A stretch of 64,000 bases of DNA from a virus. Where the stretch lies: positions 53,582 to 117,581 of the IMG/VR virus record IMGVR_UViG_3300021963_000047, one strand, 5' to 3'. The notes beneath the pieces are model-generated. The model did not search any database, had not been told where the DNA came from, and saw only the letters and a list, made by a program, of their open reading frames with translations. Shown here in pieces: positions 1 to 64,000 of this stretch (positions are counted from its first letter, which is position 1; the number at the start of each line of letters is the position of its first letter). Position numbers and translations under genes: made by a program.

Positions 1-2
1 TT

Positions 3-2735
3 ATTATTGGCAATACTTCTGTTTTCAGTTCTGTAAATTCTTATTATATTAAATCATATGCGAATGGCGATATTACATCCAGTAATGGTGTAACAATCAG
101 TGGTAATTTCTTACAGAATGAAGGTCATCCTACTTCACAAACAAGTTTAGGATCTGCAATTGCTCTCGGTACTCCAGGATGGAATGGACCCGGCGGCGCT
201 TCGAATTTTGCTCCACAAGGTAGCGCATACGCAGTTGTAGCAAATCTGTTTTTTGTAAACACTTCATTCATGCAAATGGGTAATAGTAGTGTTTACTTTA
301 ATATGACACCAAGATCATTGACGATGGGAAACACTGTTGTCAATTCTAGTGCTTTAACTGTAAGATCTATTGTGGCGAATGGTTCTCTAGGAACTGCTGG
401 TCAAGTACTTGCTACAAATGGAACAGCAGTATATTGGACTGCAGATCAAGGTGCCAACGCAATCACTGCGAACAGTCTGACAGCAAATGCTATTGCTATT
501 ACAACTGGCACATTGACTATCGGCAATAGTACAGTTAATACAGATATTGGTAATAACTATGTCAGTGTTGGTAATTCTACAAGTTATGCGAATATATACA
601 GCACATATATTCGCGTTGGTAACACTTCTGTTTTCAGCACTATAAACTCTTCAGCTTTAAGTATAAAATCTATTGTTGCTAACGGTTCTGTTGGAACTGC
701 TGGTTATGTGTTATCAACAAATGGAACTGGCATATATTGGTCTCCTGCAGGTTCAGGCACTGTAACTATAACAAATAATACACCATCAAATATAAAAAAT
801 ATAGTTAATACAAGTGTTAGTACAACACAAACAGTGGTGGATACAGCCAATGCAACTGGCATTTCAACAATAGAATATCTAATTTCTGCAAGAGATAATA
901 CTAATTCAAACTATAAATCTTCTCGTGTATTAATAACAACTGATGGAACAACATCATATGTAACAGAATATGGAATTGTTTTAAGTAATAATTCTGCACA
1001 AGTATGTTCTTTCGACTCTGATATTAATACTGGAAATATTAGACTCCTTGCTACAGGTGACAGTGCCGATGTTGATGTAAGTCTACAGAGAGTTGTATTA
1101 GGTTCTGCGACTGAAGCTGGCGATATAGCAGCTACACCAATATTAGATAGTGTTACAAACACAGCTATTAATATTGCTGCTTCAGCAAACGCCGTTAAGA
1201 CTGCATATGATGTTGGTATAGCAGGTCAAATGGCCGGTGCAGCTGCATATACTAATGCAGTTTCATATGTAGATACAAAAATTGGTACAGCAAATAGTGC
1301 TATAACTGGAAATGCATCTGCTGCTTATACAAACGCTGTAGTATTTGCTGCAAATGCAAGTAATATAAATTCTGGTACTCTAGCAGAAGCAAGATTACCA
1401 TATAGAATGAATCAAAACATTCAAACAACCGATTCAGTACAATTCACAAGTGCTTCTATTGGTGGTACATTAGTTGCAAATACACAACAAATTACTGTCA
1501 ATAACATGGTTGTTGCTAATGGTTCTTTTGGAACTGCTGGTTATGTATTAACATCAGCAGGTCAAGGACTATCACCGTACTGGGCACAGGCAGCAGATGC
1601 AGGAGCAGCTTATACAAATGCAGTAGTATTTGCGGCAAATGCAAGTAATATAAATTCTGGTACTCTAGCAGAAGCAAGATTACCATATAGAATGAATCAA
1701 AACGTTCGTACCTCAGATACTGTCGAATTTAGTGGTCTTACACTAACAGGAAACTTAGTTGTTTCTGGTAATGTTAATATCATAGGTGCAAACAATTTAT
1801 CTATTTCAGATAATATGATTTATTTGAATTCTAATAATGATGTATCAAATCCTGATCTAGGCTTTGCTGGTAATTATAATGATGGTACATATCATCATGC
1901 TGGTTTCTTTAGAGATGCTTCTGATGGTATATGGAAAGTATTTGACAACTATGATCCTGAACCAGATGCATCAGCATTTATAGATACATCTAATGCATCG
2001 TTTAGTTTAGCAAACTTTCAAGCTAATACACTTTACTTAGGCAACACAACAACTAACTGGGTCGTTGCGAATAGTAGTGTTGTAGTTTCTACAGGTACTG
2101 TAAAAGGCGCAATACTTCAATCTACACAATCATCTGGCGATGAAGGTGGTCAGATCGATCTTGCTCTTGCTGCTAATAATACAACACTGACTGGTGGCAT
2201 TGCAATCGATGTCTATCAAAATAGACTTCGTATTTTTGAAACTGGTGGATCAAATCGTGGCGCATATATTGATCTTTCAGCCGCATCTACCGGAGTAGGC
2301 TCAAATCTTCTTGCCGGTGGAGGTGGCGGCGGTGGATTTACTAATGGTCAATCTATTAGCGTAAATAACTTTGTTATTACTGGAGTTATGACTGCTAATA
2401 GTTCTAATGGAACTTCTGGTCAAGTTTTAACTTCAAATGGTAGTGGAGTTTATTGGTCTTCTTCTATAACTTCTGCTACAACACAATCATTTACTGGCAA
2501 TGGTTCTAATACACAATTTACTTTAGCAACTGCTGTATCTGACAATAATGTTTTAGTTACATTAGACGGTTTAGTTCAAATACCAATAACACATTATAGT
2601 ATTTCTGGTACAACTATTAGTTTCGTATTGGCTCCCCCAAATTCTACAAAAATAGAAGTTAGAACTATGCCAGCAGGTATAACCGGTATATCAACAGGCA
2701 AATCTATCGCTATGGCATTAGTATTCGGAGGATAA
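3..2735 (+). CDS. Tail fibre-like repetitive protein, 5' end outside the window
   Basis: The reading frame is open from the first bases of the window, so the gene starts upstream; the first in-window ATG at 270 is internal. The product is rich in Asn, Thr, Ser, Gly and Val. It repeats short motifs of the type VGNTSVFS and VANGS-GTAG-VL-TNG, a pattern typical of trimeric beta-helical tail fibres of marine T4-like phages. A block of about 31 residues (NAVVFAANAS to YRMNQN) occurs twice. A Gly-rich run (LLAGGGGGGGF) lies near codon 775 of the visible part, followed by a C-terminal module ending in GISTGKSIAMALVFGG. It is presumed to sit at the virion surface for receptor contact. The fibre assignment rests on composition and context; no receptor-binding domain is recognised. 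Confidence 0.7.
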   Translation: MIGNTSVFSSVNSYYIKSYANGDITSSNGVTISGNFLQNEGHPTSQTSLGSAIALGTPGWNGPGGASNFAPQGSAYAVVANLFFVNTSFMQMGNSSVYFNMTPRSLTMGNTVVNSSALTVRSIVANGSLGTAGQVLATNGTAVYWTADQGANAITANSLTANAIAITTGTLTIGNSTVNTDIGNNYVSVGNSTSYANIYSTYIRVGNTSVFSTINSSALSIKSIVANGSVGTAGYVLSTNGTGIYWSPAGSGTVTITNNTPSNIKNIVNTSVSTTQTVVDTANATGISTIEYLISARDNTNSNYKSSRVLITTDGTTSYVTEYGIVLSNNSAQVCSFDSDINTGNIRLLATGDSADVDVSLQRVVLGSATEAGDIAATPILDSVTNTAINIAASANAVKTAYDVGIAGQMAGAAAYTNAVSYVDTKIGTANSAITGNASAAYTNAVVFAANASNINSGTLAEARLPYRMNQNIQTTDSVQFTSASIGGTLVANTQQITVNNMVVANGSFGTAGYVLTSAGQGLSPYWAQAADAGAAYTNAVVFAANASNINSGTLAEARLPYRMNQNVRTSDTVEFSGLTLTGNLVVSGNVNIIGANNLSISDNMIYLNSNNDVSNPDLGFAGNYNDGTYHHAGFFRDASDGIWKVFDNYDPEPDASAFIDTSNASFSLANFQANTLYLGNTTTNWVVANSSVVVSTGTVKGAILQSTQSSGDEGGQIDLALAANNTTLTGGIAIDVYQNRLRIFETGGSNRGAYIDLSAASTGVGSNLLAGGGGGGGFTNGQSISVNNFVITGVMTANSSNGTSGQVLTSNGSGVYWSSSITSATTQSFTGNGSNTQFTLATAVSDNNVLVTLDGLVQIPITHYSISGTTISFVLAPPNSTKIEVRTMPAGITGISTGKSIAMALVFGG
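1325..1703 (+). repeat. Direct repeat pair inside the fibre gene
   Basis: A segment of about 94 bp at 1325-1418 recurs almost unchanged at 1610-1703, 285 bp later and in the same frame. It encodes the motif from TNAVVFAANAS to LPYRMNQN. The near identity at DNA level, not only protein level, points to a fairly recent internal duplication or ongoing recombination between fibre modules. Confidence 0.8.
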
Positions 2736-2761
2736 ATGACTAATCTTAATATAGGCAAAAA

Positions 2762-4276
2762 ATGACTTATCAAAAAATAAAACCCGAATTCATAGATATT
2801 AGTCTTGCTTCTACGGGACAGACTTTAGTATCAAATGGTACTTCTATGACATTTAGTGATATAAAACCTACATTTACAGCTATTGCATCAGGCACATTAA
2901 ATAATGGTGACAAAGTCATTATTAATTCAAATGGAACAGTAAGCGCTGTAACTTTTAGTGCAACTACTTCTGTATCTTCCGGAGCAGAAGCAGTTGCAGC
3001 TTTAGTTCAAAGTAGTTTTATTAGTTGTGGGTATGATAACGTAAATAGTAAAATATGCTTAGTATATAGAAATACTAACAGCACTACTACACAATATGTT
3101 ATTGGCACTGTTTCTGGATCAACGATAACATTTGGAACACCTGGTACTCTTTATGCTGGTGCTGTTTCATCGCGAATACATGTTGAATTTGAACCAGTAA
3201 ATCAGAAATTATTAATATTTTATGGAGATCCAGGGAACAGCAATTATGCTACTGTTCAAATTGGTACAGTTTCAGGTACTACTGTCACTTTTGCAACTCC
3301 AGTAGTTGTTTCACCTGCACCAGCGTTTTATTGTGTTGCTAGATATAGCAGTGTTAGTAACACTACAGTTTTTTTCTACACAGCATACAATCAATTACAT
3401 GTAAAGAGTGGTTCACTTTTAGGCAATACTTATACATTTGGTGCTCAAACTGCATTTACAACATCAAATATGGATAACCTTGATGCTGCATATGATAACA
3501 CTACTGGCAGATGGATAGTTGTAGGTCAATATGCTGGTGTTGGAAGATCAGTAATTGTATCAGTTACTGGAACTACTATTAATTATATAAGTGCTGCTTC
3601 AACTTTTGCTAACTCAGGCATTGATACAAATGGTTATAGATCTACGCAAGTTGAATATGATTCAACACAACAAAAAGTTATAGTATGTTATAAAACTTCT
3701 GGTTCACAAATCAAATCTAATATTGGAACAGTTGCTGGAAATACTATTTCTTATAATACAGTAGTAACACAAAATGCTGCTACTATCGACTATTTTGGTA
3801 TGGCATATGAAAGTACAACCGGTAAACCTGTTTTAGCAATTGTTAAATCTAGTGCACTATACATATCTGTCGGGACTGTAGCGAGCAATACTATAACTTT
3901 TTCTTCAGATGCTAATACAGGTACGATATTTTCTTCACAAGAAGGTATCTATGCAGTCGATGCTCCAACTCCTGGAAAAATTATTTGTGCTTATCCTAAT
4001 GGATCACTTTATATCTCTGCTAAAGTTGTAAATACATTCACTGGTTCTACAAATTTAACAAATACAAATTATATTGGTATTTCTGATGCAGCTTATACAA
4101 ATGGTCAAACGGCAACAGTACAAATTGCGGGAGCAGTAGATGATGCACAATCAGGATTAACACCAGGAACTCAATATTATATTCAAAAAAATGGTACTCT
4201 TGGAACTACAGCAGACACACCATCAGTAATTGCTGGTACTGCTGTAGCAACAACAAAAATAATAGTCAAAGGATAA
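2762..4276 (+). CDS. Repetitive putative tail fibre/virion surface protein
   Basis: 504 aa with no recognisable catalytic motif. The central region repeats a unit of the type IGTVSG-TITFGTP followed by Y-D-N-T, suggesting a beta-propeller or stacked beta structure. The N terminus contains ISLASTGQTLVSNGT, echoing the neighbouring fibre. The C terminus has a conserved-looking module with YIGISDAAYTNGQTATV and GLTPGTQYYIQ, seen in many phage surface proteins. It follows the large fibre by 26 bp. A nine-codon reading frame starts right after the upstream stop (2736) and overlaps this ATG as ATGA, which may couple translation. Function is inferred from composition and position. Confidence 0.6.
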   Translation: MTYQKIKPEFIDISLASTGQTLVSNGTSMTFSDIKPTFTAIASGTLNNGDKVIINSNGTVSAVTFSATTSVSSGAEAVAALVQSSFISCGYDNVNSKICLVYRNTNSTTTQYVIGTVSGSTITFGTPGTLYAGAVSSRIHVEFEPVNQKLLIFYGDPGNSNYATVQIGTVSGTTVTFATPVVVSPAPAFYCVARYSSVSNTTVFFYTAYNQLHVKSGSLLGNTYTFGAQTAFTTSNMDNLDAAYDNTTGRWIVVGQYAGVGRSVIVSVTGTTINYISAASTFANSGIDTNGYRSTQVEYDSTQQKVIVCYKTSGSQIKSNIGTVAGNTISYNTVVTQNAATIDYFGMAYESTTGKPVLAIVKSSALYISVGTVASNTITFSSDANTGTIFSSQEGIYAVDAPTPGKIICAYPNGSLYISAKVVNTFTGSTNLTNTNYIGISDAAYTNGQTATVQIAGAVDDAQSGLTPGTQYYIQKNGTLGTTADTPSVIAGTAVATTKIIVKG

Positions 4277-4291
4277 TTTTCGGAGCATAAA

Positions 4292-4648
4292 ATGGCTAAT
4301 CCTAATATAGTGAATGTTACTACAATATATGGTAATACTGCAACTCTTGCAGTATCTTCTACTACTACAAACGTAGTAAGTAATCCAACGAGTTCTGGTA
4401 ACATTTATAAAATAAATCTTTTAACAGTTGCAAATTATTCAACTAATAGTTATGCTGTAACTGCCGAACTAAATGTTGCTGGAGCAAATACTAATATAGT
4501 TAAGAATATAGTAATACCTGCAAATTCTTCTTTAGCGATTATAGGTAAAGATACAGCCATGTATCTTTTAGAGAATAGTTCAATTCAACTTTCGACGACA
4601 CAAAATTCTGCATTTCACGCTATTTGTAGTTGGGAGCAAATAAGCTAA
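4292..4648 (+). CDS. Small putative fibre-associated protein
   Basis: 118 aa, no known domain recognised. It has an alternating hydrophobic/Thr-Asn-rich pattern (VSSTTTNVVSN, YKINLLTVANYS) expected of a beta-sandwich, with ILTVANYSTNSYAVTAELN-like strands and LLENSSIQLSTTQNSAFHAICSWE at the C terminus. A GGAG ribosome-binding site lies about 8 bp before the ATG. Its stop overlaps the ATG of the next gene (TAATG at 4646-4650), so it is likely translationally coupled to the LamG protein. It could be a small structural or fibre-attachment subunit, by inference from position. Confidence 0.55.
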   Translation: MANPNIVNVTTIYGNTATLAVSSTTTNVVSNPTSSGNIYKINLLTVANYSTNSYAVTAELNVAGANTNIVKNIVIPANSSLAIIGKDTAMYLLENSSIQLSTTQNSAFHAICSWEQIS

Positions 4649-7377
4649 TGCCAAGAATTAGACCAGAAGGTGGGTTATCAGGAACTTATCAAACACCAAA
4701 TACCACTATTGCTAGTGGTATGTGGACTATGCGTGATTTAGATAGAAATCTAAGAGCAGGATCATGGCCAATAGATTCAAATCAATCAGATCCTTATTTT
4801 AAATATAACGTTCTTTTAACACATTTTAATGGATCTGATAATACGAATAATAATCTTATTAAAGATTCAGTAAGTACAAATGAAGTTTCAAGACTTCCAT
4901 TCGAAAATACTTTTGGTGCATATTTTCCAGGAACATTAGGTTATAAGACTCCCGCAAATGGTAACTTCACTTTAACTGGTGATTTTACTATGGAAATGTA
5001 TGTATATTTTTCGGGATCTCCGACCGACGTTTCACTATTTAATAACTACACTTCTGCAAACGGCAGTACAGAATTTACTATAGAAGTAAGTGCTGCTAAT
5101 AAATTTGCAGTTTTTCTTAATGGATTGAGTTCAGTAAGAATTACTGGTACTACGACTGTAACTACCGGTGTTTGGTATCATGTTGCTCTTGTAAGATCTG
5201 CTGGTGTTAATAAACTATATGTAAATGGCGTTCAAGAAGGATCATCATATTCTTTCGCTGGAACAATTGGAACAGGCAACGCGTATTATATTGCGCAATA
5301 TAATAATGCAGCTAGATTAACTGGCAATTTATCAAATTTAAGAGTTACTAATACTGCAGTATATACTTCTAACTTTACACCGCCAACAACAACATTAACA
5401 GCGATAAGTGGTACACAACTTTTAGTTGCAACTACAACAACATTTATTGATAGTTCACCAAATGCTTTAACATTAACATTATCAGGAACTGGTTCTTTAA
5501 CTATAAATCCGGCTTTTTTAACTTTGACCGGAGCTCCTGGTCAAGGAACATTTAGTCCTTATTCTACGCCAAACGGTTATTGGTCTTCATTTTTTGATGG
5601 GGCAGGATTTCTTAATATTCCAGCAAATGCCAATTATTTGATTGGAACACAAGATTTCACTTTAGAATGCTGGATATATGCAAAAGCTGGAGCAGCGACA
5701 CAAGGCATTATTACTTCTCATCAAACAGGTGGAATGCTTCAATTTTATTTGAATACAAACGGAACATTATATGTTGCAGTTAATAATAATGGTGGAACAA
5801 CTACAACATATACTACTATGTCAACTACTTCTACCATAAATCAAACTGATTGGAATCATATTGCGTTGGTAAGGAGTGGCACTGAAGTAGCTGTCTATAT
5901 CAATGGCGTTAAAGATGCTACAACTATAACACTTTCTGCTGGAACAAATATAGGAAGTTATGGTGGTAACAAACCAATATATATTGCAGCTGGTGCAGAT
6001 CAAGCCGGCAAATTTACAGGTATAATATCTAACGTTAGATACGTAGTCGGCAACGCAGTATATACTGCAAATTTTACGCCATCTACAACACCTCTGACTG
6101 CAATTACTAACACAAAACTATTAACGTGTCAAAGCAATAGATTTGTAGATAATTCTAGCTATGCTTCAAATATAACCGTCACCGCTTCTTCATTATTATC
6201 ACCGTTTTCACCGTTTGCATACACTACAGCATATTCTGCTAATACACACGGTGGAAGTATTTCATTTAATGGTACTAATGAATATGGTAGAATTACGAGT
6301 GCTATCAATGAATTAGGATTTGGAACTGCTGATTTTACTGTAGAATATTGGGTTTATCTTTACAATGTTGGTGCAGGCTTTATGTTTGATACAAGAACAT
6401 CTGGTGGCGGTGCTGCACAAACAAAAGTCTTAATGTCAGCAAATAATACAAATATAGTTGCATATGTTGGTTCAACACAAATAATTGCTTCAACTACTCC
6501 AACTTCTGTTGTCACAGGTCAATGGTTACATATAGCCCTTGTAAGATCGAGTGCTGTGACAAGAATGTATGTTAATGGTGTCCAACAATCTACGACTTAT
6601 TCAGATACCAATAATTATGGTGCCAATAGTCAGTTATCTTTGGGTACAGTCGGCGATAGTCCTGGATATGCTGCAACATTCTTAAGAGGATATATTTCGG
6701 ATTTTAGAGTTACAAAAAGAGCTGTATATACTTCTGCATTTACTCCACCATCAGAACCACTTTCTGCAGTTGCTAATACAACACTATTAATAACAGGAAG
6801 AGGTGGTAATGTTATTGATAATAGCAGACATCATACATTAAGTACAGTTAATAATGCTGTGATATCTACTACACAAAGCAAATTTGGAAACAGTAGCATT
6901 TATTTAAATGGCACTACATCTACATATTTAAAATCTCCAACTATTAATAGTAGTAGTTGGTTTAGAACTGGTGACTTTACAGTTGAAGCATGGGTTTATT
7001 TTTCAAGTATCGGTGCAGCCAGCCAACAGATATTATCTATTGTTGGCACATCGACATTTTCATTACTAGCCAATTCTACAAATATACAAGTTGCCAGTGG
7101 AAACTTTGCTACAACTTTCAATTCTGGTCAATGGTATCATATAGCGGTATCAAGACAAGGAAGTATCTGTAGAGTATTCAAAGATGGAGCTTATTTAGGG
7201 GCCAACTCTACTCATAGTTTTGACTATTATGGTTTTGGTACGTTGGCTATTGGAGCGACAACGAGCGGAACGAACTTGTTAAATGGTTATATTGATGAAA
7301 TGAGAATATCAAAATATGCTCGATATACATCAAATTCAGGATTTACTGTACCTAATAGTGAATTTAAAGACTTATAA
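4648..7377 (+). CDS. Large adhesin-like protein with four LamG/concanavalin-A-like domains
   Basis: 909 aa from the ATG overlapping the upstream stop; an in-frame TTG at 4630 is less likely. Four successive copies of a LamG/ConA-like lectin unit are visible. Each contains a (D/N)FT-E-W/Y-V strand, then a W-H-A-R strand followed by Y-NG. These W-H signatures lie near residues 175 (GVWYHVALVRS), 399 (DWNHIALVRS), 625 (QWLHIALVRS) and 828 (QWYHIAVSRQ). Each copy ends with an R(V/Y)--(A/Y)VYT--FTPP motif. This family binds carbohydrates or proteins, so a role as distal receptor- or glycan-binding tail protein is likely. The host ligand cannot be inferred. Confidence 0.75.
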   Translation: MPRIRPEGGLSGTYQTPNTTIASGMWTMRDLDRNLRAGSWPIDSNQSDPYFKYNVLLTHFNGSDNTNNNLIKDSVSTNEVSRLPFENTFGAYFPGTLGYKTPANGNFTLTGDFTMEMYVYFSGSPTDVSLFNNYTSANGSTEFTIEVSAANKFAVFLNGLSSVRITGTTTVTTGVWYHVALVRSAGVNKLYVNGVQEGSSYSFAGTIGTGNAYYIAQYNNAARLTGNLSNLRVTNTAVYTSNFTPPTTTLTAISGTQLLVATTTTFIDSSPNALTLTLSGTGSLTINPAFLTLTGAPGQGTFSPYSTPNGYWSSFFDGAGFLNIPANANYLIGTQDFTLECWIYAKAGAATQGIITSHQTGGMLQFYLNTNGTLYVAVNNNGGTTTTYTTMSTTSTINQTDWNHIALVRSGTEVAVYINGVKDATTITLSAGTNIGSYGGNKPIYIAAGADQAGKFTGIISNVRYVVGNAVYTANFTPSTTPLTAITNTKLLTCQSNRFVDNSSYASNITVTASSLLSPFSPFAYTTAYSANTHGGSISFNGTNEYGRITSAINELGFGTADFTVEYWVYLYNVGAGFMFDTRTSGGGAAQTKVLMSANNTNIVAYVGSTQIIASTTPTSVVTGQWLHIALVRSSAVTRMYVNGVQQSTTYSDTNNYGANSQLSLGTVGDSPGYAATFLRGYISDFRVTKRAVYTSAFTPPSEPLSAVANTTLLITGRGGNVIDNSRHHTLSTVNNAVISTTQSKFGNSSIYLNGTTSTYLKSPTINSSSWFRTGDFTVEAWVYFSSIGAASQQILSIVGTSTFSLLANSTNIQVASGNFATTFNSGQWYHIAVSRQGSICRVFKDGAYLGANSTHSFDYYGFGTLAIGATTSGTNLLNGYIDEMRISKYARYTSNSGFTVPNSEFKDL

Positions 7378-7433
7378 AATATAAAAAGAAAATAGAGAGC
7401 ATCAGCAGATAGATAATAAATTGGTTTTATATT

Positions 7434-8267
7434 ATGGATATTAATGAAGTTAATAAGATTAAATCTACTATAAAAGATAATGTAAATACACAACTATTTA
7501 AAAAACCATTTATCGTATTAAATACATATGGTAAAGATAACGGATCTATAAGATATAAAGATTATGGAAAAGATCCAATCTGTACACATTTAATTCAAAT
7601 GTTTAATTATGAAGGTATTAATATTGAATATAAATTCAATGAGTTTGGTTTAAGAGGACCGTCTTTAAAAAACAAAAATAAAAAAATACTTTTTGCTGGA
7701 GGTAGTTTTTGTTTTGGAACTGGTGTAAATGTTGAGCAAACTTTTCCATATATTATATCAGAACAACTAGATGCAGACTATCTAAATTTGAGTGATGTTG
7801 ATTCTCTTAGTGAATTAATTCCCATATTAAAAGATATAAAAGAAAAATTTAAACCAGATTATTTTATTCTATCTGATACTAGGTTTATCACAGAAATCGG
7901 TTGGCTTAGACTCTATATATTGGATAGATTTCCAAAACAAAATGAACAAAAACTAGGATGGGAAGCTATAGCCGATAATACCATATTATCAAATGGTGAC
8001 ATTAGAAGATTTGCGCAGCATCTATTTGAAAAGACAGACGATGATACATTATTAATGTTTGAAGCTTTTTGTAAAGATCTTTTTGATATTCCTATGATAT
8101 TTGTTTATTTTAATAGAAAAAGCTTTGCAAATAAAACTATTGATTTTAAATATTTTAAACAAATAAAATTAGAAGCTAAAGACGTAGTAGATATATCACG
8201 AGATAATAATCATCCAGGTCCATTAACACACAAGATGGTGGCTGATAAAATACTTAAACTTCTATAA
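7434..8267 (+). CDS. SGNH/GDSL-like hydrolase domain protein
   Basis: 277 aa. The block-I-like motif FAGGSFCFGTG (near residue 90) and the C-terminal NNHPGPLTHKMVADKIL resemble the nucleophile Ser block and the catalytic Asp/His block of SGNH esterases. The intervening FKPDYFILSDTRFI fits the central beta strand. Such enzymes remove or transfer acyl groups on glycans. It has no strong Shine-Dalgarno (AT-rich leader). Its 3' end overlaps the convergent oxygenase gene by 14 bp. Two other SGNH-like genes occur in the window (50866, 60568). Fold assignment is moderate; substrate unknown. Confidence 0.5.
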   Translation: MDINEVNKIKSTIKDNVNTQLFKKPFIVLNTYGKDNGSIRYKDYGKDPICTHLIQMFNYEGINIEYKFNEFGLRGPSLKNKNKKILFAGGSFCFGTGVNVEQTFPYIISEQLDADYLNLSDVDSLSELIPILKDIKEKFKPDYFILSDTRFITEIGWLRLYILDRFPKQNEQKLGWEAIADNTILSNGDIRRFAQHLFEKTDDDTLLMFEAFCKDLFDIPMIFVYFNRKSFANKTIDFKYFKQIKLEAKDVVDISRDNNHPGPLTHKMVADKILKLL

Positions 8268-9225
8268 TAAGATCTTTACTACCATTCTTAATTAATTCTT
8301 CTGTTTTTTCTGTTACAAAACCAGTCACTTGTAATGTAAATCTTGGTGTATATCCGAAGTTTGCAGTTCCATGTGGCATGTTACACCAATCATATACTAA
8401 ACATTCTCCAGCATCATATTGATGATAGTAAGTATTGCCAAATTGCCATACGTGGCCATAATCCCAATCATTCAATGCTATTAATAGTCTTCTAAGTTTG
8501 AGCGGGTTCTTATCTGCACCAGCTGCTTTCCATCTATCTCTCCAGTGTGGTCTAGCATATCGCATTTGTTGATCAATATGAAATGGTGTAACTTGTCCTA
8601 ATAATTGGATATGAATCCTCATCTGATGTACATCAAAGCCTATAGCTTCTGCCATTCTATGAAAAACTAAGTAATCTTCATGATGATTATTTTTCCAATC
8701 TTCTTTACCATCTTTATCAAAACCAACAAGAGAAACTAAAGAATCATTATACATACAAGATATGTCTTCTTGTCTAGAAGCACGTTTTATATCCAGTAAT
8801 TCTCCTTCATGAAGATCTTTATCTTGTTGTGACAAATTTCTAGGTCTGTAGTTGCCTATAGTTTGTTCTTTACAATCATTTAAAGCTTTCTCTAGTCCTT
8901 TAGACCAATCACCTTTAAACTTACACATGATCTTAAATGTTTCTTCATTTGGATCTGCTTTAGTATTAAAGTGCCAGTTTGATCTTAACTTATTATGATG
9001 CCATCTAGAAGGTATACCATCAACAGTAAAGACATTCATGTTAGATTCAGAATGTTTCTTTAGTTGCTCATCAGAATACATATCTTCTTGATACTGTGAA
9101 TCTTCAATGTTTACACCAGCTTGAAGCTCAGGCACTTTTTCTGGCATATACTCAGATATATTTTGTTTTGAATTCCAATTATATCCTTGATTCTTTATCA
9201 TTTTGCTTGTATCATACGTGGTCAT
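8254..9225 (-). CDS. 2OG-Fe(II) oxygenase-like (Asp/Asn hydroxylase type) protein
   Basis: 323 aa. The C-terminal half has the double-stranded beta-helix facial triad HxD...H: H216-x-D218 in VTPFHIDQQMRY and H285 in NMPHGTANFGYTPR, with R295 as probable 2-oxoglutarate-binding Arg. RRLLIALNDWDYGHVWQFG resembles aspartyl/asparaginyl beta-hydroxylase-type proteins. It is paralogous to the product of 19498-20301, which shares GDW near the N terminus and the HGT-NFG--PR ending. It is last gene of a five-gene minus-strand operon, overlapping the upstream gene by 4 bp. It probably hydroxylates a protein or small molecule; substrate unknown. Confidence 0.65.
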   Translation of the reverse strand: MTTYDTSKMIKNQGYNWNSKQNISEYMPEKVPELQAGVNIEDSQYQEDMYSDEQLKKHSESNMNVFTVDGIPSRWHHNKLRSNWHFNTKADPNEETFKIMCKFKGDWSKGLEKALNDCKEQTIGNYRPRNLSQQDKDLHEGELLDIKRASRQEDISCMYNDSLVSLVGFDKDGKEDWKNNHHEDYLVFHRMAEAIGFDVHQMRIHIQLLGQVTPFHIDQQMRYARPHWRDRWKAAGADKNPLKLRRLLIALNDWDYGHVWQFGNTYYHQYDAGECLVYDWCNMPHGTANFGYTPRFTLQVTGFVTEKTEELIKNGSKDLIIEV

Positions 9226-9749
9226 TTGTTTCCTGGCCCTTCACCCCTGACTGAATATTGTATTTTTGATATTAACCAATCATATGATTTTTCATCAGAA
9301 ACATCTATATCTACCGCATAATGTACTGTAGAATCTCTAAAACAAAAACTGTAATGACATAAATTTGAATTTATTATCATCCATTGGTTTTGTCTAAAGT
9401 GTTGAATCTTTCCGTCAATAATATATGTACAATCTTCTGGATGTGTAAAATTTGGATGACAATTCAATCTAATATATTTTCTTTGATATTTCTCAAGTAT
9501 TAAATCCCTGTGTGGTAAAAAGAAACTACCACGATTTAATTCTATCCTGACCGGTTTGTTAGTTATAACATACTCAGGAATATTCCATGTTTCTGGTGGT
9601 CTTTTATAATGCCAAACAAGCTTATTACCTATCTGATTTTCATACTTTTTTTGTTCTACAAGATCAGAATGTATCATTTCGTGTGGAGCATACAGATCTA
9701 ATCCTATAACATTTCCATATAATGAAAATATCTCAGTTGTAGAAAGCAT
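9222..9749 (-). CDS. Small 2OG-Fe(II) oxygenase-like protein
   Basis: 175 aa. H80-R-D82 (SFFLPHRD) and H132 (NSNLCHYSF) give an HxD...H arrangement. Between them lies YIRLNCHPN...CTYIIDGKIQHFRQNQWMIIN, the strand order of the aspartyl/asparaginyl hydroxylase-like cupin fold. It resembles the next upstream product (9750-10331) in this order of elements, so the two look like diverged tandem copies. It abuts that gene with no spacer and overlaps the downstream gene by 4 bp. Iron binding and hydroxylase activity are inferred from motifs only. Confidence 0.5.
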   Translation of the reverse strand: MLSTTEIFSLYGNVIGLDLYAPHEMIHSDLVEQKKYENQIGNKLVWHYKRPPETWNIPEYVITNKPVRIELNRGSFFLPHRDLILEKYQRKYIRLNCHPNFTHPEDCTYIIDGKIQHFRQNQWMIINSNLCHYSFCFRDSTVHYAVDIDVSDEKSYDWLISKIQYSVRGEGPGNK

Positions 9750-10331
9750 TTAGTATTCCTTACAATTTGGTAATAAGTTAGATATAGCTTTCATATTCTT
9801 TTCTGTAATATAGACACTCATTAAAACATGATAGATATCATCTGTAAAAGAAAATGATCCATGTACTTTTCTAGTATTAAGGATATAAGGAACTCCAGCT
9901 TTAAATTTTACCAATTTATCATCATAGATAAAGCACCATTCGTGTGTTTCAACTTTATTTAGAGGTATAAAAATTCTAAATTGTGGGTTTAATCCATACG
10001 CATCTCTATGCATCTTAAAATAAGAACCAGTATCTATCTTAACTGCCCGACATCTAGCTAAGTTTTCCCACTTATCAAAAAACTTTTTGATACTAGGACA
10101 ATCTAATAAATTTTGATTGTATGATTGATCTTGTTCATGCTTATTTTTATTTTCTAAACCAAGATCATCAATCGGTCCAGTAAGATTGATGGCACTTTTA
10201 CCATGCGTAGCAGGTATCCATGTATTTAAAGCTTGTAATTCTTCTATAGTATTATTATCAAACTTATAATCAAGTTCAATTATATCACCGTAAGCACTTA
10301 GTACACTTAACATACTTAATACTTCTGTCAT
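9750..10331 (-). CDS. Small 2OG-Fe(II) oxygenase-like protein, tandem relative
   Basis: 193 aa. H108-R-D110 (YFKMHRDAYG) and H157 (NTRKVHGSFSF) again form HxD...H. RIFIPLN and EWCFIYDDKLVKFKAGVPYILNTRKVHG match the core strands of asparaginyl-hydroxylase-like phage proteins. Its ATG overlaps the stop of the upstream small gene (4 bp), indicating one operon with the neighbouring sulfotransferase. The Asn-rich N-terminal half (residues 20-75) has no recognised domain. Substrate unknown. Confidence 0.55.
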   Translation of the reverse strand: MTEVLSMLSVLSAYGDIIELDYKFDNNTIEELQALNTWIPATHGKSAINLTGPIDDLGLENKNKHEQDQSYNQNLLDCPSIKKFFDKWENLARCRAVKIDTGSYFKMHRDAYGLNPQFRIFIPLNKVETHEWCFIYDDKLVKFKAGVPYILNTRKVHGSFSFTDDIYHVLMSVYITEKNMKAISNLLPNCKEY

Positions 10332-10549
10332 AATAAATCCTTTTTATGATGCTTAAATCTCTTGATCTCATTATAGATCTTCACGACAGTTTTAGGACCA
10401 TCTGAGATGTACCAACATGGAAATATTCCGTGAATATAAGATTTTAATGCAGCTTTAATAAGCCTATTACTTTGCATAAAAGAATGTTTTAAATGTTTCC
10501 AATAAGACCAGCCGGTGTCTTTTAAGTGTTGTTTTGATTCTTCAATCAT
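10328..10549 (-). CDS. Small DUF6356-like protein
   Basis: 73 aa. The segment HLKDTGWSYWKHLKHSF followed by KSYIHGIFPCWY resembles the small phage/proteobacterial DUF6356 proteins, which share H(L)--TG--YW-H--(F/H)(S/A) and an H-F/L-P-W/F segment. Function of that family is unknown. It has no signal peptide; one short hydrophobic stretch (IHGIFPCWYI) might contact a membrane. Coding overlaps both neighbours by 8 and 4 bp, so it is part of the sulfotransferase-hydroxylase operon. Confidence 0.45.
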   Translation of the reverse strand: MIEESKQHLKDTGWSYWKHLKHSFMQSNRLIKAALKSYIHGIFPCWYISDGPKTVVKIYNEIKRFKHHKKDLL

Positions 10550-11390
10550 TGCTCTTTATAGCTTTTAAATTTTTGTAATATCTAAGTTTTGATTTATAAC
10601 CTTCAGGACCATGTCGTTCTAATACATTTTCATAGTAATTTTTATTACTATGTTTTTTTGGATTATAAACACCAAGCATTGTCTTTGATATTCTTCTACT
10701 CACAGTTTTACTGAAAGATTGTTCTTTTCCATTAAGATTATATTCATCTACAAATTCATTGAATGAATCACTATTAATCTCTTTAAATTTTTTTGTTAAA
10801 GATAGATCGCCATATAATTCCATTATATCAAAATACTTATTCATCGGTATATTTTTTTCAGCAAAGAATCTAATTAGATGAGAATTTTCTTCTTTTATTT
10901 GTTTCTTCATTCTCTCATCATTTTCATACCAATTATATATTGGATAAGTTATATCCCACCCACCAATCACATGCCACCAATCGAAACATACATCATCCGG
11001 CAAATATACTGCTATGATTTTTGCAGCAGGAAATGTTTCTATTAAAAAATCTAGATTGTAAGAAAACCAATGTGACTTAACTACTTTGATTCCATCAAAG
11101 TTATCATAGGCACTTCTTATTTCGTGAAGTATCTCATCTTTACTGAGTTTATCTATCTTGTCAAATTTATGGCCAAACTGATGGTATGGTCCCCAATAAC
11201 ACCCTTTGTGCCAAGCTAATTTTTTAGATTCACCGGTTGTTTCATCATTAAGAATTACCGAAAAAGATCGATCTTCTTTTTCATCTGTTGTGTTTACATC
11301 AATATTATAAGATAAAGATCTTAAGACAGCAGACCATTTACTGCCGGGTGCGCCTGTAGCAAATATAATATCTTCACCATTATCCATCAT
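10542..11390 (-). CDS. Sulfotransferase-like protein
   Basis: 282 aa. The N-terminal IIFATGAPGSKWSAV corresponds to the 5'-phosphosulfate-binding loop of PAPS-dependent sulfotransferases. IKVVKSHWFSYNLDFL followed by FPAAKIIAVY matches the KSH--(Y/N)...-P-(A/S)KII-V pattern of the family, and DVCFDWWHVIGGWDITYP is shared with the two other copies in this window (16718 and 18060). It is first gene of the operon. It would transfer sulfate to a glycan, lipid or tyrosine acceptor; which is unknown. Two ATG codons start it (11390, 11387). The divergent fibre gene 11453 shares its 62-bp upstream region. Confidence 0.6.
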   Translation of the reverse strand: MMDNGEDIIFATGAPGSKWSAVLRSLSYNIDVNTTDEKEDRSFSVILNDETTGESKKLAWHKGCYWGPYHQFGHKFDKIDKLSKDEILHEIRSAYDNFDGIKVVKSHWFSYNLDFLIETFPAAKIIAVYLPDDVCFDWWHVIGGWDITYPIYNWYENDERMKKQIKEENSHLIRFFAEKNIPMNKYFDIMELYGDLSLTKKFKEINSDSFNEFVDEYNLNGKEQSFSKTVSRRISKTMLGVYNPKKHSNKNYYENVLERHGPEGYKSKLRYYKNLKAIKSND

Positions 11391-11406
11391 ACAAATCCCT
11401 GAGTTT

Positions 11407-11414
11407 TATAAATA
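11407..11414 (+). promoter_or_regulatory. T4-type late promoter (TATAAATA)
   Basis: An exact TATAAATA octamer lies 38 bp upstream of the fibre gene at 11453, in the only gap between the divergent operons. T4 late promoters consist essentially of this octamer, recognised by gp55, whose homologue is encoded at 37915. On the opposite strand the same spot reads TATAAAAC, a poor match, so minus-strand firing from here is uncertain. Confidence 0.75.
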
Positions 11415-11452
11415 GAATAAATAATCAAAAATAGGGGAAAGGGAACCTATTC

Positions 11453-11752
11453 ATGGCAGATAAAGCATTTATAGTCAAAAATGGCTTGATCGTTAATACC
11501 AATCTTATTTATACTTCTGGTTCAAATGTTGGTATTATGACTACCAACCCGAATGCAGTTTTAGCTGTTAATGGTACGGCAAACGTCAGTGGAGCAGTTT
11601 ATTTTGGCAACTCATTGACCGTAGCAGCAAATATTACTGTTGGTTCTGTGGGTATAAATACCAGTATGGTTGCTATATCTTCTTCAAACGTCATGACCTA
11701 TAGCACAACTTTGAAAGTATATTACGCAAATAATACACAAGCTTTTCCATAA
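11453..11752 (+). CDS. Short fibre-type protein with MADKAFIVKNGL start
   Basis: 99 aa. The start MADKAFIVKNGLIVNTN is the signature N terminus of tail-fibre/structural proteins in marine T4-like phages. Later segments (VGIMTTNPNAVLAVNGTANVSG, AVYFGNSLTVAANITVGSVGINTS) resemble the neck repeats of endosialidase-type fibres. A strong purine-rich RBS (AGGGGAAAGGG) and a TATAAATA late promoter precede it. It is far shorter than the usual fibres that begin this way. It could be a small adaptor, or a truncated remnant whose distal part was replaced; no frameshift is apparent. Confidence 0.6.
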   Translation: MADKAFIVKNGLIVNTNLIYTSGSNVGIMTTNPNAVLAVNGTANVSGAVYFGNSLTVAANITVGSVGINTSMVAISSSNVMTYSTTLKVYYANNTQAFP

Positions 11753-11772
11753 TTTATGTTTAAGGTGCATTA

Positions 11773-12879
11773 ATGGCAAGACCACTTAAAATAGACTCTT
11801 CAACATCTCCAGCTTCTATTAAAGAGATGACTGATGCAGACTATGATTATACAACACACATAGTATTAACTCAGTTCGCTGCGACAAATACTGGTGTTGG
11901 TACTTTATCATCTAATAATTCTTTTACATTGATTGGAACATTTTCTGATACATATAGACCGTACACTGTTGGTCAGCATCCTATTGGCACAGATATTACT
12001 ACGGTAACTTATAATTTTTATCAAGATCTTACTACTGCATCAGAATCATTAACAAGACCAATACATTATGATTCAGGAACAAAAGAACAAGATGATACAA
12101 CTTTAAATACAACTGTTATAGCAAATGCACTATCAAATCTAGTGAACTATGGCGTAGGAAGTTATTCACTATCACCGACAACTCCAGTTGGTGGAACTTG
12201 GATTGCAGAAAGAACTATTCAAAATACAACAGCTGCTGCTAACAATGCCACGTATCTTTGGAGAAAAACTTCTGCAACAAGTCCAACAACTGTTAGACCA
12301 TTAAAACTTAATACAACATCACCAGTTTCAGTAAAAGAAATGAGTGATGCAGAAATAGAAACATTAACTTCTAGATTAAGAAACAGAATAGTTGATACCG
12401 GTATTGGCAAATATGCAGTGCAAGCTTCTGCGCCAGTTTCTGGTGGAACATGGGTAACTAGAGGTTCAGCATTTTCTGATACTAGAGAAACAACATCTAC
12501 TGAATCATATACTGGCACTTATACTGGTTCATTCTCTGGCACATATTCTGGCGCATATACCGGTACATATACAGGCAATTACACAGGCAATTATACCGGT
12601 AGCTATTCACAAGCTTTTACTGGTAATTACACTGGGTCATACACTAGATTTTTTGCTGGATTTATAGGTGGTTATTATAGTGGTACGTATACTGGATATT
12701 ATACAGGAACTTTTACTGGAACATATGCTGGAACGTATACTGGTAATTATACAGGAAACTATACTGGAAACTATACAGGTTCATTCTCTGGTGGTTATTC
12801 AGGTTCATACTCTGGTTTAACATTAAATGCAACTACAGAAACCGTTTCTACGGTATCGTTATGGGTGAGGACAGCTTAA
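11773..12879 (+). CDS. Putative fibre protein with Y-T-G-x tetrapeptide repeats
   Basis: 368 aa. It carries two copies of a motif RPLK(I/L)...SP(A/V)S(I/V)KEM(T/S)DA(D/E), at residues 3-24 and near 177-197, each starting a globular unit. From about residue 246 to 348 the chain is almost pure (Y/F)(T/S)G-x tetrapeptides, with one interruption (RFFAGFIGGYY). This implies an elongated, regularly stacked beta structure capped by a short C-terminal strand region. It sits between two small fibre-region genes and is probably co-transcribed from the late promoter at 11407. Role as a fibre or spike is inferred from composition and context. Confidence 0.6.
   Translation: MARPLKIDSSTSPASIKEMTDADYDYTTHIVLTQFAATNTGVGTLSSNNSFTLIGTFSDTYRPYTVGQHPIGTDITTVTYNFYQDLTTASESLTRPIHYDSGTKEQDDTTLNTTVIANALSNLVNYGVGSYSLSPTTPVGGTWIAERTIQNTTAAANNATYLWRKTSATSPTTVRPLKLNTTSPVSVKEMSDAEIETLTSRLRNRIVDTGIGKYAVQASAPVSGGTWVTRGSAFSDTRETTSTESYTGTYTGSFSGTYSGAYTGTYTGNYTGNYTGSYSQAFTGNYTGSYTRFFAGFIGGYYSGTYTGYYTGTFTGTYAGTYTGNYTGNYTGNYTGSFSGGYSGSYSGLTLNATTETVSTVSLWVRTA
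12508..12816 (+). repeat. Tandem 12-bp coding repeat (Y-T-G-x)
   Basis: About 25 tandem 12-bp units of the form TAT-ACT-GG(N)-NNN encode (Y/F)(T/S)G-x. The x position is mostly Thr, Asn or Ser. Units vary at synonymous positions, so the array is old enough to have diverged, but some consecutive units are nearly identical, which would favour slippage or unequal recombination. Confidence 0.85.
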
Positions 12880-13311
12880 ATGAGAATTATTAAATATCCA
12901 CGTTGGGGAAATACTGAAAAAACACACATTATATGTCAATTTCATTATGATGATGGTAGAGTATTAACTGCAAGTGTTACTGATACCGAAGAAGGAAATC
13001 CGGATTGGAAAGAAATTCTGGAAACTTTTACAATAGAAAATATTGATGAAAATACAGAAAGAGATCTTACTCTTCATCGTGAAAGAAAACAACAAAGAGA
13101 AGATCAAAAAAGACAAGAAGAAGAAATAGCAAAACAAAATATATTGTTCTTGGCTAAATCTGAAGCCTTTGATATGCCTATCATACGAGATTCTACTTAT
13201 ACAGAATTAAAATCTAATCTAAGAAAAGCATCAACTATAATGGAAGTACATTCATATGCTGGCGCTATAGTAGCATTAGAAACATTAAAAGCTACAAATA
13301 CTTCTGTATAA
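12880..13311 (+). CDS. Unknown protein with coiled coil, possible fibre assembly factor
   Basis: 143 aa, not recognised. The N-terminal half (KYPRWGNTEKTHIICQFHYDDGRVLTASV) looks like a small beta domain. Residues about 65-90 are a highly charged Glu/Gln/Arg/Lys helix (RERKQQREDQKRQEEEIAKQ), likely a coiled coil, followed by a helical C terminus. It starts at the base directly after the stop of the repeat fibre gene, so expression is coupled. Size, coiled coil and position resemble tail-fibre assembly chaperones, but no sequence signature proves it. Confidence 0.45.
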   Translation: MRIIKYPRWGNTEKTHIICQFHYDDGRVLTASVTDTEEGNPDWKEILETFTIENIDENTERDLTLHRERKQQREDQKRQEEEIAKQNILFLAKSEAFDMPIIRDSTYTELKSNLRKASTIMEVHSYAGAIVALETLKATNTSV

Positions 13312-13326
13312 TAATTAAATTATATT

Positions 13327-14043
13327 ATGAATTCAGGTGTTGTTCTAATAGCTTCTATGTCTACTGCATATTATGATTCAGCAGTAAGATGTGCAGTTTC
13401 TATAAAAGACTATTCTCCAAAAACAAGTATAACTCTTTTTACTCATGAAGAATTCATGAAAGAAAGAGATAAAAAATATTTCGATCATATTAGCTTTGAT
13501 ATTCCATATCATAGAAGAGCTAAAATGAAAGGAATGTATATGTCTCCTTATGATATTACTGCGTATCTTGATGCAGATATGGAAGTAGTTTCTCCTGAAT
13601 TTTCATCTATATTTGACCATTTCGAAGATAATGAAATTTTGCTAACAAAGATAAGACCGCATGTTAGTAAAGAAATTTTTATAGATAAAAATAAAACTGA
13701 AAAGATGGAATATCATGGCGGTTTCATGCTCTATAAAAAGAATGAAAACACTTTAAATCTTTTAAAAAATTGGTATGAGCAATTCTTAATACAAGATAAA
13801 TCAGAATGGAACTATCCTGAATATTTTCCATCTATGAAAAGATGGGATCAGTTTACTTTATGGAGATTATTAAGAGAAAGCGAATACAAATATAAAATCG
13901 GCATAATGCCAGAAGACTATAGATGGAATTACATTTGGTTATATGATATAAAAGGTGTAGACGGAGATAAGTCACCAATAATTTATCACCATACTATACC
14001 AGATAGGATTGTAAATGCAGGTCATATCAAACATAAATCCTGA
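13327..14043 (+). CDS. Glycosyltransferase, GT-A/GT8-like
   Basis: 238 aa. VVLIASMSTAYYDSAVRCAVSIKDYSP is the N-terminal nucleotide-sugar-binding strand-helix. YLDADMEVV (near residue 80) carries the DxD motif that binds metal and nucleotide-sugar. GGFMLYKKNE and the late RWDQFTLWRLL are typical of GT8-like cyanophage enzymes. It would transfer a sugar to a surface or virion acceptor. It follows the fibre genes and overlaps the next gene (oxygenase) by 29 bp. Confidence 0.65.
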   Translation: MNSGVVLIASMSTAYYDSAVRCAVSIKDYSPKTSITLFTHEEFMKERDKKYFDHISFDIPYHRRAKMKGMYMSPYDITAYLDADMEVVSPEFSSIFDHFEDNEILLTKIRPHVSKEIFIDKNKTEKMEYHGGFMLYKKNENTLNLLKNWYEQFLIQDKSEWNYPEYFPSMKRWDQFTLWRLLRESEYKYKIGIMPEDYRWNYIWLYDIKGVDGDKSPIIYHHTIPDRIVNAGHIKHKS

Positions 14044-14689
14044 ATTAAAAAATATTCTTCAGGAATACAGTGATTGGTTTTTCAGCAATGATTATATTAA
14101 TGAGTTGAAACCTACTGAAAAAAAAGATGATAGCAAAAAAGGTTTATATGCTACTTCTAATGAATATTTAAAAGAAGCTTTACAAGATCCAAAAAATTTT
14201 GGATGGCCTAGACATATGCTAGGTGCTATCATGGAAAATAACGTAAAGCTGGAAGAATTACAAATAAAAAAATATAGAGCCAAATGCGATGAAATAGATA
14301 AGAAACTTATTAATTATTTTGGAGCAAGAAATAATGCTCTAAGAGCATATTATCCTCCGGGTGGATATATTGGTTGGCATCATAATGCTAACGCACCCGG
14401 TTATAATATTGTTATAACTTGTAATCCAGAAGGTGATGGAGAGTTTGAACATTATGATCATAACACAAATACTATAATGAAGTTTTCTGATAAGAAAGGA
14501 TGGTTCGTTAAAGTTGGTTATTTTGGTTCATTTGAAGAACCTGAAAAAATGTATTGGCATTGTGCAAGAACAAGATCTTCTAGAATAACTTTAAGTTATA
14601 TAATACCAAATTTTAGTCTATGGCAATCAATGATTGATGATATTGGTATTCCGGATACAAATCAAGAAATAGTTTGTAGTACTCTCTAG
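14015..14689 (+). CDS. 2OG-Fe(II) oxygenase / prolyl-hydroxylase-like protein
   Basis: 224 aa. The core YYPPGGYIGWHHNANAPGYN...GDGEFEHYDH...GWFVKVGYFG...WHCARTRSSRITLSY follows the double-stranded beta-helix of phage prolyl 4-hydroxylase-like proteins. H182 and R190 fit the distal His and 2OG-binding Arg. At the first site the sequence is H122-H-N124, with Asn instead of the usual Asp/Glu ligand. The start overlaps the glycosyltransferase gene by 29 bp, while its 3' end overlaps the convergent gene 14613-15296 by 77 bp. Substrate unknown. Confidence 0.6.
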   Translation: MQVISNINPELKNILQEYSDWFFSNDYINELKPTEKKDDSKKGLYATSNEYLKEALQDPKNFGWPRHMLGAIMENNVKLEELQIKKYRAKCDEIDKKLINYFGARNNALRAYYPPGGYIGWHHNANAPGYNIVITCNPEGDGEFEHYDHNTNTIMKFSDKKGWFVKVGYFGSFEEPEKMYWHCARTRSSRITLSYIIPNFSLWQSMIDDIGIPDTNQEIVCSTL

Positions 14690-15296
14690 GATAAAACTTT
14701 TTCATACTATTTAAAAGACATATTTTCTTTTCAGGCTTATAATATCTAGTCTTTGTTTTTTCTTCACCATAAACTCTTGAATAAAACCAGTCTTGTTGGT
14801 AATGATCAAACTCAAAATTATTGAAAAGAAAATCATCATCACCAATATTTTTACACATATGATAGTCAGAATTTTCAATAAATCTTTTCCAGATATAAGA
14901 ATCTCTATCTGTATCTATAGACATTACACTTGAATTATAAGTATTTTTCCACACTTCTGCTTTTTTCCACCAAGCTTTTATAAGTGTTAGTTTCTTATTA
15001 TATTCTAATATATCATCTATATTATTTTGAATAATAATATCTAGATCAAAATATGTAAAATTACTAAGACTGATAATGTCTTTGTTAAACAAATACATCT
15101 TATTCCAATGACCTTGTAAGTCATTGTGTTTTGGTAGAGATATTATCTCTATACTTCTATTAATATTAAAACAATCTTCAGTTAGGCAATACAATTGAAA
15201 GTTTGAAGAAGTTTTTTGTTTTAACATGTATTCTAACATGTTAACATCTTCTGATGAATATAATTGACCCCACTTTAAACAAACAATATGTTTCAT
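14613..15296 (-). CDS. Glycosyltransferase-like protein
   Basis: 227 aa. MKHIVCLKWGQLYSSEDVNML at the N terminus is shared in pattern with the product of 15996-16718 (IYCFKWGTKYGPEYVNRLLY). FTYFDLDIIIQ (near residue 80) provides a DxD motif. IKAWWKKAEVWKNTYNSSVM matches the acceptor-side segment of this family. It is the last gene of the long minus-strand operon that begins at 21002. Its final 77 bp overlap the oppositely oriented oxygenase gene, an unusually long tail-to-tail overlap. Sugar and acceptor unknown. Confidence 0.6.
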   Translation of the reverse strand: MKHIVCLKWGQLYSSEDVNMLEYMLKQKTSSNFQLYCLTEDCFNINRSIEIISLPKHNDLQGHWNKMYLFNKDIISLSNFTYFDLDIIIQNNIDDILEYNKKLTLIKAWWKKAEVWKNTYNSSVMSIDTDRDSYIWKRFIENSDYHMCKNIGDDDFLFNNFEFDHYQQDWFYSRVYGEEKTKTRYYKPEKKICLLNSMKKFYPREYYKLFLDLYPEYQYHQSLIAID

Positions 15297-16006
15297 ACTT
15301 TACCTAATACTGCATACATTCTTGTGCCACATATATCATATTTTTTAGAAAATATAATTTCGCTAAAATTACACTGATCAATCAAATCTTGAACACACAA
15401 GACTGTATTAACTTTTCTTTTTTCATCATCATCTTTCTGATTAAAGACTAAAACATATTGATCTTTATTGAAGATTTGAAGGTCTTTTAATATATAAAGG
15501 TATTCACTATATGGTATAATAATTAAACTGTCTTTTGTTATATCTCTTATATCTTCAAAATTAACATTCTTATTATGATATTCAATAGAAAGATTTTCGA
15601 AATGCTCTTTAATAATATGATAAGTTGATTTAATCAATGGACTATAATCAATTAAATTGATTTTTTTAATATTATTTTGTTTTTCAACTTGTTTTTCTAA
15701 ATCATTTAGAAATGTTATTTCTACCAATCCATTTTCATTACTAAAGATTTTATCACTTTTGTTTAAGTATTTTACTCCAGAATGAACTGTAAATCTTTTG
15801 TTAAGAATATTAATGGTAAAAAACGGTAAACCACTACCAACAAAACTTACAGTTTCATTTTTAATGAAATCAAATTCATTTATTATTTCTTCAAAAATAT
15901 TAGATTTTTTTTCTTCATATTCTGAAATAAATGTTTTTAATCTTGGAATATAAAATTTATTATACTTTTCAATTTGTGTTTTTAAATATGCAACATTAAG
16001 CATCAT
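15293..16006 (-). CDS. Unknown protein of the decoration operon
   Basis: 237 aa if it starts at the ATG-ATG pair 16006/16003, which overlaps the upstream stop; an in-frame start at 16066 would run deep into the upstream gene. No family is recognised. VSFVGSGLPFFTINIL (near residue 60) looks like a nucleotide- or SAM-binding glycine loop, and DSLIIIPYSEYLYILKDL and VLVFNQKDDDE could be later Rossmann strands. A methyltransferase-like fold is therefore possible but weak. It lies between two glycosyltransferase-like genes. Confidence 0.5.
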   Translation of the reverse strand: MMLNVAYLKTQIEKYNKFYIPRLKTFISEYEEKKSNIFEEIINEFDFIKNETVSFVGSGLPFFTINILNKRFTVHSGVKYLNKSDKIFSNENGLVEITFLNDLEKQVEKQNNIKKINLIDYSPLIKSTYHIIKEHFENLSIEYHNKNVNFEDIRDITKDSLIIIPYSEYLYILKDLQIFNKDQYVLVFNQKDDDEKRKVNTVLCVQDLIDQCNFSEIIFSKKYDICGTRMYAVLGKV

Positions 16007-16718
16007 ATGATTCCCACATATTTTTTGCCCAACCTTCAGCATCATGTAATTCTTTTCCAACACCATGAGAAGTATTAAACAAACAAAAATAATAATTATC
16101 TCTTAGTATTTCTGCCTTTAAATCATTTTTATAATCAGCTCCAAAGTTGTATGCATACACAACATTCTTAGGATGATAATTTAGTTTATCTCTAAATATG
16201 CCAAACAAAGATTTATCAAAGCTTTTAAATAAGAAACGAATCTTATCACTATTATCTACATAAAATTTATATAGATGTTCTAGTTGATCATCTTTCCATG
16301 TAACAAAAGAACTGTTTATATCACAAGCTCCTTTATGGAAATATGCATCGCACTGATCTGCATTAGCCCAATAGTTTTTAATAAATCTAGGTTCTTTAAA
16401 ATTATATGATTTTAAATATGCAGTAAAATCTTTTAAGACCAATATGTCTATATCAAACAGAATATTTTGACCTGCACCAATAAAATAAGGATCAAACAAT
16501 TTTAATTTTTCAATAGTAAAAACGCTATCAAGATTTTTTATCTTACTAGTATTGTAATCAATAATATTGATACTAGGATCTAGACCGGTGCTATCATCTG
16601 TTATGCATGTAAACATGACACTTCCTCTATAGTTTTTAAGTACAGAGTATAATAATCTGTTTACATATTCAGGGCCATACTTTGTGCCCCATTTAAAACA
16701 ATAAATTTTTAATGTCAT
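15996..16718 (-). CDS. Glycosyltransferase-like protein
   Basis: 240 aa, paralogue of the product of 14613-15296. The N terminus LKIYCFKWGTKYGPEYVN is the same type. NILFDIDILVLKDF (near residue 86) carries the DxD motif, and FIKNYWANADQCDAYFHKGACDINSSFVTW matches the following acceptor segment. PKNVVYAYNFG then FCLFNTSHG form the C-terminal part. Its start codon shares one base with the stop of the upstream sulfotransferase. Probably a GT-A fold enzyme acting on a surface glycan; specificity unknown. Confidence 0.6.
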   Translation of the reverse strand: MTLKIYCFKWGTKYGPEYVNRLLYSVLKNYRGSVMFTCITDDSTGLDPSINIIDYNTSKIKNLDSVFTIEKLKLFDPYFIGAGQNILFDIDILVLKDFTAYLKSYNFKEPRFIKNYWANADQCDAYFHKGACDINSSFVTWKDDQLEHLYKFYVDNSDKIRFLFKSFDKSLFGIFRDKLNYHPKNVVYAYNFGADYKNDLKAEILRDNYYFCLFNTSHGVGKELHDAEGWAKNMWESYDA

Positions 16719-17422
16719 TATATTTCCATATTATAAAAACATATCTGAGTCCTAAAATCAGGATCTCCTTCACCGTTTGGATTTAATAATTGAATAGCTT
16801 TTATATGTTCGCTAACTGGCTTTTGATCTATATCAATTAATAATTTATCTCTAAATAAAGAATTTGTTGGAGCATGTAATAGATAGCCACAATCATTTAT
16901 AAATGTTTTAATTTTATTTTGTTGTTTATTAAATTCTTTTAATATATCTTTATCTGCATACCAAGTATATGATGGATAAGTTATATCAAATCCTCCAGCA
17001 TTTTTCCACCATTCTACACATTCTTCTACAGGTTGTTTTATTACAAAAATAATTTTACTGGTAGGAAAATTATCAACTAACCAATCAATATTGTATGATA
17101 ACGAATGGCTTTTAATTAGATAATTTCTTTCATCATCTAACTCAGAGAATGCTTTAGCTAATTCATTTTTAAAAGATATTTTATTATAAAAATTTTGTGG
17201 GTCTTCAAACCTATATCCAAACTCCATACCAGTTCCAAAATAAGAACCCTGATGGTTTATTAGATGAGACCAAGATTTACTATTTTCAATATAGTATTGC
17301 CTTTCAGGTGAATAATCTGAAAGATTAAGATTTAATTTTGGTGAATATCCTAATATAGTTGCTATTCTAGACCAAGAAGTTCCTGGAGCACCTATAAAAA
17401 ATATAAGTTGATCATCTCTCAT
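16718..17422 (-). CDS. Sulfotransferase-like protein
   Basis: 234 aa. LIFFIGAPGTSWSRIATIL is the phosphosulfate-binding loop. YLIKSHSLSYNIDWLVDNFPTSKIIFV and EECVEWWKNAGGFDITYPSYTWYAD align with the two other copies here (10542, 18060). It is about 50 residues shorter at the C terminus than they are. It probably uses PAPS to sulfate a glycan or protein. It is flanked by a putative structural gene upstream and a glycosyltransferase downstream in the same operon. Confidence 0.6.
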   Translation of the reverse strand: MRDDQLIFFIGAPGTSWSRIATILGYSPKLNLNLSDYSPERQYYIENSKSWSHLINHQGSYFGTGMEFGYRFEDPQNFYNKISFKNELAKAFSELDDERNYLIKSHSLSYNIDWLVDNFPTSKIIFVIKQPVEECVEWWKNAGGFDITYPSYTWYADKDILKEFNKQQNKIKTFINDCGYLLHAPTNSLFRDKLLIDIDQKPVSEHIKAIQLLNPNGEGDPDFRTQICFYNMEI

Positions 17423-17443
17423 AATATATCAAATCAAAAAATA

Positions 17444-18070
17444 TTAAGGAACTATATAAACTCTTGCCTTTAAAGCTGTATCAGCTTCAGTAGTTCCATT
17501 TAAGTATGAATTAATATCAAAATCATCATTTGTAGAAGCACCAATACTTGAAAAGTATGTGTCAATATAGTTAAGTGTACTATAGACACCTTCACTTATT
17601 TGATCTTCTGTTAAAGTTTCTGTTGGTTCACAATATAGTCTTTTTAATTTAGCTGTAGATTTTCTATCAGTAGAACCAACAAGCGAGTTATATTCATTAA
17701 TATAGTGTTGTACAACAGTTGTCATATCTTGTTTTTTAATCAAGAATAGTCTTGAACCAGACGTCATCTGTGTTTTGAATGCTTCAATAAGTCTAGAAGT
17801 TGGTGTAAGACGATTGCTCATAATTCTTAAACCATAATTAACTTCATTCTTTCCATCTAAACTAAAAAGATTGTTTGTTATAGTGAGAAGCTGACCGGCC
17901 TCTATAGAAGTTGTATATAGCTTGCCACTTATTACGTTTATGTTTTGTAATGGAAAAGAATACAAACTATCTGTCTGGTCTTCAATTATATCCGCGACAG
18001 ATGGATGTTCCAAGATCGTATCTAATTCTTGAAATATAGGATCAAATGTCACAAAAGCATTAATTCTCAT
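17444..18070 (-). CDS. Unknown, putative structural protein
   Basis: 208 aa, no family recognised. It is unlike its enzyme-coding neighbours: no catalytic motifs, moderate Ser/Thr content, and a C terminus (DINSYLNGTTEADTALKARVYIVP) resembling phage structural subunits. An exact T4 late-promoter octamer lies 60 bp upstream on the same strand (18131-18138) inside the preceding gene, so it can be expressed late on its own. A late virion or fibre-linked role is inferred from that promoter and the neighbouring fibre genes. Confidence 0.5.
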   Translation of the reverse strand: MRINAFVTFDPIFQELDTILEHPSVADIIEDQTDSLYSFPLQNINVISGKLYTTSIEAGQLLTITNNLFSLDGKNEVNYGLRIMSNRLTPTSRLIEAFKTQMTSGSRLFLIKKQDMTTVVQHYINEYNSLVGSTDRKSTAKLKRLYCEPTETLTEDQISEGVYSTLNYIDTYFSSIGASTNDDFDINSYLNGTTEADTALKARVYIVP

Positions 18071-18941
18071 TTTTGATTTCTCCGGAGCCTACTATATTTT
18101 GTATGGTATTAAACCAGTCTTTTCCGTAGCTATTTATAAGGATTTCATCAACCCCTAAAGCCTGATGTCTTAATCTTATTTTATTATTTATTATATCAAG
18201 ACTCTTATCCAAATTATTATTAAATTCAATATCTGGGTTATAGACACCAACTACTGCTCCTATGGCATAGTCTCCCCTGCCATATGGCAAGTCTTCATCA
18301 TTTTCTTTCAAATCATTATAAAATGACATGTCATTCTCTAAGCCCAAATAGCTAACTAAAGAAGTAAAGTCTTTTGCATTAAAATCAACTTTATTTCTTT
18401 TCATAAAATCTATCATTAATCCATTTTCAACACATATTCTTTCATACAGTCTTTCATTAGTTTCATACCACGTATATTGTGGAAATTTAATATTCCAGCC
18501 ACCAACAAGGTGCCACCATTTAAAAGCTTCTTCATTACCGTTATAAACAAATATAAACTTGGCTTTTGGAAAATTTTCTTTTAACCAATCTAAATTATAT
18601 GAAAACCAATGTGATTTTACAATCTTAACCCCATCATCAAAATTATCAAAAGCAGAAGATACTTCTGAAATAAAGGTTTCTTTTGTAAGTTTTTTAAGAA
18701 GATGAAAATCTTCTCCTATACCGTTTCCGGGACCAAAATATGCAGAAGAATGCATACCAACTTTTTTAGTCTTGCCGTTAGGAAATGTAGCTACACTACT
18801 ATAAGTCGGAAATTTATCTTTATCACTGGAGTTAATATCTTTATGGTGCGAAAGTATACTAAGAACTTTGCTCCACTTGCTTCCCGGTGCACCGGTAGCA
18901 AATATCAAATCACTGCCATCTGTTATTTTTGCCATATCCAA
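18060..18941 (-). CDS. Sulfotransferase-like protein
   Basis: 293 aa. DLIFATGAPGSKWSKVLSIL is nearly identical to the loop of the copy at 10542. VKIVKSHWFSYNLDWLKENFPKAKFIFVY and EAFKWWHLVGGWNIKFPQYTWYE complete the shared core. Its C-terminal extension includes GVYNPDIEFNN, also seen in the copy at 10542 (GVYNPKKHSN). The pair 10542/18060 is therefore the more recent duplication and 16718 more distant. It overlaps the methyltransferase gene upstream by 19 bp. Acceptor unknown. Confidence 0.6.
   Translation of the reverse strand: MDMAKITDGSDLIFATGAPGSKWSKVLSILSHHKDINSSDKDKFPTYSSVATFPNGKTKKVGMHSSAYFGPGNGIGEDFHLLKKLTKETFISEVSSAFDNFDDGVKIVKSHWFSYNLDWLKENFPKAKFIFVYNGNEEAFKWWHLVGGWNIKFPQYTWYETNERLYERICVENGLMIDFMKRNKVDFNAKDFTSLVSYLGLENDMSFYNDLKENDEDLPYGRGDYAIGAVVGVYNPDIEFNNNLDKSLDIINNKIRLRHQALGVDEILINSYGKDWFNTIQNIVGSGEIKNEN
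18131..18138 (-). promoter_or_regulatory. Internal late promoter (TATAAATA, minus strand)
   Basis: The plus strand reads TATTTATA, so the minus strand carries an exact TATAAATA. It lies inside the 3' part of the sulfotransferase gene, 60 bp upstream of the start of the unknown gene 17444-18070. It would allow late transcription of that gene and the operon's distal part. Because the DNA is AT-rich, chance occurrence is possible. Confidence 0.5.
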
Positions 18942-19522
18942 AACAACCTCATATTTGTTCTATGATTCATTCCTGTCTTTTCAGAAACTCTATCTACCCA
19001 GTCATGATCTATAGAACCATCTTTTTTTAACCTATGAATTATAGTTGGTTGAACTATAAGTTTTAAATCTAAAGTATCAGACCAATATTGTACTAACATC
19101 TCATTCCAACCATAATACATGTCATCACCATGTTCATTCATATTTCCTCTAAACACAGCAATTCCATTTTTCTTTAATACTCTTTTCATTTCTAAAAGTT
19201 GATGTTCAATAGTAATATCATCACCAAAGTTGATACTACCATAACATAAGCATGCATCAACAGTTTCATCATTATATGGAAGATGAGATATGTCAGCTTT
19301 TATATCTGCTCTTCTATTTGCTATATCTATTCCAACTAAATTTTGAATATGATCTTTGTATTGATTATCACCACAACCGAGATCTAATACTAAAGAAGGA
19401 TTAAGTTTGTTAATCCTTTCTATAGTTTCTATACCACACTTTTCAAATTTATTAATATCATGTGGTCGTCTTTTTAAACTCTTATCAAAAGCTTTTATTA
19501 TATTTGTATTATTTTCTGACAT
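18923..19522 (-). CDS. SAM-dependent methyltransferase (class I)
   Basis: 199 aa from the ATG at 19522; a TTG at 19540 would add six residues. LVLDLGCGDNQYKDHI is motif I, with VGIDIANRRADIKADISHLPY giving the acidic motif II and following loop. VDACLCYGSINFGDD and MKRVLKKNGIAVFRGN correspond to motifs IV-VI of Methyltransf_11-like enzymes. It resembles the product of 20298-21002, which has the same DVGCGDN-YKD-I start and a GS(I/L)NFG motif. It overlaps both neighbours. Substrate unknown; a surface glycan is plausible from context. Confidence 0.7.
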   Translation of the reverse strand: MSENNTNIIKAFDKSLKRRPHDINKFEKCGIETIERINKLNPSLVLDLGCGDNQYKDHIQNLVGIDIANRRADIKADISHLPYNDETVDACLCYGSINFGDDITIEHQLLEMKRVLKKNGIAVFRGNMNEHGDDMYYGWNEMLVQYWSDTLDLKLIVQPTIIHRLKKDGSIDHDWVDRVSEKTGMNHRTNMRLFWIWQK

Positions 19523-20301
19523 GTCCTTAAAAAATCCCAAGATTCTGGTGTCATAGCACCAGTAATATTTAATGTAGGTCTAGGTTCATGTCCAAAATTG
19601 CAAGTGCCATGAGGTATATCTCTCCAAGGCCATGTCATACAATCACCACGTTTCCACGTTAAGAATTCATTACCTTGTTTCCAAACTTGACCCTGCTTTT
19701 GATCATCAAGAAATATTATAACTCTCATAAGTTTTCTTTGATCATGATCACATTCTGCAAACTTATTATAATCATCTCTTAGATTACGAAGAAGACCACC
19801 AAAGTTATCTAAATGCCAATAAAACATTTGACCCGGCAATTGAACATCAAACTTTACATTTGGTCCGCCCTTTCTACCACCAGGATGTTTAAATTTAAAT
19901 ACATCAACAATCTTCTGTATCTTTTCTGGAACTTCGAAGTGTCTTGTTCTATTTAAAACAGTATACTGATTTTCACCACCGTCTACATTATAACCCCATT
20001 TCTTGAAGTCATTGTATTCCATGTTATTATTGTTATCTTTGCGAGGATCAGCTCTATAATCAAACGTAGCTGGTTCTGTCTGTGACATGAGTTGTTTAAC
20101 TTCTTCATCCCAATCTCCTGTAAAATTGCAAATTGGAATATGTGTCGGTGGATCACAGTCAGTATCATCTTTATTATCATCAAAATGGTATAAAGAAGTA
20201 GCTTTGCAAAATTCAAATAACCCAGCATAATCTTTATATGATACAGGTTCTTTAGTCTTTAAGTTCTTCCACAGTTCATACGGACTTTTATCAAACTTCA
20301 T
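19498..20301 (-). CDS. 2OG-Fe(II) oxygenase-like (Asp/Asn hydroxylase type) protein
   Basis: 267 aa. GQMFYWHLDNFGG gives H163-x-D165; DIPHGTCNFGHEPRPTLNITG gives H231 and R241. RVIIFLDDQKQGQVWKQGN matches the core of the relative at 8254-9225, and both have an N-terminal GDW(D/S) segment. It is second gene of the minus operon, with ATGA overlap to the methyltransferase upstream and 25-bp overlap downstream. It is probably an iron-dependent hydroxylase; substrate unknown. The relative 10 kb away suggests duplication or repeated acquisition of a cassette. Confidence 0.65.
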   Translation of the reverse strand: MKFDKSPYELWKNLKTKEPVSYKDYAGLFEFCKATSLYHFDDNKDDTDCDPPTHIPICNFTGDWDEEVKQLMSQTEPATFDYRADPRKDNNNNMEYNDFKKWGYNVDGGENQYTVLNRTRHFEVPEKIQKIVDVFKFKHPGGRKGGPNVKFDVQLPGQMFYWHLDNFGGLLRNLRDDYNKFAECDHDQRKLMRVIIFLDDQKQGQVWKQGNEFLTWKRGDCMTWPWRDIPHGTCNFGHEPRPTLNITGAMTPESWDFLRTCQKIIQI

Positions 20302-21002
20302 ATTGAGTTTCTCTGAACAATCATAAAGTATCTTTCATCGCCCTGCTGGTTTTCTTCAAGAGCAAATCTGATAAGCTTAAGATCATTTTCACGCATCAAC
20401 TCATAGATAAATTCTTGTGTCCATGGGAACCAATCAATAAACATAAAACTAGTCTTATCTTTTGGAATAGGTTTGTGGTCAATTCCGGGATTAAATCTAA
20501 AATAGATATATCCACCAATCTTTGTCATGTCTACAATCTTTGCAAACATTTCTCTTATATGTTTTTCATCTGTTCCAAAGTTCAAGCTGCCAAGAGCTAA
20601 TACTTGGTCATATTGTTTCTTTGGTTCAAACTCTTCGAGAGTCTTCTTAATATCAGCCGCAGGATGATAAGGATCTAGACCTTTAAGATTATTAATCTTA
20701 TCCTTATAAAAATTATCTCCACACCCTACGTCTAAAACAGACTTAGGATTCTTAGAGTTTGCAAACTTTATAAGGTATTTGCCAGATTCTGGATAAGAAT
20801 GCTTTGATTTCCACACACCTGAGAAGTATTTTGAGATGTACTTAACATGCATATCATCACAAAAGTCTTTGAGAGTCTCATACTTAGAACTGTCTAAAGA
20901 AAACATAAAGTTTTCATCTATCCATTCTTGTGTAAGAAGCTTCTTAAAGTTCTTATTATTGATCTTAGGAAATTCAGATTTAATAAAATTGAGGATTTTC
21001 AT
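20298..21002 (-). CDS. SAM-dependent methyltransferase (class I)
   Basis: 234 aa. SVLDVGCGDNFYKDKI is motif I and LKGLDPYHPAADIKKTL motif II. YDQVLALGSLNFGTD and VDMTKIGGYIYFRFNPG correspond to later strands. About 70 N-terminal residues precede the catalytic domain. It is first gene of the nine-gene minus-strand operon, with an overlapping late promoter 33 bp upstream (21035-21042). Its paralogue lies at 18923. It probably methylates a glycan or protein in the decoration pathway, by context only. Confidence 0.7.
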   Translation of the reverse strand: MKILNFIKSEFPKINNKNFKKLLTQEWIDENFMFSLDSSKYETLKDFCDDMHVKYISKYFSGVWKSKHSYPESGKYLIKFANSKNPKSVLDVGCGDNFYKDKINNLKGLDPYHPAADIKKTLEEFEPKKQYDQVLALGSLNFGTDEKHIREMFAKIVDMTKIGGYIYFRFNPGIDHKPIPKDKTSFMFIDWFPWTQEFIYELMRENDLKLIRFALEENQQGDERYFMIVQRNSI

Positions 21003-21034
21003 AGTTTCTCCATAATATAATTGTCACTCTGCCT

Positions 21035-21042
21035 TATTTATA
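21035..21042 (-). promoter_or_regulatory. Late promoter for the minus-strand decoration operon
   Basis: The minus strand carries an exact TATAAATA 33 bp upstream of the methyltransferase start at 21002. It shares four bases with the plus-strand octamer at 21039-21046, forming the palindrome TATTTATAAATA. It would make the nine-gene operon late-expressed. Confidence 0.65.
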
Positions 21043-21046
21043 AATA
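21039..21046 (+). promoter_or_regulatory. Late promoter for the gp13-gp17 block
   Basis: An exact TATAAATA ends 25 bp before the gp13 ATG (21072), the spacing expected for a T4 late promoter with a short leader. It overlaps the divergent octamer at 21035-21042. Confidence 0.8.
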
Positions 21047-21071
21047 CTTAAAAGGCCTTTCGGAGTTTAAA

Positions 21072-21812
21072 ATGGCAGTACCAGCATCTAGATCACAATT
21101 TAAAGAATATTGTCTCCGTACTCTTGGCAAGCCTGTGTTGGAAATCAACGTAGACGATGATCAGGTTGAAGATCGTATAGATCAAGCTCTAAGATACTAT
21201 TGGGACTATCACTTTGACGGTTCTGAAAAAATATATTATAAGCACCAAGTTACAGCACAAGATAAAACAAATCAATATATAACACTACCTGAAAATATAA
21301 TTGGTGTAGTTAATATATTTAACATTGGTGATGCTCTAAACACTAACAACATGTTTAACATCAGATATCAAATAGCTCTAAATGATTTATATACACTAAC
21401 ATCTGTCTCTATGGTTCCATATTATATGGCTCTCCAACATATCCAAATGTTGGAGTATCTGTTGGTTGGAAAACAACCATTAAGATATAATAGACATATG
21501 GATAAATTACGTATTGATATGGACTGGAATAAATTAGAAGACAATCACTACTTGATTGTTGAAGCTTATGAAGTCGTTGATCCTGACGTATACACAGATG
21601 CATGGGGAGATCGCTGGTTAGCACAATATGCTACTGCACTCATTAAAAAACAATGGGGTACAAACCTTAAAAAGTTCGAAGGTATGACACTTCCTGGTGG
21701 AATTAAGTTCAATGGTCAAAAGATTTATGATGAAGCAGATGATGAAATCAAAGCTTTAGAAAAAGAAATGATCAGCAGCTATAGTCTGCCAGTAACAGAT
21801 ATGATAGGCTAA
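21072..21812 (+). CDS. 13: Neck protein gp13 (head completion)
   Basis: 246 aa from the ATG at 21072, preceded by CGGAG; an upstream in-frame start at 21021 lies inside the promoter and is rejected. The N terminus AVPASRSQFKEYCLRTLG followed by PVLEINVDDDQVEDRIDQAL is diagnostic of T4-like gp13. In T4, gp13 and gp14 form the neck that closes the filled head and joins it to the tail. It opens the canonical T4 virion gene order and its stop overlaps the gp14 start by one base. Confidence 0.93.
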   Translation: MAVPASRSQFKEYCLRTLGKPVLEINVDDDQVEDRIDQALRYYWDYHFDGSEKIYYKHQVTAQDKTNQYITLPENIIGVVNIFNIGDALNTNNMFNIRYQIALNDLYTLTSVSMVPYYMALQHIQMLEYLLVGKQPLRYNRHMDKLRIDMDWNKLEDNHYLIVEAYEVVDPDVYTDAWGDRWLAQYATALIKKQWGTNLKKFEGMTLPGGIKFNGQKIYDEADDEIKALEKEMISSYSLPVTDMIG

Positions 21813-22537
21813 TGGCTACAAATTTTTATTTTAATAACTTTCAGAATAGTCAAGAACAACTTCTCATTGAGAATCTAATCATTGAGTCCATAAAAATATA
21901 TGGACAAGATATGTTCTATGTACCAAGAGTTATTAAAAACAAAGATGAGATCTACGGTGCGGATGATATCTCAGAATATACTAGAGCATATCCAGTAGAA
22001 TTATACATAAAATCTGTAGATGGATTTACGGGTGATGGCAATTTTATGTCAAAATTTGGTCTAGAAATTAGAGATCAAGTTGTATTTTCTATTGCTCAAA
22101 GAGTATTTAATGAAGAAGTTGGAATGGATACTACACTTGTTAGACCTAATGAAGGTGACTTAATCTATTTCCCTCTTAATAATAAATTATTTAAGATCAT
22201 GTTTGTTAATAAGTTTGAAATGTTTTATCAACTTGGAGCACTACAAACTTGGGAACTTACGTGTGAACTTTTTGAATATTCTAGTGAAAAGTTTGATACC
22301 GGTATACCAGAGATTGATTCTATACAAAAAAATCTTTCATTAAATGTATTTGATTGGGCGCTCTTAAATGAAGCTGGTGAAAGATTAATAGATGAAAATA
22401 GTGATTATATAGTATTAGAAAACTTTACTTTAGAAGATATAGATGATCTTTCTGATAATAGATTCATTCAAAATGAAACTGATGATTTCTTAGACTTTAC
22501 TGAGAAAGATCCATTCTCTGAGAACGGAACATATTAA
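21812..22537 (+). CDS. 14: Neck protein gp14
   Basis: 241 aa. ESIKIYGQDMFYVPR near the N terminus, EIYGADDISEYTRAYPVELYIKS, then DGFTGDGNFMSKFGLEIRDQVVF are hallmark T4 gp14 segments. It works with gp13 in the neck and in head-tail joining. The C-terminal tail is acidic (residues about 205-241). Start and stop each share one base with the neighbours (gp13, gp15), indicating coupled translation. Confidence 0.93.
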   Translation: MATNFYFNNFQNSQEQLLIENLIIESIKIYGQDMFYVPRVIKNKDEIYGADDISEYTRAYPVELYIKSVDGFTGDGNFMSKFGLEIRDQVVFSIAQRVFNEEVGMDTTLVRPNEGDLIYFPLNNKLFKIMFVNKFEMFYQLGALQTWELTCELFEYSSEKFDTGIPEIDSIQKNLSLNVFDWALLNEAGERLIDENSDYIVLENFTLEDIDDLSDNRFIQNETDDFLDFTEKDPFSENGTY

Positions 22538-23376
22538 TGTTTGGGCATACATTTTATTTTAGCACTATAAGAAAATATGTAACTTTATTTGGAACACTGT
22601 TTAATGATATTCATATCACAAGAACAGATTCGACAAATACAACAGTAGCTTTACTAAAAGTTCCTCTGGCTTATGCGCCAAAAGAGAAAGTTTTGGCTAG
22701 AGTCGATGCTGATCCAAATATAGATAGACAGACTGCTATTACTCTTCCTCGCATGTCTTTCGAAATGATAGATATGAAATATGATGCAAATAGAAAATTA
22801 AATACTATTGAAAGAAGAGTTGTAAAAGAACCAAATTCAACTTCAAAATTAAAATATCAATATAATCCTGTTCCGTATAATATCTCTTTTAGACTTTACA
22901 TTTATGTAAAAAATGCAGAAGATGGTACAAAAATAGTAGAACAAATACTTCCGTTCTTTACTCCTGACTGGACAACTACTGTTCAGCTTATCCCAGAAAT
23001 GGGAATTAATATGGATATACCGGTAGTATTAGATAATATAAACATTGAAGATTCATATGAGGGAGACTTTGAGAAAAGAAGAGCTCTTATATGGACACTA
23101 GATTTTACACTTAAAGGATACATTTATGGTCCTATTAAGAAGTCTGGTGTAATTAAATTTGCAAATACAAACTTCTATATCCCATCTGTTCCAGATGGAG
23201 AAATGAGTACAGCTGTAGGTAACACAAATCCATCTGAAAGAGTTACAATAAGACCTGGCCTCACAGCAAATGGTACTCCAACATCAAATGTTGCTGAGTC
23301 AGTCTCTCTAGCAGAGATAGAAGCAGATGATGATTTTGGTTATTGCATCAGCATAGAAACTATTATAACAGAATGA
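22537..23376 (+). CDS. 15: Tail completion / sheath stabiliser gp15
   Basis: 279 aa. MFGHTFYFSTIRKYVTLFGTLFNDI is the characteristic gp15 opening. IDRQTAITLPRMSFEM then YNPVPYNISFRLYIYVKNAEDG and ILPFFTPDWT follow the T4 protein. In T4, gp15 forms the ring at the head-proximal end of the tail that stabilises the sheath and docks to the neck. Position between gp14 and the terminase small subunit confirms it. Confidence 0.92.
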   Translation: MFGHTFYFSTIRKYVTLFGTLFNDIHITRTDSTNTTVALLKVPLAYAPKEKVLARVDADPNIDRQTAITLPRMSFEMIDMKYDANRKLNTIERRVVKEPNSTSKLKYQYNPVPYNISFRLYIYVKNAEDGTKIVEQILPFFTPDWTTTVQLIPEMGINMDIPVVLDNINIEDSYEGDFEKRRALIWTLDFTLKGYIYGPIKKSGVIKFANTNFYIPSVPDGEMSTAVGNTNPSERVTIRPGLTANGTPTSNVAESVSLAEIEADDDFGYCISIETIITE

Positions 23377-23383
23377 GTGAAAA

Positions 23384-23791
23384 ATGTCAACAGCAAATAA
23401 TGATCCAATAGCTAATGCTTTAGGTGTTAGTCCTATGACAAGTGTTGTAAAGCACTTAGAGAAGACCGCAAATGATGATACTGCTAAAGATGACTTTACT
23501 GTAGCACGTGCAAATATACACAATATTATTGAGACTGGTTCAGACGCTCTTGACAAGCTTATGCAGCTTGCTGATCAATCACAATCTGCGCGTGCATATG
23601 AAGTTGTAGCTATCTTAATGAAGAACTTACTAGATGCAAATAAAGATCTTCTAGGTATACAGAAGACTATACGAGAAATTCAAGATATTGAAAAGCCTAC
23701 TAATAACACCACGGTTAATCACAATAATCTATTTGTTGGCTCGACAGCAGAACTTCAGAAAGTAATTCAGGATATGAGAAAGAATGACTGA
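23384..23791 (+). CDS. 16: Terminase small subunit gp16
   Basis: 135 aa. A largely helical protein with DFTVARANIHNIIETGSDALDKLM and QSQSARAYEVVAILMKNLLDANKDLL, typical of T4-like gp16. It would recognise concatemeric DNA and stimulate gp17 during packaging, forming a ring. It overlaps the gp17 start by 8 bp, as in T4 relatives. Identification rests on these segments plus position. Confidence 0.88.
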   Translation: MSTANNDPIANALGVSPMTSVVKHLEKTANDDTAKDDFTVARANIHNIIETGSDALDKLMQLADQSQSARAYEVVAILMKNLLDANKDLLGIQKTIREIQDIEKPTNNTTVNHNNLFVGSTAELQKVIQDMRKND

Positions 23792-25424
23792 AGAAGTTTT
23801 AATTGAAGGTGGTTATAAAGGTAACGTAAATCTTAAAAGGCGTTCTGTTGAGATACAATGGACTCCAGAACTCGTACAAGAATACGTAAAGTGTGCTAAA
23901 GATCCAGTATACTTTATTGAAAAGTATATGAAGATCATCAGTATTAATGAAGGTCTTATAAACTTTAAGCTATATGATTACCAAAAAGAAATGGTAAAAT
24001 CTATGGCTGAAAATAGATATACTGTCATAGCCACAGCTCGTCAGGCTGGTAAGTCAACTACTACTTGTGGATTTATCCTTTGGTATATCATATTTCATGC
24101 AGATAAGACTGTTGCACTTCTTGCTAACAAGGGTGATACTGCTAGAGAAATTCTTGGTCGTATTCAGCTCGCATATCAGCACCTTCCAAAGTGGTTACAA
24201 CAGGGTATTATTGAATGGAATAAAGGTTCATTTGTTCTTGAAAATAATTCGAGAGTAATAGCAGCTGCTACATCTTCTGACGCAATTCGTGGTTATTCTA
24301 TTAACCTTCTATTCATCGACGAAGCGGCGTTCATTGACACATGGGATGAATTCTTTACATCGGTTTATCCTACTATTTCATCTGGTAATGATTCTAAGAT
24401 TGTACTTGTTTCTACTCCAAATGGTCTCAATCATTTCCATAAGATATGGGTTGAAGCAGAACAACAAAAGAATCAATATAAACCTATCAAAGTCATGTGG
24501 TATGATGTTCCGGGCAGAGATGATAAGTGGAGAGAAGACACTATAGCTGCTATGAGTTTCGATACTGAAAAGTTCGAACAGGAATATTGTGTAGAATTTC
24601 TTGGTAGTTCTGGTACACTCATAGCAGGTTGGAAATTAAAAGAACTTGTGTCAAAAATACCAATCTTTGATAAAAATGGTGTTAAACAATATGTAGAACC
24701 CATGCAAGGACATTCGTATGTCATGGTCGTGGACGTTTCTAGAGGCAAAGGCTTAGACTATTCTGCATTTCAAGTGATAGATGTTACCAAGATGCCTTAT
24801 GAACAAGTTTGTACTTTTAGAGATAATATGATAACACCAACAGATTATTGTTCAATTATTCATAGGATTAGTAGATCATATAACAATGCATCAGTTCTTG
24901 TAGAAATCAATGATATTGGTGGTCAAGTATCCGATATGTTATATTATGAATATGATATGGATACTCTTTTATCTTCAGAAAATGATGGTAGAGCTGGTAA
25001 AAGAATTTCTTCAGGCTTTAGCGGTTCTAGTGCTGATAAAGGAATTAGAACAACTAAAACTGTGAAATCTGTTGGCTGTTCAATCATGAAATTATTAATA
25101 GAACAAAATCAACTAATTATTAATGATCATGAAACTATTCATGAACTCTCTGTCTTTTCAAGAAAAGGAAAGTCATATGAAGCAGAATCAGGAAATCATG
25201 ATGACTTGGTTATTGGTCTAGTACTTTTTGCTTGGCTTTCAGATCAACATTATTTTAGAGAAATGACAGATATCAACACTTTGACAAAGATTAGAGACAA
25301 AGATGATGAACAAATAGCAAGTGAATTAACACCTTTTGGATTCTTCAGTGAAGGAGAAGATGAACCAGATCTAGATCTTCCAAAGGGTGAAAATTGGATG
25401 TGGGCTAATGAGAGACTGACATGA
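23784..25424 (+). CDS. 17: Terminase large subunit gp17 (packaging ATPase/nuclease)
   Basis: 546 aa. The ATPase domain has a Walker A variant ATARQAGKST (K90), Walker B LLFIDEAAF (D179, E180) and motif III LVSTPNG. The RNase H-like nuclease domain begins at MVVDVSRGKGLDYSAF (D317) with later acidic residues in VLVEINDIGG and NHDDLVIGL. In T4 it pumps DNA into proheads through the portal and cuts headful ends. Full length for the family; no insertion or intein seen. Confidence 0.96.
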   Translation: MTEEVLIEGGYKGNVNLKRRSVEIQWTPELVQEYVKCAKDPVYFIEKYMKIISINEGLINFKLYDYQKEMVKSMAENRYTVIATARQAGKSTTTCGFILWYIIFHADKTVALLANKGDTAREILGRIQLAYQHLPKWLQQGIIEWNKGSFVLENNSRVIAAATSSDAIRGYSINLLFIDEAAFIDTWDEFFTSVYPTISSGNDSKIVLVSTPNGLNHFHKIWVEAEQQKNQYKPIKVMWYDVPGRDDKWREDTIAAMSFDTEKFEQEYCVEFLGSSGTLIAGWKLKELVSKIPIFDKNGVKQYVEPMQGHSYVMVVDVSRGKGLDYSAFQVIDVTKMPYEQVCTFRDNMITPTDYCSIIHRISRSYNNASVLVEINDIGGQVSDMLYYEYDMDTLLSSENDGRAGKRISSGFSGSSADKGIRTTKTVKSVGCSIMKLLIEQNQLIINDHETIHELSVFSRKGKSYEAESGNHDDLVIGLVLFAWLSDQHYFREMTDINTLTKIRDKDDEQIASELTPFGFFSEGEDEPDLDLPKGENWMWANERLT

Positions 25425-25436
25425 AGAATGCTTTTT

Positions 25437-25444
25437 TATAAATA
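25437..25444 (+). promoter_or_regulatory. Late promoter upstream of gp18
   Basis: An exact TATAAATA, preceded by a T run, ends 46 bp before the gp18 ATG in the only spacer between gp17 and gp18. The leader continues to GGAAGGAGAG, a strong ribosome-binding site. Confidence 0.8.
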
Positions 25445-25490
25445 AATTAAAATATTAGTATTTAATATTCCATTATGGAAGGAGAGAAAA

Positions 25491-28058
25491 ATGCCATTTC
25501 AAGTTAGCCCTGGTGTAAATGTTTCTGAAATCGACCTAACTACAGTTGTTCCTGCAGTATCTACTACTGAAGGCGCTATAGCTGGTATTTTCAGATGGGG
25601 ACCAGTAGACAAGAGAGTATTAATAGACTCTGAAAATTCACTAGTAAATCGTTTCGGCAAGCCATATAGAAACTATGCAGAAGAAACATGGTTTACTGCA
25701 GCAAACTTCTTATCATATGGTAACAAGCTATATGTAGTTCGTGTTGCAAATACGACTTCAGACGCAGCAAACGTAGGTACATTAAGTGCTCTTGCTAACG
25801 TCGGTAACGTTTCAAACACTATAGCTCAGATCGTTAAGAATGATGATGACTATGAAACAAAAGATGGCACTTTTGATTCAGACGTTCTTTACGTAGCTAG
25901 ATATCCTGGTGCGATTGGCAACTCACTCAGAATTTCTGTTTGTGATACTGCAAATGCTTTTAATTCAACAGTTCAGCTTTCAAACGTAGAAAATGACTAT
26001 AGCGGTACAATTACTGCTAACTCATCTGGTATCACAGTCTCTGTGGGTGCAAATAGTGTAACATTCAATACAAATACAGGTATTGATGCAAATGGTTTCA
26101 TTAGTATTGCTTCAAATCCAGTTGGCAATGGAACATATGTTAAGTATCTAACAGCAGCTGGCAACACAGCTCCAACAGGTTTAACAAATAACTCATTATA
26201 TCTGGTTATTTCTTCAAATAGCTCAGGTATCCAGCTAGGTAACACAAGTTATTTTGCAAACGCTGTCTCATTCAACGCAAATTCATCTGTAAATGATACA
26301 GACGAAACAATCGCAATTGCTTCTGCAAATACAAAATATGCAGTTGGAGACAAAGTACTTTATACTGTTGCTGCAGGTAATACTGCTGTTGGTGGATTAG
26401 CTAACGGTACAAATTACTGGATTTCATTTGCTAACACAACTGTTGTTGCTCTTTCTGCAACTTATGGCGGCGCAAATGTGAACATAACAAAGGGTGCAAC
26501 AGAATCTGGTCATAGCTTAACAGCTGTTGAAAGACTTATTATTCCAACACCAAAAGCAAACTCAGAAAGTCATACTTTTGTTGCATGGAGTTTAGCACAA
26601 ACAGCAATTGCTTCAGTTCAATCATCTATTGCTAATGGCGACGTAATTAAAGTTGGCAACAGTTCAATCGGTGAACAGTATATGAAGATCACTGCTGTTG
26701 GTTCAACAGTAACTACAACAAATACAACTCTATCAATAAGCTTAACATCTGAAGATAATTACAGACTTAAGTCTGCATATACTTCAGATACTGTTGAACG
26801 TTATTGGGAATTCTATAATTTAGTAGATAGAGCACCAGGGCAGTCTGAGTATCAGGCAGAGTTTGGAAATACATCAGCAAATGATGAACTTCATGTTGTT
26901 ATCGTAGATGACAATGGCAAGTTTACAGGTGTTGCTGGTCAAGTACTTGAAGTTTATAGAAACTTGTCTCGTGCTGAAGATGCTAAGACAAATGATGGCG
27001 CTTCACAATACTACAAGACAGTTCTAAACGATCAGTCAAACTATGTATGGTGGGCAAATGATAGAAGCAATGCTTCATCAAATTCTGCAACAAGCTTAGC
27101 TAATTCAACTAACGATCTTCCACTATCACAATCTTTTGCTGGTGGTCATGATGGTTATTCAGAATTAAACGCTCCTTTATCTCTCATTGCAATGGGTTAT
27201 GATAAATTTGCATCTGCTGAAGATGTTGATGTATCTCTAATTCTTCAGGGTAAAGGCAAAACAAATGCAGATCTTGCTAACTATATCATAGATAATATCT
27301 GTGAAGTAAGAAAAGATTGCGTAGCATTCGTTTCACCACTCAAGAATGACGTTGTTAATAATTCAGGAAGTGAATTAGATGCTATCCTTGACTTCAAGAA
27401 TAGTGTAAGAAGTACTTCTTATGCTGTAGTTGATTCTGGATATAAGTATCAATACGATAAGTATAACGATGTTTATCGTTGGGTGCCTCTAAACGGTGAT
27501 ATCGCTGGTCTCTGTGTTCGCACAGATAACACAAATGATCCTTGGTGGTCACCAGCTGGTTTCAACCGTGGTAATATCAAGAATGTTGTTAAGTTGGCTT
27601 TCAATCCAAATAAAGCTGAAAGAGATCAGCTTTATAAAGCAGGTGTAAACCCAGTAGTTGCTTTCCCTGGACAAGGCATTGTACTATTCGGTGATAAGAC
27701 TGCTCTTAATAAGCCATCTGCATTTGATAGAATCAATGTTCGTCGTCTATTCATTGTTCTTGAAAAGGCAATTGCTACAGCTGCTAAGTTCACACTCTTC
27801 GAATTCAACGATGAATTCACAAGAGCACAATTTAGAAACTTAGTAATTCCTTATCTAAGAGATGTTAAGGGTCGTCGTGGTATCACTGACTTCTATGTTG
27901 TATGTGATCAAACAAACAACACACCAGAAGTTGTTGATCGTAACGAATTTGTTGGCGATATCTATATTAAGCCAGCTCGTTCAATTAACTTCATCCAGTT
28001 GAACTTCGTTGCAGTTAGATCCGGTGTAGCATTCTCTGAAGTTGTTGGCAAGTTCTAA
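25491..28058 (+). CDS. 18: Tail sheath protein gp18
   Basis: 855 aa. The N terminus MPFQVSPGVNVSEIDLTT and GAIAGIFRWGPVDKRVLI is diagnostic of T4-like sheath. The conserved C-terminal domain runs through RRLFIVLEKAIATAAKFTLFE, FNDEFTRAQFRNLVIPYL and SINFIQLNFVAVRSGVAFSE. It polymerises around the tail tube and contracts during infection. It is longer than T4 gp18 (659 aa) because of an Asn/Thr/Ser-rich surface insertion at about residues 150-430 with internal repeats. A very strong RBS (GGAAGGAGAG) precedes it. Confidence 0.95.
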   Translation: MPFQVSPGVNVSEIDLTTVVPAVSTTEGAIAGIFRWGPVDKRVLIDSENSLVNRFGKPYRNYAEETWFTAANFLSYGNKLYVVRVANTTSDAANVGTLSALANVGNVSNTIAQIVKNDDDYETKDGTFDSDVLYVARYPGAIGNSLRISVCDTANAFNSTVQLSNVENDYSGTITANSSGITVSVGANSVTFNTNTGIDANGFISIASNPVGNGTYVKYLTAAGNTAPTGLTNNSLYLVISSNSSGIQLGNTSYFANAVSFNANSSVNDTDETIAIASANTKYAVGDKVLYTVAAGNTAVGGLANGTNYWISFANTTVVALSATYGGANVNITKGATESGHSLTAVERLIIPTPKANSESHTFVAWSLAQTAIASVQSSIANGDVIKVGNSSIGEQYMKITAVGSTVTTTNTTLSISLTSEDNYRLKSAYTSDTVERYWEFYNLVDRAPGQSEYQAEFGNTSANDELHVVIVDDNGKFTGVAGQVLEVYRNLSRAEDAKTNDGASQYYKTVLNDQSNYVWWANDRSNASSNSATSLANSTNDLPLSQSFAGGHDGYSELNAPLSLIAMGYDKFASAEDVDVSLILQGKGKTNADLANYIIDNICEVRKDCVAFVSPLKNDVVNNSGSELDAILDFKNSVRSTSYAVVDSGYKYQYDKYNDVYRWVPLNGDIAGLCVRTDNTNDPWWSPAGFNRGNIKNVVKLAFNPNKAERDQLYKAGVNPVVAFPGQGIVLFGDKTALNKPSAFDRINVRRLFIVLEKAIATAAKFTLFEFNDEFTRAQFRNLVIPYLRDVKGRRGITDFYVVCDQTNNTPEVVDRNEFVGDIYIKPARSINFIQLNFVAVRSGVAFSEVVGKF

Positions 28059-28087
28059 TAAATAGATTAAACAAAGGAGTCTAACAA

Positions 28088-28690
28088 ATGGCTTTTAATA
28101 TAGACGCATTTAAATCACAGGGACTAGCTTTTGGTGGTGCAAGACCAACGCTATTTAGAGTTCTTATGGAATTTCCGGTTTCTATAGCCGGAGATACACA
28201 AAGAGCAAGTTATCTAATTAGATCAACATCATTGCCATCATCATCTGTATCTTCAATTCCTGTTCCATATTTTGGTCGAAAGATCAAGATTGCTGGAGAT
28301 AGAGACTTTGAAGATTGGTCCGTAACAGTAATGAATGACGAAGATTTCGGTCTTCGTAATTCATTCGAAGCATGGTTAAACTTAATTAATACACATGTTT
28401 CAAACAGAATTGGCAGTGGCGTTTCTGGTCCTAACGGAAGTGCCCCTGACATCTATAAAGTTGATCTTATTGTTCAACAGTTCTCGAAGGCTGGTCCTTC
28501 AAATGAATCTGGTGTTATCAGACAATACAAGTTTAATGGAGCATTCCCAACATCCGTTGGCGCTATCTCATTAGATTGGGATTCAACAAATACAGTAGAA
28601 TCTTTTGATGTTACGTTCTCATACGATTATTGGGAACCTCTAGCAACTGAAACATCACCAATATATAACGTTGAATTAAATCCAGCTTAA
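28088..28690 (+). CDS. 19: Tail tube protein gp19
   Basis: 200 aa. FRVLMEFPV, LIRSTSLPSSSVSSIPVPYFGRKIKIAGDR then FEDWSVTVMNDEDFGLRN follow the T4 gp19 tube-subunit pattern, ending FDVTFSYDYWEPL. It stacks in hexameric rings to form the rigid tube inside the sheath. An AAAGGAG RBS lies before the ATG. Gene order gp18-gp19-gp20 is as in T4. A second protein of similar fold is encoded at 35031. Confidence 0.93.
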   Translation: MAFNIDAFKSQGLAFGGARPTLFRVLMEFPVSIAGDTQRASYLIRSTSLPSSSVSSIPVPYFGRKIKIAGDRDFEDWSVTVMNDEDFGLRNSFEAWLNLINTHVSNRIGSGVSGPNGSAPDIYKVDLIVQQFSKAGPSNESGVIRQYKFNGAFPTSVGAISLDWDSTNTVESFDVTFSYDYWEPLATETSPIYNVELNPA

Positions 28691-28734
28691 TTTGACACTA
28701 TTTTTATTATGAGTACTAAACAAAGTAGGTATTG

Positions 28735-30483
28735 ATGGCACAATTATTTGGATTTGAATTCAAAAGATTAGAAAAAGACGACCAGCTCCCATCGTTTGTT
28801 CCAAAAGAAAACGATGATGGAGCTGTCGTTGTTTCAGCTGGTGGTTCTTATGGGACTTATGTCGACTTAGATGGCACTGTAAGAACCGAAGCAGAACTTG
28901 TATCAAAATATAGAGAAATGGCTATACAGCCAGAAATAGATGCTGCAGTAGATGAAATTATTAATGCATCTATCTGTGTTGATGAAAATGAAATAGTTAA
29001 AATAGATTTAGATAATACAAATTTAGATAGTAAAATAAAAAAAGCTGTAGATTATGAATTTAAAAATGTTTTAAATTTGATAGATTTTAATAATACTGCC
29101 TATGACACTTATAAGAGATGGTATATTGATGGAAGATTGTACTATCATGTAGTCATAGATGACAAAGATACAAAGTCTGGTATTAGAGAAATAAGATATA
29201 TTGATCCACGTAAGATTAGAAAAGTAAAAGAAGTTTCTAAAAAAAGATCTAAGAATAGTGAAGTCACACTAACAAAGACTGAAGCAGAATATTATATTTT
29301 CAATGACAGAGGATTTAATGTTGGCAACAAAAATATAGGACCAACAACACATCAGTCTGGTTTAAAAATTGCAAAAGATTCAATCATACATGTAACATCA
29401 GGTTTGACAGATACGTATGGGACAATGGTCTTATCACATCTTCACAAAGGTATTAAGCCTTTAAATCAGCTTCGTACACTAGAAGATGCTACAGTAATTT
29501 ATCGTATTTCACGTGCTCCAGAACGTCGTCTATGGTATATCGACGTTGGTAACTTGCCTAAGATGAAGGCAGAGCAGTACGTAAGAGAAATCATGGTTAA
29601 ACACAAGAATCGTCTTGTTTATGATGCTGCTTCCGGTGAGATTAGAGACGATAGAAAATTCATGACGATGTTGGAAGATTATTGGCTTCCACGTCGCGAA
29701 GGCGGAAGAGGTACGGAGGTTACTACCCTTCCTGCCGGTCAAAATTTAGGCGAGATGGAAGATGTACTTTACTTCCAAAAGAAACTTTATAGATCACTGA
29801 ATGTTCCTGTAAGCAGATTAGAACAAGAAAATACTGGATTTAATCTTGGAAGATCATCTGAAATTACAAGAGAAGAAGTAAAATTTGCTAAGTTTATTTC
29901 TAGACTTAGAAGAAAATTCTCTACATTGTTCTTGAGTCTATTAGAAAAACAACTCGTTCTTAAGGGCATCATGACAATTGAAGAATGGAAAGCATATTCA
30001 AAAGTTATAACTTTTGATTTTGCAAATGATGGTTTCTTCAAAGAATTAAAAGACAATGAAATTACAGTAGCAAGATTAGATACGTATAATGCTATAGCAC
30101 CTCTAATTGGAAAATATTATTCTCATAGCTGGGTAAGAAAGAATATCTTACAACAGACTCGTGAAGATATAGATGAGATGAATCAAGAAATAATGGCAGA
30201 ACAAATGGATCCTATATTAAATCCACCTATGGTTGATGATGGATCTGGTAATTTGGTGCCAAATCCATCTTCTGCTCAAAATATTTCTGCACCAGCAGAT
30301 TCTGGCGGTGATTCTAGCAAATTAACTCAAGCTACAAATACTTATCAACGCTTAATAAATAAAGATAATAAATCTTTACAAGATCAAGCCAAATTGAAGT
30401 CTGCGTCGCAGATCATAGCAAAAAGCGGTGATCCTAGAGCAAAACAAATTTTACAGAAATATAATGCTGGAGTTAAATTATGA
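28735..30483 (+). CDS. 20: Portal vertex protein gp20
   Basis: 582 aa from the ATG at 28735, after AGTAGGT; a TTG one codon upstream is less likely. KYREMAIQPEIDAAVDEIINASI, IREIRYIDPRKIRKVKE, RAPERRLWYIDVGNLPK and TLPAGQNLGEMEDVLYFQKKL are classic gp20 segments. The dodecameric portal nucleates head assembly and is the DNA channel bound by the gp17 motor. The C-terminal 70 residues are low-complexity and Lys/Gln-rich. It overlaps the next gene by 4 bp. Confidence 0.95.
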   Translation: MAQLFGFEFKRLEKDDQLPSFVPKENDDGAVVVSAGGSYGTYVDLDGTVRTEAELVSKYREMAIQPEIDAAVDEIINASICVDENEIVKIDLDNTNLDSKIKKAVDYEFKNVLNLIDFNNTAYDTYKRWYIDGRLYYHVVIDDKDTKSGIREIRYIDPRKIRKVKEVSKKRSKNSEVTLTKTEAEYYIFNDRGFNVGNKNIGPTTHQSGLKIAKDSIIHVTSGLTDTYGTMVLSHLHKGIKPLNQLRTLEDATVIYRISRAPERRLWYIDVGNLPKMKAEQYVREIMVKHKNRLVYDAASGEIRDDRKFMTMLEDYWLPRREGGRGTEVTTLPAGQNLGEMEDVLYFQKKLYRSLNVPVSRLEQENTGFNLGRSSEITREEVKFAKFISRLRRKFSTLFLSLLEKQLVLKGIMTIEEWKAYSKVITFDFANDGFFKELKDNEITVARLDTYNAIAPLIGKYYSHSWVRKNILQQTREDIDEMNQEIMAEQMDPILNPPMVDDGSGNLVPNPSSAQNISAPADSGGDSSKLTQATNTYQRLINKDNKSLQDQAKLKSASQIIAKSGDPRAKQILQKYNAGVKL

Positions 30484-30755
30484 CAGACAATGTTGATACA
30501 TTAAAAGATATGATCCATCATGCTGTGGATGAAAAGCCACTTGACTTTCAAGATAAGTTTAATTCTATGCTAGTTGATAGAATAGCAGATGCTATAAATA
30601 ATAAAAAAATTGAAGTAGCTCAGAGCATGTTTAGTTCTGAAACAGAATCGGAATCGGAAGAAGAAGTATCTACAGAAGACTCAACTGACGAAGATTCTAC
30701 CGAAGAATTGGAATCAGATACAGAGGAAACACAGGAAAATGGCGAAGAATCTTAG
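30480..30755 (+). CDS. 67: gp67-like prohead core protein
   Basis: 91 aa. An N-terminal helical part (KFNSMLVDRIADAINNKKIEVAQSMF) is followed by a C-terminal half made almost only of Glu, Asp, Ser and Thr. T4 gp67, a small acidic prohead core protein cleaved by the gp21 protease, has the same architecture, with helices then an acidic tail, and the same position after gp20. Sequence similarity is low outside the IA(I/V)A/-N-F core, so assignment relies on architecture and synteny. Confidence 0.75.
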   Translation: MTDNVDTLKDMIHHAVDEKPLDFQDKFNSMLVDRIADAINNKKIEVAQSMFSSETESESEEEVSTEDSTDEDSTEELESDTEETQENGEES

Positions 30756-31572
30756 AGATATTGTAAGCAAAAATGCTGGTAGAGATGTTCCTAAGGGAGA
30801 AGAAGATTTTCTCGCTACACATACTTATGCCGATCCTGGTGATGTTAATAAAAATAAAAATGTATTTAAAGCTGACAATGTAAAGCCAGAAGCTAAAGTT
30901 CAAAAGAATGATCCAGGTAAAAGACACGGTTATCGTAGTGTAGAAGCAGCAGCTGCAGCTTATGAAGAAACTGAAGTTGAAGAACAACAAAATAAAACAA
31001 AAAAAAGCAAGTCTGGAAAACTTGGTTCTGAAGACGATAGAAATGTAGATTCACCAACATATGGGTATTCTACAGGTTCAACAGGAGTTTCTGAACAAGT
31101 TGATGGAACAGAAACTGCTGCGCAGAGAAGATGGTATCAAAATGTACCAAGAAAACCAGATGGCGTATATACACAGACAATGTCTGGAGTTTTACCAGCA
31201 CATCCATCGCCAGTTCAAGGTGGAGGAGTTGATACACAACCAGAAGCTCCACAAAATCAACCAAATTGGATTTCACCTAGACAAGAATGGTTAAACAATC
31301 GTAAACCAAAGCGTGCAGTCAGTGAAGCAAAATGTAATATGACTGCAGAAAATGTAAATTGTCCAGTTCACGGTCTTAAAGAATGTTGGAAAGAAGATAC
31401 ATTCTATCATGGTAAAGAACTTGGTGAAAGAGAAATGTCTGATGCTGAGATGAAGAAGCGTGAAGATATTGTTAAAGGAATGAAGAAAAACATTGCAGGA
31501 TTTAAGCAGAGATACGGTGAAAAAGCAAAGTCTGTTATGTATGCTACTGCAACTAAAAAGGCAATGTCATGA
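30739..31572 (+). CDS. Unknown protein of the prohead gene block
   Basis: 277 aa, hydrophilic and probably largely disordered. MAKNLRDIVSKNAGRDVPKGEEDFLATHTY opens it, a Lys/Glu/Ser-rich middle follows, then a Cys-containing segment NCPVHGLKECWK. It ends in a conserved basic helix (GFKQRYGEKAKSVMYATATKKAM), found at the C terminus of several hypothetical proteins of T4-like marine phages. It overlaps the gp67-like gene by 17 bp and the next by 4. A core or scaffold-associated role (the gp68 position) is inferred from position only. Confidence 0.6.
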   Translation: MAKNLRDIVSKNAGRDVPKGEEDFLATHTYADPGDVNKNKNVFKADNVKPEAKVQKNDPGKRHGYRSVEAAAAAYEETEVEEQQNKTKKSKSGKLGSEDDRNVDSPTYGYSTGSTGVSEQVDGTETAAQRRWYQNVPRKPDGVYTQTMSGVLPAHPSPVQGGGVDTQPEAPQNQPNWISPRQEWLNNRKPKRAVSEAKCNMTAENVNCPVHGLKECWKEDTFYHGKELGEREMSDAEMKKREDIVKGMKKNIAGFKQRYGEKAKSVMYATATKKAMS

Positions 31573-31814
31573 TTGTTGTTAAAGCTCTTTCAAATACAGT
31601 TAGTATTGGTTCTGCTAACACAGTTTCAGATGCTAAATTAGTCATGGTCAGTAATCCTGGAGCTCATGGTAACGTTGCTATTCAGTATGCAAATGGAACT
31701 CAATACGCTAGTGTACCAGTTGGAAATACTTTTCCAGTAATCATAGAAAAAACTACTACAGATTTATTAGTTGGTACTAATATGTTTGCAGTTGAAGTAG
31801 CATATAGGAACTAA
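31569..31814 (+). CDS. Small conserved beta protein, possible virion component
   Basis: 81 aa, no family name recognised. Alternating hydrophobic residues (KLVMVSNPGAHGNVAIQYANGTQYASVPVGNTF) suggest a compact beta barrel of the kind used as small head decoration or structural subunits. It lies between the prohead proteins and the gp21 protease and overlaps the upstream gene by 4 bp, so it is probably made with the head proteins. Confidence 0.55.
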   Translation: MIVVKALSNTVSIGSANTVSDAKLVMVSNPGAHGNVAIQYANGTQYASVPVGNTFPVIIEKTTTDLLVGTNMFAVEVAYRN

Positions 31815-31815
31815 G

Positions 31816-32490
31816 ATGAAACTCATAGCAGAACAAATAGTAGATGTACAATATATCTCTGAAGCAAAAGAAAATGGTGAAAAAGAACATTTCATTAAAG
31901 GTATATTCTTACAGGCTGAACAAAAAAATCGTAATGGTAGAATTTACAGAAAACCAATTCTAGAAAAAGAATTGGACAGATATGTTAGAGAAAATGTAAG
32001 CAATAACAGAGCGTATGGTGAGCTTGGTCATCCACAAGGACCGTCAATTAATTTAGATCGTGTTTCACACATGATCACTGAATTAAAATGGTCGGGCAAT
32101 GATGTTATTGGAAAAGCAAAAATTACAGAAACACCAATGGGAAATATAGTTAAAGGCTTATTAAAGTCTGGAGCTAATTTAGGTGTTTCATCAAGAGGTA
32201 TGGGATCTCTAGTAGAAAAAAATGGAATCATGGAAGTGCAAGACGATTTTCATCTTGCAACAGCAGCAGATATTGTTGCCGATCCATCTGCACCAAATGC
32301 ATTTGTTCAAGGTATCATGGAAAACGTAGATTGGGTCTATGATGAAAAGAACGGTATATGGATTCAAGAAACAGCAGAAAAAATTAAGACTCAATTGAAG
32401 AAGATGAAAATGGATGAGATTGAAGCAAATAAATTTGCTGTTTTCGAGAATTTCATTAACAGTATTTCACAAGGTAAAAGACTTATCTAA
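31816..32490 (+). CDS. 21: Prohead maturation protease gp21
   Basis: 224 aa. GIFLQAEQKNRNGRIYRKPIL, YGELGHPQGPSINLDRVSHM (His72) and GANLGVSSRGMGSL (Ser125/126) match the herpes-type serine protease fold of T4 gp21, with the catalytic His and Ser in the expected order. FHLATAADIVADPSAPNAFV follows as in relatives. It sits in the prohead core and cleaves gp22, gp67, gp23 and others before packaging. Length is close to T4 (212 aa). Confidence 0.94.
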   Translation: MKLIAEQIVDVQYISEAKENGEKEHFIKGIFLQAEQKNRNGRIYRKPILEKELDRYVRENVSNNRAYGELGHPQGPSINLDRVSHMITELKWSGNDVIGKAKITETPMGNIVKGLLKSGANLGVSSRGMGSLVEKNGIMEVQDDFHLATAADIVADPSAPNAFVQGIMENVDWVYDEKNGIWIQETAEKIKTQLKKMKMDEIEANKFAVFENFINSISQGKRLI

Positions 32491-32502
32491 ATAAGATAAT
32501 TA

Positions 32503-32510
32503 TATAAATA
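32503..32510 (+). promoter_or_regulatory. Late promoter upstream of gp22
   Basis: An exact TATAAATA in the gp21-gp22 spacer, ending 30 bp before the gp22 ATG. The leader ends in AAGGAGATCC, a strong RBS. It lets the scaffold be made at high level independently of gp20-gp21. Confidence 0.8.
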
Positions 32511-32540
32511 ATTATTAAAAATACTAAGGAGATCCTTAAA

Positions 32541-33560
32541 ATGAGTAAAGAACTAGAAAATAAAGAAATTGAAGTAACAGAGGGTGCAGAAGCTATTGAT
32601 GAAGCTTCTTCTGCTGCTGATACTCTAAAGCCTGCTGCAATGTCAGTAGCAGATCCAAAGTCAAGAGTTGAAATCATGAAGTCAATGATTGGTGCAATGG
32701 CTGAAATGCCAAAGCGCGATCTTGTTAAGTGGTTTGATCAGACACAAGCACAGTTTGGTCCTGGTAAGGATTATGGTGTTGGCGACAACTCAGCTAAGAA
32801 TAAAGCTTCTGTAGCTATGAAGTCATCAATCAGAGAAGATTTTGAAGTCATGTTTGAAGGTCAAGATCTTTCTGAAGAATTTAAAGAAAAAGCAACAACT
32901 CTTTTTGAAGCTGCAATTTCTTCTGCAATTTCAGTAGAAACAGCAAGATTAGAAGAAGAAATGGAACAGCGCCTAGCTGAGAAAGCTTCTGAAATCGAAG
33001 AGATGATGGCCGGCAAGTTAGACTCATATCTTGATTACGTTGTAGAATCATGGATGAAAGATAATGAAGTAGCGATTGAATCTGCACTTCGTAACGAGAT
33101 TATGGAAGAATTCATTAGTAGCCTTAAGAATGTATTCGAAGAACATTATATTTCTGTACCAGCAGAAAAGACTGATGTTCTAGAATCACTAGTAGCAAAG
33201 GTTGAAGAACTAGAAGCAAAACTAGATGAGGTTATTACTGAAAATAGTGAACTTAAGTCTAATGTTGTAGATCATGAAAAGAACGATGTGTTTGAGTCAC
33301 TTTGTTCAGATCTTGCTCTCACACAAGTAGAAAAGTTCCGCGCGCTTTCAGAAGGCATCGACTTTGACGGTGACCTTGACACGTACTCAAAGAAACTTTC
33401 AATCATTAAAGAAAGCTTCTTTAAGACATCTGAAAAGGCGCCCACACAAACTGTAGTAACTGAAGAGTTCGAAGAACAGGAAGCTTCTACAGATGTGGTC
33501 TATACTGATCCACGTGTCAAGTCATACGTGCAGGCAATCTCAAGAACGATTAAAAGATAA
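32541..33560 (+). CDS. 22: Prohead scaffolding core protein gp22
   Basis: 339 aa, highly charged and helical, with long coiled-coil stretches (for example RLEEEMEQRLAEKASEIEEM and LVAKVEELEAKLDEVITEN). DLVKWFDQTQAQFGPGKDYG resembles the N-terminal region of marine T4-like gp22. In T4 the protein forms the internal scaffold and is degraded by gp21 during maturation. Position between gp21 and gp23 and the flanking late promoters support the call. Confidence 0.9.
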   Translation: MSKELENKEIEVTEGAEAIDEASSAADTLKPAAMSVADPKSRVEIMKSMIGAMAEMPKRDLVKWFDQTQAQFGPGKDYGVGDNSAKNKASVAMKSSIREDFEVMFEGQDLSEEFKEKATTLFEAAISSAISVETARLEEEMEQRLAEKASEIEEMMAGKLDSYLDYVVESWMKDNEVAIESALRNEIMEEFISSLKNVFEEHYISVPAEKTDVLESLVAKVEELEAKLDEVITENSELKSNVVDHEKNDVFESLCSDLALTQVEKFRALSEGIDFDGDLDTYSKKLSIIKESFFKTSEKAPTQTVVTEEFEEQEASTDVVYTDPRVKSYVQAISRTIKR

Positions 33561-33565
33561 AATAG

Positions 33566-33573
33566 TATAAATA
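33566..33573 (+). promoter_or_regulatory. Late promoter upstream of gp23
   Basis: An exact TATAAATA in the 45-bp spacer, ending 32 bp before the gp23 ATG and followed by AAAGGAGAAAG as RBS. Having its own late promoter fits the very high expression needed for the major capsid protein. Confidence 0.85.
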
Positions 33574-33605
33574 ATTTAGAACCTTCGCTAAAAGGAGAAA
33601 GATAA

Positions 33606-34946
33606 ATGTTAGTAGAAGAAATTCAAAAGAAATGGGCGCCAATCCTAGAGCATTCAGACCTTAATCCAATTAAGGATGCTCATAAGCGTCAGGTAACTGC
33701 TCAGCTTCTTGAAAATACAGAAAGAGCTCTTCGTGAGTCAGGTGCTCACAGCCAGTTCCTTCTTTCAGAAGCATCACCAATTCCAGCAAACTTCATGGGC
33801 GCATCAAGCTCAGACGCTTCAACAGGCGCAATCGATACTTTCGATCCAGTATTGATTTCTCTTGTACGTCGTGCAATGCCTAACCTCATTGCTTATGACA
33901 TTGCTGGCGTTCAGACAATGACAGGTCCAACAGGACTTATCTTCGCAATGCGTTCACGTTACGCATCACAGTCTGGCACAGAAACATTCTACAACGAAGT
34001 TAACACAGCATTCTCTTCTGTAACATCAGGTGCTAACACACTTGGTCAGAAGCATGTTGGTACACTTCCAGGTGTTTCTAACAACGCTGCAAACGGTGCT
34101 TATAACTTCGGTTCAGGCATGTCAACAGCTCAGGCAGAAGCTCTCGGCACTGATTCCAACTCAGCATTCGCTGAAATGGCATTCAGCATTGAGAAGGTGA
34201 CTGTAACAGCTAAGTCACGTGCTCTCAAGGCAGAATATACAATGGAACTCGCTCAGGATCTTAAGGCAATTCACGGCCTTAATGCTGAAACAGAGCTTTC
34301 AAATATTCTTTCAGCTGAAATCATGGCTGAAATCAACCGTGAAGTTGTTCGTACAATCAACGTAACAGCTCAGTCAGGTGCACAAGAAGGCACAACAACT
34401 GCAGGTATCTTCGACCTCGATACAGACTCAAACGGCCGTTGGTCAGTTGAAAAGTTCAAGGGTCTTATGTTCCAGCTTGAAAGAGAAGCCAACCAAATTG
34501 CTAAGAACACACGTAGAGGTAAGGGTAACATTGTTATCTGTTCTTCTGACGTTGCTTCAGCACTTCAGATGGCAGGTGTTCTTGATTACACACCAGCTCT
34601 CAACAGCAACAATCTTCAGGTAGACGACACAGGTAACACATTCGCTGGTGTTCTTAACGGTCGCCTTCGTGTTTACATCGATCCATATGCAATCGGTGGC
34701 AACTACCTCACTGTTGGTTATAAGGGTGCATCAGCATTCGACGCTGGTCTCTTCTACTGCCCATACGTTCCTCTTCAGATGGTTCGTGCAGTTGACCAGA
34801 ACAGCTTCCAGCCAAAGATCGGCTTCAAGACACGTTACGGAATGGTTGCAAACCCATTCGCTGAAGGTGCTACAGCCGGCGCTGGTGCGCTTACAAAGGA
34901 TTCTAACGTCTACTATCGTAGAGTTATCGTTAACAACCTTATGTAA
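33606..34946 (+). CDS. 23: Major capsid protein gp23
   Basis: 446 aa. KRQVTAQLLENTE, GAIDTFDPVLISLVRRAMPN, YDIAGVQTMTGPTGLIFAMR and TVTAKSRALKAEYTMELAQD are the standard gp23 signatures, with VYIDPYA and YVPLQMVRAVDQNSFQPKIG at the C terminus. It has the HK97 fold. The N-terminal approximately 65 residues would be removed by gp21, with cleavage likely after an Ile/Leu-x-Glu site in LLSEAS. Its codons are visibly richer in G/C-ending synonyms than surrounding genes, consistent with selection for high expression. Confidence 0.97.
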   Translation: MLVEEIQKKWAPILEHSDLNPIKDAHKRQVTAQLLENTERALRESGAHSQFLLSEASPIPANFMGASSSDASTGAIDTFDPVLISLVRRAMPNLIAYDIAGVQTMTGPTGLIFAMRSRYASQSGTETFYNEVNTAFSSVTSGANTLGQKHVGTLPGVSNNAANGAYNFGSGMSTAQAEALGTDSNSAFAEMAFSIEKVTVTAKSRALKAEYTMELAQDLKAIHGLNAETELSNILSAEIMAEINREVVRTINVTAQSGAQEGTTTAGIFDLDTDSNGRWSVEKFKGLMFQLEREANQIAKNTRRGKGNIVICSSDVASALQMAGVLDYTPALNSNNLQVDDTGNTFAGVLNGRLRVYIDPYAIGGNYLTVGYKGASAFDAGLFYCPYVPLQMVRAVDQNSFQPKIGFKTRYGMVANPFAEGATAGAGALTKDSNVYYRRVIVNNLM

Positions 34947-34977
34947 TAAAGAACCGGGTCTACCGGTCGCCTATAAA

Positions 34978-35002
34978 GGGAGCCTTCGGGCTCCCTTTTT
35001 TT
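34978..35002 (+). terminator. Intrinsic terminator after gp23
   Basis: GGGAGCC-TTCG-GGCTCCC forms a 7-bp GC-rich stem, extendable by three A-T pairs, with a stable TTCG tetraloop. It is followed by a run of seven T. It sits 32 bp after the gp23 stop and ends the virion transcript before a new late promoter begins at 35004. Confidence 0.95.
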
Positions 35003-35003
35003 A

Positions 35004-35011
35004 TATAAATA
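35004..35011 (+). promoter_or_regulatory. Late promoter after the gp23 terminator
   Basis: An exact TATAAATA begins directly after the T run of the terminator and ends 19 bp before the ATG at 35031. It restarts late transcription for the tail-tube-like gene. Confidence 0.8.
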
Positions 35012-35030
35012 GTATAAAATGAGGAGTCAC

Positions 35031-35552
35031 ATGGCAGCTATAGAAAATACACCAACAAATCCAAATTTTCTTTCACCGCTTAATTTTAAGTTTTCAATTA
35101 AGCGCGCGCCTCACATTAACTTCTTTATTCAAAAAATTAGTATACCGTCTTTAAACTTGCCATCATATAATTCTCCTAATCCATTTGTTAAAATACCGGA
35201 ACCCGGTGAACACATAGATTATGGAGATCTTGAACTTACATTTAGAGTAGATGAAAATTTAAAAAACTATTTAGAAATTCACAATTGGATACGTGCATTA
35301 GGAAAACCTAAAGACTTCTCTGAGTATAGAGCTCTTTCTCAAAATAAAAACTATACTGGTGATGGTATAAGATCTGATATATCTTTAACAATACTATCAA
35401 GCGCTAAAAATGCAAACTATGAAATAGTATTCACCGATGCTTATCCATATGAATTAAGCAAACTTACATTTGATACTACTGACCAAACGGTAGACTATAT
35501 CGAAGCTTCAGCCACATTTAAATACGTTTTATTTGAAATAAAAGATATTTAA
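35031..35552 (+). CDS. Tail-tube-fold protein (gp19/gp54-like)
   Basis: 173 aa from the ATG after GAGGAG; an earlier in-frame ATG at 35019 lies upstream of that RBS and is rejected. NFKFSIKRAPHINFFIQKISIPSL, PFVKIPEPGEHIDYGDLELTF and RVDENLKNYLEIHNWI follow the beta-barrel pattern of T4 tail tube and its initiator gp54. It is likely a tube-related component, for example initiator or terminator ring, placed after gp23 as in marine T4-like phages where this slot is sometimes labelled gp3. The exact role is uncertain. Confidence 0.7.
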   Translation: MAAIENTPTNPNFLSPLNFKFSIKRAPHINFFIQKISIPSLNLPSYNSPNPFVKIPEPGEHIDYGDLELTFRVDENLKNYLEIHNWIRALGKPKDFSEYRALSQNKNYTGDGIRSDISLTILSSAKNANYEIVFTDAYPYELSKLTFDTTDQTVDYIEASATFKYVLFEIKDI

Positions 35553-35555
35553 ACA

Positions 35556-35584
35556 TTTACAAATAGTTATTTGCGTGGTAATAT
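35556..35584 (+). promoter_or_regulatory. Sigma70-like promoter before uvsY
   Basis: TTTACA at 35556-35561 and TAATAT at 35579-35584 are separated by exactly 17 bp. This is a good host-type promoter and lies 28 bp upstream of the uvsY ATG. It would let early transcription by unmodified host polymerase enter the recombination block, separate from the late virion genes to the left. Confidence 0.65.
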
Positions 35585-35612
35585 AAAGAATATTATCAAC
35601 AAGAGATACGTC

Positions 35613-36047
35613 ATGAAGATTGAAGATATAGTTGAGATGTGGGCAAGTGATACTAAGATTGATAGTACCGAGCTAGCTGCCGAGAGTCTAAAGATCCCTG
35701 CACTACATAATAAATATTATCGTGTCTTCTTAGAAGAAAGACTTCGTCTTAAAAAGATGGAGTCAGAACTTAAATCTTTAAAGCTCGACAAGTATGAGTT
35801 TTATACTTTGGGACCTACTAAAGAAACACAAGAAAAAGGTTGGCAATTGCCAGCTAAGGGTATTATCTTAAAGCAAGATATCCCAATGTACATGGATGCT
35901 GATAAAGATATCATAGAAATGAATCTTAAAGTAGCATACCAGAATGAAAAAGTAGAATTGTTAGAGACTATTATCAAGTCTATTAGTAACAGAAACTTTA
36001 TCATTAAGAACGCTATTGATTGGAACAGATTTGTTATGGGTGGTTAA
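35613..36047 (+). CDS. uvsY: Recombination mediator UvsY
   Basis: 144 aa from the ATG after AAGAGA; an upstream in-frame start at 35571 lies within the promoter. MKIEDIVEMWASDTKIDSTEL is the UvsY opening. The middle has a coiled coil (RLRLKKMESELKSLKL) and MYMDADKDIIEMNLKVAYQNEKVELL matches the T4 protein's C-terminal half. In T4 it loads UvsX recombinase on gp32-coated ssDNA. It is adjacent to uvsW as in other T4-like phages. No uvsX gene lies in this window. Confidence 0.92.
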   Translation: MKIEDIVEMWASDTKIDSTELAAESLKIPALHNKYYRVFLEERLRLKKMESELKSLKLDKYEFYTLGPTKETQEKGWQLPAKGIILKQDIPMYMDADKDIIEMNLKVAYQNEKVELLETIIKSISNRNFIIKNAIDWNRFVMGG

Positions 36048-37499
36048 TTGGATTCAGTTGAGATAAGTCGTCACGACGAAGTTTATATAAAGGTAAGATG
36101 CGAACCAGGTGTTGCTCAAGAACTGAGTGATTACTTTACATTCTTCGTGCCCGGTTATAAATTCATGCCAGCTTATAAGAATAAGTTTTGGGATGGTAAG
36201 ATACGTCTATTTAATCCATTGACTTGTCTCATATACACTGGTCTCATGCCATATGTTGAAAAATTCTGTAAAGAAAGAAATTATCTTGTAGATTATATAG
36301 ATGATTTTTCTTGTGAAGAATTTTCTTTGAAAGAAGCAAAAGACTTTGTTGCAAAGATTAAACCAACGATGCAACCAAGAGATTATCAGCTAGATGCTTT
36401 TGTATACGCTGTAAGAAATAGAAGAGCTCTTCTATTATCGCCGACGGCATCTGGTAAATCATTTATCATTTACTTACTAACGAGATACTACAATGCCCGT
36501 ACTCTTATTATTGTGCCAACTACTTCTTTGGTTAGCCAACTTGCTTCTGATTTTGCCGATTATGGCTTTGAATCTGATAGGTATGTACATAGAATATTCT
36601 CAGGACAAGATAAACAAACAGATAAACCAATTGTCATCTCAACATGGCAATCGATTTACAAGTTGGATAAAAAGTATTTCGAACAGTTTGATGTGGTCAT
36701 AGGCGATGAAGCGCACTTATTTAAAGCATCTTCTCTTACTTCTATTATTTCCAAGTTGCATCGCTGCCGTTATAAGTTTGGCTTTACGGGTACTCTCGAC
36801 GGGACTCAAACCCATAGATTGGTTTTAGAAGGCCTGTTTGGAGCAGTAAAGAAGGTTATATCTACATCAGAACTTATAGAACAAAAGTATCTTGCTGATT
36901 TTAGTATCAAAGCAATCGTACTTAAATATCCTGATGAAATAAAGAAGATGTTGAAAGATGCATCTTATCAGGATGAAATAGATTATATTGTTCGTAATGA
37001 TGCAAGAAACAGATTTATCAAAAATTTAGCATTATCATTGGATAATGGAAACACACTATTACTTTTTCAATACGTAGAGAAGCATGGTAAAATACTCTAT
37101 GATATGATTAAAAATGATGCTGGTGATAGAAAGATATTCTTTGTATCCGGCGAAGTAGATGGAGAAGAACGTGAGCAAATTCGTAAGATTGTTGAAACAG
37201 AACAGAATGCAATTATCGTCGCTAGTTACGGGACTTTCTCTACCGGCGTTAACATTCGCAACCTGCATAACGTTATATTTTCTTCTCCTTCGAAGTCACG
37301 GATAAGAAACTTGCAGTCGATTGGACGTGGATTAAGAAAGTCAGAGACCAAGACATCAAGCACGCTGTATGATATAGCAGATGATTTAACTTGGAAATCA
37401 AAAAAGAATCATACTCTTTTACACTTCATTGAGAGAATAAACATTTACAATGAAGAAAAATTTGAGTATAAGATATATACAGTAGGATTAAAAGCATGA
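36048..37499 (+). CDS. uvsW: DNA/RNA helicase UvsW
   Basis: 483 aa, starting at TTG immediately after the uvsY stop. The N-terminal domain has YKFMPAYKNKFWDGKIRLFN as in T4 UvsW. Helicase motifs are SPTASGKS (Walker A, residues 131-138), GDEAH (219-223), GFTGTL (motif III) and QSIGRGLRK (motif VI). In T4 it unwinds R-loops and branched DNA, shifting replication from origin- to recombination-dependent mode. The 3' end overlaps the next gene by 4 bp. Confidence 0.95.
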   Translation: MDSVEISRHDEVYIKVRCEPGVAQELSDYFTFFVPGYKFMPAYKNKFWDGKIRLFNPLTCLIYTGLMPYVEKFCKERNYLVDYIDDFSCEEFSLKEAKDFVAKIKPTMQPRDYQLDAFVYAVRNRRALLLSPTASGKSFIIYLLTRYYNARTLIIVPTTSLVSQLASDFADYGFESDRYVHRIFSGQDKQTDKPIVISTWQSIYKLDKKYFEQFDVVIGDEAHLFKASSLTSIISKLHRCRYKFGFTGTLDGTQTHRLVLEGLFGAVKKVISTSELIEQKYLADFSIKAIVLKYPDEIKKMLKDASYQDEIDYIVRNDARNRFIKNLALSLDNGNTLLLFQYVEKHGKILYDMIKNDAGDRKIFFVSGEVDGEEREQIRKIVETEQNAIIVASYGTFSTGVNIRNLHNVIFSSPSKSRIRNLQSIGRGLRKSETKTSSTLYDIADDLTWKSKKNHTLLHFIERINIYNEEKFEYKIYTVGLKA

Positions 37500-37915
37500 C
37501 TCACGTTCTAGTAAAACTTACTAATAGAGATGATATCGTTGGAGTATTAGATACTGAAAATGATAATGCAGTAATCATTAAAGACCCAATGATACTAGTT
37601 ATTAAGCAAGATGATAATGACGAGACTGGTGCAATATTAATAAATTATATTCCATTTTCATCTCAAAATTATGTAGCTTTAAACAAGACAAACATTATCT
37701 CTATTATAAATTTAAGTGAAGACATGATTAAATATTACTTCGCTTCTAGAATCTACTGTTATAGAACTTTCGATAAAAATTTTACAGCAAATCTGAAAAG
37801 ATCTACGGAATACTTAGAAAACTATTTAAGTCAAAAACCAAAGAAAAAACCTAATTTAAAAGATGATGTTGTAAAATTTTATATGTCTCAACCAGCAAGC
37901 AATACGGTAAATTAA
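37496..37915 (+). CDS. Sm/Hfq-like phage protein
   Basis: 139 aa. VLVKLTNRDDIVGVLDTENDNAVIIKDPM followed by INYIPFSSQNYVALNKTNIISI follows the Sm fold (SH3-like barrel with a G-V/L and N-x-x-x-I pattern). It resembles the Sm-like protein family of cyanophage origin for which a crystal structure has been reported. The C-terminal part (YLSQKPKKKPNLKDD) is basic and flexible. It sits between uvsW and the late sigma gene, as in other marine T4-like phages. An RNA-binding or post-transcriptional role is plausible but undemonstrated. Confidence 0.65.
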   Translation: MTHVLVKLTNRDDIVGVLDTENDNAVIIKDPMILVIKQDDNDETGAILINYIPFSSQNYVALNKTNIISIINLSEDMIKYYFASRIYCYRTFDKNFTANLKRSTEYLENYLSQKPKKKPNLKDDVVKFYMSQPASNTVN

Positions 37916-38475
37916 TGGCAACAAAGCATTACGTTAACAATAAGACATTATATGAGCATATGAAAGTATATCATGAAAAGCTTATGTTGTCTAAAGAAAA
38001 CAATCAACCAAAACCACCCATTCCCAATTATATTGGTGAGTGTGTTCTTCTTATTTGTACTAAGCTATCATATAAACCAAACTTCATGAACTATTCATAT
38101 AGAGATGACATGATTGCAGATGGTATTGAAAACTGCATTGCTTCTGTAGATAATTTTAATCCTGCAAAATCGACTAATCCATTTGCATACTTTACACAGA
38201 TTGCGTGGAATGCATTTCTTCGCAGGATTGCAAAAGAAAAGAAACAAACATATATTAAACATAAGAACTTCGAAAACCAGTTTACCAATGAAGAAATGGA
38301 TTCTATCTTTCATGATAGACAAGCTGCTGTTGGCAGCCATACAAATGAATACTCTTCTGAAATCATTCGTTCTTTCGAAGAGAAAGAACTATTGACAAAA
38401 CAGAAGAAAAAGAATAAGTTAGAAGAACTCATGATTGAAAATAATGTGGAGATTGAAGATGAACTTGAAGCATAA
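37915..38475 (+). CDS. 55: Late-transcription sigma factor gp55
   Basis: 186 aa. YRDDMIADGIENCIASVDNFNPAKSTNPFAYFTQIAWNAFLRRIAKEKKQ matches sigma region 2 of T4 gp55, with the -10-recognition helix, here presented in part. In T4 it replaces sigma70, recognises TATAAATA and is activated by the gp45 clamp through gp33. Many TATAAATA sites and a gp45 gene in this window agree. The C-terminal hydrophobic clamp-binding motif is not obvious. Start overlaps the previous stop by one base. No gp33 gene is visible here. Confidence 0.92.
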   Translation: MATKHYVNNKTLYEHMKVYHEKLMLSKENNQPKPPIPNYIGECVLLICTKLSYKPNFMNYSYRDDMIADGIENCIASVDNFNPAKSTNPFAYFTQIAWNAFLRRIAKEKKQTYIKHKNFENQFTNEEMDSIFHDRQAAVGSHTNEYSSEIIRSFEEKELLTKQKKKNKLEELMIENNVEIEDELEA

Positions 38476-38662
38476 TATGCATCTTGTTCCTCAGATTGTG
38501 CAAGATCTGGTGGAAAGTGCATTCAATGAAACAAAACATGAAAATGAAAGAACAAACTATATTCATCGGATTGAAGCAATCCGTGATTATTGCAATGCAG
38601 CAGTCAACAAGTATAATACTGCTAGACCAATTAACAAGCCTAATACGAGAGTCATGCGTTGA
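38459..38662 (+). CDS. Small helical protein between gp55 and gp47
   Basis: 67 aa if it starts at 38459, overlapping gp55 by 17 bp; an alternative ATG at 38477, right after the gp55 stop, gives 61 aa. LVPQIVQDLVESAFNETKHE and NYIHRIEAIRDYCNAAVNKYN form two likely amphipathic helices. No family is recognised. A small gene is often found here in T4-like genomes, upstream of 47. Its stop overlaps the TTG start of gp47, so it is translationally coupled. Confidence 0.55.
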   Translation: MNLKHNMHLVPQIVQDLVESAFNETKHENERTNYIHRIEAIRDYCNAAVNKYNTARPINKPNTRVMR

Positions 38663-39726
38663 AGATTGCTCTAATTACCGATACCCATTGGGGTGTTCGC
38701 AATGACGGCGTTGCTTTTCTCGATAATAGTAAACAATTTATTGACAGCATTTTTCTTCCTACTTTGGAACAGGAAGGAGTATCAACAATCTGCCATCTGG
38801 GTGATCTTGTTGACCGTCGTAAGTACATTAATATTAACACTGCTAGGCGTCTTCGACAAGACTTTCTGGACCCAATTGCAGGACGCAATTATGATGTACA
38901 TATCATTGCTGGAAACCATGATACTTACTATAAAAACACAAATTCTGTAAATGCTCTTAACGAACTCGTTAGGGGTCAATACCCATTTCATATCTATGAT
39001 CAACTTCCAAGAGAAGTTGACTTTGATGGTCTCATCGTATTGATGTTGCCTTGGATATGTGATGAGAATAGAAAACTAACTTTGGAGAAGATTCGTGGAA
39101 CAAACGCGCAAGTCTGTTTTGGACATCTTGAACTCGCTGGATTTGAAATGTACAGGGGGTCGATGGTGTCGCACGGTGACGATGCTAGCATTTTTAATAA
39201 GTTTGATCTTGTTTGCTCTGGTCATTATCATCATAAGTCCTCTTCTGGCAATATTCATTACCTTGGCAATCATGGTGAGTTTACTTGGAGCGATTATAAT
39301 GATCCTAAGGGATTTCATATCTTTGATACTGAAACGAGAGATCTAAAATTTATTAGAAATCCATATACCATCTTTGAAAAGATATGGTATAATGATACCA
39401 ACTATACTATTGAAGATATAGCTTCTCATGAATACGAGAAGTATAAGAATAAGATAATTAAAGTCATTGTACAAAATAAAACTAACCCATATTGGTTTGA
39501 TATGTTTGTTGATAATCTCGAGAAGTCTGGTATCTTAGAACTTCAGGTAGTTGAAGATCATCTAAATCTTAATCTAGAACAAGATGAAGATATTGTTAAT
39601 GAAGCTGAAGATACACTAACTATCTTTAAGAATTATATCGGTCAGATTAATACGACAGATGATATTAAACAAAAGATAGAAAATACTGTACACTCTCTAT
39701 ATGCTGAGGCGTTGTCTGTTGAATGA
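38659..39726 (+). CDS. 47: Recombination nuclease subunit gp47 (Mre11-like)
   Basis: 355 aa, starting at TTG that overlaps the upstream stop. The metallophosphoesterase motifs occur in order: ALITDTHWG, LGDLVDRR, IIAGNHDTY, CFGHLEL and CSGHYHH. In T4 the gp46/gp47 complex resects double-strand ends for recombination-dependent replication and host DNA breakdown. The 3' end overlaps gp46 by 4 bp, consistent with complex formation. Confidence 0.95.
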   Translation: MKIALITDTHWGVRNDGVAFLDNSKQFIDSIFLPTLEQEGVSTICHLGDLVDRRKYININTARRLRQDFLDPIAGRNYDVHIIAGNHDTYYKNTNSVNALNELVRGQYPFHIYDQLPREVDFDGLIVLMLPWICDENRKLTLEKIRGTNAQVCFGHLELAGFEMYRGSMVSHGDDASIFNKFDLVCSGHYHHKSSSGNIHYLGNHGEFTWSDYNDPKGFHIFDTETRDLKFIRNPYTIFEKIWYNDTNYTIEDIASHEYEKYKNKIIKVIVQNKTNPYWFDMFVDNLEKSGILELQVVEDHLNLNLEQDEDIVNEAEDTLTIFKNYIGQINTTDDIKQKIENTVHSLYAEALSVE

Positions 39727-41429
39727 TTGTTTTTAAAAAGATTAGATGGAAAAACTTCTTAAGTACAGGTAATATTTTTACTGAAATAGAACTTAATAAG
39801 TCTGCAACTACACTCATCGTTGGTGAAAATGGAGCCGGCAAATCTACTTTGCTGGATGCTTTGTCATTTGCGCTTTTCAATAAACCATTTAGAAAGATCA
39901 ACAAACCATTACTTCTAAACTCTATTACAAAGAAAGATCTTGTAGTAGAGATTGAATTCTCTATTGGTTCTAATAACTATAAGATTGTTAGAGGCATAAA
40001 ACCAAATATCTTCGAAGTATATCAGAATGGCACTCTGTTAAATCAGTCTGCTGATAGTAAAGACTATCAAGATATCTTAGAGAAACAAATCTTAAAGATT
40101 AATTTTAAATCTTTCTGCCAAGTTGTTGTTCTTGGATCTGCATCATTCGTGCCATTTATGTCTCTTCCTGCCGGTCAACGTAGAGAGATTATTGAAGATC
40201 TATTGGATCTACAGATCTTTACTAGTATGAATACGATCCTTAAGCAAAGGATTACAACAAATGCTGAAGATCTTATTAAGCAAGAAGCTAAGAAGACTAT
40301 TGTTGAAGAAAAGATTAAACTTGTTAAGAAGCATCTTATAGAACTGCAAAATAATAATGAAAAGATTATTAGTGAAAAGAATGAACGTATAGATCAAACT
40401 AATATACAGATTGAAGATCTGAATACCGTATATTGGGATATGGAAAATAAAAGAAAAGATCTTGAAGAAAAGATGGTAGATGAAAAAGAACTAGCATCTT
40501 CAATGAAAAAGCTTACAGCTCTAAAGCATAAGTTTGAAGCACACCTGTCATCTCAGAGAGAACAGATAAAGTTCTTTACTGATCATGATAATTGTCCTAC
40601 CTGCAAGCAAGAGATCAATGAAACATTCAAGTGTGATATGGTTCAGAGTAATCAAGAACGAGTCAAAGAATTAGAAGAAAACCTAGAACTTGTTGCTAAG
40701 AATTATGTAGAGACTAATGATAAGATCAATGAGTTGATGAATATCCAAGCTGAGCTAAACAGCACAAAGATGGAACTACATAAACTAGCTACAAAGATTA
40801 CTTCACTGATTGAATATAGAACTCAGCTCGAGACTGAAATCAATAGTATCCAAAAAACAGTGACAGAAGACAATTCTGATCAACTAAATAAATTAATAGA
40901 TGAACTTAAAGAAGCAGAAGATGTATTGACTGAGTTGCATGATCTTAAACAAACATATCAAGCAGTATCAGTCTTGTTAAAAGATGGCGGTATTAAAGCA
41001 AAGATTATCAAACAATATATCCCAATTATTAATAAGCTTATTAATAAGTATCTTTCTTCTATGGACTTCTTTGTTCAGTTTGAACTTAATGAGGAATTCA
41101 ATGAAACTATCAAATCTAGATTTAGAGACGAGTTTAGCTATGCTTCGTTCTCCGAAGGAGAGAAGATGCGTATTAACCTTGCTATACTTTTCACTTGGCG
41201 TGCTGTTGCTAAGCTGCGTAACTCTATCTCTACAAATATTCTTATCATGGATGAAGTAATGGATTCTTCACTTGATTCGAATGGCACAGAAGAGTTTATG
41301 AAAGTATTAACACAACTTACCACTGATACAAATACATTTATTATTAGTCATAAGACTGATCAATTGTATGATAAGTTTACATCAGTAATTAAGTTTGAAA
41401 AGCATAAAAATTTTAGTAAAGTAGCATGA
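39723..41429 (+). CDS. 46: Recombination nuclease subunit gp46 (Rad50-like)
   Basis: 568 aa. The P-loop is GENGAGKST (residues 34-42). The zinc hook CPTC is at 291-294 within a long coiled coil, and the ABC signature and Walker B are SFSEGEKMRINLAI and ILIMDEVMD near the C terminus. It is an SMC-type ATPase partnering gp47. Length is close to T4 gp46 (560 aa). Overlap of 4 bp with both neighbours. Confidence 0.95.
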   Translation: MIVFKKIRWKNFLSTGNIFTEIELNKSATTLIVGENGAGKSTLLDALSFALFNKPFRKINKPLLLNSITKKDLVVEIEFSIGSNNYKIVRGIKPNIFEVYQNGTLLNQSADSKDYQDILEKQILKINFKSFCQVVVLGSASFVPFMSLPAGQRREIIEDLLDLQIFTSMNTILKQRITTNAEDLIKQEAKKTIVEEKIKLVKKHLIELQNNNEKIISEKNERIDQTNIQIEDLNTVYWDMENKRKDLEEKMVDEKELASSMKKLTALKHKFEAHLSSQREQIKFFTDHDNCPTCKQEINETFKCDMVQSNQERVKELEENLELVAKNYVETNDKINELMNIQAELNSTKMELHKLATKITSLIEYRTQLETEINSIQKTVTEDNSDQLNKLIDELKEAEDVLTELHDLKQTYQAVSVLLKDGGIKAKIIKQYIPIINKLINKYLSSMDFFVQFELNEEFNETIKSRFRDEFSYASFSEGEKMRINLAILFTWRAVAKLRNSISTNILIMDEVMDSSLDSNGTEEFMKVLTQLTTDTNTFIISHKTDQLYDKFTSVIKFEKHKNFSKVA

Positions 41430-42517
41430 TGGAAAAAAGACTCTTATTATATTTTGGTGGCAATAAGCCAAGAGACAAAGCTCTTGGTCTTCCTACATGG
41501 ATACCTATAACAAAAAGACCATTTATTCAGTCTGTTAATAGAGTTAATCATTCTATTGGAGAATATATAAATCCATTTAAATCAGTTATAGCTACTGAAA
41601 CTATAGAAGATCTTTTAAAACTAAAAAATAATACTTTATCATTCGAAGATCAAGCGCATTATACAGCTTTGCAGATCAAAGAAAAAACACAAGATTCTAA
41701 GATATTCTTGATGTATAGCGGTGGGATAGATAGTACTAGTGCGCTGGTTGCTATCATGAATACATGGAGCAAAGAAGATCTAGAACGAGTTTTTATTTTA
41801 ATGTCTTATAGATCTATTGAAGAATTTCCAGATATGTGGAAAACTATAAATCAACATTTTAAAGGAAGAATAATCAATTCTCTAATTAATACAGATAAAT
41901 TTTTAGACGAAGGATATATGATAACTGGTGAATTTGGAGATCAGTTATTTGGAAGTGATATTGTAATTCCACTAGTTGGAAAATATGGAGACGAAGGAAT
42001 ACATCTTCCTTGGCAAAATAATATTAATAATTTTTATAAAGATTTATTTGGAAGTACATTTTCTAAAAATGTAGATTTGTTTGTTGATAAGTATGCACAG
42101 ACATTAGAATACTCACCATTTAAAATAAGCAGTTGTTTTGATTTTCTTTGGTGGTTTAATTTTACTAATAAATGGCAATTGGTAAAATACAGAATGCTTG
42201 AACAAAAAAGATTTCAAGATCCTAGAACTAGTTTTTCAAAAATTATACACTTTTTTGACACACCAGAATTTCAGAGATGGTCGCTAGATAATCAAGATCA
42301 GAAAATACAAAATACATTAATTTCTTATAAATATAGTGCAAAAGAGTTTATAGTTAAGCATACTAAATATACAGACTATCTAAAAAAACCAAAAGTAGGA
42401 AGCCTACAGTTTATTTGGAGTAACTTTGATAAAAGTTATGCTTTTGATCAAGACTTCAATGAAATGACTCACGAAGAAGTTATAGGATGTGTTAATGATT
42501 ATGGAAGACCAGATTGA
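41426..42517 (+). CDS. Asparagine-synthetase-like PP-loop ATPase
   Basis: 363 aa. FLMYSGGIDSTSALVAI (near residue 96) is the PP-loop that adenylates a carboxylate. MITGEFGDQLFGSD (near 168) matches the GEGSDELFGGY-type segment of asparagine synthetase B. The glutaminase (Ntn) domain of AsnB is absent, so ammonia or another amine donor would be needed. It follows gp46 with a 4-bp overlap and precedes an unknown gene and a cupin, perhaps forming a small biosynthetic cassette. Product unknown. Confidence 0.6.
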   Translation: MMEKRLLLYFGGNKPRDKALGLPTWIPITKRPFIQSVNRVNHSIGEYINPFKSVIATETIEDLLKLKNNTLSFEDQAHYTALQIKEKTQDSKIFLMYSGGIDSTSALVAIMNTWSKEDLERVFILMSYRSIEEFPDMWKTINQHFKGRIINSLINTDKFLDEGYMITGEFGDQLFGSDIVIPLVGKYGDEGIHLPWQNNINNFYKDLFGSTFSKNVDLFVDKYAQTLEYSPFKISSCFDFLWWFNFTNKWQLVKYRMLEQKRFQDPRTSFSKIIHFFDTPEFQRWSLDNQDQKIQNTLISYKYSAKEFIVKHTKYTDYLKKPKVGSLQFIWSNFDKSYAFDQDFNEMTHEEVIGCVNDYGRPD

Positions 42518-43124
42518 ATACGACTTGTATGGTAGATTGTGTTATCCGGATGATGAATCTAGATATTACATTTATATCGGTTCTGATAGAAGAATTATAA
42601 AAATTAGAGAATATACACACTGGTATACTCCAGTCAGAGAGTTTAAATTTTTTACTTTTGATGGTAAAATCAACCCTATAGTATTTTTAAATCCTTATGA
42701 ATATACGATCGATAATAATGAAATAGTTAAAAAACCAGACTGTTCTTTTCAAGTTTTACAACAATGTAAAGAAGAAGCTTTAGAACTAGTAATATGGGAA
42801 AGATTTGAAAGTTTTGTTTTTAACTATACAAGAATGTATGCTAAAAATTTTATAGAAATGCTTAATGATGTTTATATTCTTGATGAAATAAAAAATTATA
42901 ATACTAATAAAGAAATTGGTCCTCTATTAAAAAATCTTCATTCATTAAACAATAATAACTATTCTATTGAAGATATAGTTGCTAGAGAAGCAATTAAAAT
43001 TGAAGATAAAAAGAACATACTAATGTTCATTAACACACAACGCCATAATTTAAAGACATTAATTTCTGAAAAGAAATACGAAGAAGCTTTAAATTATATT
43101 AAAAAAACGCATGCTTCATGGTGA
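42501..43124 (+). CDS. Unknown protein downstream of the PP-loop gene
   Basis: About 207 aa. Three in-frame ATGs (42489, 42495, 42501) precede MEDQIEYDLYGRLCYPDD; the last is chosen only because it shortens the overlap. No family is recognised. The N-terminal third is aromatic-rich (RYYIYIGSDRRIIKIREYTHWYTPVREFKFF), the rest helical with a charged C terminus. The overlaps with both neighbours point to joint expression with the PP-loop and cupin genes, suggesting it is part of the same pathway or its acceptor. Confidence 0.5.
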   Translation: MEDQIEYDLYGRLCYPDDESRYYIYIGSDRRIIKIREYTHWYTPVREFKFFTFDGKINPIVFLNPYEYTIDNNEIVKKPDCSFQVLQQCKEEALELVIWERFESFVFNYTRMYAKNFIEMLNDVYILDEIKNYNTNKEIGPLLKNLHSLNNNNYSIEDIVAREAIKIEDKKNILMFINTQRHNLKTLISEKKYEEALNYIKKTHASW

Positions 43125-43134
43125 GAAAAGAAAC

Positions 43135-43794
43135 ATGATATTAAATACATCACAAACATCAATCATTGACATGAGAGATACTATGTACCCTAGTTATTCT
43201 CTTATGGTTAGAAACTCAACGGCAGAAATTAAAGCCAAAGATATTTCATGGTCTACTGCTATGGGTTATTGTTATGGGCAGGCACAAATAAAGAATGGTG
43301 ATCAATATATTCTATTAAATCCGGGTGATTATTTTTCATTTACTGTCAAAGAAAATGATGTTAGTATATCAACTATGGACAATTTATTCATTGTCTTTAG
43401 GCTCGGATTTATGGGTCATAACCTCATAGGAAAGACAGACAATAAGGGTAAGTTATCTTATATTGATGGTTGCTCTGATTCACTATTGGTTTATCCACCT
43501 AGACTTGGTGATGCTTCTTTGAACTTTCTTTATTTTCCCAAAAATATAAATCAATCTTATCATACGCATCCTTCAATTAGAATTGGTTGTGTTATTAGCG
43601 GAAGAGGTATATCTGATACAGATGTTCCAAATGAACTGACAGAAGGTTCACACTTTTGTTTAGAAGAACAAGAACTACACAGATTCAGGACTGAAGATTC
43701 AGAGATGAGAATTATTGCATTTCATCCAGATGGTGATTGGGGTCCTACAGATGAAAACCATATTATGATTAACAGGACGTATGTAAGAAAATGA
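43135..43794 (+). CDS. Cupin-domain protein
   Basis: 219 aa from the ATG after GTGAGAAAAG; an earlier in-frame ATG at 43111 is possible. YHTHPSIRIGCVISGRGISD and LEEQELHRFRTEDSEMRIIAFHPDG form the two conserved cupin motifs, with two His in the first and one in the second as potential metal ligands. The N-terminal half is a second beta domain lacking clear ligands. It might be a dioxygenase, isomerase or binding protein; the link to the PP-loop gene two positions upstream is inferred from operon structure. Confidence 0.6.
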   Translation: MILNTSQTSIIDMRDTMYPSYSLMVRNSTAEIKAKDISWSTAMGYCYGQAQIKNGDQYILLNPGDYFSFTVKENDVSISTMDNLFIVFRLGFMGHNLIGKTDNKGKLSYIDGCSDSLLVYPPRLGDASLNFLYFPKNINQSYHTHPSIRIGCVISGRGISDTDVPNELTEGSHFCLEEQELHRFRTEDSEMRIIAFHPDGDWGPTDENHIMINRTYVRK

Positions 43795-44270
43795 ATTTAA
43801 TTATTGGCGATGATCCTATTTTGAAAAAAGAATGTGATGAATTTGATTTTGCAAACCCACCTTTCGATCCCATAGAATTTTCGAAGAATATCATACAAAC
43901 AATGTATGATAAAAATGGTATTGGTCTTGCAGCAAATCAAGTTGGTGTACCATATAAAATATTTGCTATGAGAGGAAAACCCGCAGACTTTGTTTGTTTT
44001 AATCCTAGAATAGTCATGCCTTCCGAAGAAGTTATTCTTCTCGAAGAATCATGCCTTTCATTTCCGGGATTAGTTGTTAAGATAAAGAGACCAAGACACG
44101 TGCGTGTAAGGTTTCAGAGTCCTACCGGTGAAACAGTCACTCAACAATTTACAGGCATGACTGCTCGTGTGTTTCAACACGAACTAGATCACGTGAACGG
44201 TGTATTGTTTTATTCACGTGCTAATCGTTTTCATCGTGAGAAAGCTTTTAAGAAATGTGGAATTACTTAA
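43791..44270 (+). CDS. def: Peptide deformylase
   Basis: 159 aa. All three hallmarks are present: GIGLAANQVG (43-52), EESCLSFPG (85-93, metal ligand Cys88) and QHELDHVNG (129-137, His130, Glu131, His134). It removes N-formyl from nascent proteins. Phage deformylases, common in marine myoviruses, lack the C-terminal extension of bacterial enzymes, as here. Overlaps: 4 bp with the cupin gene, 16 bp with the next small gene. Confidence 0.93.
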   Translation: MNLIIGDDPILKKECDEFDFANPPFDPIEFSKNIIQTMYDKNGIGLAANQVGVPYKIFAMRGKPADFVCFNPRIVMPSEEVILLEESCLSFPGLVVKIKRPRHVRVRFQSPTGETVTQQFTGMTARVFQHELDHVNGVLFYSRANRFHREKAFKKCGIT

Positions 44271-44431
44271 AATTCAGTAACATACAAATAGCTATTAACT
44301 TAAACCCATTTGCATGGGGATTCCATCTCGAGTATGGCGGTCCAACAACTATGGATCCAGCTATGTACTTTCTTGTCATTAAGGTTATAATGGTAAGAAT
44401 AAGCATAGTGCTTGATGATGGGAGTTGGTGA
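44255..44431 (+). CDS. 58-aa conserved-type small protein, below usual ORF cut-off
   Basis: ATG at 44255 opens a frame that overlaps the deformylase by 16 bp and ends with TGA at 44429-44431, directly adjacent to the GTG of the next gene. It therefore fills the only apparent gap in this region. The product starts MWNYLKFSNIQIAINLNP, continues FAWGFHLEYGGPTTMDP and ends in a hydrophobic strand and LDDGSW. Absence of stops, tight packing and the W/F-rich folded-looking sequence support a real gene. Function unknown. Confidence 0.65.
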   Translation: MWNYLKFSNIQIAINLNPFAWGFHLEYGGPTTMDPAMYFLVIKVIMVRISIVLDDGSW

Positions 44432-44968
44432 GTGAATATATTCTACATTGATACAGATCCTGTAAAAGCTGCGCAAGGCATGGTAGATAAACATGTCGTT
44501 AAGATGATCTTGGAATCTGCACAGCTTTTATCTACTGCACACCGTTTGCTTGACGGTACACAGATCGAAGGCACATCTAAGACTGGCCGTAAAGCTAAGC
44601 GCTGGATCTTGCATGATGGCCGTCAAGATGTATTATATCAAGCTACACATATTAATCATCCATCTGCAGTATGGTGTCGACAGTCAGTAGAAAACTACTC
44701 CTGGCTCGTCGAACATTTCTATGCTCTTATGGCTGAATACACACATCGCTATACTAAAAAACATGCATGTAATGGTGATCTAAGCTATATGCTTCAGTCA
44801 CCTCCACATAAACTTAAAGATTATGATTGGACTACTATGCCATCTGCTATGGCCGATGAATATAAAATTAGCGATGACCCATTAACAAACTATAGAAACT
44901 ATTATAAGATTGGTAAAGCCACTATGCATAAGTGGACCAATCGCCAACCGCCGGAGTGGATTATATGA
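44432..44968 (+). CDS. Conserved phage protein, function unknown
   Basis: 178 aa, GTG start preceded by GGGAG. The opening MNIFYIDTDPVKAAQGMVDKHVVKMILESAQLL is strongly conserved in many large dsDNA phages, where it is usually annotated as hypothetical. The pattern includes HINHPSAVWCRQSVENYSWLVEHF and a late YRNYYKIGKA--HKWTNRQPPEW. It is helical with many His and Trp residues. The neighbourhood (MazG-like, thymidylate-synthase-family and deaminase genes) suggests a link to nucleotide or DNA metabolism, but this is context only. Confidence 0.65.
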   Translation: MNIFYIDTDPVKAAQGMVDKHVVKMILESAQLLSTAHRLLDGTQIEGTSKTGRKAKRWILHDGRQDVLYQATHINHPSAVWCRQSVENYSWLVEHFYALMAEYTHRYTKKHACNGDLSYMLQSPPHKLKDYDWTTMPSAMADEYKISDDPLTNYRNYYKIGKATMHKWTNRQPPEWII

Positions 44969-45363
44969 GTAAAGACTGGGCTTTTGATATTGCTATGATG
45001 CACGAGAAGTATGGCGTCCATCCTGTTATTGAGAAGATGGATGCTGATACTCTCAAGAAATTTCTTGAGTTTAGAGTACGATTCTTGGAAGAAGAACTTA
45101 CTGAACTTAAGAATGCTACCAATGCAGATGATGTTGTAGATGCACTTATTGATCTATGCGTTGTTGCTATTGGGACACTTGATGGCTTTGGTGTTGACTC
45201 TCATAAAGCATGGGATGCAGTACTTGTAGCTAACATGAATAAAAAGGTTGGGGTTAAAGAATCACGTCCTAATCCTCTTGGTTTGCCAGACCTTATTAAG
45301 CCAGAAGGTTGGACTGCTCCGTCACATGCCGATAATGAAGGCAAACTTAAAGAGATCTTCTAA
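44965..45363 (+). CDS. MazG-like nucleotide pyrophosphohydrolase
   Basis: 132 aa from the ATG overlapping the upstream stop (ATGA); an ORF start at 44932 is internal to the previous gene. FRVRFLEEELTEL and ADDVVDALIDLCVVAIGTL supply the E-x-x-E and D-x-x-D metal-binding helices of all-alpha NTP pyrophosphatases. The distal part (MNKKVGVKESRPNPLGLPDLIKPEGW) is a typical phage version resembling phosphoribosyl-ATP pyrophosphohydrolase-like proteins. It may clean unwanted dNTPs or alter (p)ppGpp pools; in a modified-DNA phage, removal of canonical dNTPs is a possible role. Confidence 0.7.
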   Translation: MSKDWAFDIAMMHEKYGVHPVIEKMDADTLKKFLEFRVRFLEEELTELKNATNADDVVDALIDLCVVAIGTLDGFGVDSHKAWDAVLVANMNKKVGVKESRPNPLGLPDLIKPEGWTAPSHADNEGKLKEIF

Positions 45364-45959
45364 TGTCAATACAAGATTATGCTAAACTCATTTTTACCAA
45401 TGAAAGCATTATTGTCGATAAGACTAAAGAACTTGATGATAGACTAGTTTCTATCTCTACCAACATATTCGAAAATCCTCTTCAGAGAAAAGGAAGATCT
45501 TTCAAACAAGTTTATGAAGCACAAAAGAAAACAGTTATTGAAGATGCTCTCGTTAAACTAAGTGTTGGTTTTGTACACAATCCTCTTGAATGGGATTATA
45601 AAGTTCCACATTCACATGCATATGATATAGTGCATTCTGATCAATGTAAGACATTTGAAATTAAGCGCTGGCCACCAGATCAGCCTAACGGTGATTTAGC
45701 AAAATGGTTCTCATATCCAAGAGATGCATTTAAAAACTTTATAAAGCATAATAATATTATTGACTATATCATCTCTGGTAAGATGATAGAACATGAACAT
45801 TCATATGAGATTGGCTTTCACATGATTGCTGATGCAAAAACTTTTATGAATTATGTAAAAGAATCTATTTACAAAAAAGACCAATTAGTGTACTATCATC
45901 GTAATGCTGCTGATGATGGCATGTGTATCATGAATTATAACGTGAATTATAGGAGATAA
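45363..45959 (+). CDS. Unknown protein, possible PD-(D/E)xK nuclease fold
   Basis: 198 aa, no confident family. HAYDIVHSDQCKTFEIKRW (near residues 94-112) has the D...ExK spacing of the PD-(D/E)xK nuclease superfamily core. The preceding helix-rich region and the later IGFHMIADAKTF strand-helix are compatible. Start shares one base with the MazG-like stop. If it is a nuclease, restriction of host or competing DNA or processing of phage DNA would be possible. The motif alone is short, so this is tentative. Confidence 0.5.
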   Translation: MSIQDYAKLIFTNESIIVDKTKELDDRLVSISTNIFENPLQRKGRSFKQVYEAQKKTVIEDALVKLSVGFVHNPLEWDYKVPHSHAYDIVHSDQCKTFEIKRWPPDQPNGDLAKWFSYPRDAFKNFIKHNNIIDYIISGKMIEHEHSYEIGFHMIADAKTFMNYVKESIYKKDQLVYYHRNAADDGMCIMNYNVNYRR

Positions 45960-45961
45960 CA

Positions 45962-46369
45962 ATGACTGACCGCCATTCCGTACAAGTTCTGAGTGAATGC
46001 ATTGCTTTGCAGAATGCAAAAGCAAATGATTACCAGAATAAAAACTCTCGTATCCTGCAAGCAGATTACTACACTAACGGTTGTGCAACTATCCATGATA
46101 TTATGCATGGTAAAATGCTTCGTATGCAATCTGTTATGGAAGCTATGCAAAATGATCCTAACTATGCTCCTAACTTTGAATCCCTTGAAGATTCTGCTAA
46201 AGACTTGATTAACTATGGATCATTCTTTGTTGCGTATCTTCGTGGTAAGGTTGAAGGTCAACGCCCTGATCGCGACTTCCTCAATCGCAAGATCAATGTT
46301 TCAGAGACTACACAGTCTAATGTCAACCAGTATGGCATCATGACTGCATCTATTACCGCTGGAGAATAA
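45962..46369 (+). CDS. Nmad1/DUF1599-like protein
   Basis: 135 aa. LQNAKANDYQNKNSRILQADYY, TIHDIMHGKMLRMQSVMEAMQNDPNY and FESLEDSAKDLINYGSFFVAYLRGK resemble the nucleotide-modification-associated domain 1 family, an all-helical domain found beside thymidylate-synthase-like enzymes in phages. The family name reflects genomic association rather than a proven reaction. Here it directly precedes the thymidylate-synthase-family gene, supporting the association. AGGAG RBS precedes the ATG. Confidence 0.6.
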   Translation: MTDRHSVQVLSECIALQNAKANDYQNKNSRILQADYYTNGCATIHDIMHGKMLRMQSVMEAMQNDPNYAPNFESLEDSAKDLINYGSFFVAYLRGKVEGQRPDRDFLNRKINVSETTQSNVNQYGIMTASITAGE

Positions 46370-46372
46370 TAG

Positions 46373-47029
46373 ATGCATATGAGAAACACCGTTGAAGATA
46401 TCAGGCAACACTTCAAAGAGCTTCTTCGTCAGAAGATCTTTGTTACTGATAAGACAGGTGTTAAGATGATTGAACTCGTCGGCGCAAACTTTGTTGCCGA
46501 CGAGAAGGCCATCTTTGGCAATGTTAACTACGATTACGTAGAGCGTGAACTCGAATGGTATGAGTCAATGTCTCTTAATGTCAATGATATTCCCGGTGGC
46601 CCTCCTGCTATCTGGAAACAAGTAGCAGATAGTCAAGGATATATCAATTCAAATTATGGTTGGTGTATCTGGTCTCCAGAAAACAATTATCAGTTTGAAC
46701 ATGTTAAGCGCGAATTGCAGAAAAATCCTGAATCGCGCAGAGCAACTATGATCTATACACGCCCTGAGATGTGGAAAGATTATAACTTTGATGGTAGATC
46801 TGATTTTATGTGTACTAACGCAGTACAATACATGATTAGACGTGATGCTCTTCATGCCGTTGTACAGATGCGTTCTAATGATGTAGTATTTGGATATAAG
46901 AATGATTATGCATGGCAATCTCACGTTCTTGATTTGTTGTGTCTTGAACTTGGTGTACAACGTGGTGATATCCATTGGAATGTTGGTAGTCTTCATGTTT
47001 ATGAACGTCACTTTGATCTAGTAAAATGA
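46373..47029 (+). CDS. Thymidylate synthase-fold enzyme, dCMP hydroxymethylase-like
   Basis: 218 aa. It has catalytic Cys147 in DFMCTNAVQ, RSNDVVFGYKND (168-178) and VGSLHVYERH (205-214), all aligning to TS motifs (PCH--FQF, RS-D---G-P-N, GD-H-Y). At the position of the TS Asn that binds the uracil ring (E. coli N177), this protein has Asp178. Asp at that site is what dCMP hydroxymethylases such as T4 gp42 use, so the substrate is more likely dCMP than dUMP. His after the Cys is replaced by Thr. It would make hydroxymethyl- or methyl-dCMP. Residue assignment is by hand alignment. Confidence 0.7.
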   Translation: MHMRNTVEDIRQHFKELLRQKIFVTDKTGVKMIELVGANFVADEKAIFGNVNYDYVERELEWYESMSLNVNDIPGGPPAIWKQVADSQGYINSNYGWCIWSPENNYQFEHVKRELQKNPESRRATMIYTRPEMWKDYNFDGRSDFMCTNAVQYMIRRDALHAVVQMRSNDVVFGYKNDYAWQSHVLDLLCLELGVQRGDIHWNVGSLHVYERHFDLVK

Positions 47030-47493
47030 TTATACACAAGTGGGATAAACGTTATCTTCAACTAGCAAAAAGCATTGCGCAGTGGTCTAAAGATCCTAGC
47101 ACAAAGGTTGGAGCTGTGACTGTTGGCAATCAAGGTCAAATACTTTCGCAGGGTTATAATGGTTTCCCACGAAATATCAAAGATACACCCGATAGACTAA
47201 ATGATAGACCAACAAAATTGAAATATGTAGTTCATGCAGAGATGAATTGCATATACAATGCTTGTCTTAATGGTGTGTCTTTAAAAGACTCTGATCTGTA
47301 TGTTTATGGTTTGCCTGTCTGTTCTGACTGTGCAAAGGGTGTCATACAGGTTGGAGTTAAACGCGTTATCATGTGTTATCCAGTAGAAATTACTGATAGA
47401 TGGCAAGCATCTTTTGAAGATACATCTAAGATGTTCTCTGAAACAGGTATAACATTTAGTACATATGATGAAAAACGTATTGAACTTTCTTGA
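47026..47493 (+). CDS. cd: dCMP deaminase
   Basis: 155 aa. Zinc-dependent deaminase motifs HAEMNC (His70, Glu72) and LPVCSDC (Cys99, Cys102) are in place, with WSKDPSTKVGAVTV and SQGYNGFPR as in dCMP deaminases. It converts dCMP to dUMP for thymidylate synthesis; a phage with a dCMP-modifying enzyme would need to balance both. Overlaps the TS-fold gene by 4 bp and the next gene by 29 bp. Confidence 0.92.
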   Translation: MIIHKWDKRYLQLAKSIAQWSKDPSTKVGAVTVGNQGQILSQGYNGFPRNIKDTPDRLNDRPTKLKYVVHAEMNCIYNACLNGVSLKDSDLYVYGLPVCSDCAKGVIQVGVKRVIMCYPVEITDRWQASFEDTSKMFSETGITFSTYDEKRIELS

Positions 47494-47872
47494 AGACCAT
47501 GTCATTTCTGATGACATCATTATATTAGGTCAATGCCCGTCCAGTAAAACTCAGCCATTTAAGAATGGTACGTTTGCTAGACTTAAATCATGGTGTGATG
47601 AAGTTGGTCTTAAAGCATGGGATTTTCATAACGTTATTCCTGATAAGATCAACAGTTATTCTATTGCAGATGTTAATAGCGATCTTTTAATCACACGTAC
47701 AAAAAATAAAAAGAAAGTTATTGCTCTTGGTGGCTTTGTTAGTCGTGTGTGCACTAAATACAAAATCGATCACTTCAAGATTGATCATCCATCTCCACGA
47801 AATCGTAATCTAAATGATAAAGATTATGAAAAAGCAATGATTGAAAGATTAAGAACTTATGTCAACACTTGA
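47465..47872 (+). CDS. Uracil-DNA glycosylase superfamily-like protein
   Basis: 135 aa. IIILGQCPSSKTQPFKNG resembles the N-terminal water-activating GxxPG motif and IDHPSPRNRNLND the C-terminal HPSP-R-N loop of UDG-fold proteins. VIALGGFVSRVCTKYKI gives the strand-helix before it. It is small for an active UDG (usually about 200 aa), so it may be a reduced or repurposed member. Placement between dCMP deaminase and a putative base-modification gene suggests excision or recognition of particular bases. Two ATGs (47465, 47468) start it. Confidence 0.5.
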   Translation: MMKNVLNFLEDHVISDDIIILGQCPSSKTQPFKNGTFARLKSWCDEVGLKAWDFHNVIPDKINSYSIADVNSDLLITRTKNKKKVIALGGFVSRVCTKYKIDHFKIDHPSPRNRNLNDKDYEKAMIERLRTYVNT

Positions 47873-49022
47873 AACAACAGAGTATTATGATGAGTACATC
47901 AGATATTTCAACCTTGCAAAAGACCAACAGGCTAAATGCAATCTCGGTACGATACCATACAAAGACTCCTGCATGGACGATGATTTACTTGAGAACGTCG
48001 AGCTCTACGATGTTGTTGAGCGAAAGTTTGCAGGATTCTCACAAATCGTTAACGACGTATTTTACGGATGGACACCGGGACATCCTTACTGGCATAAAAT
48101 GGAAGCAGGATATCACACTCGACAACGTGAGACTGTAGCCAAAGACTGGACAGGTAAACACTCAGATTTTAAATTACCAGAATGGCTTTATATTTTTATT
48201 CTACACAGAGTTTGTGGTTCTGGCATTAATTATTCATATAAGCCATCTGGTTATCATAATACTATTTTATTCAATCTTCACAATTGCAGAACCATTGAAG
48301 AAATGACTAAGATGGTGAATAATTATCCAACGTCATTTTATACTTCGGTAGGATATCAGTTTCCACAGTTTCCAAAACCACCGGCTGGATATAAAAGAGC
48401 AGGTGATTATTATCTCACTGAATTTGCACCTAGACTTGCAAGAGATTTGGCTGAATTCTTAGAAAAGAGTAATGCTAAGAAAGATCTTCGTGAGATCGGC
48501 GACTTCATGTTGAAGTGGAATGTAGTAAATGGTCTTAAACAATATCATTTTCAGTATGCAGCAGTAGTTGCAGATATTGCCGATTGGTATCCAGAATATG
48601 TTAATAAAGAAAGTCCTTTCTATTATGGCTCAAATGCTGTAGAATGTATTTCTTATCTTGCAGTGAATACTAAGAAGATGAAGCAAGAACAGTTCTTAGA
48701 TTCAGTTATGGAAAAGATATATGAAGACACTGGTGCATATCCATATAATGCAGAAGATGTTTGCTGTGACTTCATTCGTTGGGTTGAAAACTATATAAAG
48801 CCGGGTGCAGATTATGATCACCTCGATCGTGATGCTATTTGGTCTTCTTGTAGAATCAAAGATCATCCGTTTGGTCGTCAAAAAGCAATGTTGACTCTTG
48901 GTCTTGTTGATTCTTTCAATAGGATTAATTGTCATCCTGCAGATAGCTATGTATTAGATATGCATGGTATGAGTGTCAAAGAATATAAGCAAAAGGTTAA
49001 AGAACTTGAACTCGTTAGCTGA
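47859..49022 (+). CDS. Unknown; possible aGPT-pyrophosphorylase/amino-acid:DNA transferase relative
   Basis: 387 aa, predominantly helical with many Trp, Tyr and His. IFILHRVCGSGINYSYKPSGYHNT, DIADWYPEYVNKESPFYYGSN and DTGAYPYNAEDVCCDFIRW are the striking segments. The R-x-x-GSG / GYxNT combination and the helical HhH-like feel recall enzymes that attach amino acids to pyrophosphorylated hydroxymethyl-pyrimidines in hypermodified phage DNA. This is a weak resemblance from memory, not an alignment. Context (TS-fold enzyme upstream, PLP enzyme downstream) fits such a role. Confidence 0.4.
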   Translation: MSTLETTEYYDEYIRYFNLAKDQQAKCNLGTIPYKDSCMDDDLLENVELYDVVERKFAGFSQIVNDVFYGWTPGHPYWHKMEAGYHTRQRETVAKDWTGKHSDFKLPEWLYIFILHRVCGSGINYSYKPSGYHNTILFNLHNCRTIEEMTKMVNNYPTSFYTSVGYQFPQFPKPPAGYKRAGDYYLTEFAPRLARDLAEFLEKSNAKKDLREIGDFMLKWNVVNGLKQYHFQYAAVVADIADWYPEYVNKESPFYYGSNAVECISYLAVNTKKMKQEQFLDSVMEKIYEDTGAYPYNAEDVCCDFIRWVENYIKPGADYDHLDRDAIWSSCRIKDHPFGRQKAMLTLGLVDSFNRINCHPADSYVLDMHGMSVKEYKQKVKELELVS

Positions 49023-49026
49023 ATTC

Positions 49027-50010
49027 ATGACAGATCGTACAAATGATATTAAGTACGATAATCTTACCGAAGTAGATTTAGATGATGCTGGTAAACCCAC
49101 GCGTAGCTGGATGTGGAAGTGGTCTCAAGCAGAACGTACAGAAAAGTTCTTCGAGTTTTGTAATGCTTATGATAAGAGAGAAGACAGCCTATTAAGAGAT
49201 AACTATCAACAGTTCTCGCATCGCTTACATTGGGATGAATGTCCATTCGTTGATGAAGTTAAATTGATAAATGATCCGCAGACAGTATTAGAAGCATGCT
49301 TGATCTTTTCATTTACTAATGAACATTGGCAAACTTTTAGAGCGTGGCGTGAGGGTGGTGTTGATGCTATGCGCAAGAGATTCTTAACAGAACGACACGC
49401 CCGCAGCGATCTATTTCAGATCTATTATCCAAAAGATACTAACGTTAAAGAATGGCTATGTGAAGTACCAAAGGATTTTGCAAAGAAACATGTAGATCAT
49501 CTCTTCGCTGGTAGTACAACGTTGCGCGATAGACCATATACGATGATGGAATTTGCTAAGAAACTAAATGAGATATTTGTTAATGAATATAGATTTAGAA
49601 ATGCTATGTATCCGTCTAAGAATGCAGCTAGACATGTTGCAATGACTCATACTCATTGGGTTGATCCTGAAAGTTTCTTGCATGGTGGTACTGGTTTTTT
49701 TGATGGCCTTAGTCAAGTGTTTGACTGTCCTCAGTATATGAGCAAGGCAAAGTATGAGATTGCAGAAGATGGAAGATATGTACCAACAAACAATGCTGGT
49801 CAATCTTTCTATGATAAGATGTTATATCTCTATGATTATCCTAGCAACCCTATTAAACGTCAGACATTTCTAAACTTAGAAGATAAACTTTGTTTCTTCT
49901 ATAAGCATTTAGCTATTAGAAATGGTATTAAACAAACTACTAAACAGATCCCATATGATTGGGTGTATCCTAAAAACTGGTCATTGAAGACAAATACATA
50001 TGAGTCATAA
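49027..50010 (+). CDS. Unknown, possible partner or paralogue of the preceding protein
   Basis: 327 aa from the ATG at 49027; the longer frame from GTG 48973 lies in the previous gene. WMWKWSQAERTEKFFEFCNAY opens a helical protein. SFTNEHWQTFRAWREGG and AARHVAMTHTHWVDPESFLHGGTGFFDGL are notable. The latter resembles in spacing the DWYPE...FYYGSN segment of the upstream product, so both may share a fold. No catalytic assignment. It overlaps the PLP gene by 11 bp and is part of the same tightly packed run. Confidence 0.45.
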   Translation: MTDRTNDIKYDNLTEVDLDDAGKPTRSWMWKWSQAERTEKFFEFCNAYDKREDSLLRDNYQQFSHRLHWDECPFVDEVKLINDPQTVLEACLIFSFTNEHWQTFRAWREGGVDAMRKRFLTERHARSDLFQIYYPKDTNVKEWLCEVPKDFAKKHVDHLFAGSTTLRDRPYTMMEFAKKLNEIFVNEYRFRNAMYPSKNAARHVAMTHTHWVDPESFLHGGTGFFDGLSQVFDCPQYMSKAKYEIAEDGRYVPTNNAGQSFYDKMLYLYDYPSNPIKRQTFLNLEDKLCFFYKHLAIRNGIKQTTKQIPYDWVYPKNWSLKTNTYES

Positions 50011-50869
50011 TAAACACGTAATAGATGGCATTAACAAAGATGTTGGTGTCTTTGGATATGAAGCTGCTAAAGAATATTATCTTTCTTTGGCAGAAGGATG
50101 GATTCCATATAATCCAGATCCTGTCGTAATTGATCACGATGGTGTTAGAGTTGTTCGAGACGATCTAATCGTAGGCACAAAAACTAGAGCCGGCGATCTT
50201 CTTGCTTCGAAGCTAAATCACGACACTATCGTATATTCACAACCACGCGTTGGTTTGGCTGGTGTTTCTTTGCTTGATGTAGCTAAACACCATAATAAGA
50301 AGATTGTTTTGTTTATGCCGGCATCTAAACGTATATCATTGCATCAGGCTTGCTGCATTGAACAAGGTGCTATACCAATCTTTGAACGTATTGCTGCTAT
50401 GCCAATCTTAAATATGAAAGCAAAAGAGTGGGCAGAAAAGAACAACGCTTTCTTTGTACCTCTTGGTTTGAAACATGAACTTGCTACTGCAGGAATTGTA
50501 CACGCTGCGTCAAAGATTCCTGAGCCAGACGAAGTGTATGTAGCTATCTCTACTGGTGTTCTTTCACGAGCCCTTCAGATTGCATGGCCAAATGCAAAGT
50601 TTAACTGTGTTGCAGTTGCGCGTAATCTTAAACAAGGTGAACTTGGTAGAGCAAATGTTATATCAGAACCTCTTGAGTTCGCACAAGAAGAGACAGAGCT
50701 ACCGCCATTTCCTACAGTAAAGTCTTATGATGCTAAAGTGTGGAAGTATATTCCAAAGAATTCTGGACGAAACGTATTGATGTGGAATGTTGGCACCGAG
50801 CCACAGTTGACAAATTTGAGTCTTTATGATACTGTTAAATCTTATAAAGATTGGGATAAAAATCTATGA
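50000..50869 (+). CDS. Fold-type-II PLP-dependent enzyme (ACC deaminase/cysteine desulfhydrase-like)
   Basis: 289 aa. VVRDDLIVGTKTRAGDLL matches the KREDL--GGNKTRKLEYL region of ACC deaminase/D-cysteine desulfhydrase, placing the PLP-binding Lys at K61. YSQPRVGLAGVSLLDVAKHHNKKIVLFMPAS corresponds to the following phosphate-contact and Rossmann-like strand. EVYVAISTGVLSRALQIAWP resembles the later Gly-rich PLP phosphate loop. It would act on an amino acid or an amino-acyl group. PLP enzymes are known components of thymidine hypermodification pathways in some phages; here that role is inferred from neighbours. Confidence 0.6.
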   Translation: MSHNKHVIDGINKDVGVFGYEAAKEYYLSLAEGWIPYNPDPVVIDHDGVRVVRDDLIVGTKTRAGDLLASKLNHDTIVYSQPRVGLAGVSLLDVAKHHNKKIVLFMPASKRISLHQACCIEQGAIPIFERIAAMPILNMKAKEWAEKNNAFFVPLGLKHELATAGIVHAASKIPEPDEVYVAISTGVLSRALQIAWPNAKFNCVAVARNLKQGELGRANVISEPLEFAQEETELPPFPTVKSYDAKVWKYIPKNSGRNVLMWNVGTEPQLTNLSLYDTVKSYKDWDKNL

Positions 50870-51957
50870 CAGCAGTTTTAACCGCTCCTTTCATTCCTAT
50901 TGCTAAGAATCTTTCTTCACATCGTGCAGCGCAGGGTGTGATTTATGCCGATCAGCTCAAGCAAGCTGGTGTTGACGTTTATGTTAATATGTCTCTAGAT
51001 CGTTATATAGAAGATCATAATACATTTGATACCATGTATGTCTATCATGGTAACGACTGGTCAGGTCATCTTAATTTGTTTGGCGGACTAAAAGAATTTC
51101 CACATGTGGATAATTTCTTGAATTTCTCTAAGTTTAAGGGTAAAGTCTATTCATTGATTATAGATTTTCCTGACTACTATGAGCAACTCAAACATAAAGT
51201 AGATCTCGCTAATAGTAAGAACAAACCAATCGATCCTCGTTGGAATCAGGTCGATTGGAATAATATTATTCGTATGCAAAAGGAAGCTGTAACTATTACA
51301 CCAAATCTTTTGAAGGTATACCCAAATATTGCAATTGGTGATAGTCATGCTATCTGCATGTATCGACCTGGATGGGTAAACTATTCTATCCCATTTAAAA
51401 CTCTTCATGGCGCATTGAAAATGGGTCTTAAAAGTTTTATTAAACCTAGCGATCATGATTTTGAAAATATAGAGTTTTATTTTGGTAATATTGATGTTCG
51501 TCATCATCTTCTGCGTCAACCAGATCCTGTAGTTGCTACTAAAGAAATAGTTAAAGAATATACACAACAGGCTCTTGAAGTCGCAAAGATGTATAATGCC
51601 ACTGTTACTCTTTATGAACTTCTTCCTATCGAAAATGAGAAGCGTCATATTCCTAAGACAGGTTGGTATGAAAAAACACCATTCTTCGGATCTCGTGTTG
51701 AACGTGATAATATTCGTAAACTCTTTAAGCAAGAACTGAAGAAGTATGAATGTGAATCTCTTCGTGTATTCGAATGGGTTGACGGTCTTATTAATGAACA
51801 TGGCGAGTTAGATTTTAAATACATGGAGAAGCCACAATCAGTGCATCTTTCTAGAGAATTTTATCCACATTGGCAAGGTTGGGAGTGGAATGGACTTAAA
51901 CCTCCTATAAATAAACCAGCTAAAGTAAATCATGCCAGCCTTGAGAGTTTTATATGA
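50866..51957 (+). CDS. SGNH-hydrolase-like protein of the modification locus
   Basis: 363 aa. IAIGDSHAICMYRPGW (near residue 157) has a block-I-like GDSH, and FYFGNIDVRHHLL (near 206) resembles the block-III G-x-N/D region. SVHLSREFYPHW near the C terminus could hold the late His. The N-terminal 150 residues, with SSHRAAQGVIYADQLK and VYVYHGNDWSGHLNLFGG, look like a separate alpha/beta domain. It overlaps both neighbours by 4 bp. The fold call is moderate; possible roles are acyl or glycosyl transfer linked to base modification. Confidence 0.45.
   Translation: MTAVLTAPFIPIAKNLSSHRAAQGVIYADQLKQAGVDVYVNMSLDRYIEDHNTFDTMYVYHGNDWSGHLNLFGGLKEFPHVDNFLNFSKFKGKVYSLIIDFPDYYEQLKHKVDLANSKNKPIDPRWNQVDWNNIIRMQKEAVTITPNLLKVYPNIAIGDSHAICMYRPGWVNYSIPFKTLHGALKMGLKSFIKPSDHDFENIEFYFGNIDVRHHLLRQPDPVVATKEIVKEYTQQALEVAKMYNATVTLYELLPIENEKRHIPKTGWYEKTPFFGSRVERDNIRKLFKQELKKYECESLRVFEWVDGLINEHGELDFKYMEKPQSVHLSREFYPHWQGWEWNGLKPPINKPAKVNHASLESFI
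51906..51913 (+). promoter_or_regulatory. Possible internal late promoter before the C5-MTase gene
   Basis: An exact TATAAATA occurs inside the upstream gene, ending 40 bp before the ATG at 51954. The spacing matches the confident late promoters in this window, but it also encodes part of a Pro-Ile-Asn-Lys stretch in a region with no other late genes, so it may be chance. Confidence 0.25.
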
Positions 51958-53153
51958 GACATGCGACGATTATTCCGCTTATTGGCGGAGAAGCAATTGC
52001 TTCAACTAATGTGTTTGGTAGTCGACCAGATTACATCCTTTCTTACAGCGCATTTAAAGATAACGAATCTCATCTTCTAAACTACTGGGATCATGAAGTC
52101 CCGTACTATGTTTTAGATGAGGGTCAACGTCATCCTCATGAAGTAGATGTTATTTCTAGCGTTTGTCCATGTGCTGGTCTTTCTATGTTTTCTTTGGGAT
52201 ATGGTGAACATAATCCTAATAATAAATGGATGATTGAAACCGCAAAATATGTTCTTGGAGAAGTAAAGCCAAAAGTATTTTGGGGTGAGAATGCTCCTGC
52301 TCTTGCAGGCAAAGTAGGCAAGCCAATCAGAGAACAGCTGCAACAAATTGGCAAAGAGAATGGCTACACCATGACCCTCTATCGTACTAAGAGTTTGCTT
52401 CATGGTGTTCCACAAGTTAGAGAACGTACATTCTATTTCTTCTGGCGTAGTAATAAAACACCATTGCTAAACTTCTATAGCCGCGAATACGAAAAGATTG
52501 AAGACGTCATCACTGGTGTAAAGTCAAACACAATGATGGAACCAATCAATAAAAACACACCAAGCAAAGATCCATACTATCGTTATCTTCTTGAAGTCAT
52601 TCATGGTGGTGTAACCCATCGCGAGCACTTCGATCTCTTAGATCTTAGAGATATTGCAGTTAGATATTTTGATGCTAAGTCATTGATTGAGCATCATAAT
52701 CATTCATATCTGCAAGTAGGTGAATGGATGCAAAAGCAAGGTTATGAGAAAGAAGTTGAGAAGTGTAAGCGTATGCATGAAAAACTTGCATCTGGTGGTA
52801 ATATCATGAGACGTGGTACTATCGTTCCTAAGGATCATATTGGTGCATTTGTCGGTCATTATCCTAAGATGCTTACACATCCATATGAAGATAGATACAT
52901 TACTTACAGAGAAGCACTCAGTATCATGGGAATGCCTGAAGACTATGAGCTTCTAAAACCGACTGTAAGTTATAATCATATCTGTCAAAACGTTCCCGTC
53001 AAGACTGCGACTGATATGGCTACAGAAGTCAAAGCGGTATTAGACGGTGAAAGAGACTATGTTGACAATTTCATGGTATATCAATATAATCATGATCGTA
53101 CTAATGAAATTACAAGCACAAAGACTAGCACACTAGTGGAGTATTTTAATTAA
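51954..53153 (+). CDS. C5-cytosine DNA methyltransferase homologue
   Basis: 399 aa. Motif IV is SSVCPCAGLSM (catalytic Cys73), motif VI is WGENAPAL (Glu112-Asn113), motif VIII is QVRERTFYFFW and a motif X-like NVPVKTATDMATEV is near the end. Motif I is degenerate (IPLIGGEAIAS), so SAM binding may be altered. The target-recognition region includes EHHNHSYLQVGEWMQKQG and GGNIMRRGTIVPK. It may methylate cytosine in a specific sequence, or act on C5 in another way in the modification pathway. It overlaps its neighbours by 4 and 1 bp. Confidence 0.75.
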   Translation: MRHATIIPLIGGEAIASTNVFGSRPDYILSYSAFKDNESHLLNYWDHEVPYYVLDEGQRHPHEVDVISSVCPCAGLSMFSLGYGEHNPNNKWMIETAKYVLGEVKPKVFWGENAPALAGKVGKPIREQLQQIGKENGYTMTLYRTKSLLHGVPQVRERTFYFFWRSNKTPLLNFYSREYEKIEDVITGVKSNTMMEPINKNTPSKDPYYRYLLEVIHGGVTHREHFDLLDLRDIAVRYFDAKSLIEHHNHSYLQVGEWMQKQGYEKEVEKCKRMHEKLASGGNIMRRGTIVPKDHIGAFVGHYPKMLTHPYEDRYITYREALSIMGMPEDYELLKPTVSYNHICQNVPVKTATDMATEVKAVLDGERDYVDNFMVYQYNHDRTNEITSTKTSTLVEYFN

Positions 53154-53437
53154 TGGAACCACAATTTAAGTTTAATGAACCAGAACTAATTAATGAATTG
53201 TATCAGTATGTCGCTGATACATATACTAAGCATTATGTTGGACCAGATAATATTCAGGCTTTCGAACTAATTGCTTCAGCGGGTCACGGTGTTGGGTTCA
53301 CCATCGGTGACATTATTAAGTATGCTGCCAGATATGGCAAGAAAAATGGTAGGAATAGACAGGATCTTATGAAGATACTTCATTACGGTATTCTTGCACT
53401 TTATATTCATGATAAGGAGAATAATAATGGAAATTAA
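53153..53437 (+). CDS. DUF3310-like small protein
   Basis: 94 aa. NIQAFELIASAGHGVGFTIGDIIKYAARYGKKNGRNRQDLMKILHYGILAL resembles the DUF3310/SaV-like family of phages: an all-helical domain with the pattern F--G--IKY--R-G-KNG--(D)L-K---Y. That family's biochemical role is not established. It starts on the last base of the C5-MTase gene and overlaps the upstream region of the glycosyltransferase, including that gene's AAGGAG. Confidence 0.65.
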   Translation: MEPQFKFNEPELINELYQYVADTYTKHYVGPDNIQAFELIASAGHGVGFTIGDIIKYAARYGKKNGRNRQDLMKILHYGILALYIHDKENNNGN

Positions 53438-54266
53438 AATTCACACAGACGAACTTAGGAAGTGCAAGCTATTTGTTGCTACACCTATGTATGGTGGTCA
53501 ATGTGCCGGCATGTTTGCTAGAAGTGTAGCAGATTTGTCTGCTCTTTGCACTCATCATGGTATTCCTCTTCAAATGTATTTTTTGTTCAATGAATCGTTG
53601 ATTACAAGAGCAAGAAACTATTGTGTAGATGAATTCATGAGATCTGACGCTACACATATGTTGTTTATTGACTCTGACATTGGATTTAATCCTCAAGATG
53701 TTATTGCGCTATTGGCCCTTCAGCAACAGAATGAAGAATACGACGTAATTGGCGGTCCTTATCCTAAGAAGTGTATCTCATGGGAAAAGATCAAACATGC
53801 AGTTGATAAGGGTGTTGCTGATAAAGATCCTGGTATCCTTGAAAAGTTTGTTGGTGACTATGTCTTCAACCCTAAGAGTGGTACAGGTGCTATCCCGATT
53901 GGTGAACCTGCCGAAGTTCTTGAGATTGGAACTGGCTTCATGATGATTCGTCGTAAGACATTTGAAGTATTCAATGAGAAGTTCCCGCAGTATCTCTACA
54001 AGCCGGATCATGTTAGAACTAAGCATTTTGATGGATCTCGCAAGATCATGATGTATTTCCAAGCTGAAGTAGATCCTAAGTCTGAGCGTTATCTCTCTGA
54101 AGATTATTGGTTCTGTCAAAAGCTACAGGAAGCAGGTCTTCGTACATGGCTATGTCCTTGGATGCAGCTACAACATGTTGGAACTTATATTTTCGGTGGT
54201 TCACTCGCAGATCTTGCATCTATTGGTGCTTCTGCAACTGCCGATGCTGATCAACTTAAAAAGTAA
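53427..54266 (+). CDS. GT-A glycosyltransferase next to the clamp gene
   Basis: 279 aa from the ATG after AAGGAG; the longer frame from 53394 is rejected. KLFVATPMYGGQCAGMFARS opens the nucleotide-binding fold, HMLFIDSDIGFNPQDVIAL (near residue 80) carries the DxD motif, and EIGTGFMMIRRKTFE with LSEDYWFCQKLQEAG match family-2-like enzymes. It is well conserved in marine T4-like phages and lies just before gp45, so it is expressed with DNA-metabolism genes. Glycosylation of a hydroxymethylated base is an attractive but unproven role; protein or glycan acceptors remain possible. Confidence 0.7.
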   Translation: MEIKIHTDELRKCKLFVATPMYGGQCAGMFARSVADLSALCTHHGIPLQMYFLFNESLITRARNYCVDEFMRSDATHMLFIDSDIGFNPQDVIALLALQQQNEEYDVIGGPYPKKCISWEKIKHAVDKGVADKDPGILEKFVGDYVFNPKSGTGAIPIGEPAEVLEIGTGFMMIRRKTFEVFNEKFPQYLYKPDHVRTKHFDGSRKIMMYFQAEVDPKSERYLSEDYWFCQKLQEAGLRTWLCPWMQLQHVGTYIFGGSLADLASIGASATADADQLKK

Positions 54267-54282
54267 TTGAAAGGTCTATATT

Positions 54283-54936
54283 ATGAAACTTGATACACGA
54301 ACAATCCAAGTTCTTAAGAACTTCTCTACAATCAACCCTTCCATCCTTATTAGGAAGGGCAACTACCTCTCTACAGTATCGCCTGTAAAGAGCATTATGT
54401 CTCGTGCTAAGGTTGATATTGAGTTTGATAGTACATTTGCTATCTACGATCTATCTAAGTTCCTTAGCACTCTTTCTCTCTTCGATGATCCTGAACTTAC
54501 GATCAACGAAAAGACTATTACCATTCGTGGTAAGAATAACGTTGTTAACTACACACTCGCTGAAGCAGCTACTATCATCTCTGCTCCAGAGACTATCAAG
54601 GATATTCCTGAACCTGAAGTTAGCTTTAAGTTGACGAATGATGCTTTGACTAGTGTCATGAAGGGTATGGGTGTGCTTCGTCTCCCTGAGATTGCAGTTA
54701 CTGGTGATGGTACTGATATCATGCTTCAGGCTATTGACTCTAAGAATCCAAGTGGTGATGTTTATTCTATCATTGTTGGTAAGTCTGATAAGAAGTTTAG
54801 AGCAATCCTTCGTGCCGAAAACATCAAGCTCTTAACCGGCGACTATGATGTTGATATTACATCAAAGGGTATCGCTCGCTTTACCGGTAATGATATCATG
54901 TACCTTGTCGCTGTAGAGTCTAATTCAACTTTCTGA
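54283..54936 (+). CDS. 45: Sliding clamp gp45
   Basis: 217 aa. MKLDTRTIQVLKNFSTINPSILI, VDIEFDSTFAIYDLSKFLSTLSLFDDPELTI and FTGNDIMYLVAVESNSTF at the C terminus are diagnostic for T4-like gp45. The trimeric clamp tethers the DNA polymerase and activates late transcription through gp55/gp33. It is followed by gp44, gp62 and regA as in T4. AAAGG RBS. Confidence 0.95.
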   Translation: MKLDTRTIQVLKNFSTINPSILIRKGNYLSTVSPVKSIMSRAKVDIEFDSTFAIYDLSKFLSTLSLFDDPELTINEKTITIRGKNNVVNYTLAEAATIISAPETIKDIPEPEVSFKLTNDALTSVMKGMGVLRLPEIAVTGDGTDIMLQAIDSKNPSGDVYSIIVGKSDKKFRAILRAENIKLLTGDYDVDITSKGIARFTGNDIMYLVAVESNSTF

Positions 54937-54945
54937 GGTTAACAA

Positions 54946-55890
54946 ATGGATGTTAAAGAACAGTTCTTGTGGGTGGAGAAATATCGCCCCAAGACTATCG
55001 CTGATACTATCTTGCCTGAAGAACTAAAAGCTACGTTTCAACAGTTTGTAGATCAGAAGAACATTCCTAACCTTATCTTAAGTGGCAGTGCTGGTGTTGG
55101 TAAAACAACAGTGGCACGTGCCATGCTAGAAGAACTTGAATGTGATTATATCGTAATCAATGGATCTATGAATGGCAATATCGATACCTTGCGTAATGAG
55201 ATTCTCAACTTCGCCTCATCGGTCTCTCTATCTGGAGGTCGTAAGTACGTCATCCTTGACGAAGCAGATTACCTTAACGCAAACTCAACACAACCAGCTT
55301 TGCGAAATTTTATGGAGGAATTCAGCAAGAATTGCGGCTTCATCCTCACCTGTAACTTTAAAAATCGAATCATTGAACCACTTCATTCGCGTTGTTCCGT
55401 AATCGACTTCAAGTTATCTAAGTCTGCAAGTGCAAAGCTGGCTGCTCAATTCTTTAAGAGGGTTGAGAAGATCTTATCTAATGAAAGTGTTGAGTATGAC
55501 CGTGCAGTAGTTGCAGAGGTTATTACTAAGTTCTTTCCAGATTGGCGCCGTGTTCTTAATGAGTTGCAGCGTTATGCATCAACAGGTAAGATCGATAGTG
55601 GTATCCTTGGCAACATCAAGGATCTTGAGATCAATTCTGTGTACAAGCTTCTTAAAGAAAAAGACTTTACCAGTCTTCGTAAGTGGGTGGCTGAAAATGT
55701 TGATATTGAACAGACTGAAGTCTTTAGGCGTCTATATGAGTCTGCAGATCAATATATGACTGCCAATAGTGTGCCACAGCTTGTGTTGATCTTGTCAAAA
55801 TATCAATATCAAGCCGCGTTTGTTGCTGATCCCGAAATAAATATCATGGCATGCTTCACTGAAATCTTAATTAACTGTGAGTTTAAATGA
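54946..55890 (+). CDS. 44: Clamp loader ATPase gp44
   Basis: 314 aa AAA+ ATPase. WVEKYRPKTIADTILPEEL is the typical opening, Walker A is GSAGVGKTT (47-55), Walker B YVILDEADYL (101-110), and LHSRCSVIDF carries the SRC arginine-finger motif. It assembles with gp62 to load gp45 on primer-template junctions. It overlaps gp62 by 4 bp. Confidence 0.96.
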   Translation: MDVKEQFLWVEKYRPKTIADTILPEELKATFQQFVDQKNIPNLILSGSAGVGKTTVARAMLEELECDYIVINGSMNGNIDTLRNEILNFASSVSLSGGRKYVILDEADYLNANSTQPALRNFMEEFSKNCGFILTCNFKNRIIEPLHSRCSVIDFKLSKSASAKLAAQFFKRVEKILSNESVEYDRAVVAEVITKFFPDWRRVLNELQRYASTGKIDSGILGNIKDLEINSVYKLLKEKDFTSLRKWVAENVDIEQTEVFRRLYESADQYMTANSVPQLVLILSKYQYQAAFVADPEINIMACFTEILINCEFK

Positions 55891-56246
55891 ACCCATTTGA
55901 TTATGTAAACTCTATAAACTCTTCTAAGAAAGAGAACCTCATGGTCGATGAGGTTGCAGAAAAAGCTTACAACCCGTGGTTAGTAAACAAGGCGTTATCT
56001 TATTTTAAAGATACCGTCTTGTATGCTAATGAGATTAATATGCATCCACATCTTTCTAACAGGATGCAATATGATTATTATCTTCATGCTATTAAACCCG
56101 GAAAGAGATATTCTAAATGGGCAAAATCTACAGAGAACGAAGACATAGAATTAATATGTGAACTATTCAATTATAATAAGACAAAAGCTAAAGCAGCTTT
56201 AAAACTAATAGACAAAAAAGAACTAGAGAGATTTAGAAAAAAATGA
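55887..56246 (+). CDS. 62: Clamp loader small subunit gp62
   Basis: 119 aa, shorter than T4 gp62 (187 aa) but typical of marine relatives. MNPFDYVNSINSSKKENLM, YNPWLVNKALSYFKDTVLYANEIN and NRMQYDYYLHAIKPGKRYSKWAK are conserved family segments. It is the single non-ATPase subunit of the loader. Position between gp44 and an oxygenase gene, then regA, agrees with the T4 order. Confidence 0.9.
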   Translation: MNPFDYVNSINSSKKENLMVDEVAEKAYNPWLVNKALSYFKDTVLYANEINMHPHLSNRMQYDYYLHAIKPGKRYSKWAKSTENEDIELICELFNYNKTKAKAALKLIDKKELERFRKK

Positions 56247-57343
56247 TGTTAAGCTCAAAAGATGCCCTCTCATCAAAGTTAAAGTTAGATAAAGATACTA
56301 TACTTGTTATTGATGATTTTCATGTTGAAGATGATTATAAAGAACTACTAAACGTGTTAGATAATACATCTTATACGAGCGGGTGGAAATCTAATAAAAG
56401 AACGGATCCTCACGGGCATTGGAATAAAAATTATGTTGAAGGTGTTAAATCTGGTTCTTCAAATTTAGCAGAAGTAAGTAATAATATTCCTGAACTTCAA
56501 AAAAGAATATGGAAAAAATTAAAAGATAGATATAATCTACATGATATGGTCTTATTGAGATGTTATGTCAATGCACATACATATGGTGTAGACGGTTATA
56601 TACACTCTGACTCTCATAGAGATGATGAGTGGACAGTTGTCACATATATGAATGAAACATGGGATCCCAACTGGGCAGGTGAGACTATACTAGTTGATGA
56701 TAATAATGAGATTATTAAATCAATATTACCAAAAAGAAATAGAGCTATCATATTTCCGGGCAAAATGAAGCACGCAGCTCGTGGTGTTTCTAGAATGTGT
56801 CATGAACTTAGAAGAACATTTATGTTTAAGTTTAGAGCAAAAAGAGACGAGAACTTTGAAAAGTTAAGTTCTTTCTTGATTAGTGTAGGTGCTAATAAAC
56901 ATAAGCATAGTAGAGGAAGTCTACATGATCATTTGGTAAGAAATTATACTATTTTAAAAGAAAAAGGATGTGACTTAGATCTATGTTATGCAGCAGGTCT
57001 GCATTCTATCTTTGGGACAAATGCTTTTAGTAAAACTGTGTTAAGTCATGAACAATCTGAATTGGTAAGAGATAGCTTCGGCGAAAAAGCAGAGTCGTTA
57101 GCACTAATGTTTGGAATGATAGAAAGACCTAAAACTCTGGAGACACCAGAAGAGATTGGTGATGATCATGTTATGGTATTGATGAGAAACGGAGATCTTC
57201 ACCCAATTTCTAAGACCATGTTTAAGAATCTAAGACTTATGGAATGCGCTAATCTTATAGACCAAAAGGGCCTTAAACCTGATAGACATCAAAATCTTAT
57301 ATCTGTATGGGAAAGCTTTGTCCCTGAGCTTGAATCTGAATAA
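56243..57343 (+). CDS. 2OG-Fe(II) oxygenase fused to an HD-like helical domain
   Basis: 366 aa, two domains. Residues 1-200: GYIHSDSHRDDEWTVVTYMNE with H121-x-D123, WAGETILVDD, then FPGKMKHAARGVSRMCHELRRTFMFKF giving the distal His177 and Arg191, a prolyl-hydroxylase-type 2OG oxygenase. Residues 217-366: SRGSLHDHLVRNYTILKEKG and LCYAAGLHSIFGTNAF, a helical His-rich domain of the DUF6817/HD-like type. Such fusions occur at this position in marine T4-like phages. Substrate unknown. It overlaps gp62 by 4 bp, so it belongs to the replication operon. Confidence 0.7.
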   Translation: MMLSSKDALSSKLKLDKDTILVIDDFHVEDDYKELLNVLDNTSYTSGWKSNKRTDPHGHWNKNYVEGVKSGSSNLAEVSNNIPELQKRIWKKLKDRYNLHDMVLLRCYVNAHTYGVDGYIHSDSHRDDEWTVVTYMNETWDPNWAGETILVDDNNEIIKSILPKRNRAIIFPGKMKHAARGVSRMCHELRRTFMFKFRAKRDENFEKLSSFLISVGANKHKHSRGSLHDHLVRNYTILKEKGCDLDLCYAAGLHSIFGTNAFSKTVLSHEQSELVRDSFGEKAESLALMFGMIERPKTLETPEEIGDDHVMVLMRNGDLHPISKTMFKNLRLMECANLIDQKGLKPDRHQNLISVWESFVPELESE

Positions 57344-57352
57344 TTCATAAAT

Positions 57353-57390
57353 ATTCCTACCTGATAATAATAATTAAAAAAGGTGGGAAT
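57353..57390 (+). promoter_or_regulatory. Stem-loop sequestering the regA ribosome-binding site
   Basis: ATTCCTACC (57353-57361) pairs with GGTGGGAAT (57382-57390) over nine bases with one G-U pair, leaving a 20-nt A/U-rich loop. The 3' strand contains the AGGTGGG Shine-Dalgarno of regA, ending one base before the ATG. T4 RegA represses its own mRNA at the initiation region. Here the hairpin would keep the RBS hidden and present an A/U-rich loop as possible RegA site. The fold is read directly; the regulation is inferred. Confidence 0.65.
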
Positions 57391-57391
57391 A

Positions 57392-57790
57392 ATGAGTTTA
57401 ATCAATTCGCTGGTGGAAGTGAAGATAGCTGAAGAAGAAGACTTCCTAAAAATTAAAGAAACCCTAACTAGAATAGGGGTAGCTTCTAGAAAAGATAAGA
57501 AGCTGTATCAGTCATGTCATATTTTGCATAAACAAGGAAAATATTATATAGTCCATTTTAAAGAACTATTTGCTTTAGATGGCAAAGACACTAACTTTTC
57601 AGATGAAGATAAGTTTAGAAGAAATAAGATCGCATTCCTGCTGCAAGAATGGGGATTGCTCAAGATAGTAGATCCAGATCTTATAAAGGAAAGTCAAGCT
57701 CAGATGAATCATATTAAGATTATCAATCATAAAGAAAAAAATGATTGGGAACTTGTAGCTAAGTATAACATTGGTAGGAAAAAAGCTTAA
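57392..57790 (+). CDS. regA: Translational repressor RegA
   Basis: 132 aa from the ATG after AGGTGGG; a GTG at 57383 lies within the RBS. EEDFLKIKETLTRIGVASRKDKKLYQSCHIL and GKYYIVHFKELFALDGK match T4 RegA closely, as does RNKIAFLLQEWGLLKIV. It binds A/U-rich initiation regions of many early mRNAs and blocks ribosomes, including its own. In T4 the DNA polymerase gene 43 follows; here it is replaced by a QueC-like gene. Confidence 0.95.
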   Translation: MSLINSLVEVKIAEEEDFLKIKETLTRIGVASRKDKKLYQSCHILHKQGKYYIVHFKELFALDGKDTNFSDEDKFRRNKIAFLLQEWGLLKIVDPDLIKESQAQMNHIKIINHKEKNDWELVAKYNIGRKKA

Positions 57791-57795
57791 TTAAT

Positions 57796-58668
57796 ATGTT
57801 TAAATTATTTGATGTAATTAGCAATTTCGTAACCCTTAAAAAAGGTAAAGCAAAAGAAATTGTAATTGGTAAAAAAGGTAGAGTATCACCTAGATATGGC
57901 AATGAGCTTCTCTGCGCAAGATACTATAATGAAGATGAGAGTCATTATATAGATCTTTATGTGCCTTTAAAAGGACCATTAGGTGTATGGATGAGTGGTG
58001 GTGCTGATAGTAGTATGTTAGCATTTTTATTGGCTAAAACAATAAAAGATTATAATTTAGATGTTAAAATATTGCCTATGAGTTTTAAGAGAGATGATAA
58101 ACCTTGGAATATGTGGGTAGCTACAAATATAGTAGAAAGAATAGAAGAAATACTTGATATAAAAAAGGGTGAGATATTTTTAAATCATAATTATTGTTAT
58201 TTTGGTGACTATAAATCAAAAGAGTTCTTACCAAAATTACGTAAGCATGTTGAAAGCTTAAAAGACAATAAGTTGATTACTATTTGTTACACTGGATTAA
58301 CTAAAAATCCAGAAGATATTCCTGAAGATATGATCGAATCTAGAGAATTTTCTAGAGATGAACCGGCAAAAAAAATATTAGAAGAAAAAGATGAATATAA
58401 AGAAGAATTGATTATTTCAATACCATTCTTATTTCAAGATAAAAAGTTTATAGCTGGTTTATATAATAAATTAGGTTTAATGGAAAAATTATTTCCATAT
58501 ACTAGATCATGTGAAAATGTTATTCATAATACTGATTTTTTTAAAACGTCTTGTGGTAAGTGTTGGTGGTGTAAAGAAAGAAAATGGGCATTTGGTAGTT
58601 ATACAAAAGATCCACTAAAACATATACAACCATCAAATAAAATAATAAGATCGTGTGTAGCAGTATAA
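57796..58668 (+). CDS. QueC-like PP-loop protein (7-deazaguanine type)
   Basis: 290 aa. GVWMSGGADSSMLAFLLAK (near residue 65) is the PP-loop ATP-binding motif. CENVIHNTDFF then TSCGKCWWCKERKWAFGS gives the four-Cys zinc site with C--C--R--AF seen in 7-cyano-7-deazaguanine synthases (QueC). Such enzymes convert carboxy-deazaguanine to preQ0, used for tRNA queuosine or phage DNA deazaguanine modification. No queD, queE, folE or DpdA-like gene is visible in this window, so the substrate could also be different. It lies where T4 has gene 43. Confidence 0.6.
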   Translation: MFKLFDVISNFVTLKKGKAKEIVIGKKGRVSPRYGNELLCARYYNEDESHYIDLYVPLKGPLGVWMSGGADSSMLAFLLAKTIKDYNLDVKILPMSFKRDDKPWNMWVATNIVERIEEILDIKKGEIFLNHNYCYFGDYKSKEFLPKLRKHVESLKDNKLITICYTGLTKNPEDIPEDMIESREFSRDEPAKKILEEKDEYKEELIISIPFLFQDKKFIAGLYNKLGLMEKLFPYTRSCENVIHNTDFFKTSCGKCWWCKERKWAFGSYTKDPLKHIQPSNKIIRSCVAV

Positions 58669-58671
58669 ATA
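58664..58671 (+). promoter_or_regulatory. Late promoter overlapping the QueC-like stop
   Basis: An exact TATAAATA overlaps the stop codon of the QueC-like gene and ends 34 bp before the ATG at 58706. A terminator lies at the end of the downstream short gene (58847-58881), so the two would delimit a short, roughly 200-nt late transcript. Confidence 0.65.
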
Positions 58672-58705
58672 AACTTAAAAACTTATGTGAGGAACATGAA
58701 AATAG

Positions 58706-58927
58706 ATGAAAAGCAATCATAATCAAGTCTTAGTAGAAGAAGTCATAACAGCTCTTGATAAGATGCTTTTATCAAGTGATAAGATATTTGAAGAAAAAAA
58801 ATATGCAAATTATCGTTATGTCAATAACTTAGTTGAAATAGAATACGAGCCTGCTAAGAATCAACTTAGGCAGGCTCTTTTAATGCTTCTTAACGATAAA
58901 ACAAAAGATATATCAGACCAGGAATAA
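58706..58927 (+). CDS. Small unknown protein with terminator inside its 3' end
   Basis: 73 aa, charged and helical (VLVEEVITALDKMLLSSDKIFEEKKY and NNLVEIEYEPAKNQLRQALLMLL). No family recognised. GAGG lies 14 bp upstream of this ATG but only 5 bp from another ATG (58697) that opens an eight-codon frame, so initiation here is uncertain. A strong intrinsic terminator is embedded in codons 48-59. The last 38 bp overlap the convergent membrane protein gene. It may be a genuine small protein, or the region may mainly encode a short RNA. Confidence 0.45.
   Translation: MKSNHNQVLVEEVITALDKMLLSSDKIFEEKKYANYRYVNNLVEIEYEPAKNQLRQALLMLLNDKTKDISDQE
58847..58881 (+). terminator. Intrinsic terminator within a coding region
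   Basis: GAGCCTG-CTAAG pairs with CTTAG-G-CAGGCTC (12 bp, one bulged G), with loop AATCAA and a following CTTTT. It is strong for the plus strand; on the minus strand the stem is not followed by a T run. It would end plus-strand transcription from the replication block before the convergent minus-strand genes, but lies upstream of the stop of gene 58706-58927. Confidence 0.75.
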
Positions 58928-59120
58928 TTATAAAGAATTGTGGTAAGAAATTTACTATTATTGCTTTTTCATTCCATCTGAAACCAACATAAGTCCAACC
59001 AGCAGCTCCTAATAATTGTAAAATAGAATTGTATGGAGTTATGCCTAATACGTGCAGCACCATTGCACATAGAATAATAATTGCACTGCACCACTTCACA
59101 TAAAAAACATGATCATACAT
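58890..59120 (-). CDS. Small membrane protein (DUF6552-like)
   Basis: 76 aa from the ATG at 59120; an in-frame TTG at 59132 adds four residues. Three hydrophobic segments: AIIILCAMVLHVLGI, ILQLLGAAGWTYVGF and FLPQFFIIIPGLIYLLF. VKWCSAIIILCAMVLHVLGI...P-N--L-LLGA--W--VG--W is the pattern of small DUF6552-like proteins common in marine myoviruses. Inner-membrane location is predicted; function unknown. It overlaps the oxygenase gene upstream by 8 bp and the convergent gene downstream by 38 bp. Confidence 0.6.
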   Translation of the reverse strand: MYDHVFYVKWCSAIIILCAMVLHVLGITPYNSILQLLGAAGWTYVGFRWNEKAIIVNFLPQFFIIIPGLIYLLFYR

Positions 59121-59793
59121 TTGTATCTTCAATATAATTGATCATCTCAACGTTATCAACACTTTGATAATGATATCTATCAAATGGATCTATATTTGTT
59201 TTACCGAGTGGCATAACATTAAAAGATAGAATGGTTCTAGCTCTATCTGATCGATTAATAGCAGTATCATGAACGGCCCAAGCTGGAAATATAATAAGCT
59301 TTCCTTCTTCCCATGGAATACTCTGCTGATTTCTCATTCGAAGCGGTTTACCGTTTCTAGCAGGTGTAATTTGTTGTGCATATCTGTGTGGAGCATAAAA
59401 AACTGTTCCTCCAGTATTTTCACCACCATCCAAATAATACACTCCACCAAAAAATGAATTATGGTGTGAATGCATATGATGATATCCTATATTAGGATCA
59501 TGTTTTGTTGCCCACAATCCTGTCATACAAAATTCAGGAATATAACCATAGTCATCCATAGCAAAAGCAATACATTGTTTGAAAAAGTCTGTAAACTCTT
59601 TCATTTCTTCTTCTTTATGAAGATTAGGATGTGTAAATTTTAAAGTCTGTCGACGAGTATTCTTTTTATAGAGTTCTTCATCACTAAGAAAATTTAAAGC
59701 CTTTTCTTTAAACTCATTATGCTTTTCATACTTAAAAGAATATAATGGAGTGTAAAATGGTTTTAAAATTTTCATATTATTATTTGACATATT
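59113..59793 (-). CDS. 2OG-Fe(II) oxygenase (TIGR02466-like)
   Basis: 226 aa from the ATG after GAGGAT; an upstream in-frame start at 59820 would overlap the previous gene. GYHHMHSHHNSFFGGVYYLDG, GTVFYAPHRY, then LIIFPAWAVHDTAINRSDRARTILSFNV match the H-x-H-N-S---GVYYL ... FP---H-V--N----R--ISFN pattern of putative 2OG-Fe(II) oxygenases frequent in marine phages. The distal His and Arg are clear. Substrate unknown. It lies in a minus-strand operon with a glycosyltransferase and an SGNH esterase. Confidence 0.75.
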   Translation of the reverse strand, partial: NMSNNNMKILKPFYTPLYSFKYEKHNEFKEKALNFLSDEELYKKNTRRQTLKFTHPNLHKEEEMKEFTDFFKQCIAFAMDDYGYIPEFCMTGLWATKHDPNIGYHHMHSHHNSFFGGVYYLDGGENTGGTVFYAPHRYAQQITPARNGKPLRMRNQQSIPWEEGKLIIFPAWAVHDTAINRSDRARTILSFNVMPLGKTNIDPFDRYHYQSVDNVEMINYIEDTNV

Positions 59794-59797
59794 ATCC

Positions 59798-60571
59798 TCA
59801 CCAATGTGAACTAGGAACACATCTTTTAAAATTATGACTAAAATAATGGATTAAAAATAAATTACCGTCATTAAATTCATTTTCATTCCAATATTCGTTT
59901 TCTTCATCATCAAGCTTTCTTACATGAAACCTATCTAGATATTGAATATCTATATTCATAGATTTAAATAAATCTGATGATGAGTGTTGATAAGCAATCC
60001 AAGATATCTTATCTATATTAAAATTATTAGAATGTTTTTCTATAAAAGATTCTCTGAAAAAAGCATATTTTTCTAAATAAAAAGAATCAATATATGATGC
60101 TGTATTTTTATCTAAAATAAAAACACCATCATTAAAGCCTTCCCATTCTTTTCTTATAAAGAGACCATTTTGATATAAATCGAAGATATCATCGATGCTT
60201 TTATAAAAGATTGTATCTGTATCTAAATAGAGTATTTGATCTAAGTCAAACTGTTTAAAAGCTTTACATGCATTTGGCCATTTATGAATAACTTGATCAC
60301 ATCGATGCCAAGGATATGTAGTATTACTAGGCTTTACATTATATTCACTTGAATCAAAATGCATAAATTCAATATTATGATAATAATCTCTTACAGTTTG
60401 TCTAGTGCTCTTACTAAGAAGAGTCATATTATTTAAATATATTTTAACTGGTATATCACTGTATGATCTTAGTGTTTTTATTGAATAAATTAATTGTCTA
60501 TAATGCAGACTATCAAAAAGACTATCTTCATTAATATATAATGAATATATTATAGCTCTTTTTTTATTCAT
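59798..60571 (-). CDS. Glycosyltransferase, GT8-like
   Basis: 257 aa. RAIIYSLYINEDSLFDSLHYRQLIYSIKTL opens the fold, FDLDQILYLDTDTIFYKSIDD (near residue 110) has the DxD motif, and WEGFNDGVFILDKNT is the acceptor-side GFNDGVFIL segment typical of GT8-like enzymes. It overlaps the SGNH gene upstream by 4 bp. Probably modifies a surface or virion glycan; acceptor unknown. Confidence 0.65.
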   Translation of the reverse strand: MNKKRAIIYSLYINEDSLFDSLHYRQLIYSIKTLRSYSDIPVKIYLNNMTLLSKSTRQTVRDYYHNIEFMHFDSSEYNVKPSNTTYPWHRCDQVIHKWPNACKAFKQFDLDQILYLDTDTIFYKSIDDIFDLYQNGLFIRKEWEGFNDGVFILDKNTASYIDSFYLEKYAFFRESFIEKHSNNFNIDKISWIAYQHSSSDLFKSMNIDIQYLDRFHVRKLDDEENEYWNENEFNDGNLFLIHYFSHNFKRCVPSSHW

Positions 60572-60978
60572 TTGATCATACTAGCTATTTGCTTATATCC
60601 ACTTGGTGTCGGATGTATTCCATCGTAACTGATATAAGGATGTGACTCAATAACTTTATCTTTAAACTCGTTAGCTAATTCTTTTATTACAGTTCTTTGT
60701 ATTGGCTTCAACGTTAAGCTAGGTGAAATCCAAAATACCATATCTGCATTAATGTGTTTTCGTATATTATATAAAGCTTCTGCTGTAGTATTTTTATAAT
60801 CATTGCTTCCTAAGCTAATGACTACAATTTTATAACTCTTTTTAGTGTTTGGATTTGTATGAAAATTTTTATACCAGTTTTCGCTAGTAATGCCAACTCT
60901 AGCTATCACAGCGCATTCTGGTTTTTGTTGAGCAATGCCAACTGCTATACTATCACCAAGAATCATACATTCTAGCAT
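60568..60978 (-). CDS. Compact SGNH/GDSL esterase
   Basis: 136 aa. All blocks are recognisable: MILGDSIAVG (Ser nucleophile), RVGITSENW (block II Gly), VVISLGSNDYKN (block III) and YDGIHPTPSGYKQIA (Asp-x-x-His). It is small but apparently complete. The likely role is deacylation of a glycan or peptidoglycan, or tail-associated receptor modification. GAGG RBS 6 bp before the ATG; no signal peptide. Confidence 0.8.
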   Translation of the reverse strand: MLECMILGDSIAVGIAQQKPECAVIARVGITSENWYKNFHTNPNTKKSYKIVVISLGSNDYKNTTAEALYNIRKHINADMVFWISPSLTLKPIQRTVIKELANEFKDKVIESHPYISYDGIHPTPSGYKQIASMIK

Positions 60979-60994
60979 GGTGTGCCTCGTTAAA

Positions 60995-61068
60995 TGGCAC
61001 CGGTGGAAGGAGTCGAACCCTCGCCCTCGGTTTTGGAGACCGATGTGCTACCGTAACACTTCACCGAT
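60995..61068 (-). tRNA. tRNA-Trp (anticodon CCA)
   Basis: Read on the minus strand: acceptor ATCGGTG/CACCGGT (one T-G pair), D arm GTGT/GCAC, anticodon arm TCGGT-CTCCAAA-ACCGA giving CCA, T arm GAGGG-TTCGACT-CCTTC, discriminator G and encoded CCA end. Positions 8-9 are AA instead of the usual T8, a mild oddity. It lies 2 bp from the methyltransferase stop. Confidence 0.88.
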
Positions 61069-61069
61069 A

Positions 61070-61621
61070 TTACCTTTTATCAATTATTAAAAATCTAAAG
61101 TGAGCATTTGGTTCTACATAATTAGAAAATTTAAAATCTCTAGTAGGACCGGTTGACTCAAACAATTTAGATCTTTTAATAATATCTTCTGGTATATATT
61201 CTAAAAGGTTATAAAAACCCCACTTTCCTAAAACATCCTCAATCACGTAAAACTTATTAGCTTTATCATAAAAATTTTTAAACGTTTCAATTTGATACCT
61301 ATAATGATGAGCAGCGTCATCAATAATAATATCATACGTATTATTTATTGTTTTTGTTTGTTCATTGTCTTGTGAATCTATATTATAGATCTTAAATTCT
61401 TTTTCCAATTTGTCATCATATAAACGATCTAAGTCAATACCTTCTATCATGGCATCTGGCCATATTTTTTTCCAAGCGCGAATAGATGCACCTTTATATA
61501 GCCCAATTTCTAAAACAGAATCTATAATTTCATTTTCTAATATAGAATTATAGAAGTTATGATAGCCATGAACATATTTGTCAGTGCCACATTCTTTAAA
61601 ATATTTTTCAAATATATTCAT
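61070..61621 (-). CDS. SAM-dependent methyltransferase embedded in the tRNA cluster
   Basis: 183 aa. DSVLEIGLYKGASIRAWKKIWPDAMIEGIDLD gives motifs I and II of class I methyltransferases. TYDIIIDDAAHHYRYQIETFKNFYD matches motif IV of Methyltransf_24/CmcI-like O-methyltransferases, and NKFYVIEDVLGKW motif V-VI. The N-terminal KYFKECGTDKYVHGYHNFYN resembles polysaccharide methyltransferases that start with a GTDK--HGY motif. It may methylate a sugar; a tRNA substrate is less likely. It lies between tRNA-Ser and tRNA-Trp, both on the same strand. Confidence 0.75.
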   Translation of the reverse strand: MNIFEKYFKECGTDKYVHGYHNFYNSILENEIIDSVLEIGLYKGASIRAWKKIWPDAMIEGIDLDRLYDDKLEKEFKIYNIDSQDNEQTKTINNTYDIIIDDAAHHYRYQIETFKNFYDKANKFYVIEDVLGKWGFYNLLEYIPEDIIKRSKLFESTGPTRDFKFSNYVEPNAHFRFLIIDKR

Positions 61622-61637
61622 ATTAATACCTCAAATA

Positions 61638-61723
61638 TGGCGGAGCGTATTGGAATCGAACCAATTCAACCTTGCGGTTGTACGGTTTAGCAAACCGCTG
61701 CATTACCATCCTGCCCACGCTCC
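61638..61723 (-). tRNA. tRNA-Ser (anticodon GCT)
   Basis: Minus strand: acceptor GGAGCGT/ACGCTCC, anticodon arm GCGGT-TTGCTAA-ACCGT giving GCT, a long variable arm CAACC-GCAA-GGTTG as required for serine tRNAs, T loop TTCGATT, discriminator G and encoded CCA. It reads AGC/AGT codons, which are common in the Ser-rich fibre genes. Confidence 0.9.
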
Positions 61724-61727
61724 AATA

Positions 61728-61803
61728 TGGTGCCGACTCCTCGTTACGATCGAGGTTCTCTAGTTCTTCAGACTAGCGTGAGGACCACCTTCACCAAGTC
61801 GGC
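61728..61803 (-). tRNA. tRNA-Phe (anticodon GAA)
   Basis: Minus strand: acceptor GCCGACT/AGTCGGC, D arm GTGA/TCAC, anticodon arm CTAGT-CTGAAGA-ACTAG giving GAA, T stem CCTCG/CGAGG, discriminator A and CCA encoded. The T loop reads ATCGTAA rather than the usual TTCNANN, and the residue at position 32 is C. All stems pair perfectly, so it is probably functional despite the odd T loop. Confidence 0.82.
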
Positions 61804-61807
61804 ATAT

Positions 61808-61884
<77 letters not shown>

Positions 61885-63909
61885 TTAAAACTTCCACTTC
61901 ACTCCAGCAGTTCCGACATAACCTGTATAGTCAGAACCCTTATCAAACCCTGCACCTAGTTCAAGTGACACATCTTTATATATGTCTGCCTTTACACCTA
62001 AGCGATTGTTTGTTACAACTTTATATTCTTTATCATACAACAACTTGGATTCAAAGTACACCGATTTGTTGAATTCATATCGGCCACCAATATAAGGATT
62101 GGTTGTTACTGTTGAACCTGCGTTCGGTGCAGTTGATAATAGGGGTGATCCACTCTCGCGAATAGCTCCAATCACTGAATTATTTATAATCACACCAGCA
62201 AGCGGTCTGACTCCTAAGATAGTATTAGGAGCATAAGCACCGAGATCTGCATAATAGTTTGTCTGATTCATCTTAGTACCATTATACAAACCAAACTGTG
62301 GTATAGAAACGTTTGATACGTAATCATTGTGATTAATACCAACTGCTACCTTCCACCATCCATAATTTTGCTTTGTTAAAGCATACATGGTACCAGTGTA
62401 TGATGTAGCTTCAGTCTTAGAATTTAGATAACCAGCAGAAGAACTGCTATCTATTCTAAATGCAACACCTATTGTATTGTTATCTACTGTCTTATTGAAA
62501 CCAAGATCAACACCACCAGATCTTACACCACCAATAGACTTATAATAAGATGCAGAAGGTGTAATCCAACCACCATCTTTAGCAGATAGAGCATCAACTA
62601 AGAATGGATTGAATGACTTAAACTTTGTAGCTTCATTCAGACCAGCCGCAGATGCTGAATGAGTTTCACTTGAACTTGCAGATTGATAATCAATCCAGTT
62701 AGTTGTTTGAGTTATTACTTCATTCTGTGTTGTAGTAGTTGTAACAACAATATTCTCTGTCGATTCTGTTGTAACTGGTGTTCCAGCTGTTGTAGTTGTA
62801 GAACCATCAGAATATGTTGTAACTGTCTGTGGTGTTGTTACTGTAGTTGTAGTTCTTGGTGTAGTCTGTGTTGTTACAGTAGTTATTGGTGTAGTACCAA
62901 TATCAACACGTGTCTTTGGAGTTGCAGCAACTACAGTTGTTGTTCTTGTAACATCAATAGTCTTCTTATTTCTAGAAGCAGCATCTGCAGCACTTGCTGT
63001 GTATGTTGTTGTACCAGCTGTCGTATTTGAAACAGTTACAGTAGTACCTCTAGAAGAAGTAGAAGACGTAGTTGTTTGTCCATCTGAACTACTTGAAGAT
63101 ACTGTAGGAGTACCAGCAGCAGTACTTACAACTGTAGGTGCACCACCGCCACCATTTGTTGCAGCAGAACCATTACCACTTGAGCTAATTGTACCGCCGA
63201 CAGTACCAGCAACGATACCACGAATGATATCATCGAGAGCTGTCACGTTTTGTTGTTGTGAAGTAGTTGCACTTTGTGATGTATTGAAACGATCACTATC
63301 AAGCCAGTTAGTGTCAGCAACAGTAACGATAGTACCGGTCACACCAGAACTTAAAGCTCCTGCACGACCAATCCATGACATACCAGAAACGTTTCCAGCT
63401 GAGTCAGATATAAGTGGAATGCCTTGGCTGTTAACAATGATAGACGCAGCAGCATAGTTAACAGTGATACCACTTGTCATATACGTTGTGTTAACGTTAC
63501 TTGATACGTTATTAACCATACCAAAATTGGCGCCGATTGTGGTATTACCACCACCAAGTGCCATTACAAGTGCAGCAACAGAATTATTACGATCCATACA
63601 GCAGCCTGGATTTTCTGTTACGAAATATGCAAAGCCACCATTAGTAATAAATGATTGATATTTTGTCTGTTCACCAGCAGTCAAAGCTGCAGCATATCTA
63701 AGATCCCATACTTGCTGATATGAGCCAGTAGTTGTTGGGACTTGTGAAACGTCTGTAGTAACTGTTACTGTATGGCCAACAGCTTCTAAACGATTACGAA
63801 CGTTCTGAGTAACAGTTGAATATTGAGCATCGATGACTAAAACTTGGTCAGCCACAGCTGCAGTCGTAAATGCAAACAGGCCAAAGATGGCCGCTAAAAT
63901 CTTTTTCAT
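61885..63909 (-). CDS. Secreted outer-membrane beta-barrel (autotransporter-like) protein
   Basis: 674 aa from the ATG at 63909, preceded by GGAGCAAGAAG; an ORF start at 63942 adds an unlikely leader. Residues 1-20 are a Sec signal peptide (MKKILAAIFGLFAF then TTAAVA, cleavage before DQ). Residues 21-240 form a globular domain starting VLVIDAQYSTVTQNV. Residues about 250-420 are an extremely Thr/Ser-rich stalk. The last 220 residues show alternating beta strands (YYADLGAYAP, PYIGGRYEFN, VSLELGAGFDKG) ending in the aromatic VKWKF typical of BAM-inserted barrels. It would be exported by the host and sit in the outer membrane. Confidence 0.7.
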   Translation of the reverse strand: MKKILAAIFGLFAFTTAAVADQVLVIDAQYSTVTQNVRNRLEAVGHTVTVTTDVSQVPTTTGSYQQVWDLRYAAALTAGEQTKYQSFITNGGFAYFVTENPGCCMDRNNSVAALVMALGGGNTTIGANFGMVNNVSSNVNTTYMTSGITVNYAAASIIVNSQGIPLISDSAGNVSGMSWIGRAGALSSGVTGTIVTVADTNWLDSDRFNTSQSATTSQQQNVTALDDIIRGIVAGTVGGTISSSGNGSAATNGGGGAPTVVSTAAGTPTVSSSSSDGQTTTSSTSSRGTTVTVSNTTAGTTTYTASAADAASRNKKTIDVTRTTTVVAATPKTRVDIGTTPITTVTTQTTPRTTTTVTTPQTVTTYSDGSTTTTAGTPVTTESTENIVVTTTTTQNEVITQTTNWIDYQSASSSETHSASAAGLNEATKFKSFNPFLVDALSAKDGGWITPSASYYKSIGGVRSGGVDLGFNKTVDNNTIGVAFRIDSSSSAGYLNSKTEATSYTGTMYALTKQNYGWWKVAVGINHNDYVSNVSIPQFGLYNGTKMNQTNYYADLGAYAPNTILGVRPLAGVIINNSVIGAIRESGSPLLSTAPNAGSTVTTNPYIGGRYEFNKSVYFESKLLYDKEYKVVTNNRLGVKADIYKDVSLELGAGFDKGSDYTGYVGTAGVKWKF

Positions 63910-63976
63910 ATCTTCTTGCTCCGTTATGTGATGAGTTATCAATCATCAGAAGCATAACGAAACAATAATACTTGAT

Positions 63977-63984
63977 TATTTATA
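63977..63984 (-). promoter_or_regulatory. Late promoter for the beta-barrel gene and downstream tRNAs
   Basis: The plus strand reads TATTTATA, so the minus strand has an exact TATAAATA 67 bp upstream of the ATG at 63909. It would drive the beta-barrel gene late in infection and possibly read on through the tRNA cluster. The remaining 16 bp to the window edge show nothing further. Confidence 0.7.
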
Positions 63985-64000
63985 TGGTACTACCTTCAAG

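Follow-up and report, generated by a model that had tools for sequence, protein, structure and literature searches.

Hypermodification with amino acids has so far been described for thymine, and sugars and carbamoyl groups for cytosine. The thymidine hypermodification pathway of Pseudomonas phage M6 includes gp52, which we take to be a PLP decarboxylase acting on DNA. Cassettes of the M6 type comprise a pyrimidine hydroxymethylase, Nmad5, aGPT-Pplase1, a kinase, a radical SAM enzyme (rSAM), a PLP enzyme and aGPT-Pplase2 (PMC9476957), and the M6 genes have Pfam assignments consistent with this list. A PRA-PH domain co-occurs with a thymidylate synthase-type (TS) gene in contigs whose DNA was experimentally found to be modified (PMC8670742). 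Here we analyse a locus from a T4-like virus that infects bacteria, and conclude that it probably encodes a cytosine-based counterpart of thymidine hypermodification acting on 5-hydroxymethylcytosine (5hmC).

The locus lies in the window, a stretch of 64,000 nucleotides within a virus record of 117,581 bases. As the first-pass annotation had described, ten plus-strand ORFs fill positions 46373-54266, adjacent or overlapping by 1-50 bases when their ends are taken mechanically, and they precede homologues of the T4 clamp genes 45, 44 and 62 (Table 1). Comparison with the closest long relative (L002) gave dN/dS values of 0.016-0.124 for all ten, implying that these are real genes and no chance ORFs. 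Two starts were revised: TTG 49006 is likelier than GTG 48973 for P5, whose homologues begin with MNxL, and ATG 53427, which is preceded by AAGGAG, is likelier than TTG 53394 for the GT-A-like gene. Among the functions proposed earlier, the dCMP deaminase, fold type II PLP enzyme, C5-cytosine methyltransferase homologue, DUF3310-like protein and upstream MazG-like gene were borne out by family matches. The UDG-fold label keeps weak backing below the Pfam cut-off. For the putative GT-A glycosyltransferase, the best Pfam match reached 0.004 and all the glycosyltransferase matches were weak and below cut-off; its strong match is to a PHROG family of unknown function. An upstream gene labelled Nmad1-like was not confirmed as such in Pfam; 44432-44968 is DenV-like (PF03013).

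Table 1. Genes of the locus and of its upstream flank, in window coordinates.
Feature	Position	Strand	Evidence
MazG-like nucleotide pyrophosphohydrolase (PRA-PH)	44932..45363	+	PF01503 E=1.2e-6; 28/30 clamp-linked
Small protein of all clamp-linked cassettes	45962..46369	+	30/30; phrog_18404 second half
dCMP hydroxymethylase, T4 gp42 family	46373..47029	+	PDB 1b49 E=2.5e-84
dCMP deaminase, optional member	47026..47493	+	PF00383 6e-21; 16/30
UDG-superfamily-like, optional, candidate glycosylase	47465..47872	+	PF03167 8e-4 (below cut-off); 18/30
P4, helical	47859..49022	+	AF2 pLDDT 89.8; Foldseek BFVD
P5, second helical protein	48973..50010 (likely start 49006)	+	AF2 pLDDT 87.1; Foldseek BFVD
PLP fold type II enzyme	50000..50869	+	phrog_7093 1e-36; hhalign vs M6 gp52 family
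P7, BGT-resembling segment + GDSH/SGNH-like part	50866..51957	+	hhalign T4 BGT E=2.4e-4
C5-cytosine methyltransferase homologue, altered motif I, optional	51954..53153	+	PF00145 1.3e-19; 12/30
DUF3310 protein	53153..53437	+	PF11753 1.9e-11
Putative GT-A-like protein, clamp-gene neighbour	53427..54266	+	phrog_1574 2.8e-61

The first gene determines which base is likely to be modified. Its product had been read as a TS-fold enzyme with a dCMP-type active site, and it indeed matched the Pfam family (7e-18) and phrog_160 (3e-59); in a phmmer search of the PDB, T4 dCMP hydroxymethylase (1b49) scored far above any thymidylate synthase. The Asp equivalent to T4 D179, where thymidylate synthase has Asn, is kept (FGYKNDYAW, RSNDVVFGYKNDYAW) and is present in the 52 cassette copies of the enzyme with a readable motif (52/52). 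By its homology, this gp42-type enzyme is confidently predicted to synthesize 5-hydroxymethyl-dCMP, and the base made would be 5hmC; the M6-type TS family has GAxGAN at the site of this Asp, which speaks for a pathway on cytosine and against one on thymine. As to other sources or partners, no Tet/JBP oxygenase was found in 10 records and no T4-type dNMP kinase (DNMK) in 8 records. The MazG-like protein, encoded within 8 kb of P4 in nearly all clamp-linked cassettes, is a candidate cleaner of the dCTP pool; the first half of phrog_18404 matches its gene and the second half the small ORF at 45962.

The PLP enzyme, in which Lys61 is invariant, aligned with the family of M6 gp52 in hhalign (97.7%, E 1.5e-12), and this profile match identifies it as a homologue of a component of the thymidine hypermodification pathway.

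P4 and P5 had been left as helical proteins without assignment, and they gave no Pfam, PHROG or NCBIfam match above chance. PF18724 and PF18723 were absent by sequence profile from all 19 P4 and 18 P5 homologues at E<1, PF18724 was also absent from 11 cassette records in a search with M6 as the positive control, and PDB sequence searches with P4, P5, P7 and the PLP enzyme returned nothing significant. Their AlphaFold models are confident and allowed a placement at the level of fold. The first Foldseek match in BFVD was a 75% identical protein for P4 and a 66% identical one for P5, and UniProt labels both as "Amino acid:DNA transferase domain-containing"; two uncharacterized phage proteins came next (strong for P4), and then each protein found the other's orthologue. 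After the orthologues, most named high-probability matches were aGPT-Pplase1, HMUDK_hel and 5-hmdU DNA kinase proteins, including HMUDK_hel of PhiW-14, aGPT-Pplase1 and the 5-hmdU DNA kinase of SP10, the last two among the matches of P5. These matches to superfamily members had probabilities of 0.97-1.00 but E values of 1e-3 to 0.3 and TM scores of 0.35-0.57, and the P5 model matched no solved structure in the PDB significantly.

A C-terminal E-x3-C-x-[FWY] motif, picked by eye and hence post hoc, occurs in 90/95 P4 and 52/94 P5 sequences, in 50/55 ADDT and 33/54 HMUDK_hel sequences, and in 12/948 background ORFs. Alignment with hhalign of P4 and P5 against M6-derived and broadened ADDT and HMUDK_hel alignments gave no signal, reversed-alignment decoys scoring alike; as the same method also missed the kinship of ADDT with HMUDK_hel (E 0.02), this negative is weak and uninformative. 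When local ORFs were ranked by hmmsearch with P4 and P5 models, the top matches were not enriched for ADDT or HMUDK_hel. P4 and P5 turned up among each other's weak hmmsearch matches. Together, the models suggest that P4 and P5 are likely, though not proven, fold-level members of the amino acid:DNA transferase/HMUDK-helical (aGPT-PPlase) superfamily.

P7 appears to be composite. Its hhalign match to T4 beta-glucosyltransferase (BGT) spans 48 columns only, around an NFFGG segment; the T4-Gluco-transf Pfam family was found in 8 of 24 homologues (best 0.007), and the match to phrog_7922 reached 0.0085. The SGNH-like label assigned to it earlier holds for the GDSH motif, which is invariant, and fails for the Pfam evidence, as Lipase_GDSL appeared in 2 of 24 homologues (best 0.0038), one of them reaching 16.7 bits where the cut-off is 23.6. 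These matches suggest a segment resembling T4 BGT joined to a weakly GDSL-like part. Homologues of P7 occur in Aeromonas T4-like phages, including 31 and 25, whose gp42 homologues are 58% identical to that of the window; phage 31 encodes P7 as a fusion with a C-terminal domain that matches HMUDK_hel (E 4.5e-4). A PLP gene was not found in phages 31 and 25, in a search run without positive control.

We gathered 154 loci from IMG/VR and a few genome contigs, 95 of them distinct by a 300-base signature. Because P4 or P5 served as the query, the resulting counts describe the company of these two proteins and no unbiased sample of phages. Enough flank was available for 42 of the 95, which fall into a clamp-linked type (30, TS-linked by definition) and a second type (12) with neither TS nor clamp genes nearby. 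The PLP enzyme, P7 and a homologue of the small ORF at 45962 accompany all 30 clamp-linked cassettes, and P5, MazG-like and GT-A genes accompany 28 each, gp45 27 and DUF3310 24, followed by UDG-like (18), deaminase (16) and methyltransferase (12) genes. The second type retains P5 (12/12), P7 (11) and the PLP enzyme (10), mostly in the order P7-P4-P5-PLP, and gene order varies within the clamp-linked type too; this content, kept through reordering, argues for one pathway. In three TS-unlinked records, TS-like genes also encode Asp at the critical site (YGLT[YF]DAP, FGFCND). Other TS-unlinked records gave no TS match at all, and in one the sole match is a canonical ThyA; such records may be fragments. 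The conserved core is TS, P4, usually P5, the PLP enzyme and P7. P5 is absent from some cassettes, which counts against the pathway proposed below. The P5 family occupies at least 405 IMG/VR stretches, yet a tblastn search of 50,697 phage records returned no P4 and no P5, which suggests that the pathway is frequent in nature but not represented among the isolates covered. A scan of genome contigs yielded four MAG contigs from four unrelated taxa, from which no host was inferred.

The deaminase, the UDG-like protein and the methyltransferase are optional members, and the DUF3310, GT-A and clamp genes are neighbours dispensable to the core; the GT-A gene is missing from TS-unlinked cassettes. 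In the methyltransferase homologue, the PF00145 match starts at residue 61 and the AdoMet-binding FxGxG of motif I is replaced by PLIGGE (PLIGGEA/V) in 9/9 aligned sequences, while the PC, EN and QxRxR motifs are retained in the window's protein. C5-methyltransferases are able to swap groups on 5hmC in the absence of AdoMet, so this homologue might conceivably take part in 5hmC chemistry, although only a minority of cassettes has it. Where deamination of 5hmC gives rise to 5hmU, the UDG-like protein could serve to remove it.

We propose that the gene set probably makes 5hmC, to which a small amine or amino-acid substituent is then added and afterwards trimmed. The gp42-type enzyme would convert dCMP to the hydroxymethylated nucleotide; canonical dC nucleotides would be cleared by the MazG-like enzyme, joined in some phages by dCMP deaminase, letting 5hmC enter DNA. 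After replication, P4 and P5, judged by their fold and gene company, would activate 5hmC in DNA at its 5-hydroxymethyl group and swap in an amino acid or another amine. The PLP enzyme, by its homology to M6 gp52, may trim or remodel this amino acid once it is in place, decarboxylation being one option, or may instead supply the amino acid for attachment, and P7 may put on or take off another group at the modified cytosine. The UDG-like protein, the methyltransferase homologue and the GT-A-like protein would be optional refinements or neighbours, and the product would shield phage DNA from host nucleases. The hypermodification reading draws on the P4/P5 folds, the kinship of the PLP enzyme to M6 gp52, the co-occurrence of the core and the fusion of P7 to an HMUDK_hel domain in phage 31. 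The activation step is the chief gap in this pathway, as the HMUDK P-loop kinase (PF18748) was found at E<=1 in 0/11 cassette records other than the window's own (possible fragments), where the M6 control was detected, and no M6-type kinase, rSAM, ADDT or HMUDK_hel lay near the 42 well-flanked cassettes; in the window's record, no HMUDK-like kinase stood out in a pattern listing of Walker-A ORFs.

A different fate for 5hmC would be a T4-style glycosylation, in which P7, the GT-A-like protein or both add sugars, and P4, P5 and the PLP enzyme are unrelated. T4-like phages usually end up with sugars on hmC (PMC6024577; PMC12838424) and the matches of P7 to T4 BGT and phrog_7922 agree with it; even so, we regard this explanation as unlikely, given the shortness of the BGT match, the TS-unlinked cassettes without a GT-A gene, a core (PLP and P7 in every clamp-linked cassette, P5 in nearly all) that moves together through different orders, and P4/P5 folds and PLP kinship that point to amino-acid hypermodification. 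It is still less probable that the PLP enzyme, P4, P5 and P7 form a small-molecule or amino-acid metabolic module that does not modify DNA: fold type II PLP enzymes mostly belong to amino-acid metabolism and the nearest isolate homologues lie within or adjoin ParB/methylase-annotated genes, but the linkage to gp42 and clamp genes, the P4/P5 fold matches and the phage 31 fusion speak for a role on DNA.

Two further explanations keep most of the gene company and change the chemistry. Thymidine (5hmU) hypermodification as in M6/ViI, in which the deaminase would provide dUMP as the substrate of TS, would account for gene classes like those of M6 (TS, deaminase, two aGPT-like proteins, PLP enzyme), yet it is very unlikely with a gp42-type Asp where M6-type enzymes have GAxGAN, with about half of the clamp-linked cassettes lacking the deaminase, and with HMUDK kinase and radical SAM not found near the well-flanked cassettes. 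Carbamoylation of 5hmC of the MetaGPA kind seems the least credible, since no carbamoyltransferase match was found in the window's record or in a 167-kb relative; TS, PRA-PH and deaminase genes are company common to both (PMC8670742), and three TS-unlinked cassette records do hold a carbamoyltransferase-family gene. Base hypermodification, as initially suggested for this locus, thus remains the best-supported reading, on the strength of the gp42-type TS, the P4/P5 folds and the PLP kinship.

The gene combination had been thought to match no described system, and none among those that could be searched has it. Searchable open-licence papers, which leave aside subscription titles and most preprints, yielded no account of an aGPT/PLP pathway acting on cytosine, so novelty is provisional; the gene set is apparently widespread and undescribed. 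More tentatively, and with slightly less than even confidence, we suggest that it represents the first amino-acid hypermodification of cytosine, with aGPT-like P4/P5 and a PLP enzyme, an activation other than by HMUDK and a chimeric BGT/SGNH-like P7. If true, this would extend the known DNA bases by a class that carries amine chemistry, bearing on evasion of restriction and CRISPR and on enzyme tools for 5hmC; Aeromonas phages 31 and 25 are isolates carrying P7 and gp42.

Compared with known systems, the locus resembles RB69 (arabinosyl-5hmC) and Shewanella phage Thanatos (pentosyl-cytosine) in being from a T4-like phage with a gp42-type enzyme and, as proposed here, modified cytosine, but activated sugars and glycosyltransferases operate there, whereas proteins that likely have the fold class of amino-acid pathways dominate here. 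With the MetaGPA contigs (PMC8670742), from phages with modified cytosine, it shares TS, PRA-PH and dCMP deaminase together, P4, P5, the PLP enzyme and P7 taking the place of the carbamoyltransferase, for which the window's record gave no match. The clear gp42 homologue, the BGT segment of P7 and the proximity of clamp genes recall T4 gp42 and beta-glucosyltransferase (glucosyl-5hmC), but P7 is otherwise unlike BGT. We know of no T4 counterpart for the PLP enzyme, P4 or P5. In contrast to M6/SN1, the hydroxymethylase is of the dCMP type, HMUDK kinase and radical SAM are not detectable, P7 is additional, and P4 and P5 are remote in sequence from the ADDT and HMUDK_hel families; with M6/SN1 the locus nonetheless shares a pyrimidine hydroxymethylase, a homologous PLP enzyme and clustering with replication genes, and P4 and P5 would, judged by fold alone, likely correspond to its two aGPT-Pplase proteins.

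The DenV-like gene upstream of the cassette adjoins the MazG-like gene, and downstream lie two further genes with a limited distribution among its relatives. One encodes a 2OG-Fe(II) oxygenase joined to DUF6817, a fusion found at only four of the cassette loci compared, and the family matched by its first part carries the label DNA endonuclease V. The other, a QueC-like PP-loop gene present in few related cassettes only, could have a role in deazaguanine chemistry.

Further genes of interest in the window and in other phage records
Feature	Record	Position	Remarks
DenV-like pyrimidine dimer glycosylase family protein	window	44432-44968	PF03013, phrog_624
2OG-Fe(II) oxygenase fused to DUF6817	window	56243-57343	first part matches phrog_274
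QueC-like PP-loop protein	window	57796-58668	PF06508 1.4e-5, phrog_1550
GT2 glycosyltransferase and UDP-galactopyranose mutase	L062	11857-14137	after PLP gene, TS-unlinked cassette
P7 homologue with fused C-terminal domain	L108 (Aeromonas phage 31)	7965-10388	domain matches 5-hmdU DNA kinase helical domain

Among the TS-unlinked cassettes, three records contained a carbamoyltransferase-family gene. Solitary P5 homologues occurred at two loci (L057 and L061), with TS, P4 and PLP all absent nearby. In a separate phage record (G000 8238-12353, locus L184), two ORFs resembled by eye the TctA and TctC parts of a tricarboxylate transporter.

With respect to isolated phages, the P7 homologue of Aeromonas phage 25 (L109) is shorter than that of phage 31 and lacks the fusion. 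The closest isolate homologues of the PLP enzyme belong to Erythrobacter and Microcystis phages (L211, L212 and L213), where they are located within genes that carry the annotation DNA modification methylase, or else adjoin ParB/sulfiredoxin genes.

Follow-up and report, generated by a model that had tools for sequence, protein, structure and literature searches.

Phages alter the surfaces of their hosts with glycosyltransferases, small lipoproteins and partial curli pores. The gene at positions 61885 to 63909 of the window (the whole stretch of 64,000 nucleotides analysed here) raises the question of whether a phage can also place a large protein of its own in the outer membrane of the infected cell and, if so, what that protein would do there. 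A preliminary description of the locus had proposed an autotransporter-like product under a late promoter, with superinfection exclusion, aggregation or a decoy receptor as possible roles.

A phage gene with autotransporter architecture

The open reading frame starts from ATG on the minus strand and encodes 674 residues plus a stop; an in-frame TTG 33 bases upstream of the ATG is a possible alternative start. The parts recognised in the preliminary description (a signal peptide, a globular domain, a Thr/Ser-rich stalk of about 170 residues and a barrel ending in KWKF) were all found, the stalk measuring 167 residues. The features of the locus are as follows.

61885–63909, minus strand: autotransporter-like protein gene (open reading frame; dN/dS 0.035 against contig L001)
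63850–63909, minus strand: Sec-type signal peptide, residues 1–20 (inspection)
63151–63849, minus strand: head (passenger) domain, residues 21–253, predicted alpha/beta GIFT/ThuA-like fold (AlphaFold2 pTM 0.85; Foldseek)
62644–63144, minus strand: Thr/Ser-rich stalk, residues 256–422 (composition)
62611–62643, minus strand: predicted helix preceding the barrel, residues 423–433, at the pore-helix position (AlphaFold2)
61894–62574, minus strand: predicted 12-stranded beta barrel, residues 446–672 (AlphaFold2; Foldseek)
61888–61914, minus strand: C-terminal beta-signal-like motif, ...G-x-x-W-x-F (C-terminal pattern of relatives)
61808–61884, minus strand: tRNA-Pro directly 3' of the stop codon (gene within tRNA array)
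63916–63965, minus strand: predicted 5' leader hairpin pairing the Shine-Dalgarno sequence (GGAG, 63919–63922) (minimum free energy; covariance model)
63977–63984, minus strand: candidate late promoter TATAAATA (exact match; position statistics; identical in L001)

By inspection of the sequence, the N terminus, MKKILAAIFGLFAFTTAAVA/DQ, is a clear Sec-type signal peptide, and a crude signal-peptide rule was satisfied by 42/44 relatives. The stalk consists of 35% Thr and 13% Ser. The gene lies at the end of its record, and its upstream side was read from a second contig, L001, which encodes a protein 99% identical to that of the window. Comparison of the two revealed strong purifying selection along the whole protein (dN/dS 0.036 for the head, 0.037 for the stalk and 0.029 for the barrel).

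The 117,581-base virus record carries a T4-type gp23 major capsid protein (E 6e-152), a terminase and a tail sheath whose nearest counterparts are in Stenotrophomonas phage DLP6 and Caulobacter phage Cr30. These phage structural genes, together with the occurrence of relatives in ~100 viral contigs, ruled out bacterial contamination. When T4 kinship was checked by means of the tail sheath, few of the relatives gave a positive result, as many of their records are fragments or belong to other phages. Downstream of the gene, tRNA-Pro is followed by tRNA-Phe and tRNA-Ser, and in L001 a tRNA-His lies upstream; the gene is thus embedded in a tRNA array, a location common to many relatives with the same barrel type. 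Beside the array, at 57796–61621 of the window, PP-loop ATPase-like, 2OG-oxygenase-like, glycosyltransferase-like, SGNH-hydrolase-like and methyltransferase-like genes were recognised by eye.

The C terminus is predicted to form a 12-stranded autotransporter barrel

Modelling of the C terminus with AlphaFold, which the preliminary description had suggested as a check, predicted a barrel. With 20 family members in the alignment, AlphaFold2 produced the helix at residues 423–433 followed by exactly 12 strands between residues 446 and 672, at a pLDDT of about 90. When the model was compared with solved structures by Foldseek, the best 11 matches were all autotransporters, including NalP (E 9.4e-10, TM normalised by target 0.71), EstA, AaaA, AIDA-I, BrkA, Hbp and EspP. 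The protein ends in ...AGVKWKF; a G-x-x-phi-x-phi ending was present in 46/47 distinct relatives, and the last residue was aromatic in 46/47. This terminal aromatic pattern is that expected of a BAM beta-signal.

The window protein falls under the curated cut-off of the Pfam family PF03797 (Autotransporter). The same cut-off is exceeded in five other phage loci that carry the same head: L007 (E 2e-14) and L026, L027, L028 and L037, whose records range from 7e-15 to 3e-20, the latter value being that of L028. Since relatives with the same head reach PF03797, the window barrel is a divergent neighbour of that family which is not filed as a member. Profile comparison linked the window barrel type to the L007 type (hhalign probability 92%, E 7e-7), each profile detecting the members of the other; it found no sequence link to the L028 type, nor any between the window barrel and the barrel type with PAT-like repeats (A5). 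On the structural model, the protein is an autotransporter by architecture, not a PF03797 member by score. We hold the exported autotransporter architecture, taken alone, to be highly probable.

The protein shares with type Va autotransporters (NalP, AIDA-I, EspP, EstA) the signal, the N-terminal passenger, the helix with a 12-stranded barrel and the terminal aromatic residue. It differs from them in its origin from a T4-like phage, its putative late promoter, a barrel outside PF03797 and heads without a Pfam family. Trimeric autotransporters have an anchor in which three chains build one barrel. The AlphaFold2 model, with 12 strands in one chain, does not have this YadA-type arrangement of four strands per chain. 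YadA-type domains do occur in phages (PMC9146016), where they are likewise surface or fibre proteins named autotransporter.

Heads and barrels are exchanged among viral loci

Whole-protein searches with the window protein gave no match in Pfam, PHROG, NCBIfam, PDB sequences or cultured phages, and a whole-protein homology search returned one near-identical viral contig as its only match. The family was opened by a short head query followed by alignment searches. A scan with the barrel alignment recovered 54 viral loci, whose heads fell into at least five mutually non-matching clustered groups and a singleton. The GIFT-like head was found at 21 loci and a second head, with the motif FIGFAFRQDPAFWTFDN, at 9; three other groups comprised 6, 4 and 3 loci.

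Exchange between heads and barrels was apparent in both directions. L069 and L072 have barrels that are 82% identical and heads that are unrelated; conversely, the window head is 75–83% identical to heads mounted on barrels 35–44% identical to the window barrel. A scan with the second head also returned 54 loci, of which 49 were examined and 45 had complete frames. Each of these 45 has a terminal Phe and a match to one of the three barrel profiles; the window head and the second head therefore each occur on all three barrel types.

The head types tested had no match in Pfam or PHROGs, and two further full-length family members had none among cultured phages. The BFVD database does hold relatives from uncultured Caudovirales phages, namely A0A6J5R861 and A0A6J5L9T3 (53% and 39% identical to the window protein, respectively) and A0A6J5KUW0. 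All three bear the name 'Autotransporter beta-domain containing protein', so the annotation of the barrel is not new; these proteins are known there by annotation only. In a literature search that left most subscription journals outside its range, we found no paper on phage autotransporters of this kind, on head swaps or on the leader. The size of the family, the shuffling of heads and barrels and the leader hairpin appear to be undescribed.

The predicted fold of the head resembles GIFT and ThuA-like domains

The head, modelled with 27 sequences, had as its best Foldseek match the N-terminal GIFT domain of IFT52 (E 9.7e-7, TM 0.63). Further fold matches were ThuA-like proteins, glycosidase accessory domains and glutamine amidotransferases. 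GIFT domains (IFT52, GldG, Wbp1/OST48), the nearest fold to that of the head, have been proposed to bind sugars (PMC7226087); they match it at 11–12% identity, a likeness that is no proof of sugar binding. Pfam support for a GIFT assignment stays below cut-off, ABC_transp_aux reaching 0.04 in one member.

The only copy of the head found in a cellular sequence lies inside a surface-type VCBS/cadherin-like repeat protein (L039, 1220–1951) of a metagenome-assembled genome labelled Mycobacterium sp.; 396 other genomes of the phylum of that assembly contained none.

A probable late promoter precedes the gene

As the preliminary description had claimed, an exact copy of TATAAATA precedes the gene; it lies 75 nt before the ATG. 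By number the octamer is not enriched in the window (16 copies, 12 expected). By position it stands out: 9 of the 16 copies lie 20–110 nt upstream of a same-strand open reading frame start, a fraction that ranks first among 50 permutations of its letters. This placement indicates that the octamer is more than a chance string here, and the claim of a late promoter is borne out to that extent. The octamer is common to the sheath gene and several other genes, the 91 bases upstream of the ATG are identical between the window and L001, and L013, L021 and L023 have exact copies 67–72 nt ahead of the start. Judged by its sequence and placement, TATAAATA behaves as a promoter in the window, putatively one of the T4 late type.

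A hairpin in the leader overlaps the Shine-Dalgarno sequence

Between TATAAATA and the start codon lies a hairpin with a minimum free energy of −20.0 kcal/mol (z −4.5), the second lowest of 87 open reading frame leaders in the window. Thirteen other relatives share the pattern TATG..TGRTGA..GGAG..ATG (z −2.1 to −5.5), which, among the loci compared for it, was restricted to the starts of family genes. A covariance model run over 585 kb gave sense-strand matches before family genes only, members with other heads included, and a collection-wide search with the leader pattern led to genes with other heads. The hairpin is absent from L015, L016, L027, L028, L031, L007 and L037. Comparison with Rfam gave nothing near the gathering score. 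A very stable leader (−20.9 kcal/mol) also precedes the open reading frame ending at 35552 (35004–35552 of the window) and overlaps a copy of TATAAATA.

Two known schemes were tried and rejected. The CUGAUGA motif does not reflect a hammerhead ribozyme, as its flanking strands pair with each other; a scheme of the T4 gene e type, with the late promoter inside the hairpin, was ruled out since late transcription should start ahead of the whole hairpin.

Covering the Shine-Dalgarno sequence, the hairpin probably limits the timing of translation. Alternatively, the inverted repeat might be a DNA operator, or a mere stabiliser of the transcript, and exert no translational control. The repeat is indeed nearly palindromic, the covariance model matching the opposite strand too, and its strong conservation leaves little covariation, with two of three measures no higher than in shuffles. 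Against this alternative, the 3' arm overlaps the Shine-Dalgarno sequence, and the stem is rebuilt by paired changes, from U-A to C-G in L035/L038 and to GUAAUG/CAUUAC in L107. At one pair, U-A and C-G occur in a ratio of 10:7, and pairing is canonical in 94% of cells, a value reached by 0/1000 shuffles. Given the high sequence conservation and the two measures within the range of shuffles, the evidence from covariation is moderate. We think an operator or stabiliser rather unlikely.

Proposed function at the surface of the infected cell

The structural models suggest that the gene very probably makes the infected cell insert a protein with a long stalk into its outer membrane. This would be a monomeric, type Va-like autotransporter encoded by the phage and made late in infection. 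The host Sec system would export it, the host BAM complex would insert the 12-stranded barrel into the outer membrane, and the head would be displayed outside the cell on the Thr-rich stalk. From this architecture we infer that the surface of the infected cell is changed. Signal, stalk and barrel would form a chassis on which different phages mount different heads. Heads that change while the chassis stays constant are as expected of a binding surface that has to fit different partners, and the same anchor with different heads suggests that phages re-dress the surface of infected cells. The head may be an adhesin-like binder, probably of glycans, through which infected cells would stick to neighbouring cells or particles, or their surface would become coated. 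An adhesin role for the head is credible, at a little under an even chance. As an explanation of the whole, a displayed type Va-like phage autotransporter with an adhesin-like head, controlled by its leader, is the best we can offer, and we lean slightly towards its being correct.

In L014 (3133–8419), L037 (4949–14911) and L031 the autotransporter gene adjoins a phage curli-like cluster. By Pfam, the L014 cluster encodes CsgF, CsgG, a curlin-repeat protein (PF07012), FecR and a CHASE2-guanylate cyclase protein; the window record, which may be incomplete, is without CsgG. Phage curli (type VIII secretion), known from pelagimyophages and the methylophage Melnitz, are comparable in being phage-encoded export to the surface of the infected cell, whereas the autotransporter belongs to another secretion type. 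For the partial curli of pelagimyophages, aggregation ('sibling capture') has been proposed (PMC7029224); with a cultured marine phage that has a partial curli set no clumping was seen, and a role in lysis was proposed (PMC9004378). CsgA and CsgB are reported missing from these clusters (PMC7029224, PMC9004378), unlike that of L014 with its curlin-repeat protein.

Among the roles named in the preliminary description (superinfection exclusion, aggregation, decoy), which the sequence does not tell apart, our reading leans towards adhesion or aggregation. In superinfection exclusion or receptor masking, the head would cover or compete for an LPS or outer-membrane protein receptor, and so stop other phages, or released progeny, from adsorbing to the infected cell or its debris. 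Surface display is predicted under this alternative also, as the barrel model and fold matches indicate, and a variety of heads on a common chassis would be expected if each were matched to a receptor of its own; a block to superinfection by surface proteins of phage origin has been proposed (PMC9004378). However, the heads showed no receptor-like homology, and the promoter is of the late type. In T4, exclusion is known to be the work of imm and sp, whose expression is early. The late promoter, the early expression of these T4 genes and the curli neighbours of some copies modestly favour adhesion or coating, and we regard exclusion as somewhat doubtful.

A secreted or displayed enzyme, whose head would be an extracellular esterase- or amidotransferase-like catalyst on the model of EstA or NalP, is improbable. 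Full-length autotransporter enzymes (EstA) are among the structural matches and the fold of the head is GATase-like, but its GCC cysteines are absent from L009, L035 and others, which makes a thiol enzyme unlikely; moreover, the best structural match, IFT52, is not known to be catalytic, and the chassis also carries other heads that are unrelated to this one. A virion-associated adhesin or tail component would agree with a late promoter and with the Thr-rich modular proteins common in tail fibres, but is highly improbable for a protein with a signal peptide, a complete 12-stranded barrel and a beta-signal end, encoded in a tRNA array outside the tail module.

More broadly, and quite speculatively, environmental phages may share a display system in which a regulated leader RNA and an autotransporter chassis carry unrelated, swapped binding heads that reprogram stickiness late in infection, the leader representing a new class of cis-regulatory RNA. 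A widespread phage autotransporter with interchangeable heads would give viruses a general means of displaying large proteins of their own on infected cells that are still alive, and the reason for the curli pores and outer-membrane barrels of aquatic phages becomes a testable question.

Other genes near the family

Further genes recur near the autotransporter gene in relatives. A small outer-membrane barrel (PF13505, about 183 aa) is located nearby in L005 (2999–3553), L025, L033, L034, L035 and L038. A different small exported barrel-like protein of 149 aa, ending in VLKRF, is encoded in L018 (1015–1464), L019, L022 and L021, and lies directly upstream of the autotransporter in the first three. 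A BPL_N/GATase-like protein (PF09825) is found a few genes away, mostly upstream, in L018 (262–1011) and seven other loci. The upstream neighbour in L001 (977–2416), kept in L021, L023 and L033, is a DUF7788/DUF2828 protein according to Pfam, and an assignment to Ro60/TROVE was dropped on that account. Finally, L028, a phage contig of 183.7 kb, encodes an isocitrate lyase (8355–9563; PF00463, 1e-101) beside a gene that by eye is ribonucleotide reductase-like, and contains a desaturase-like frame at 19281–20216.
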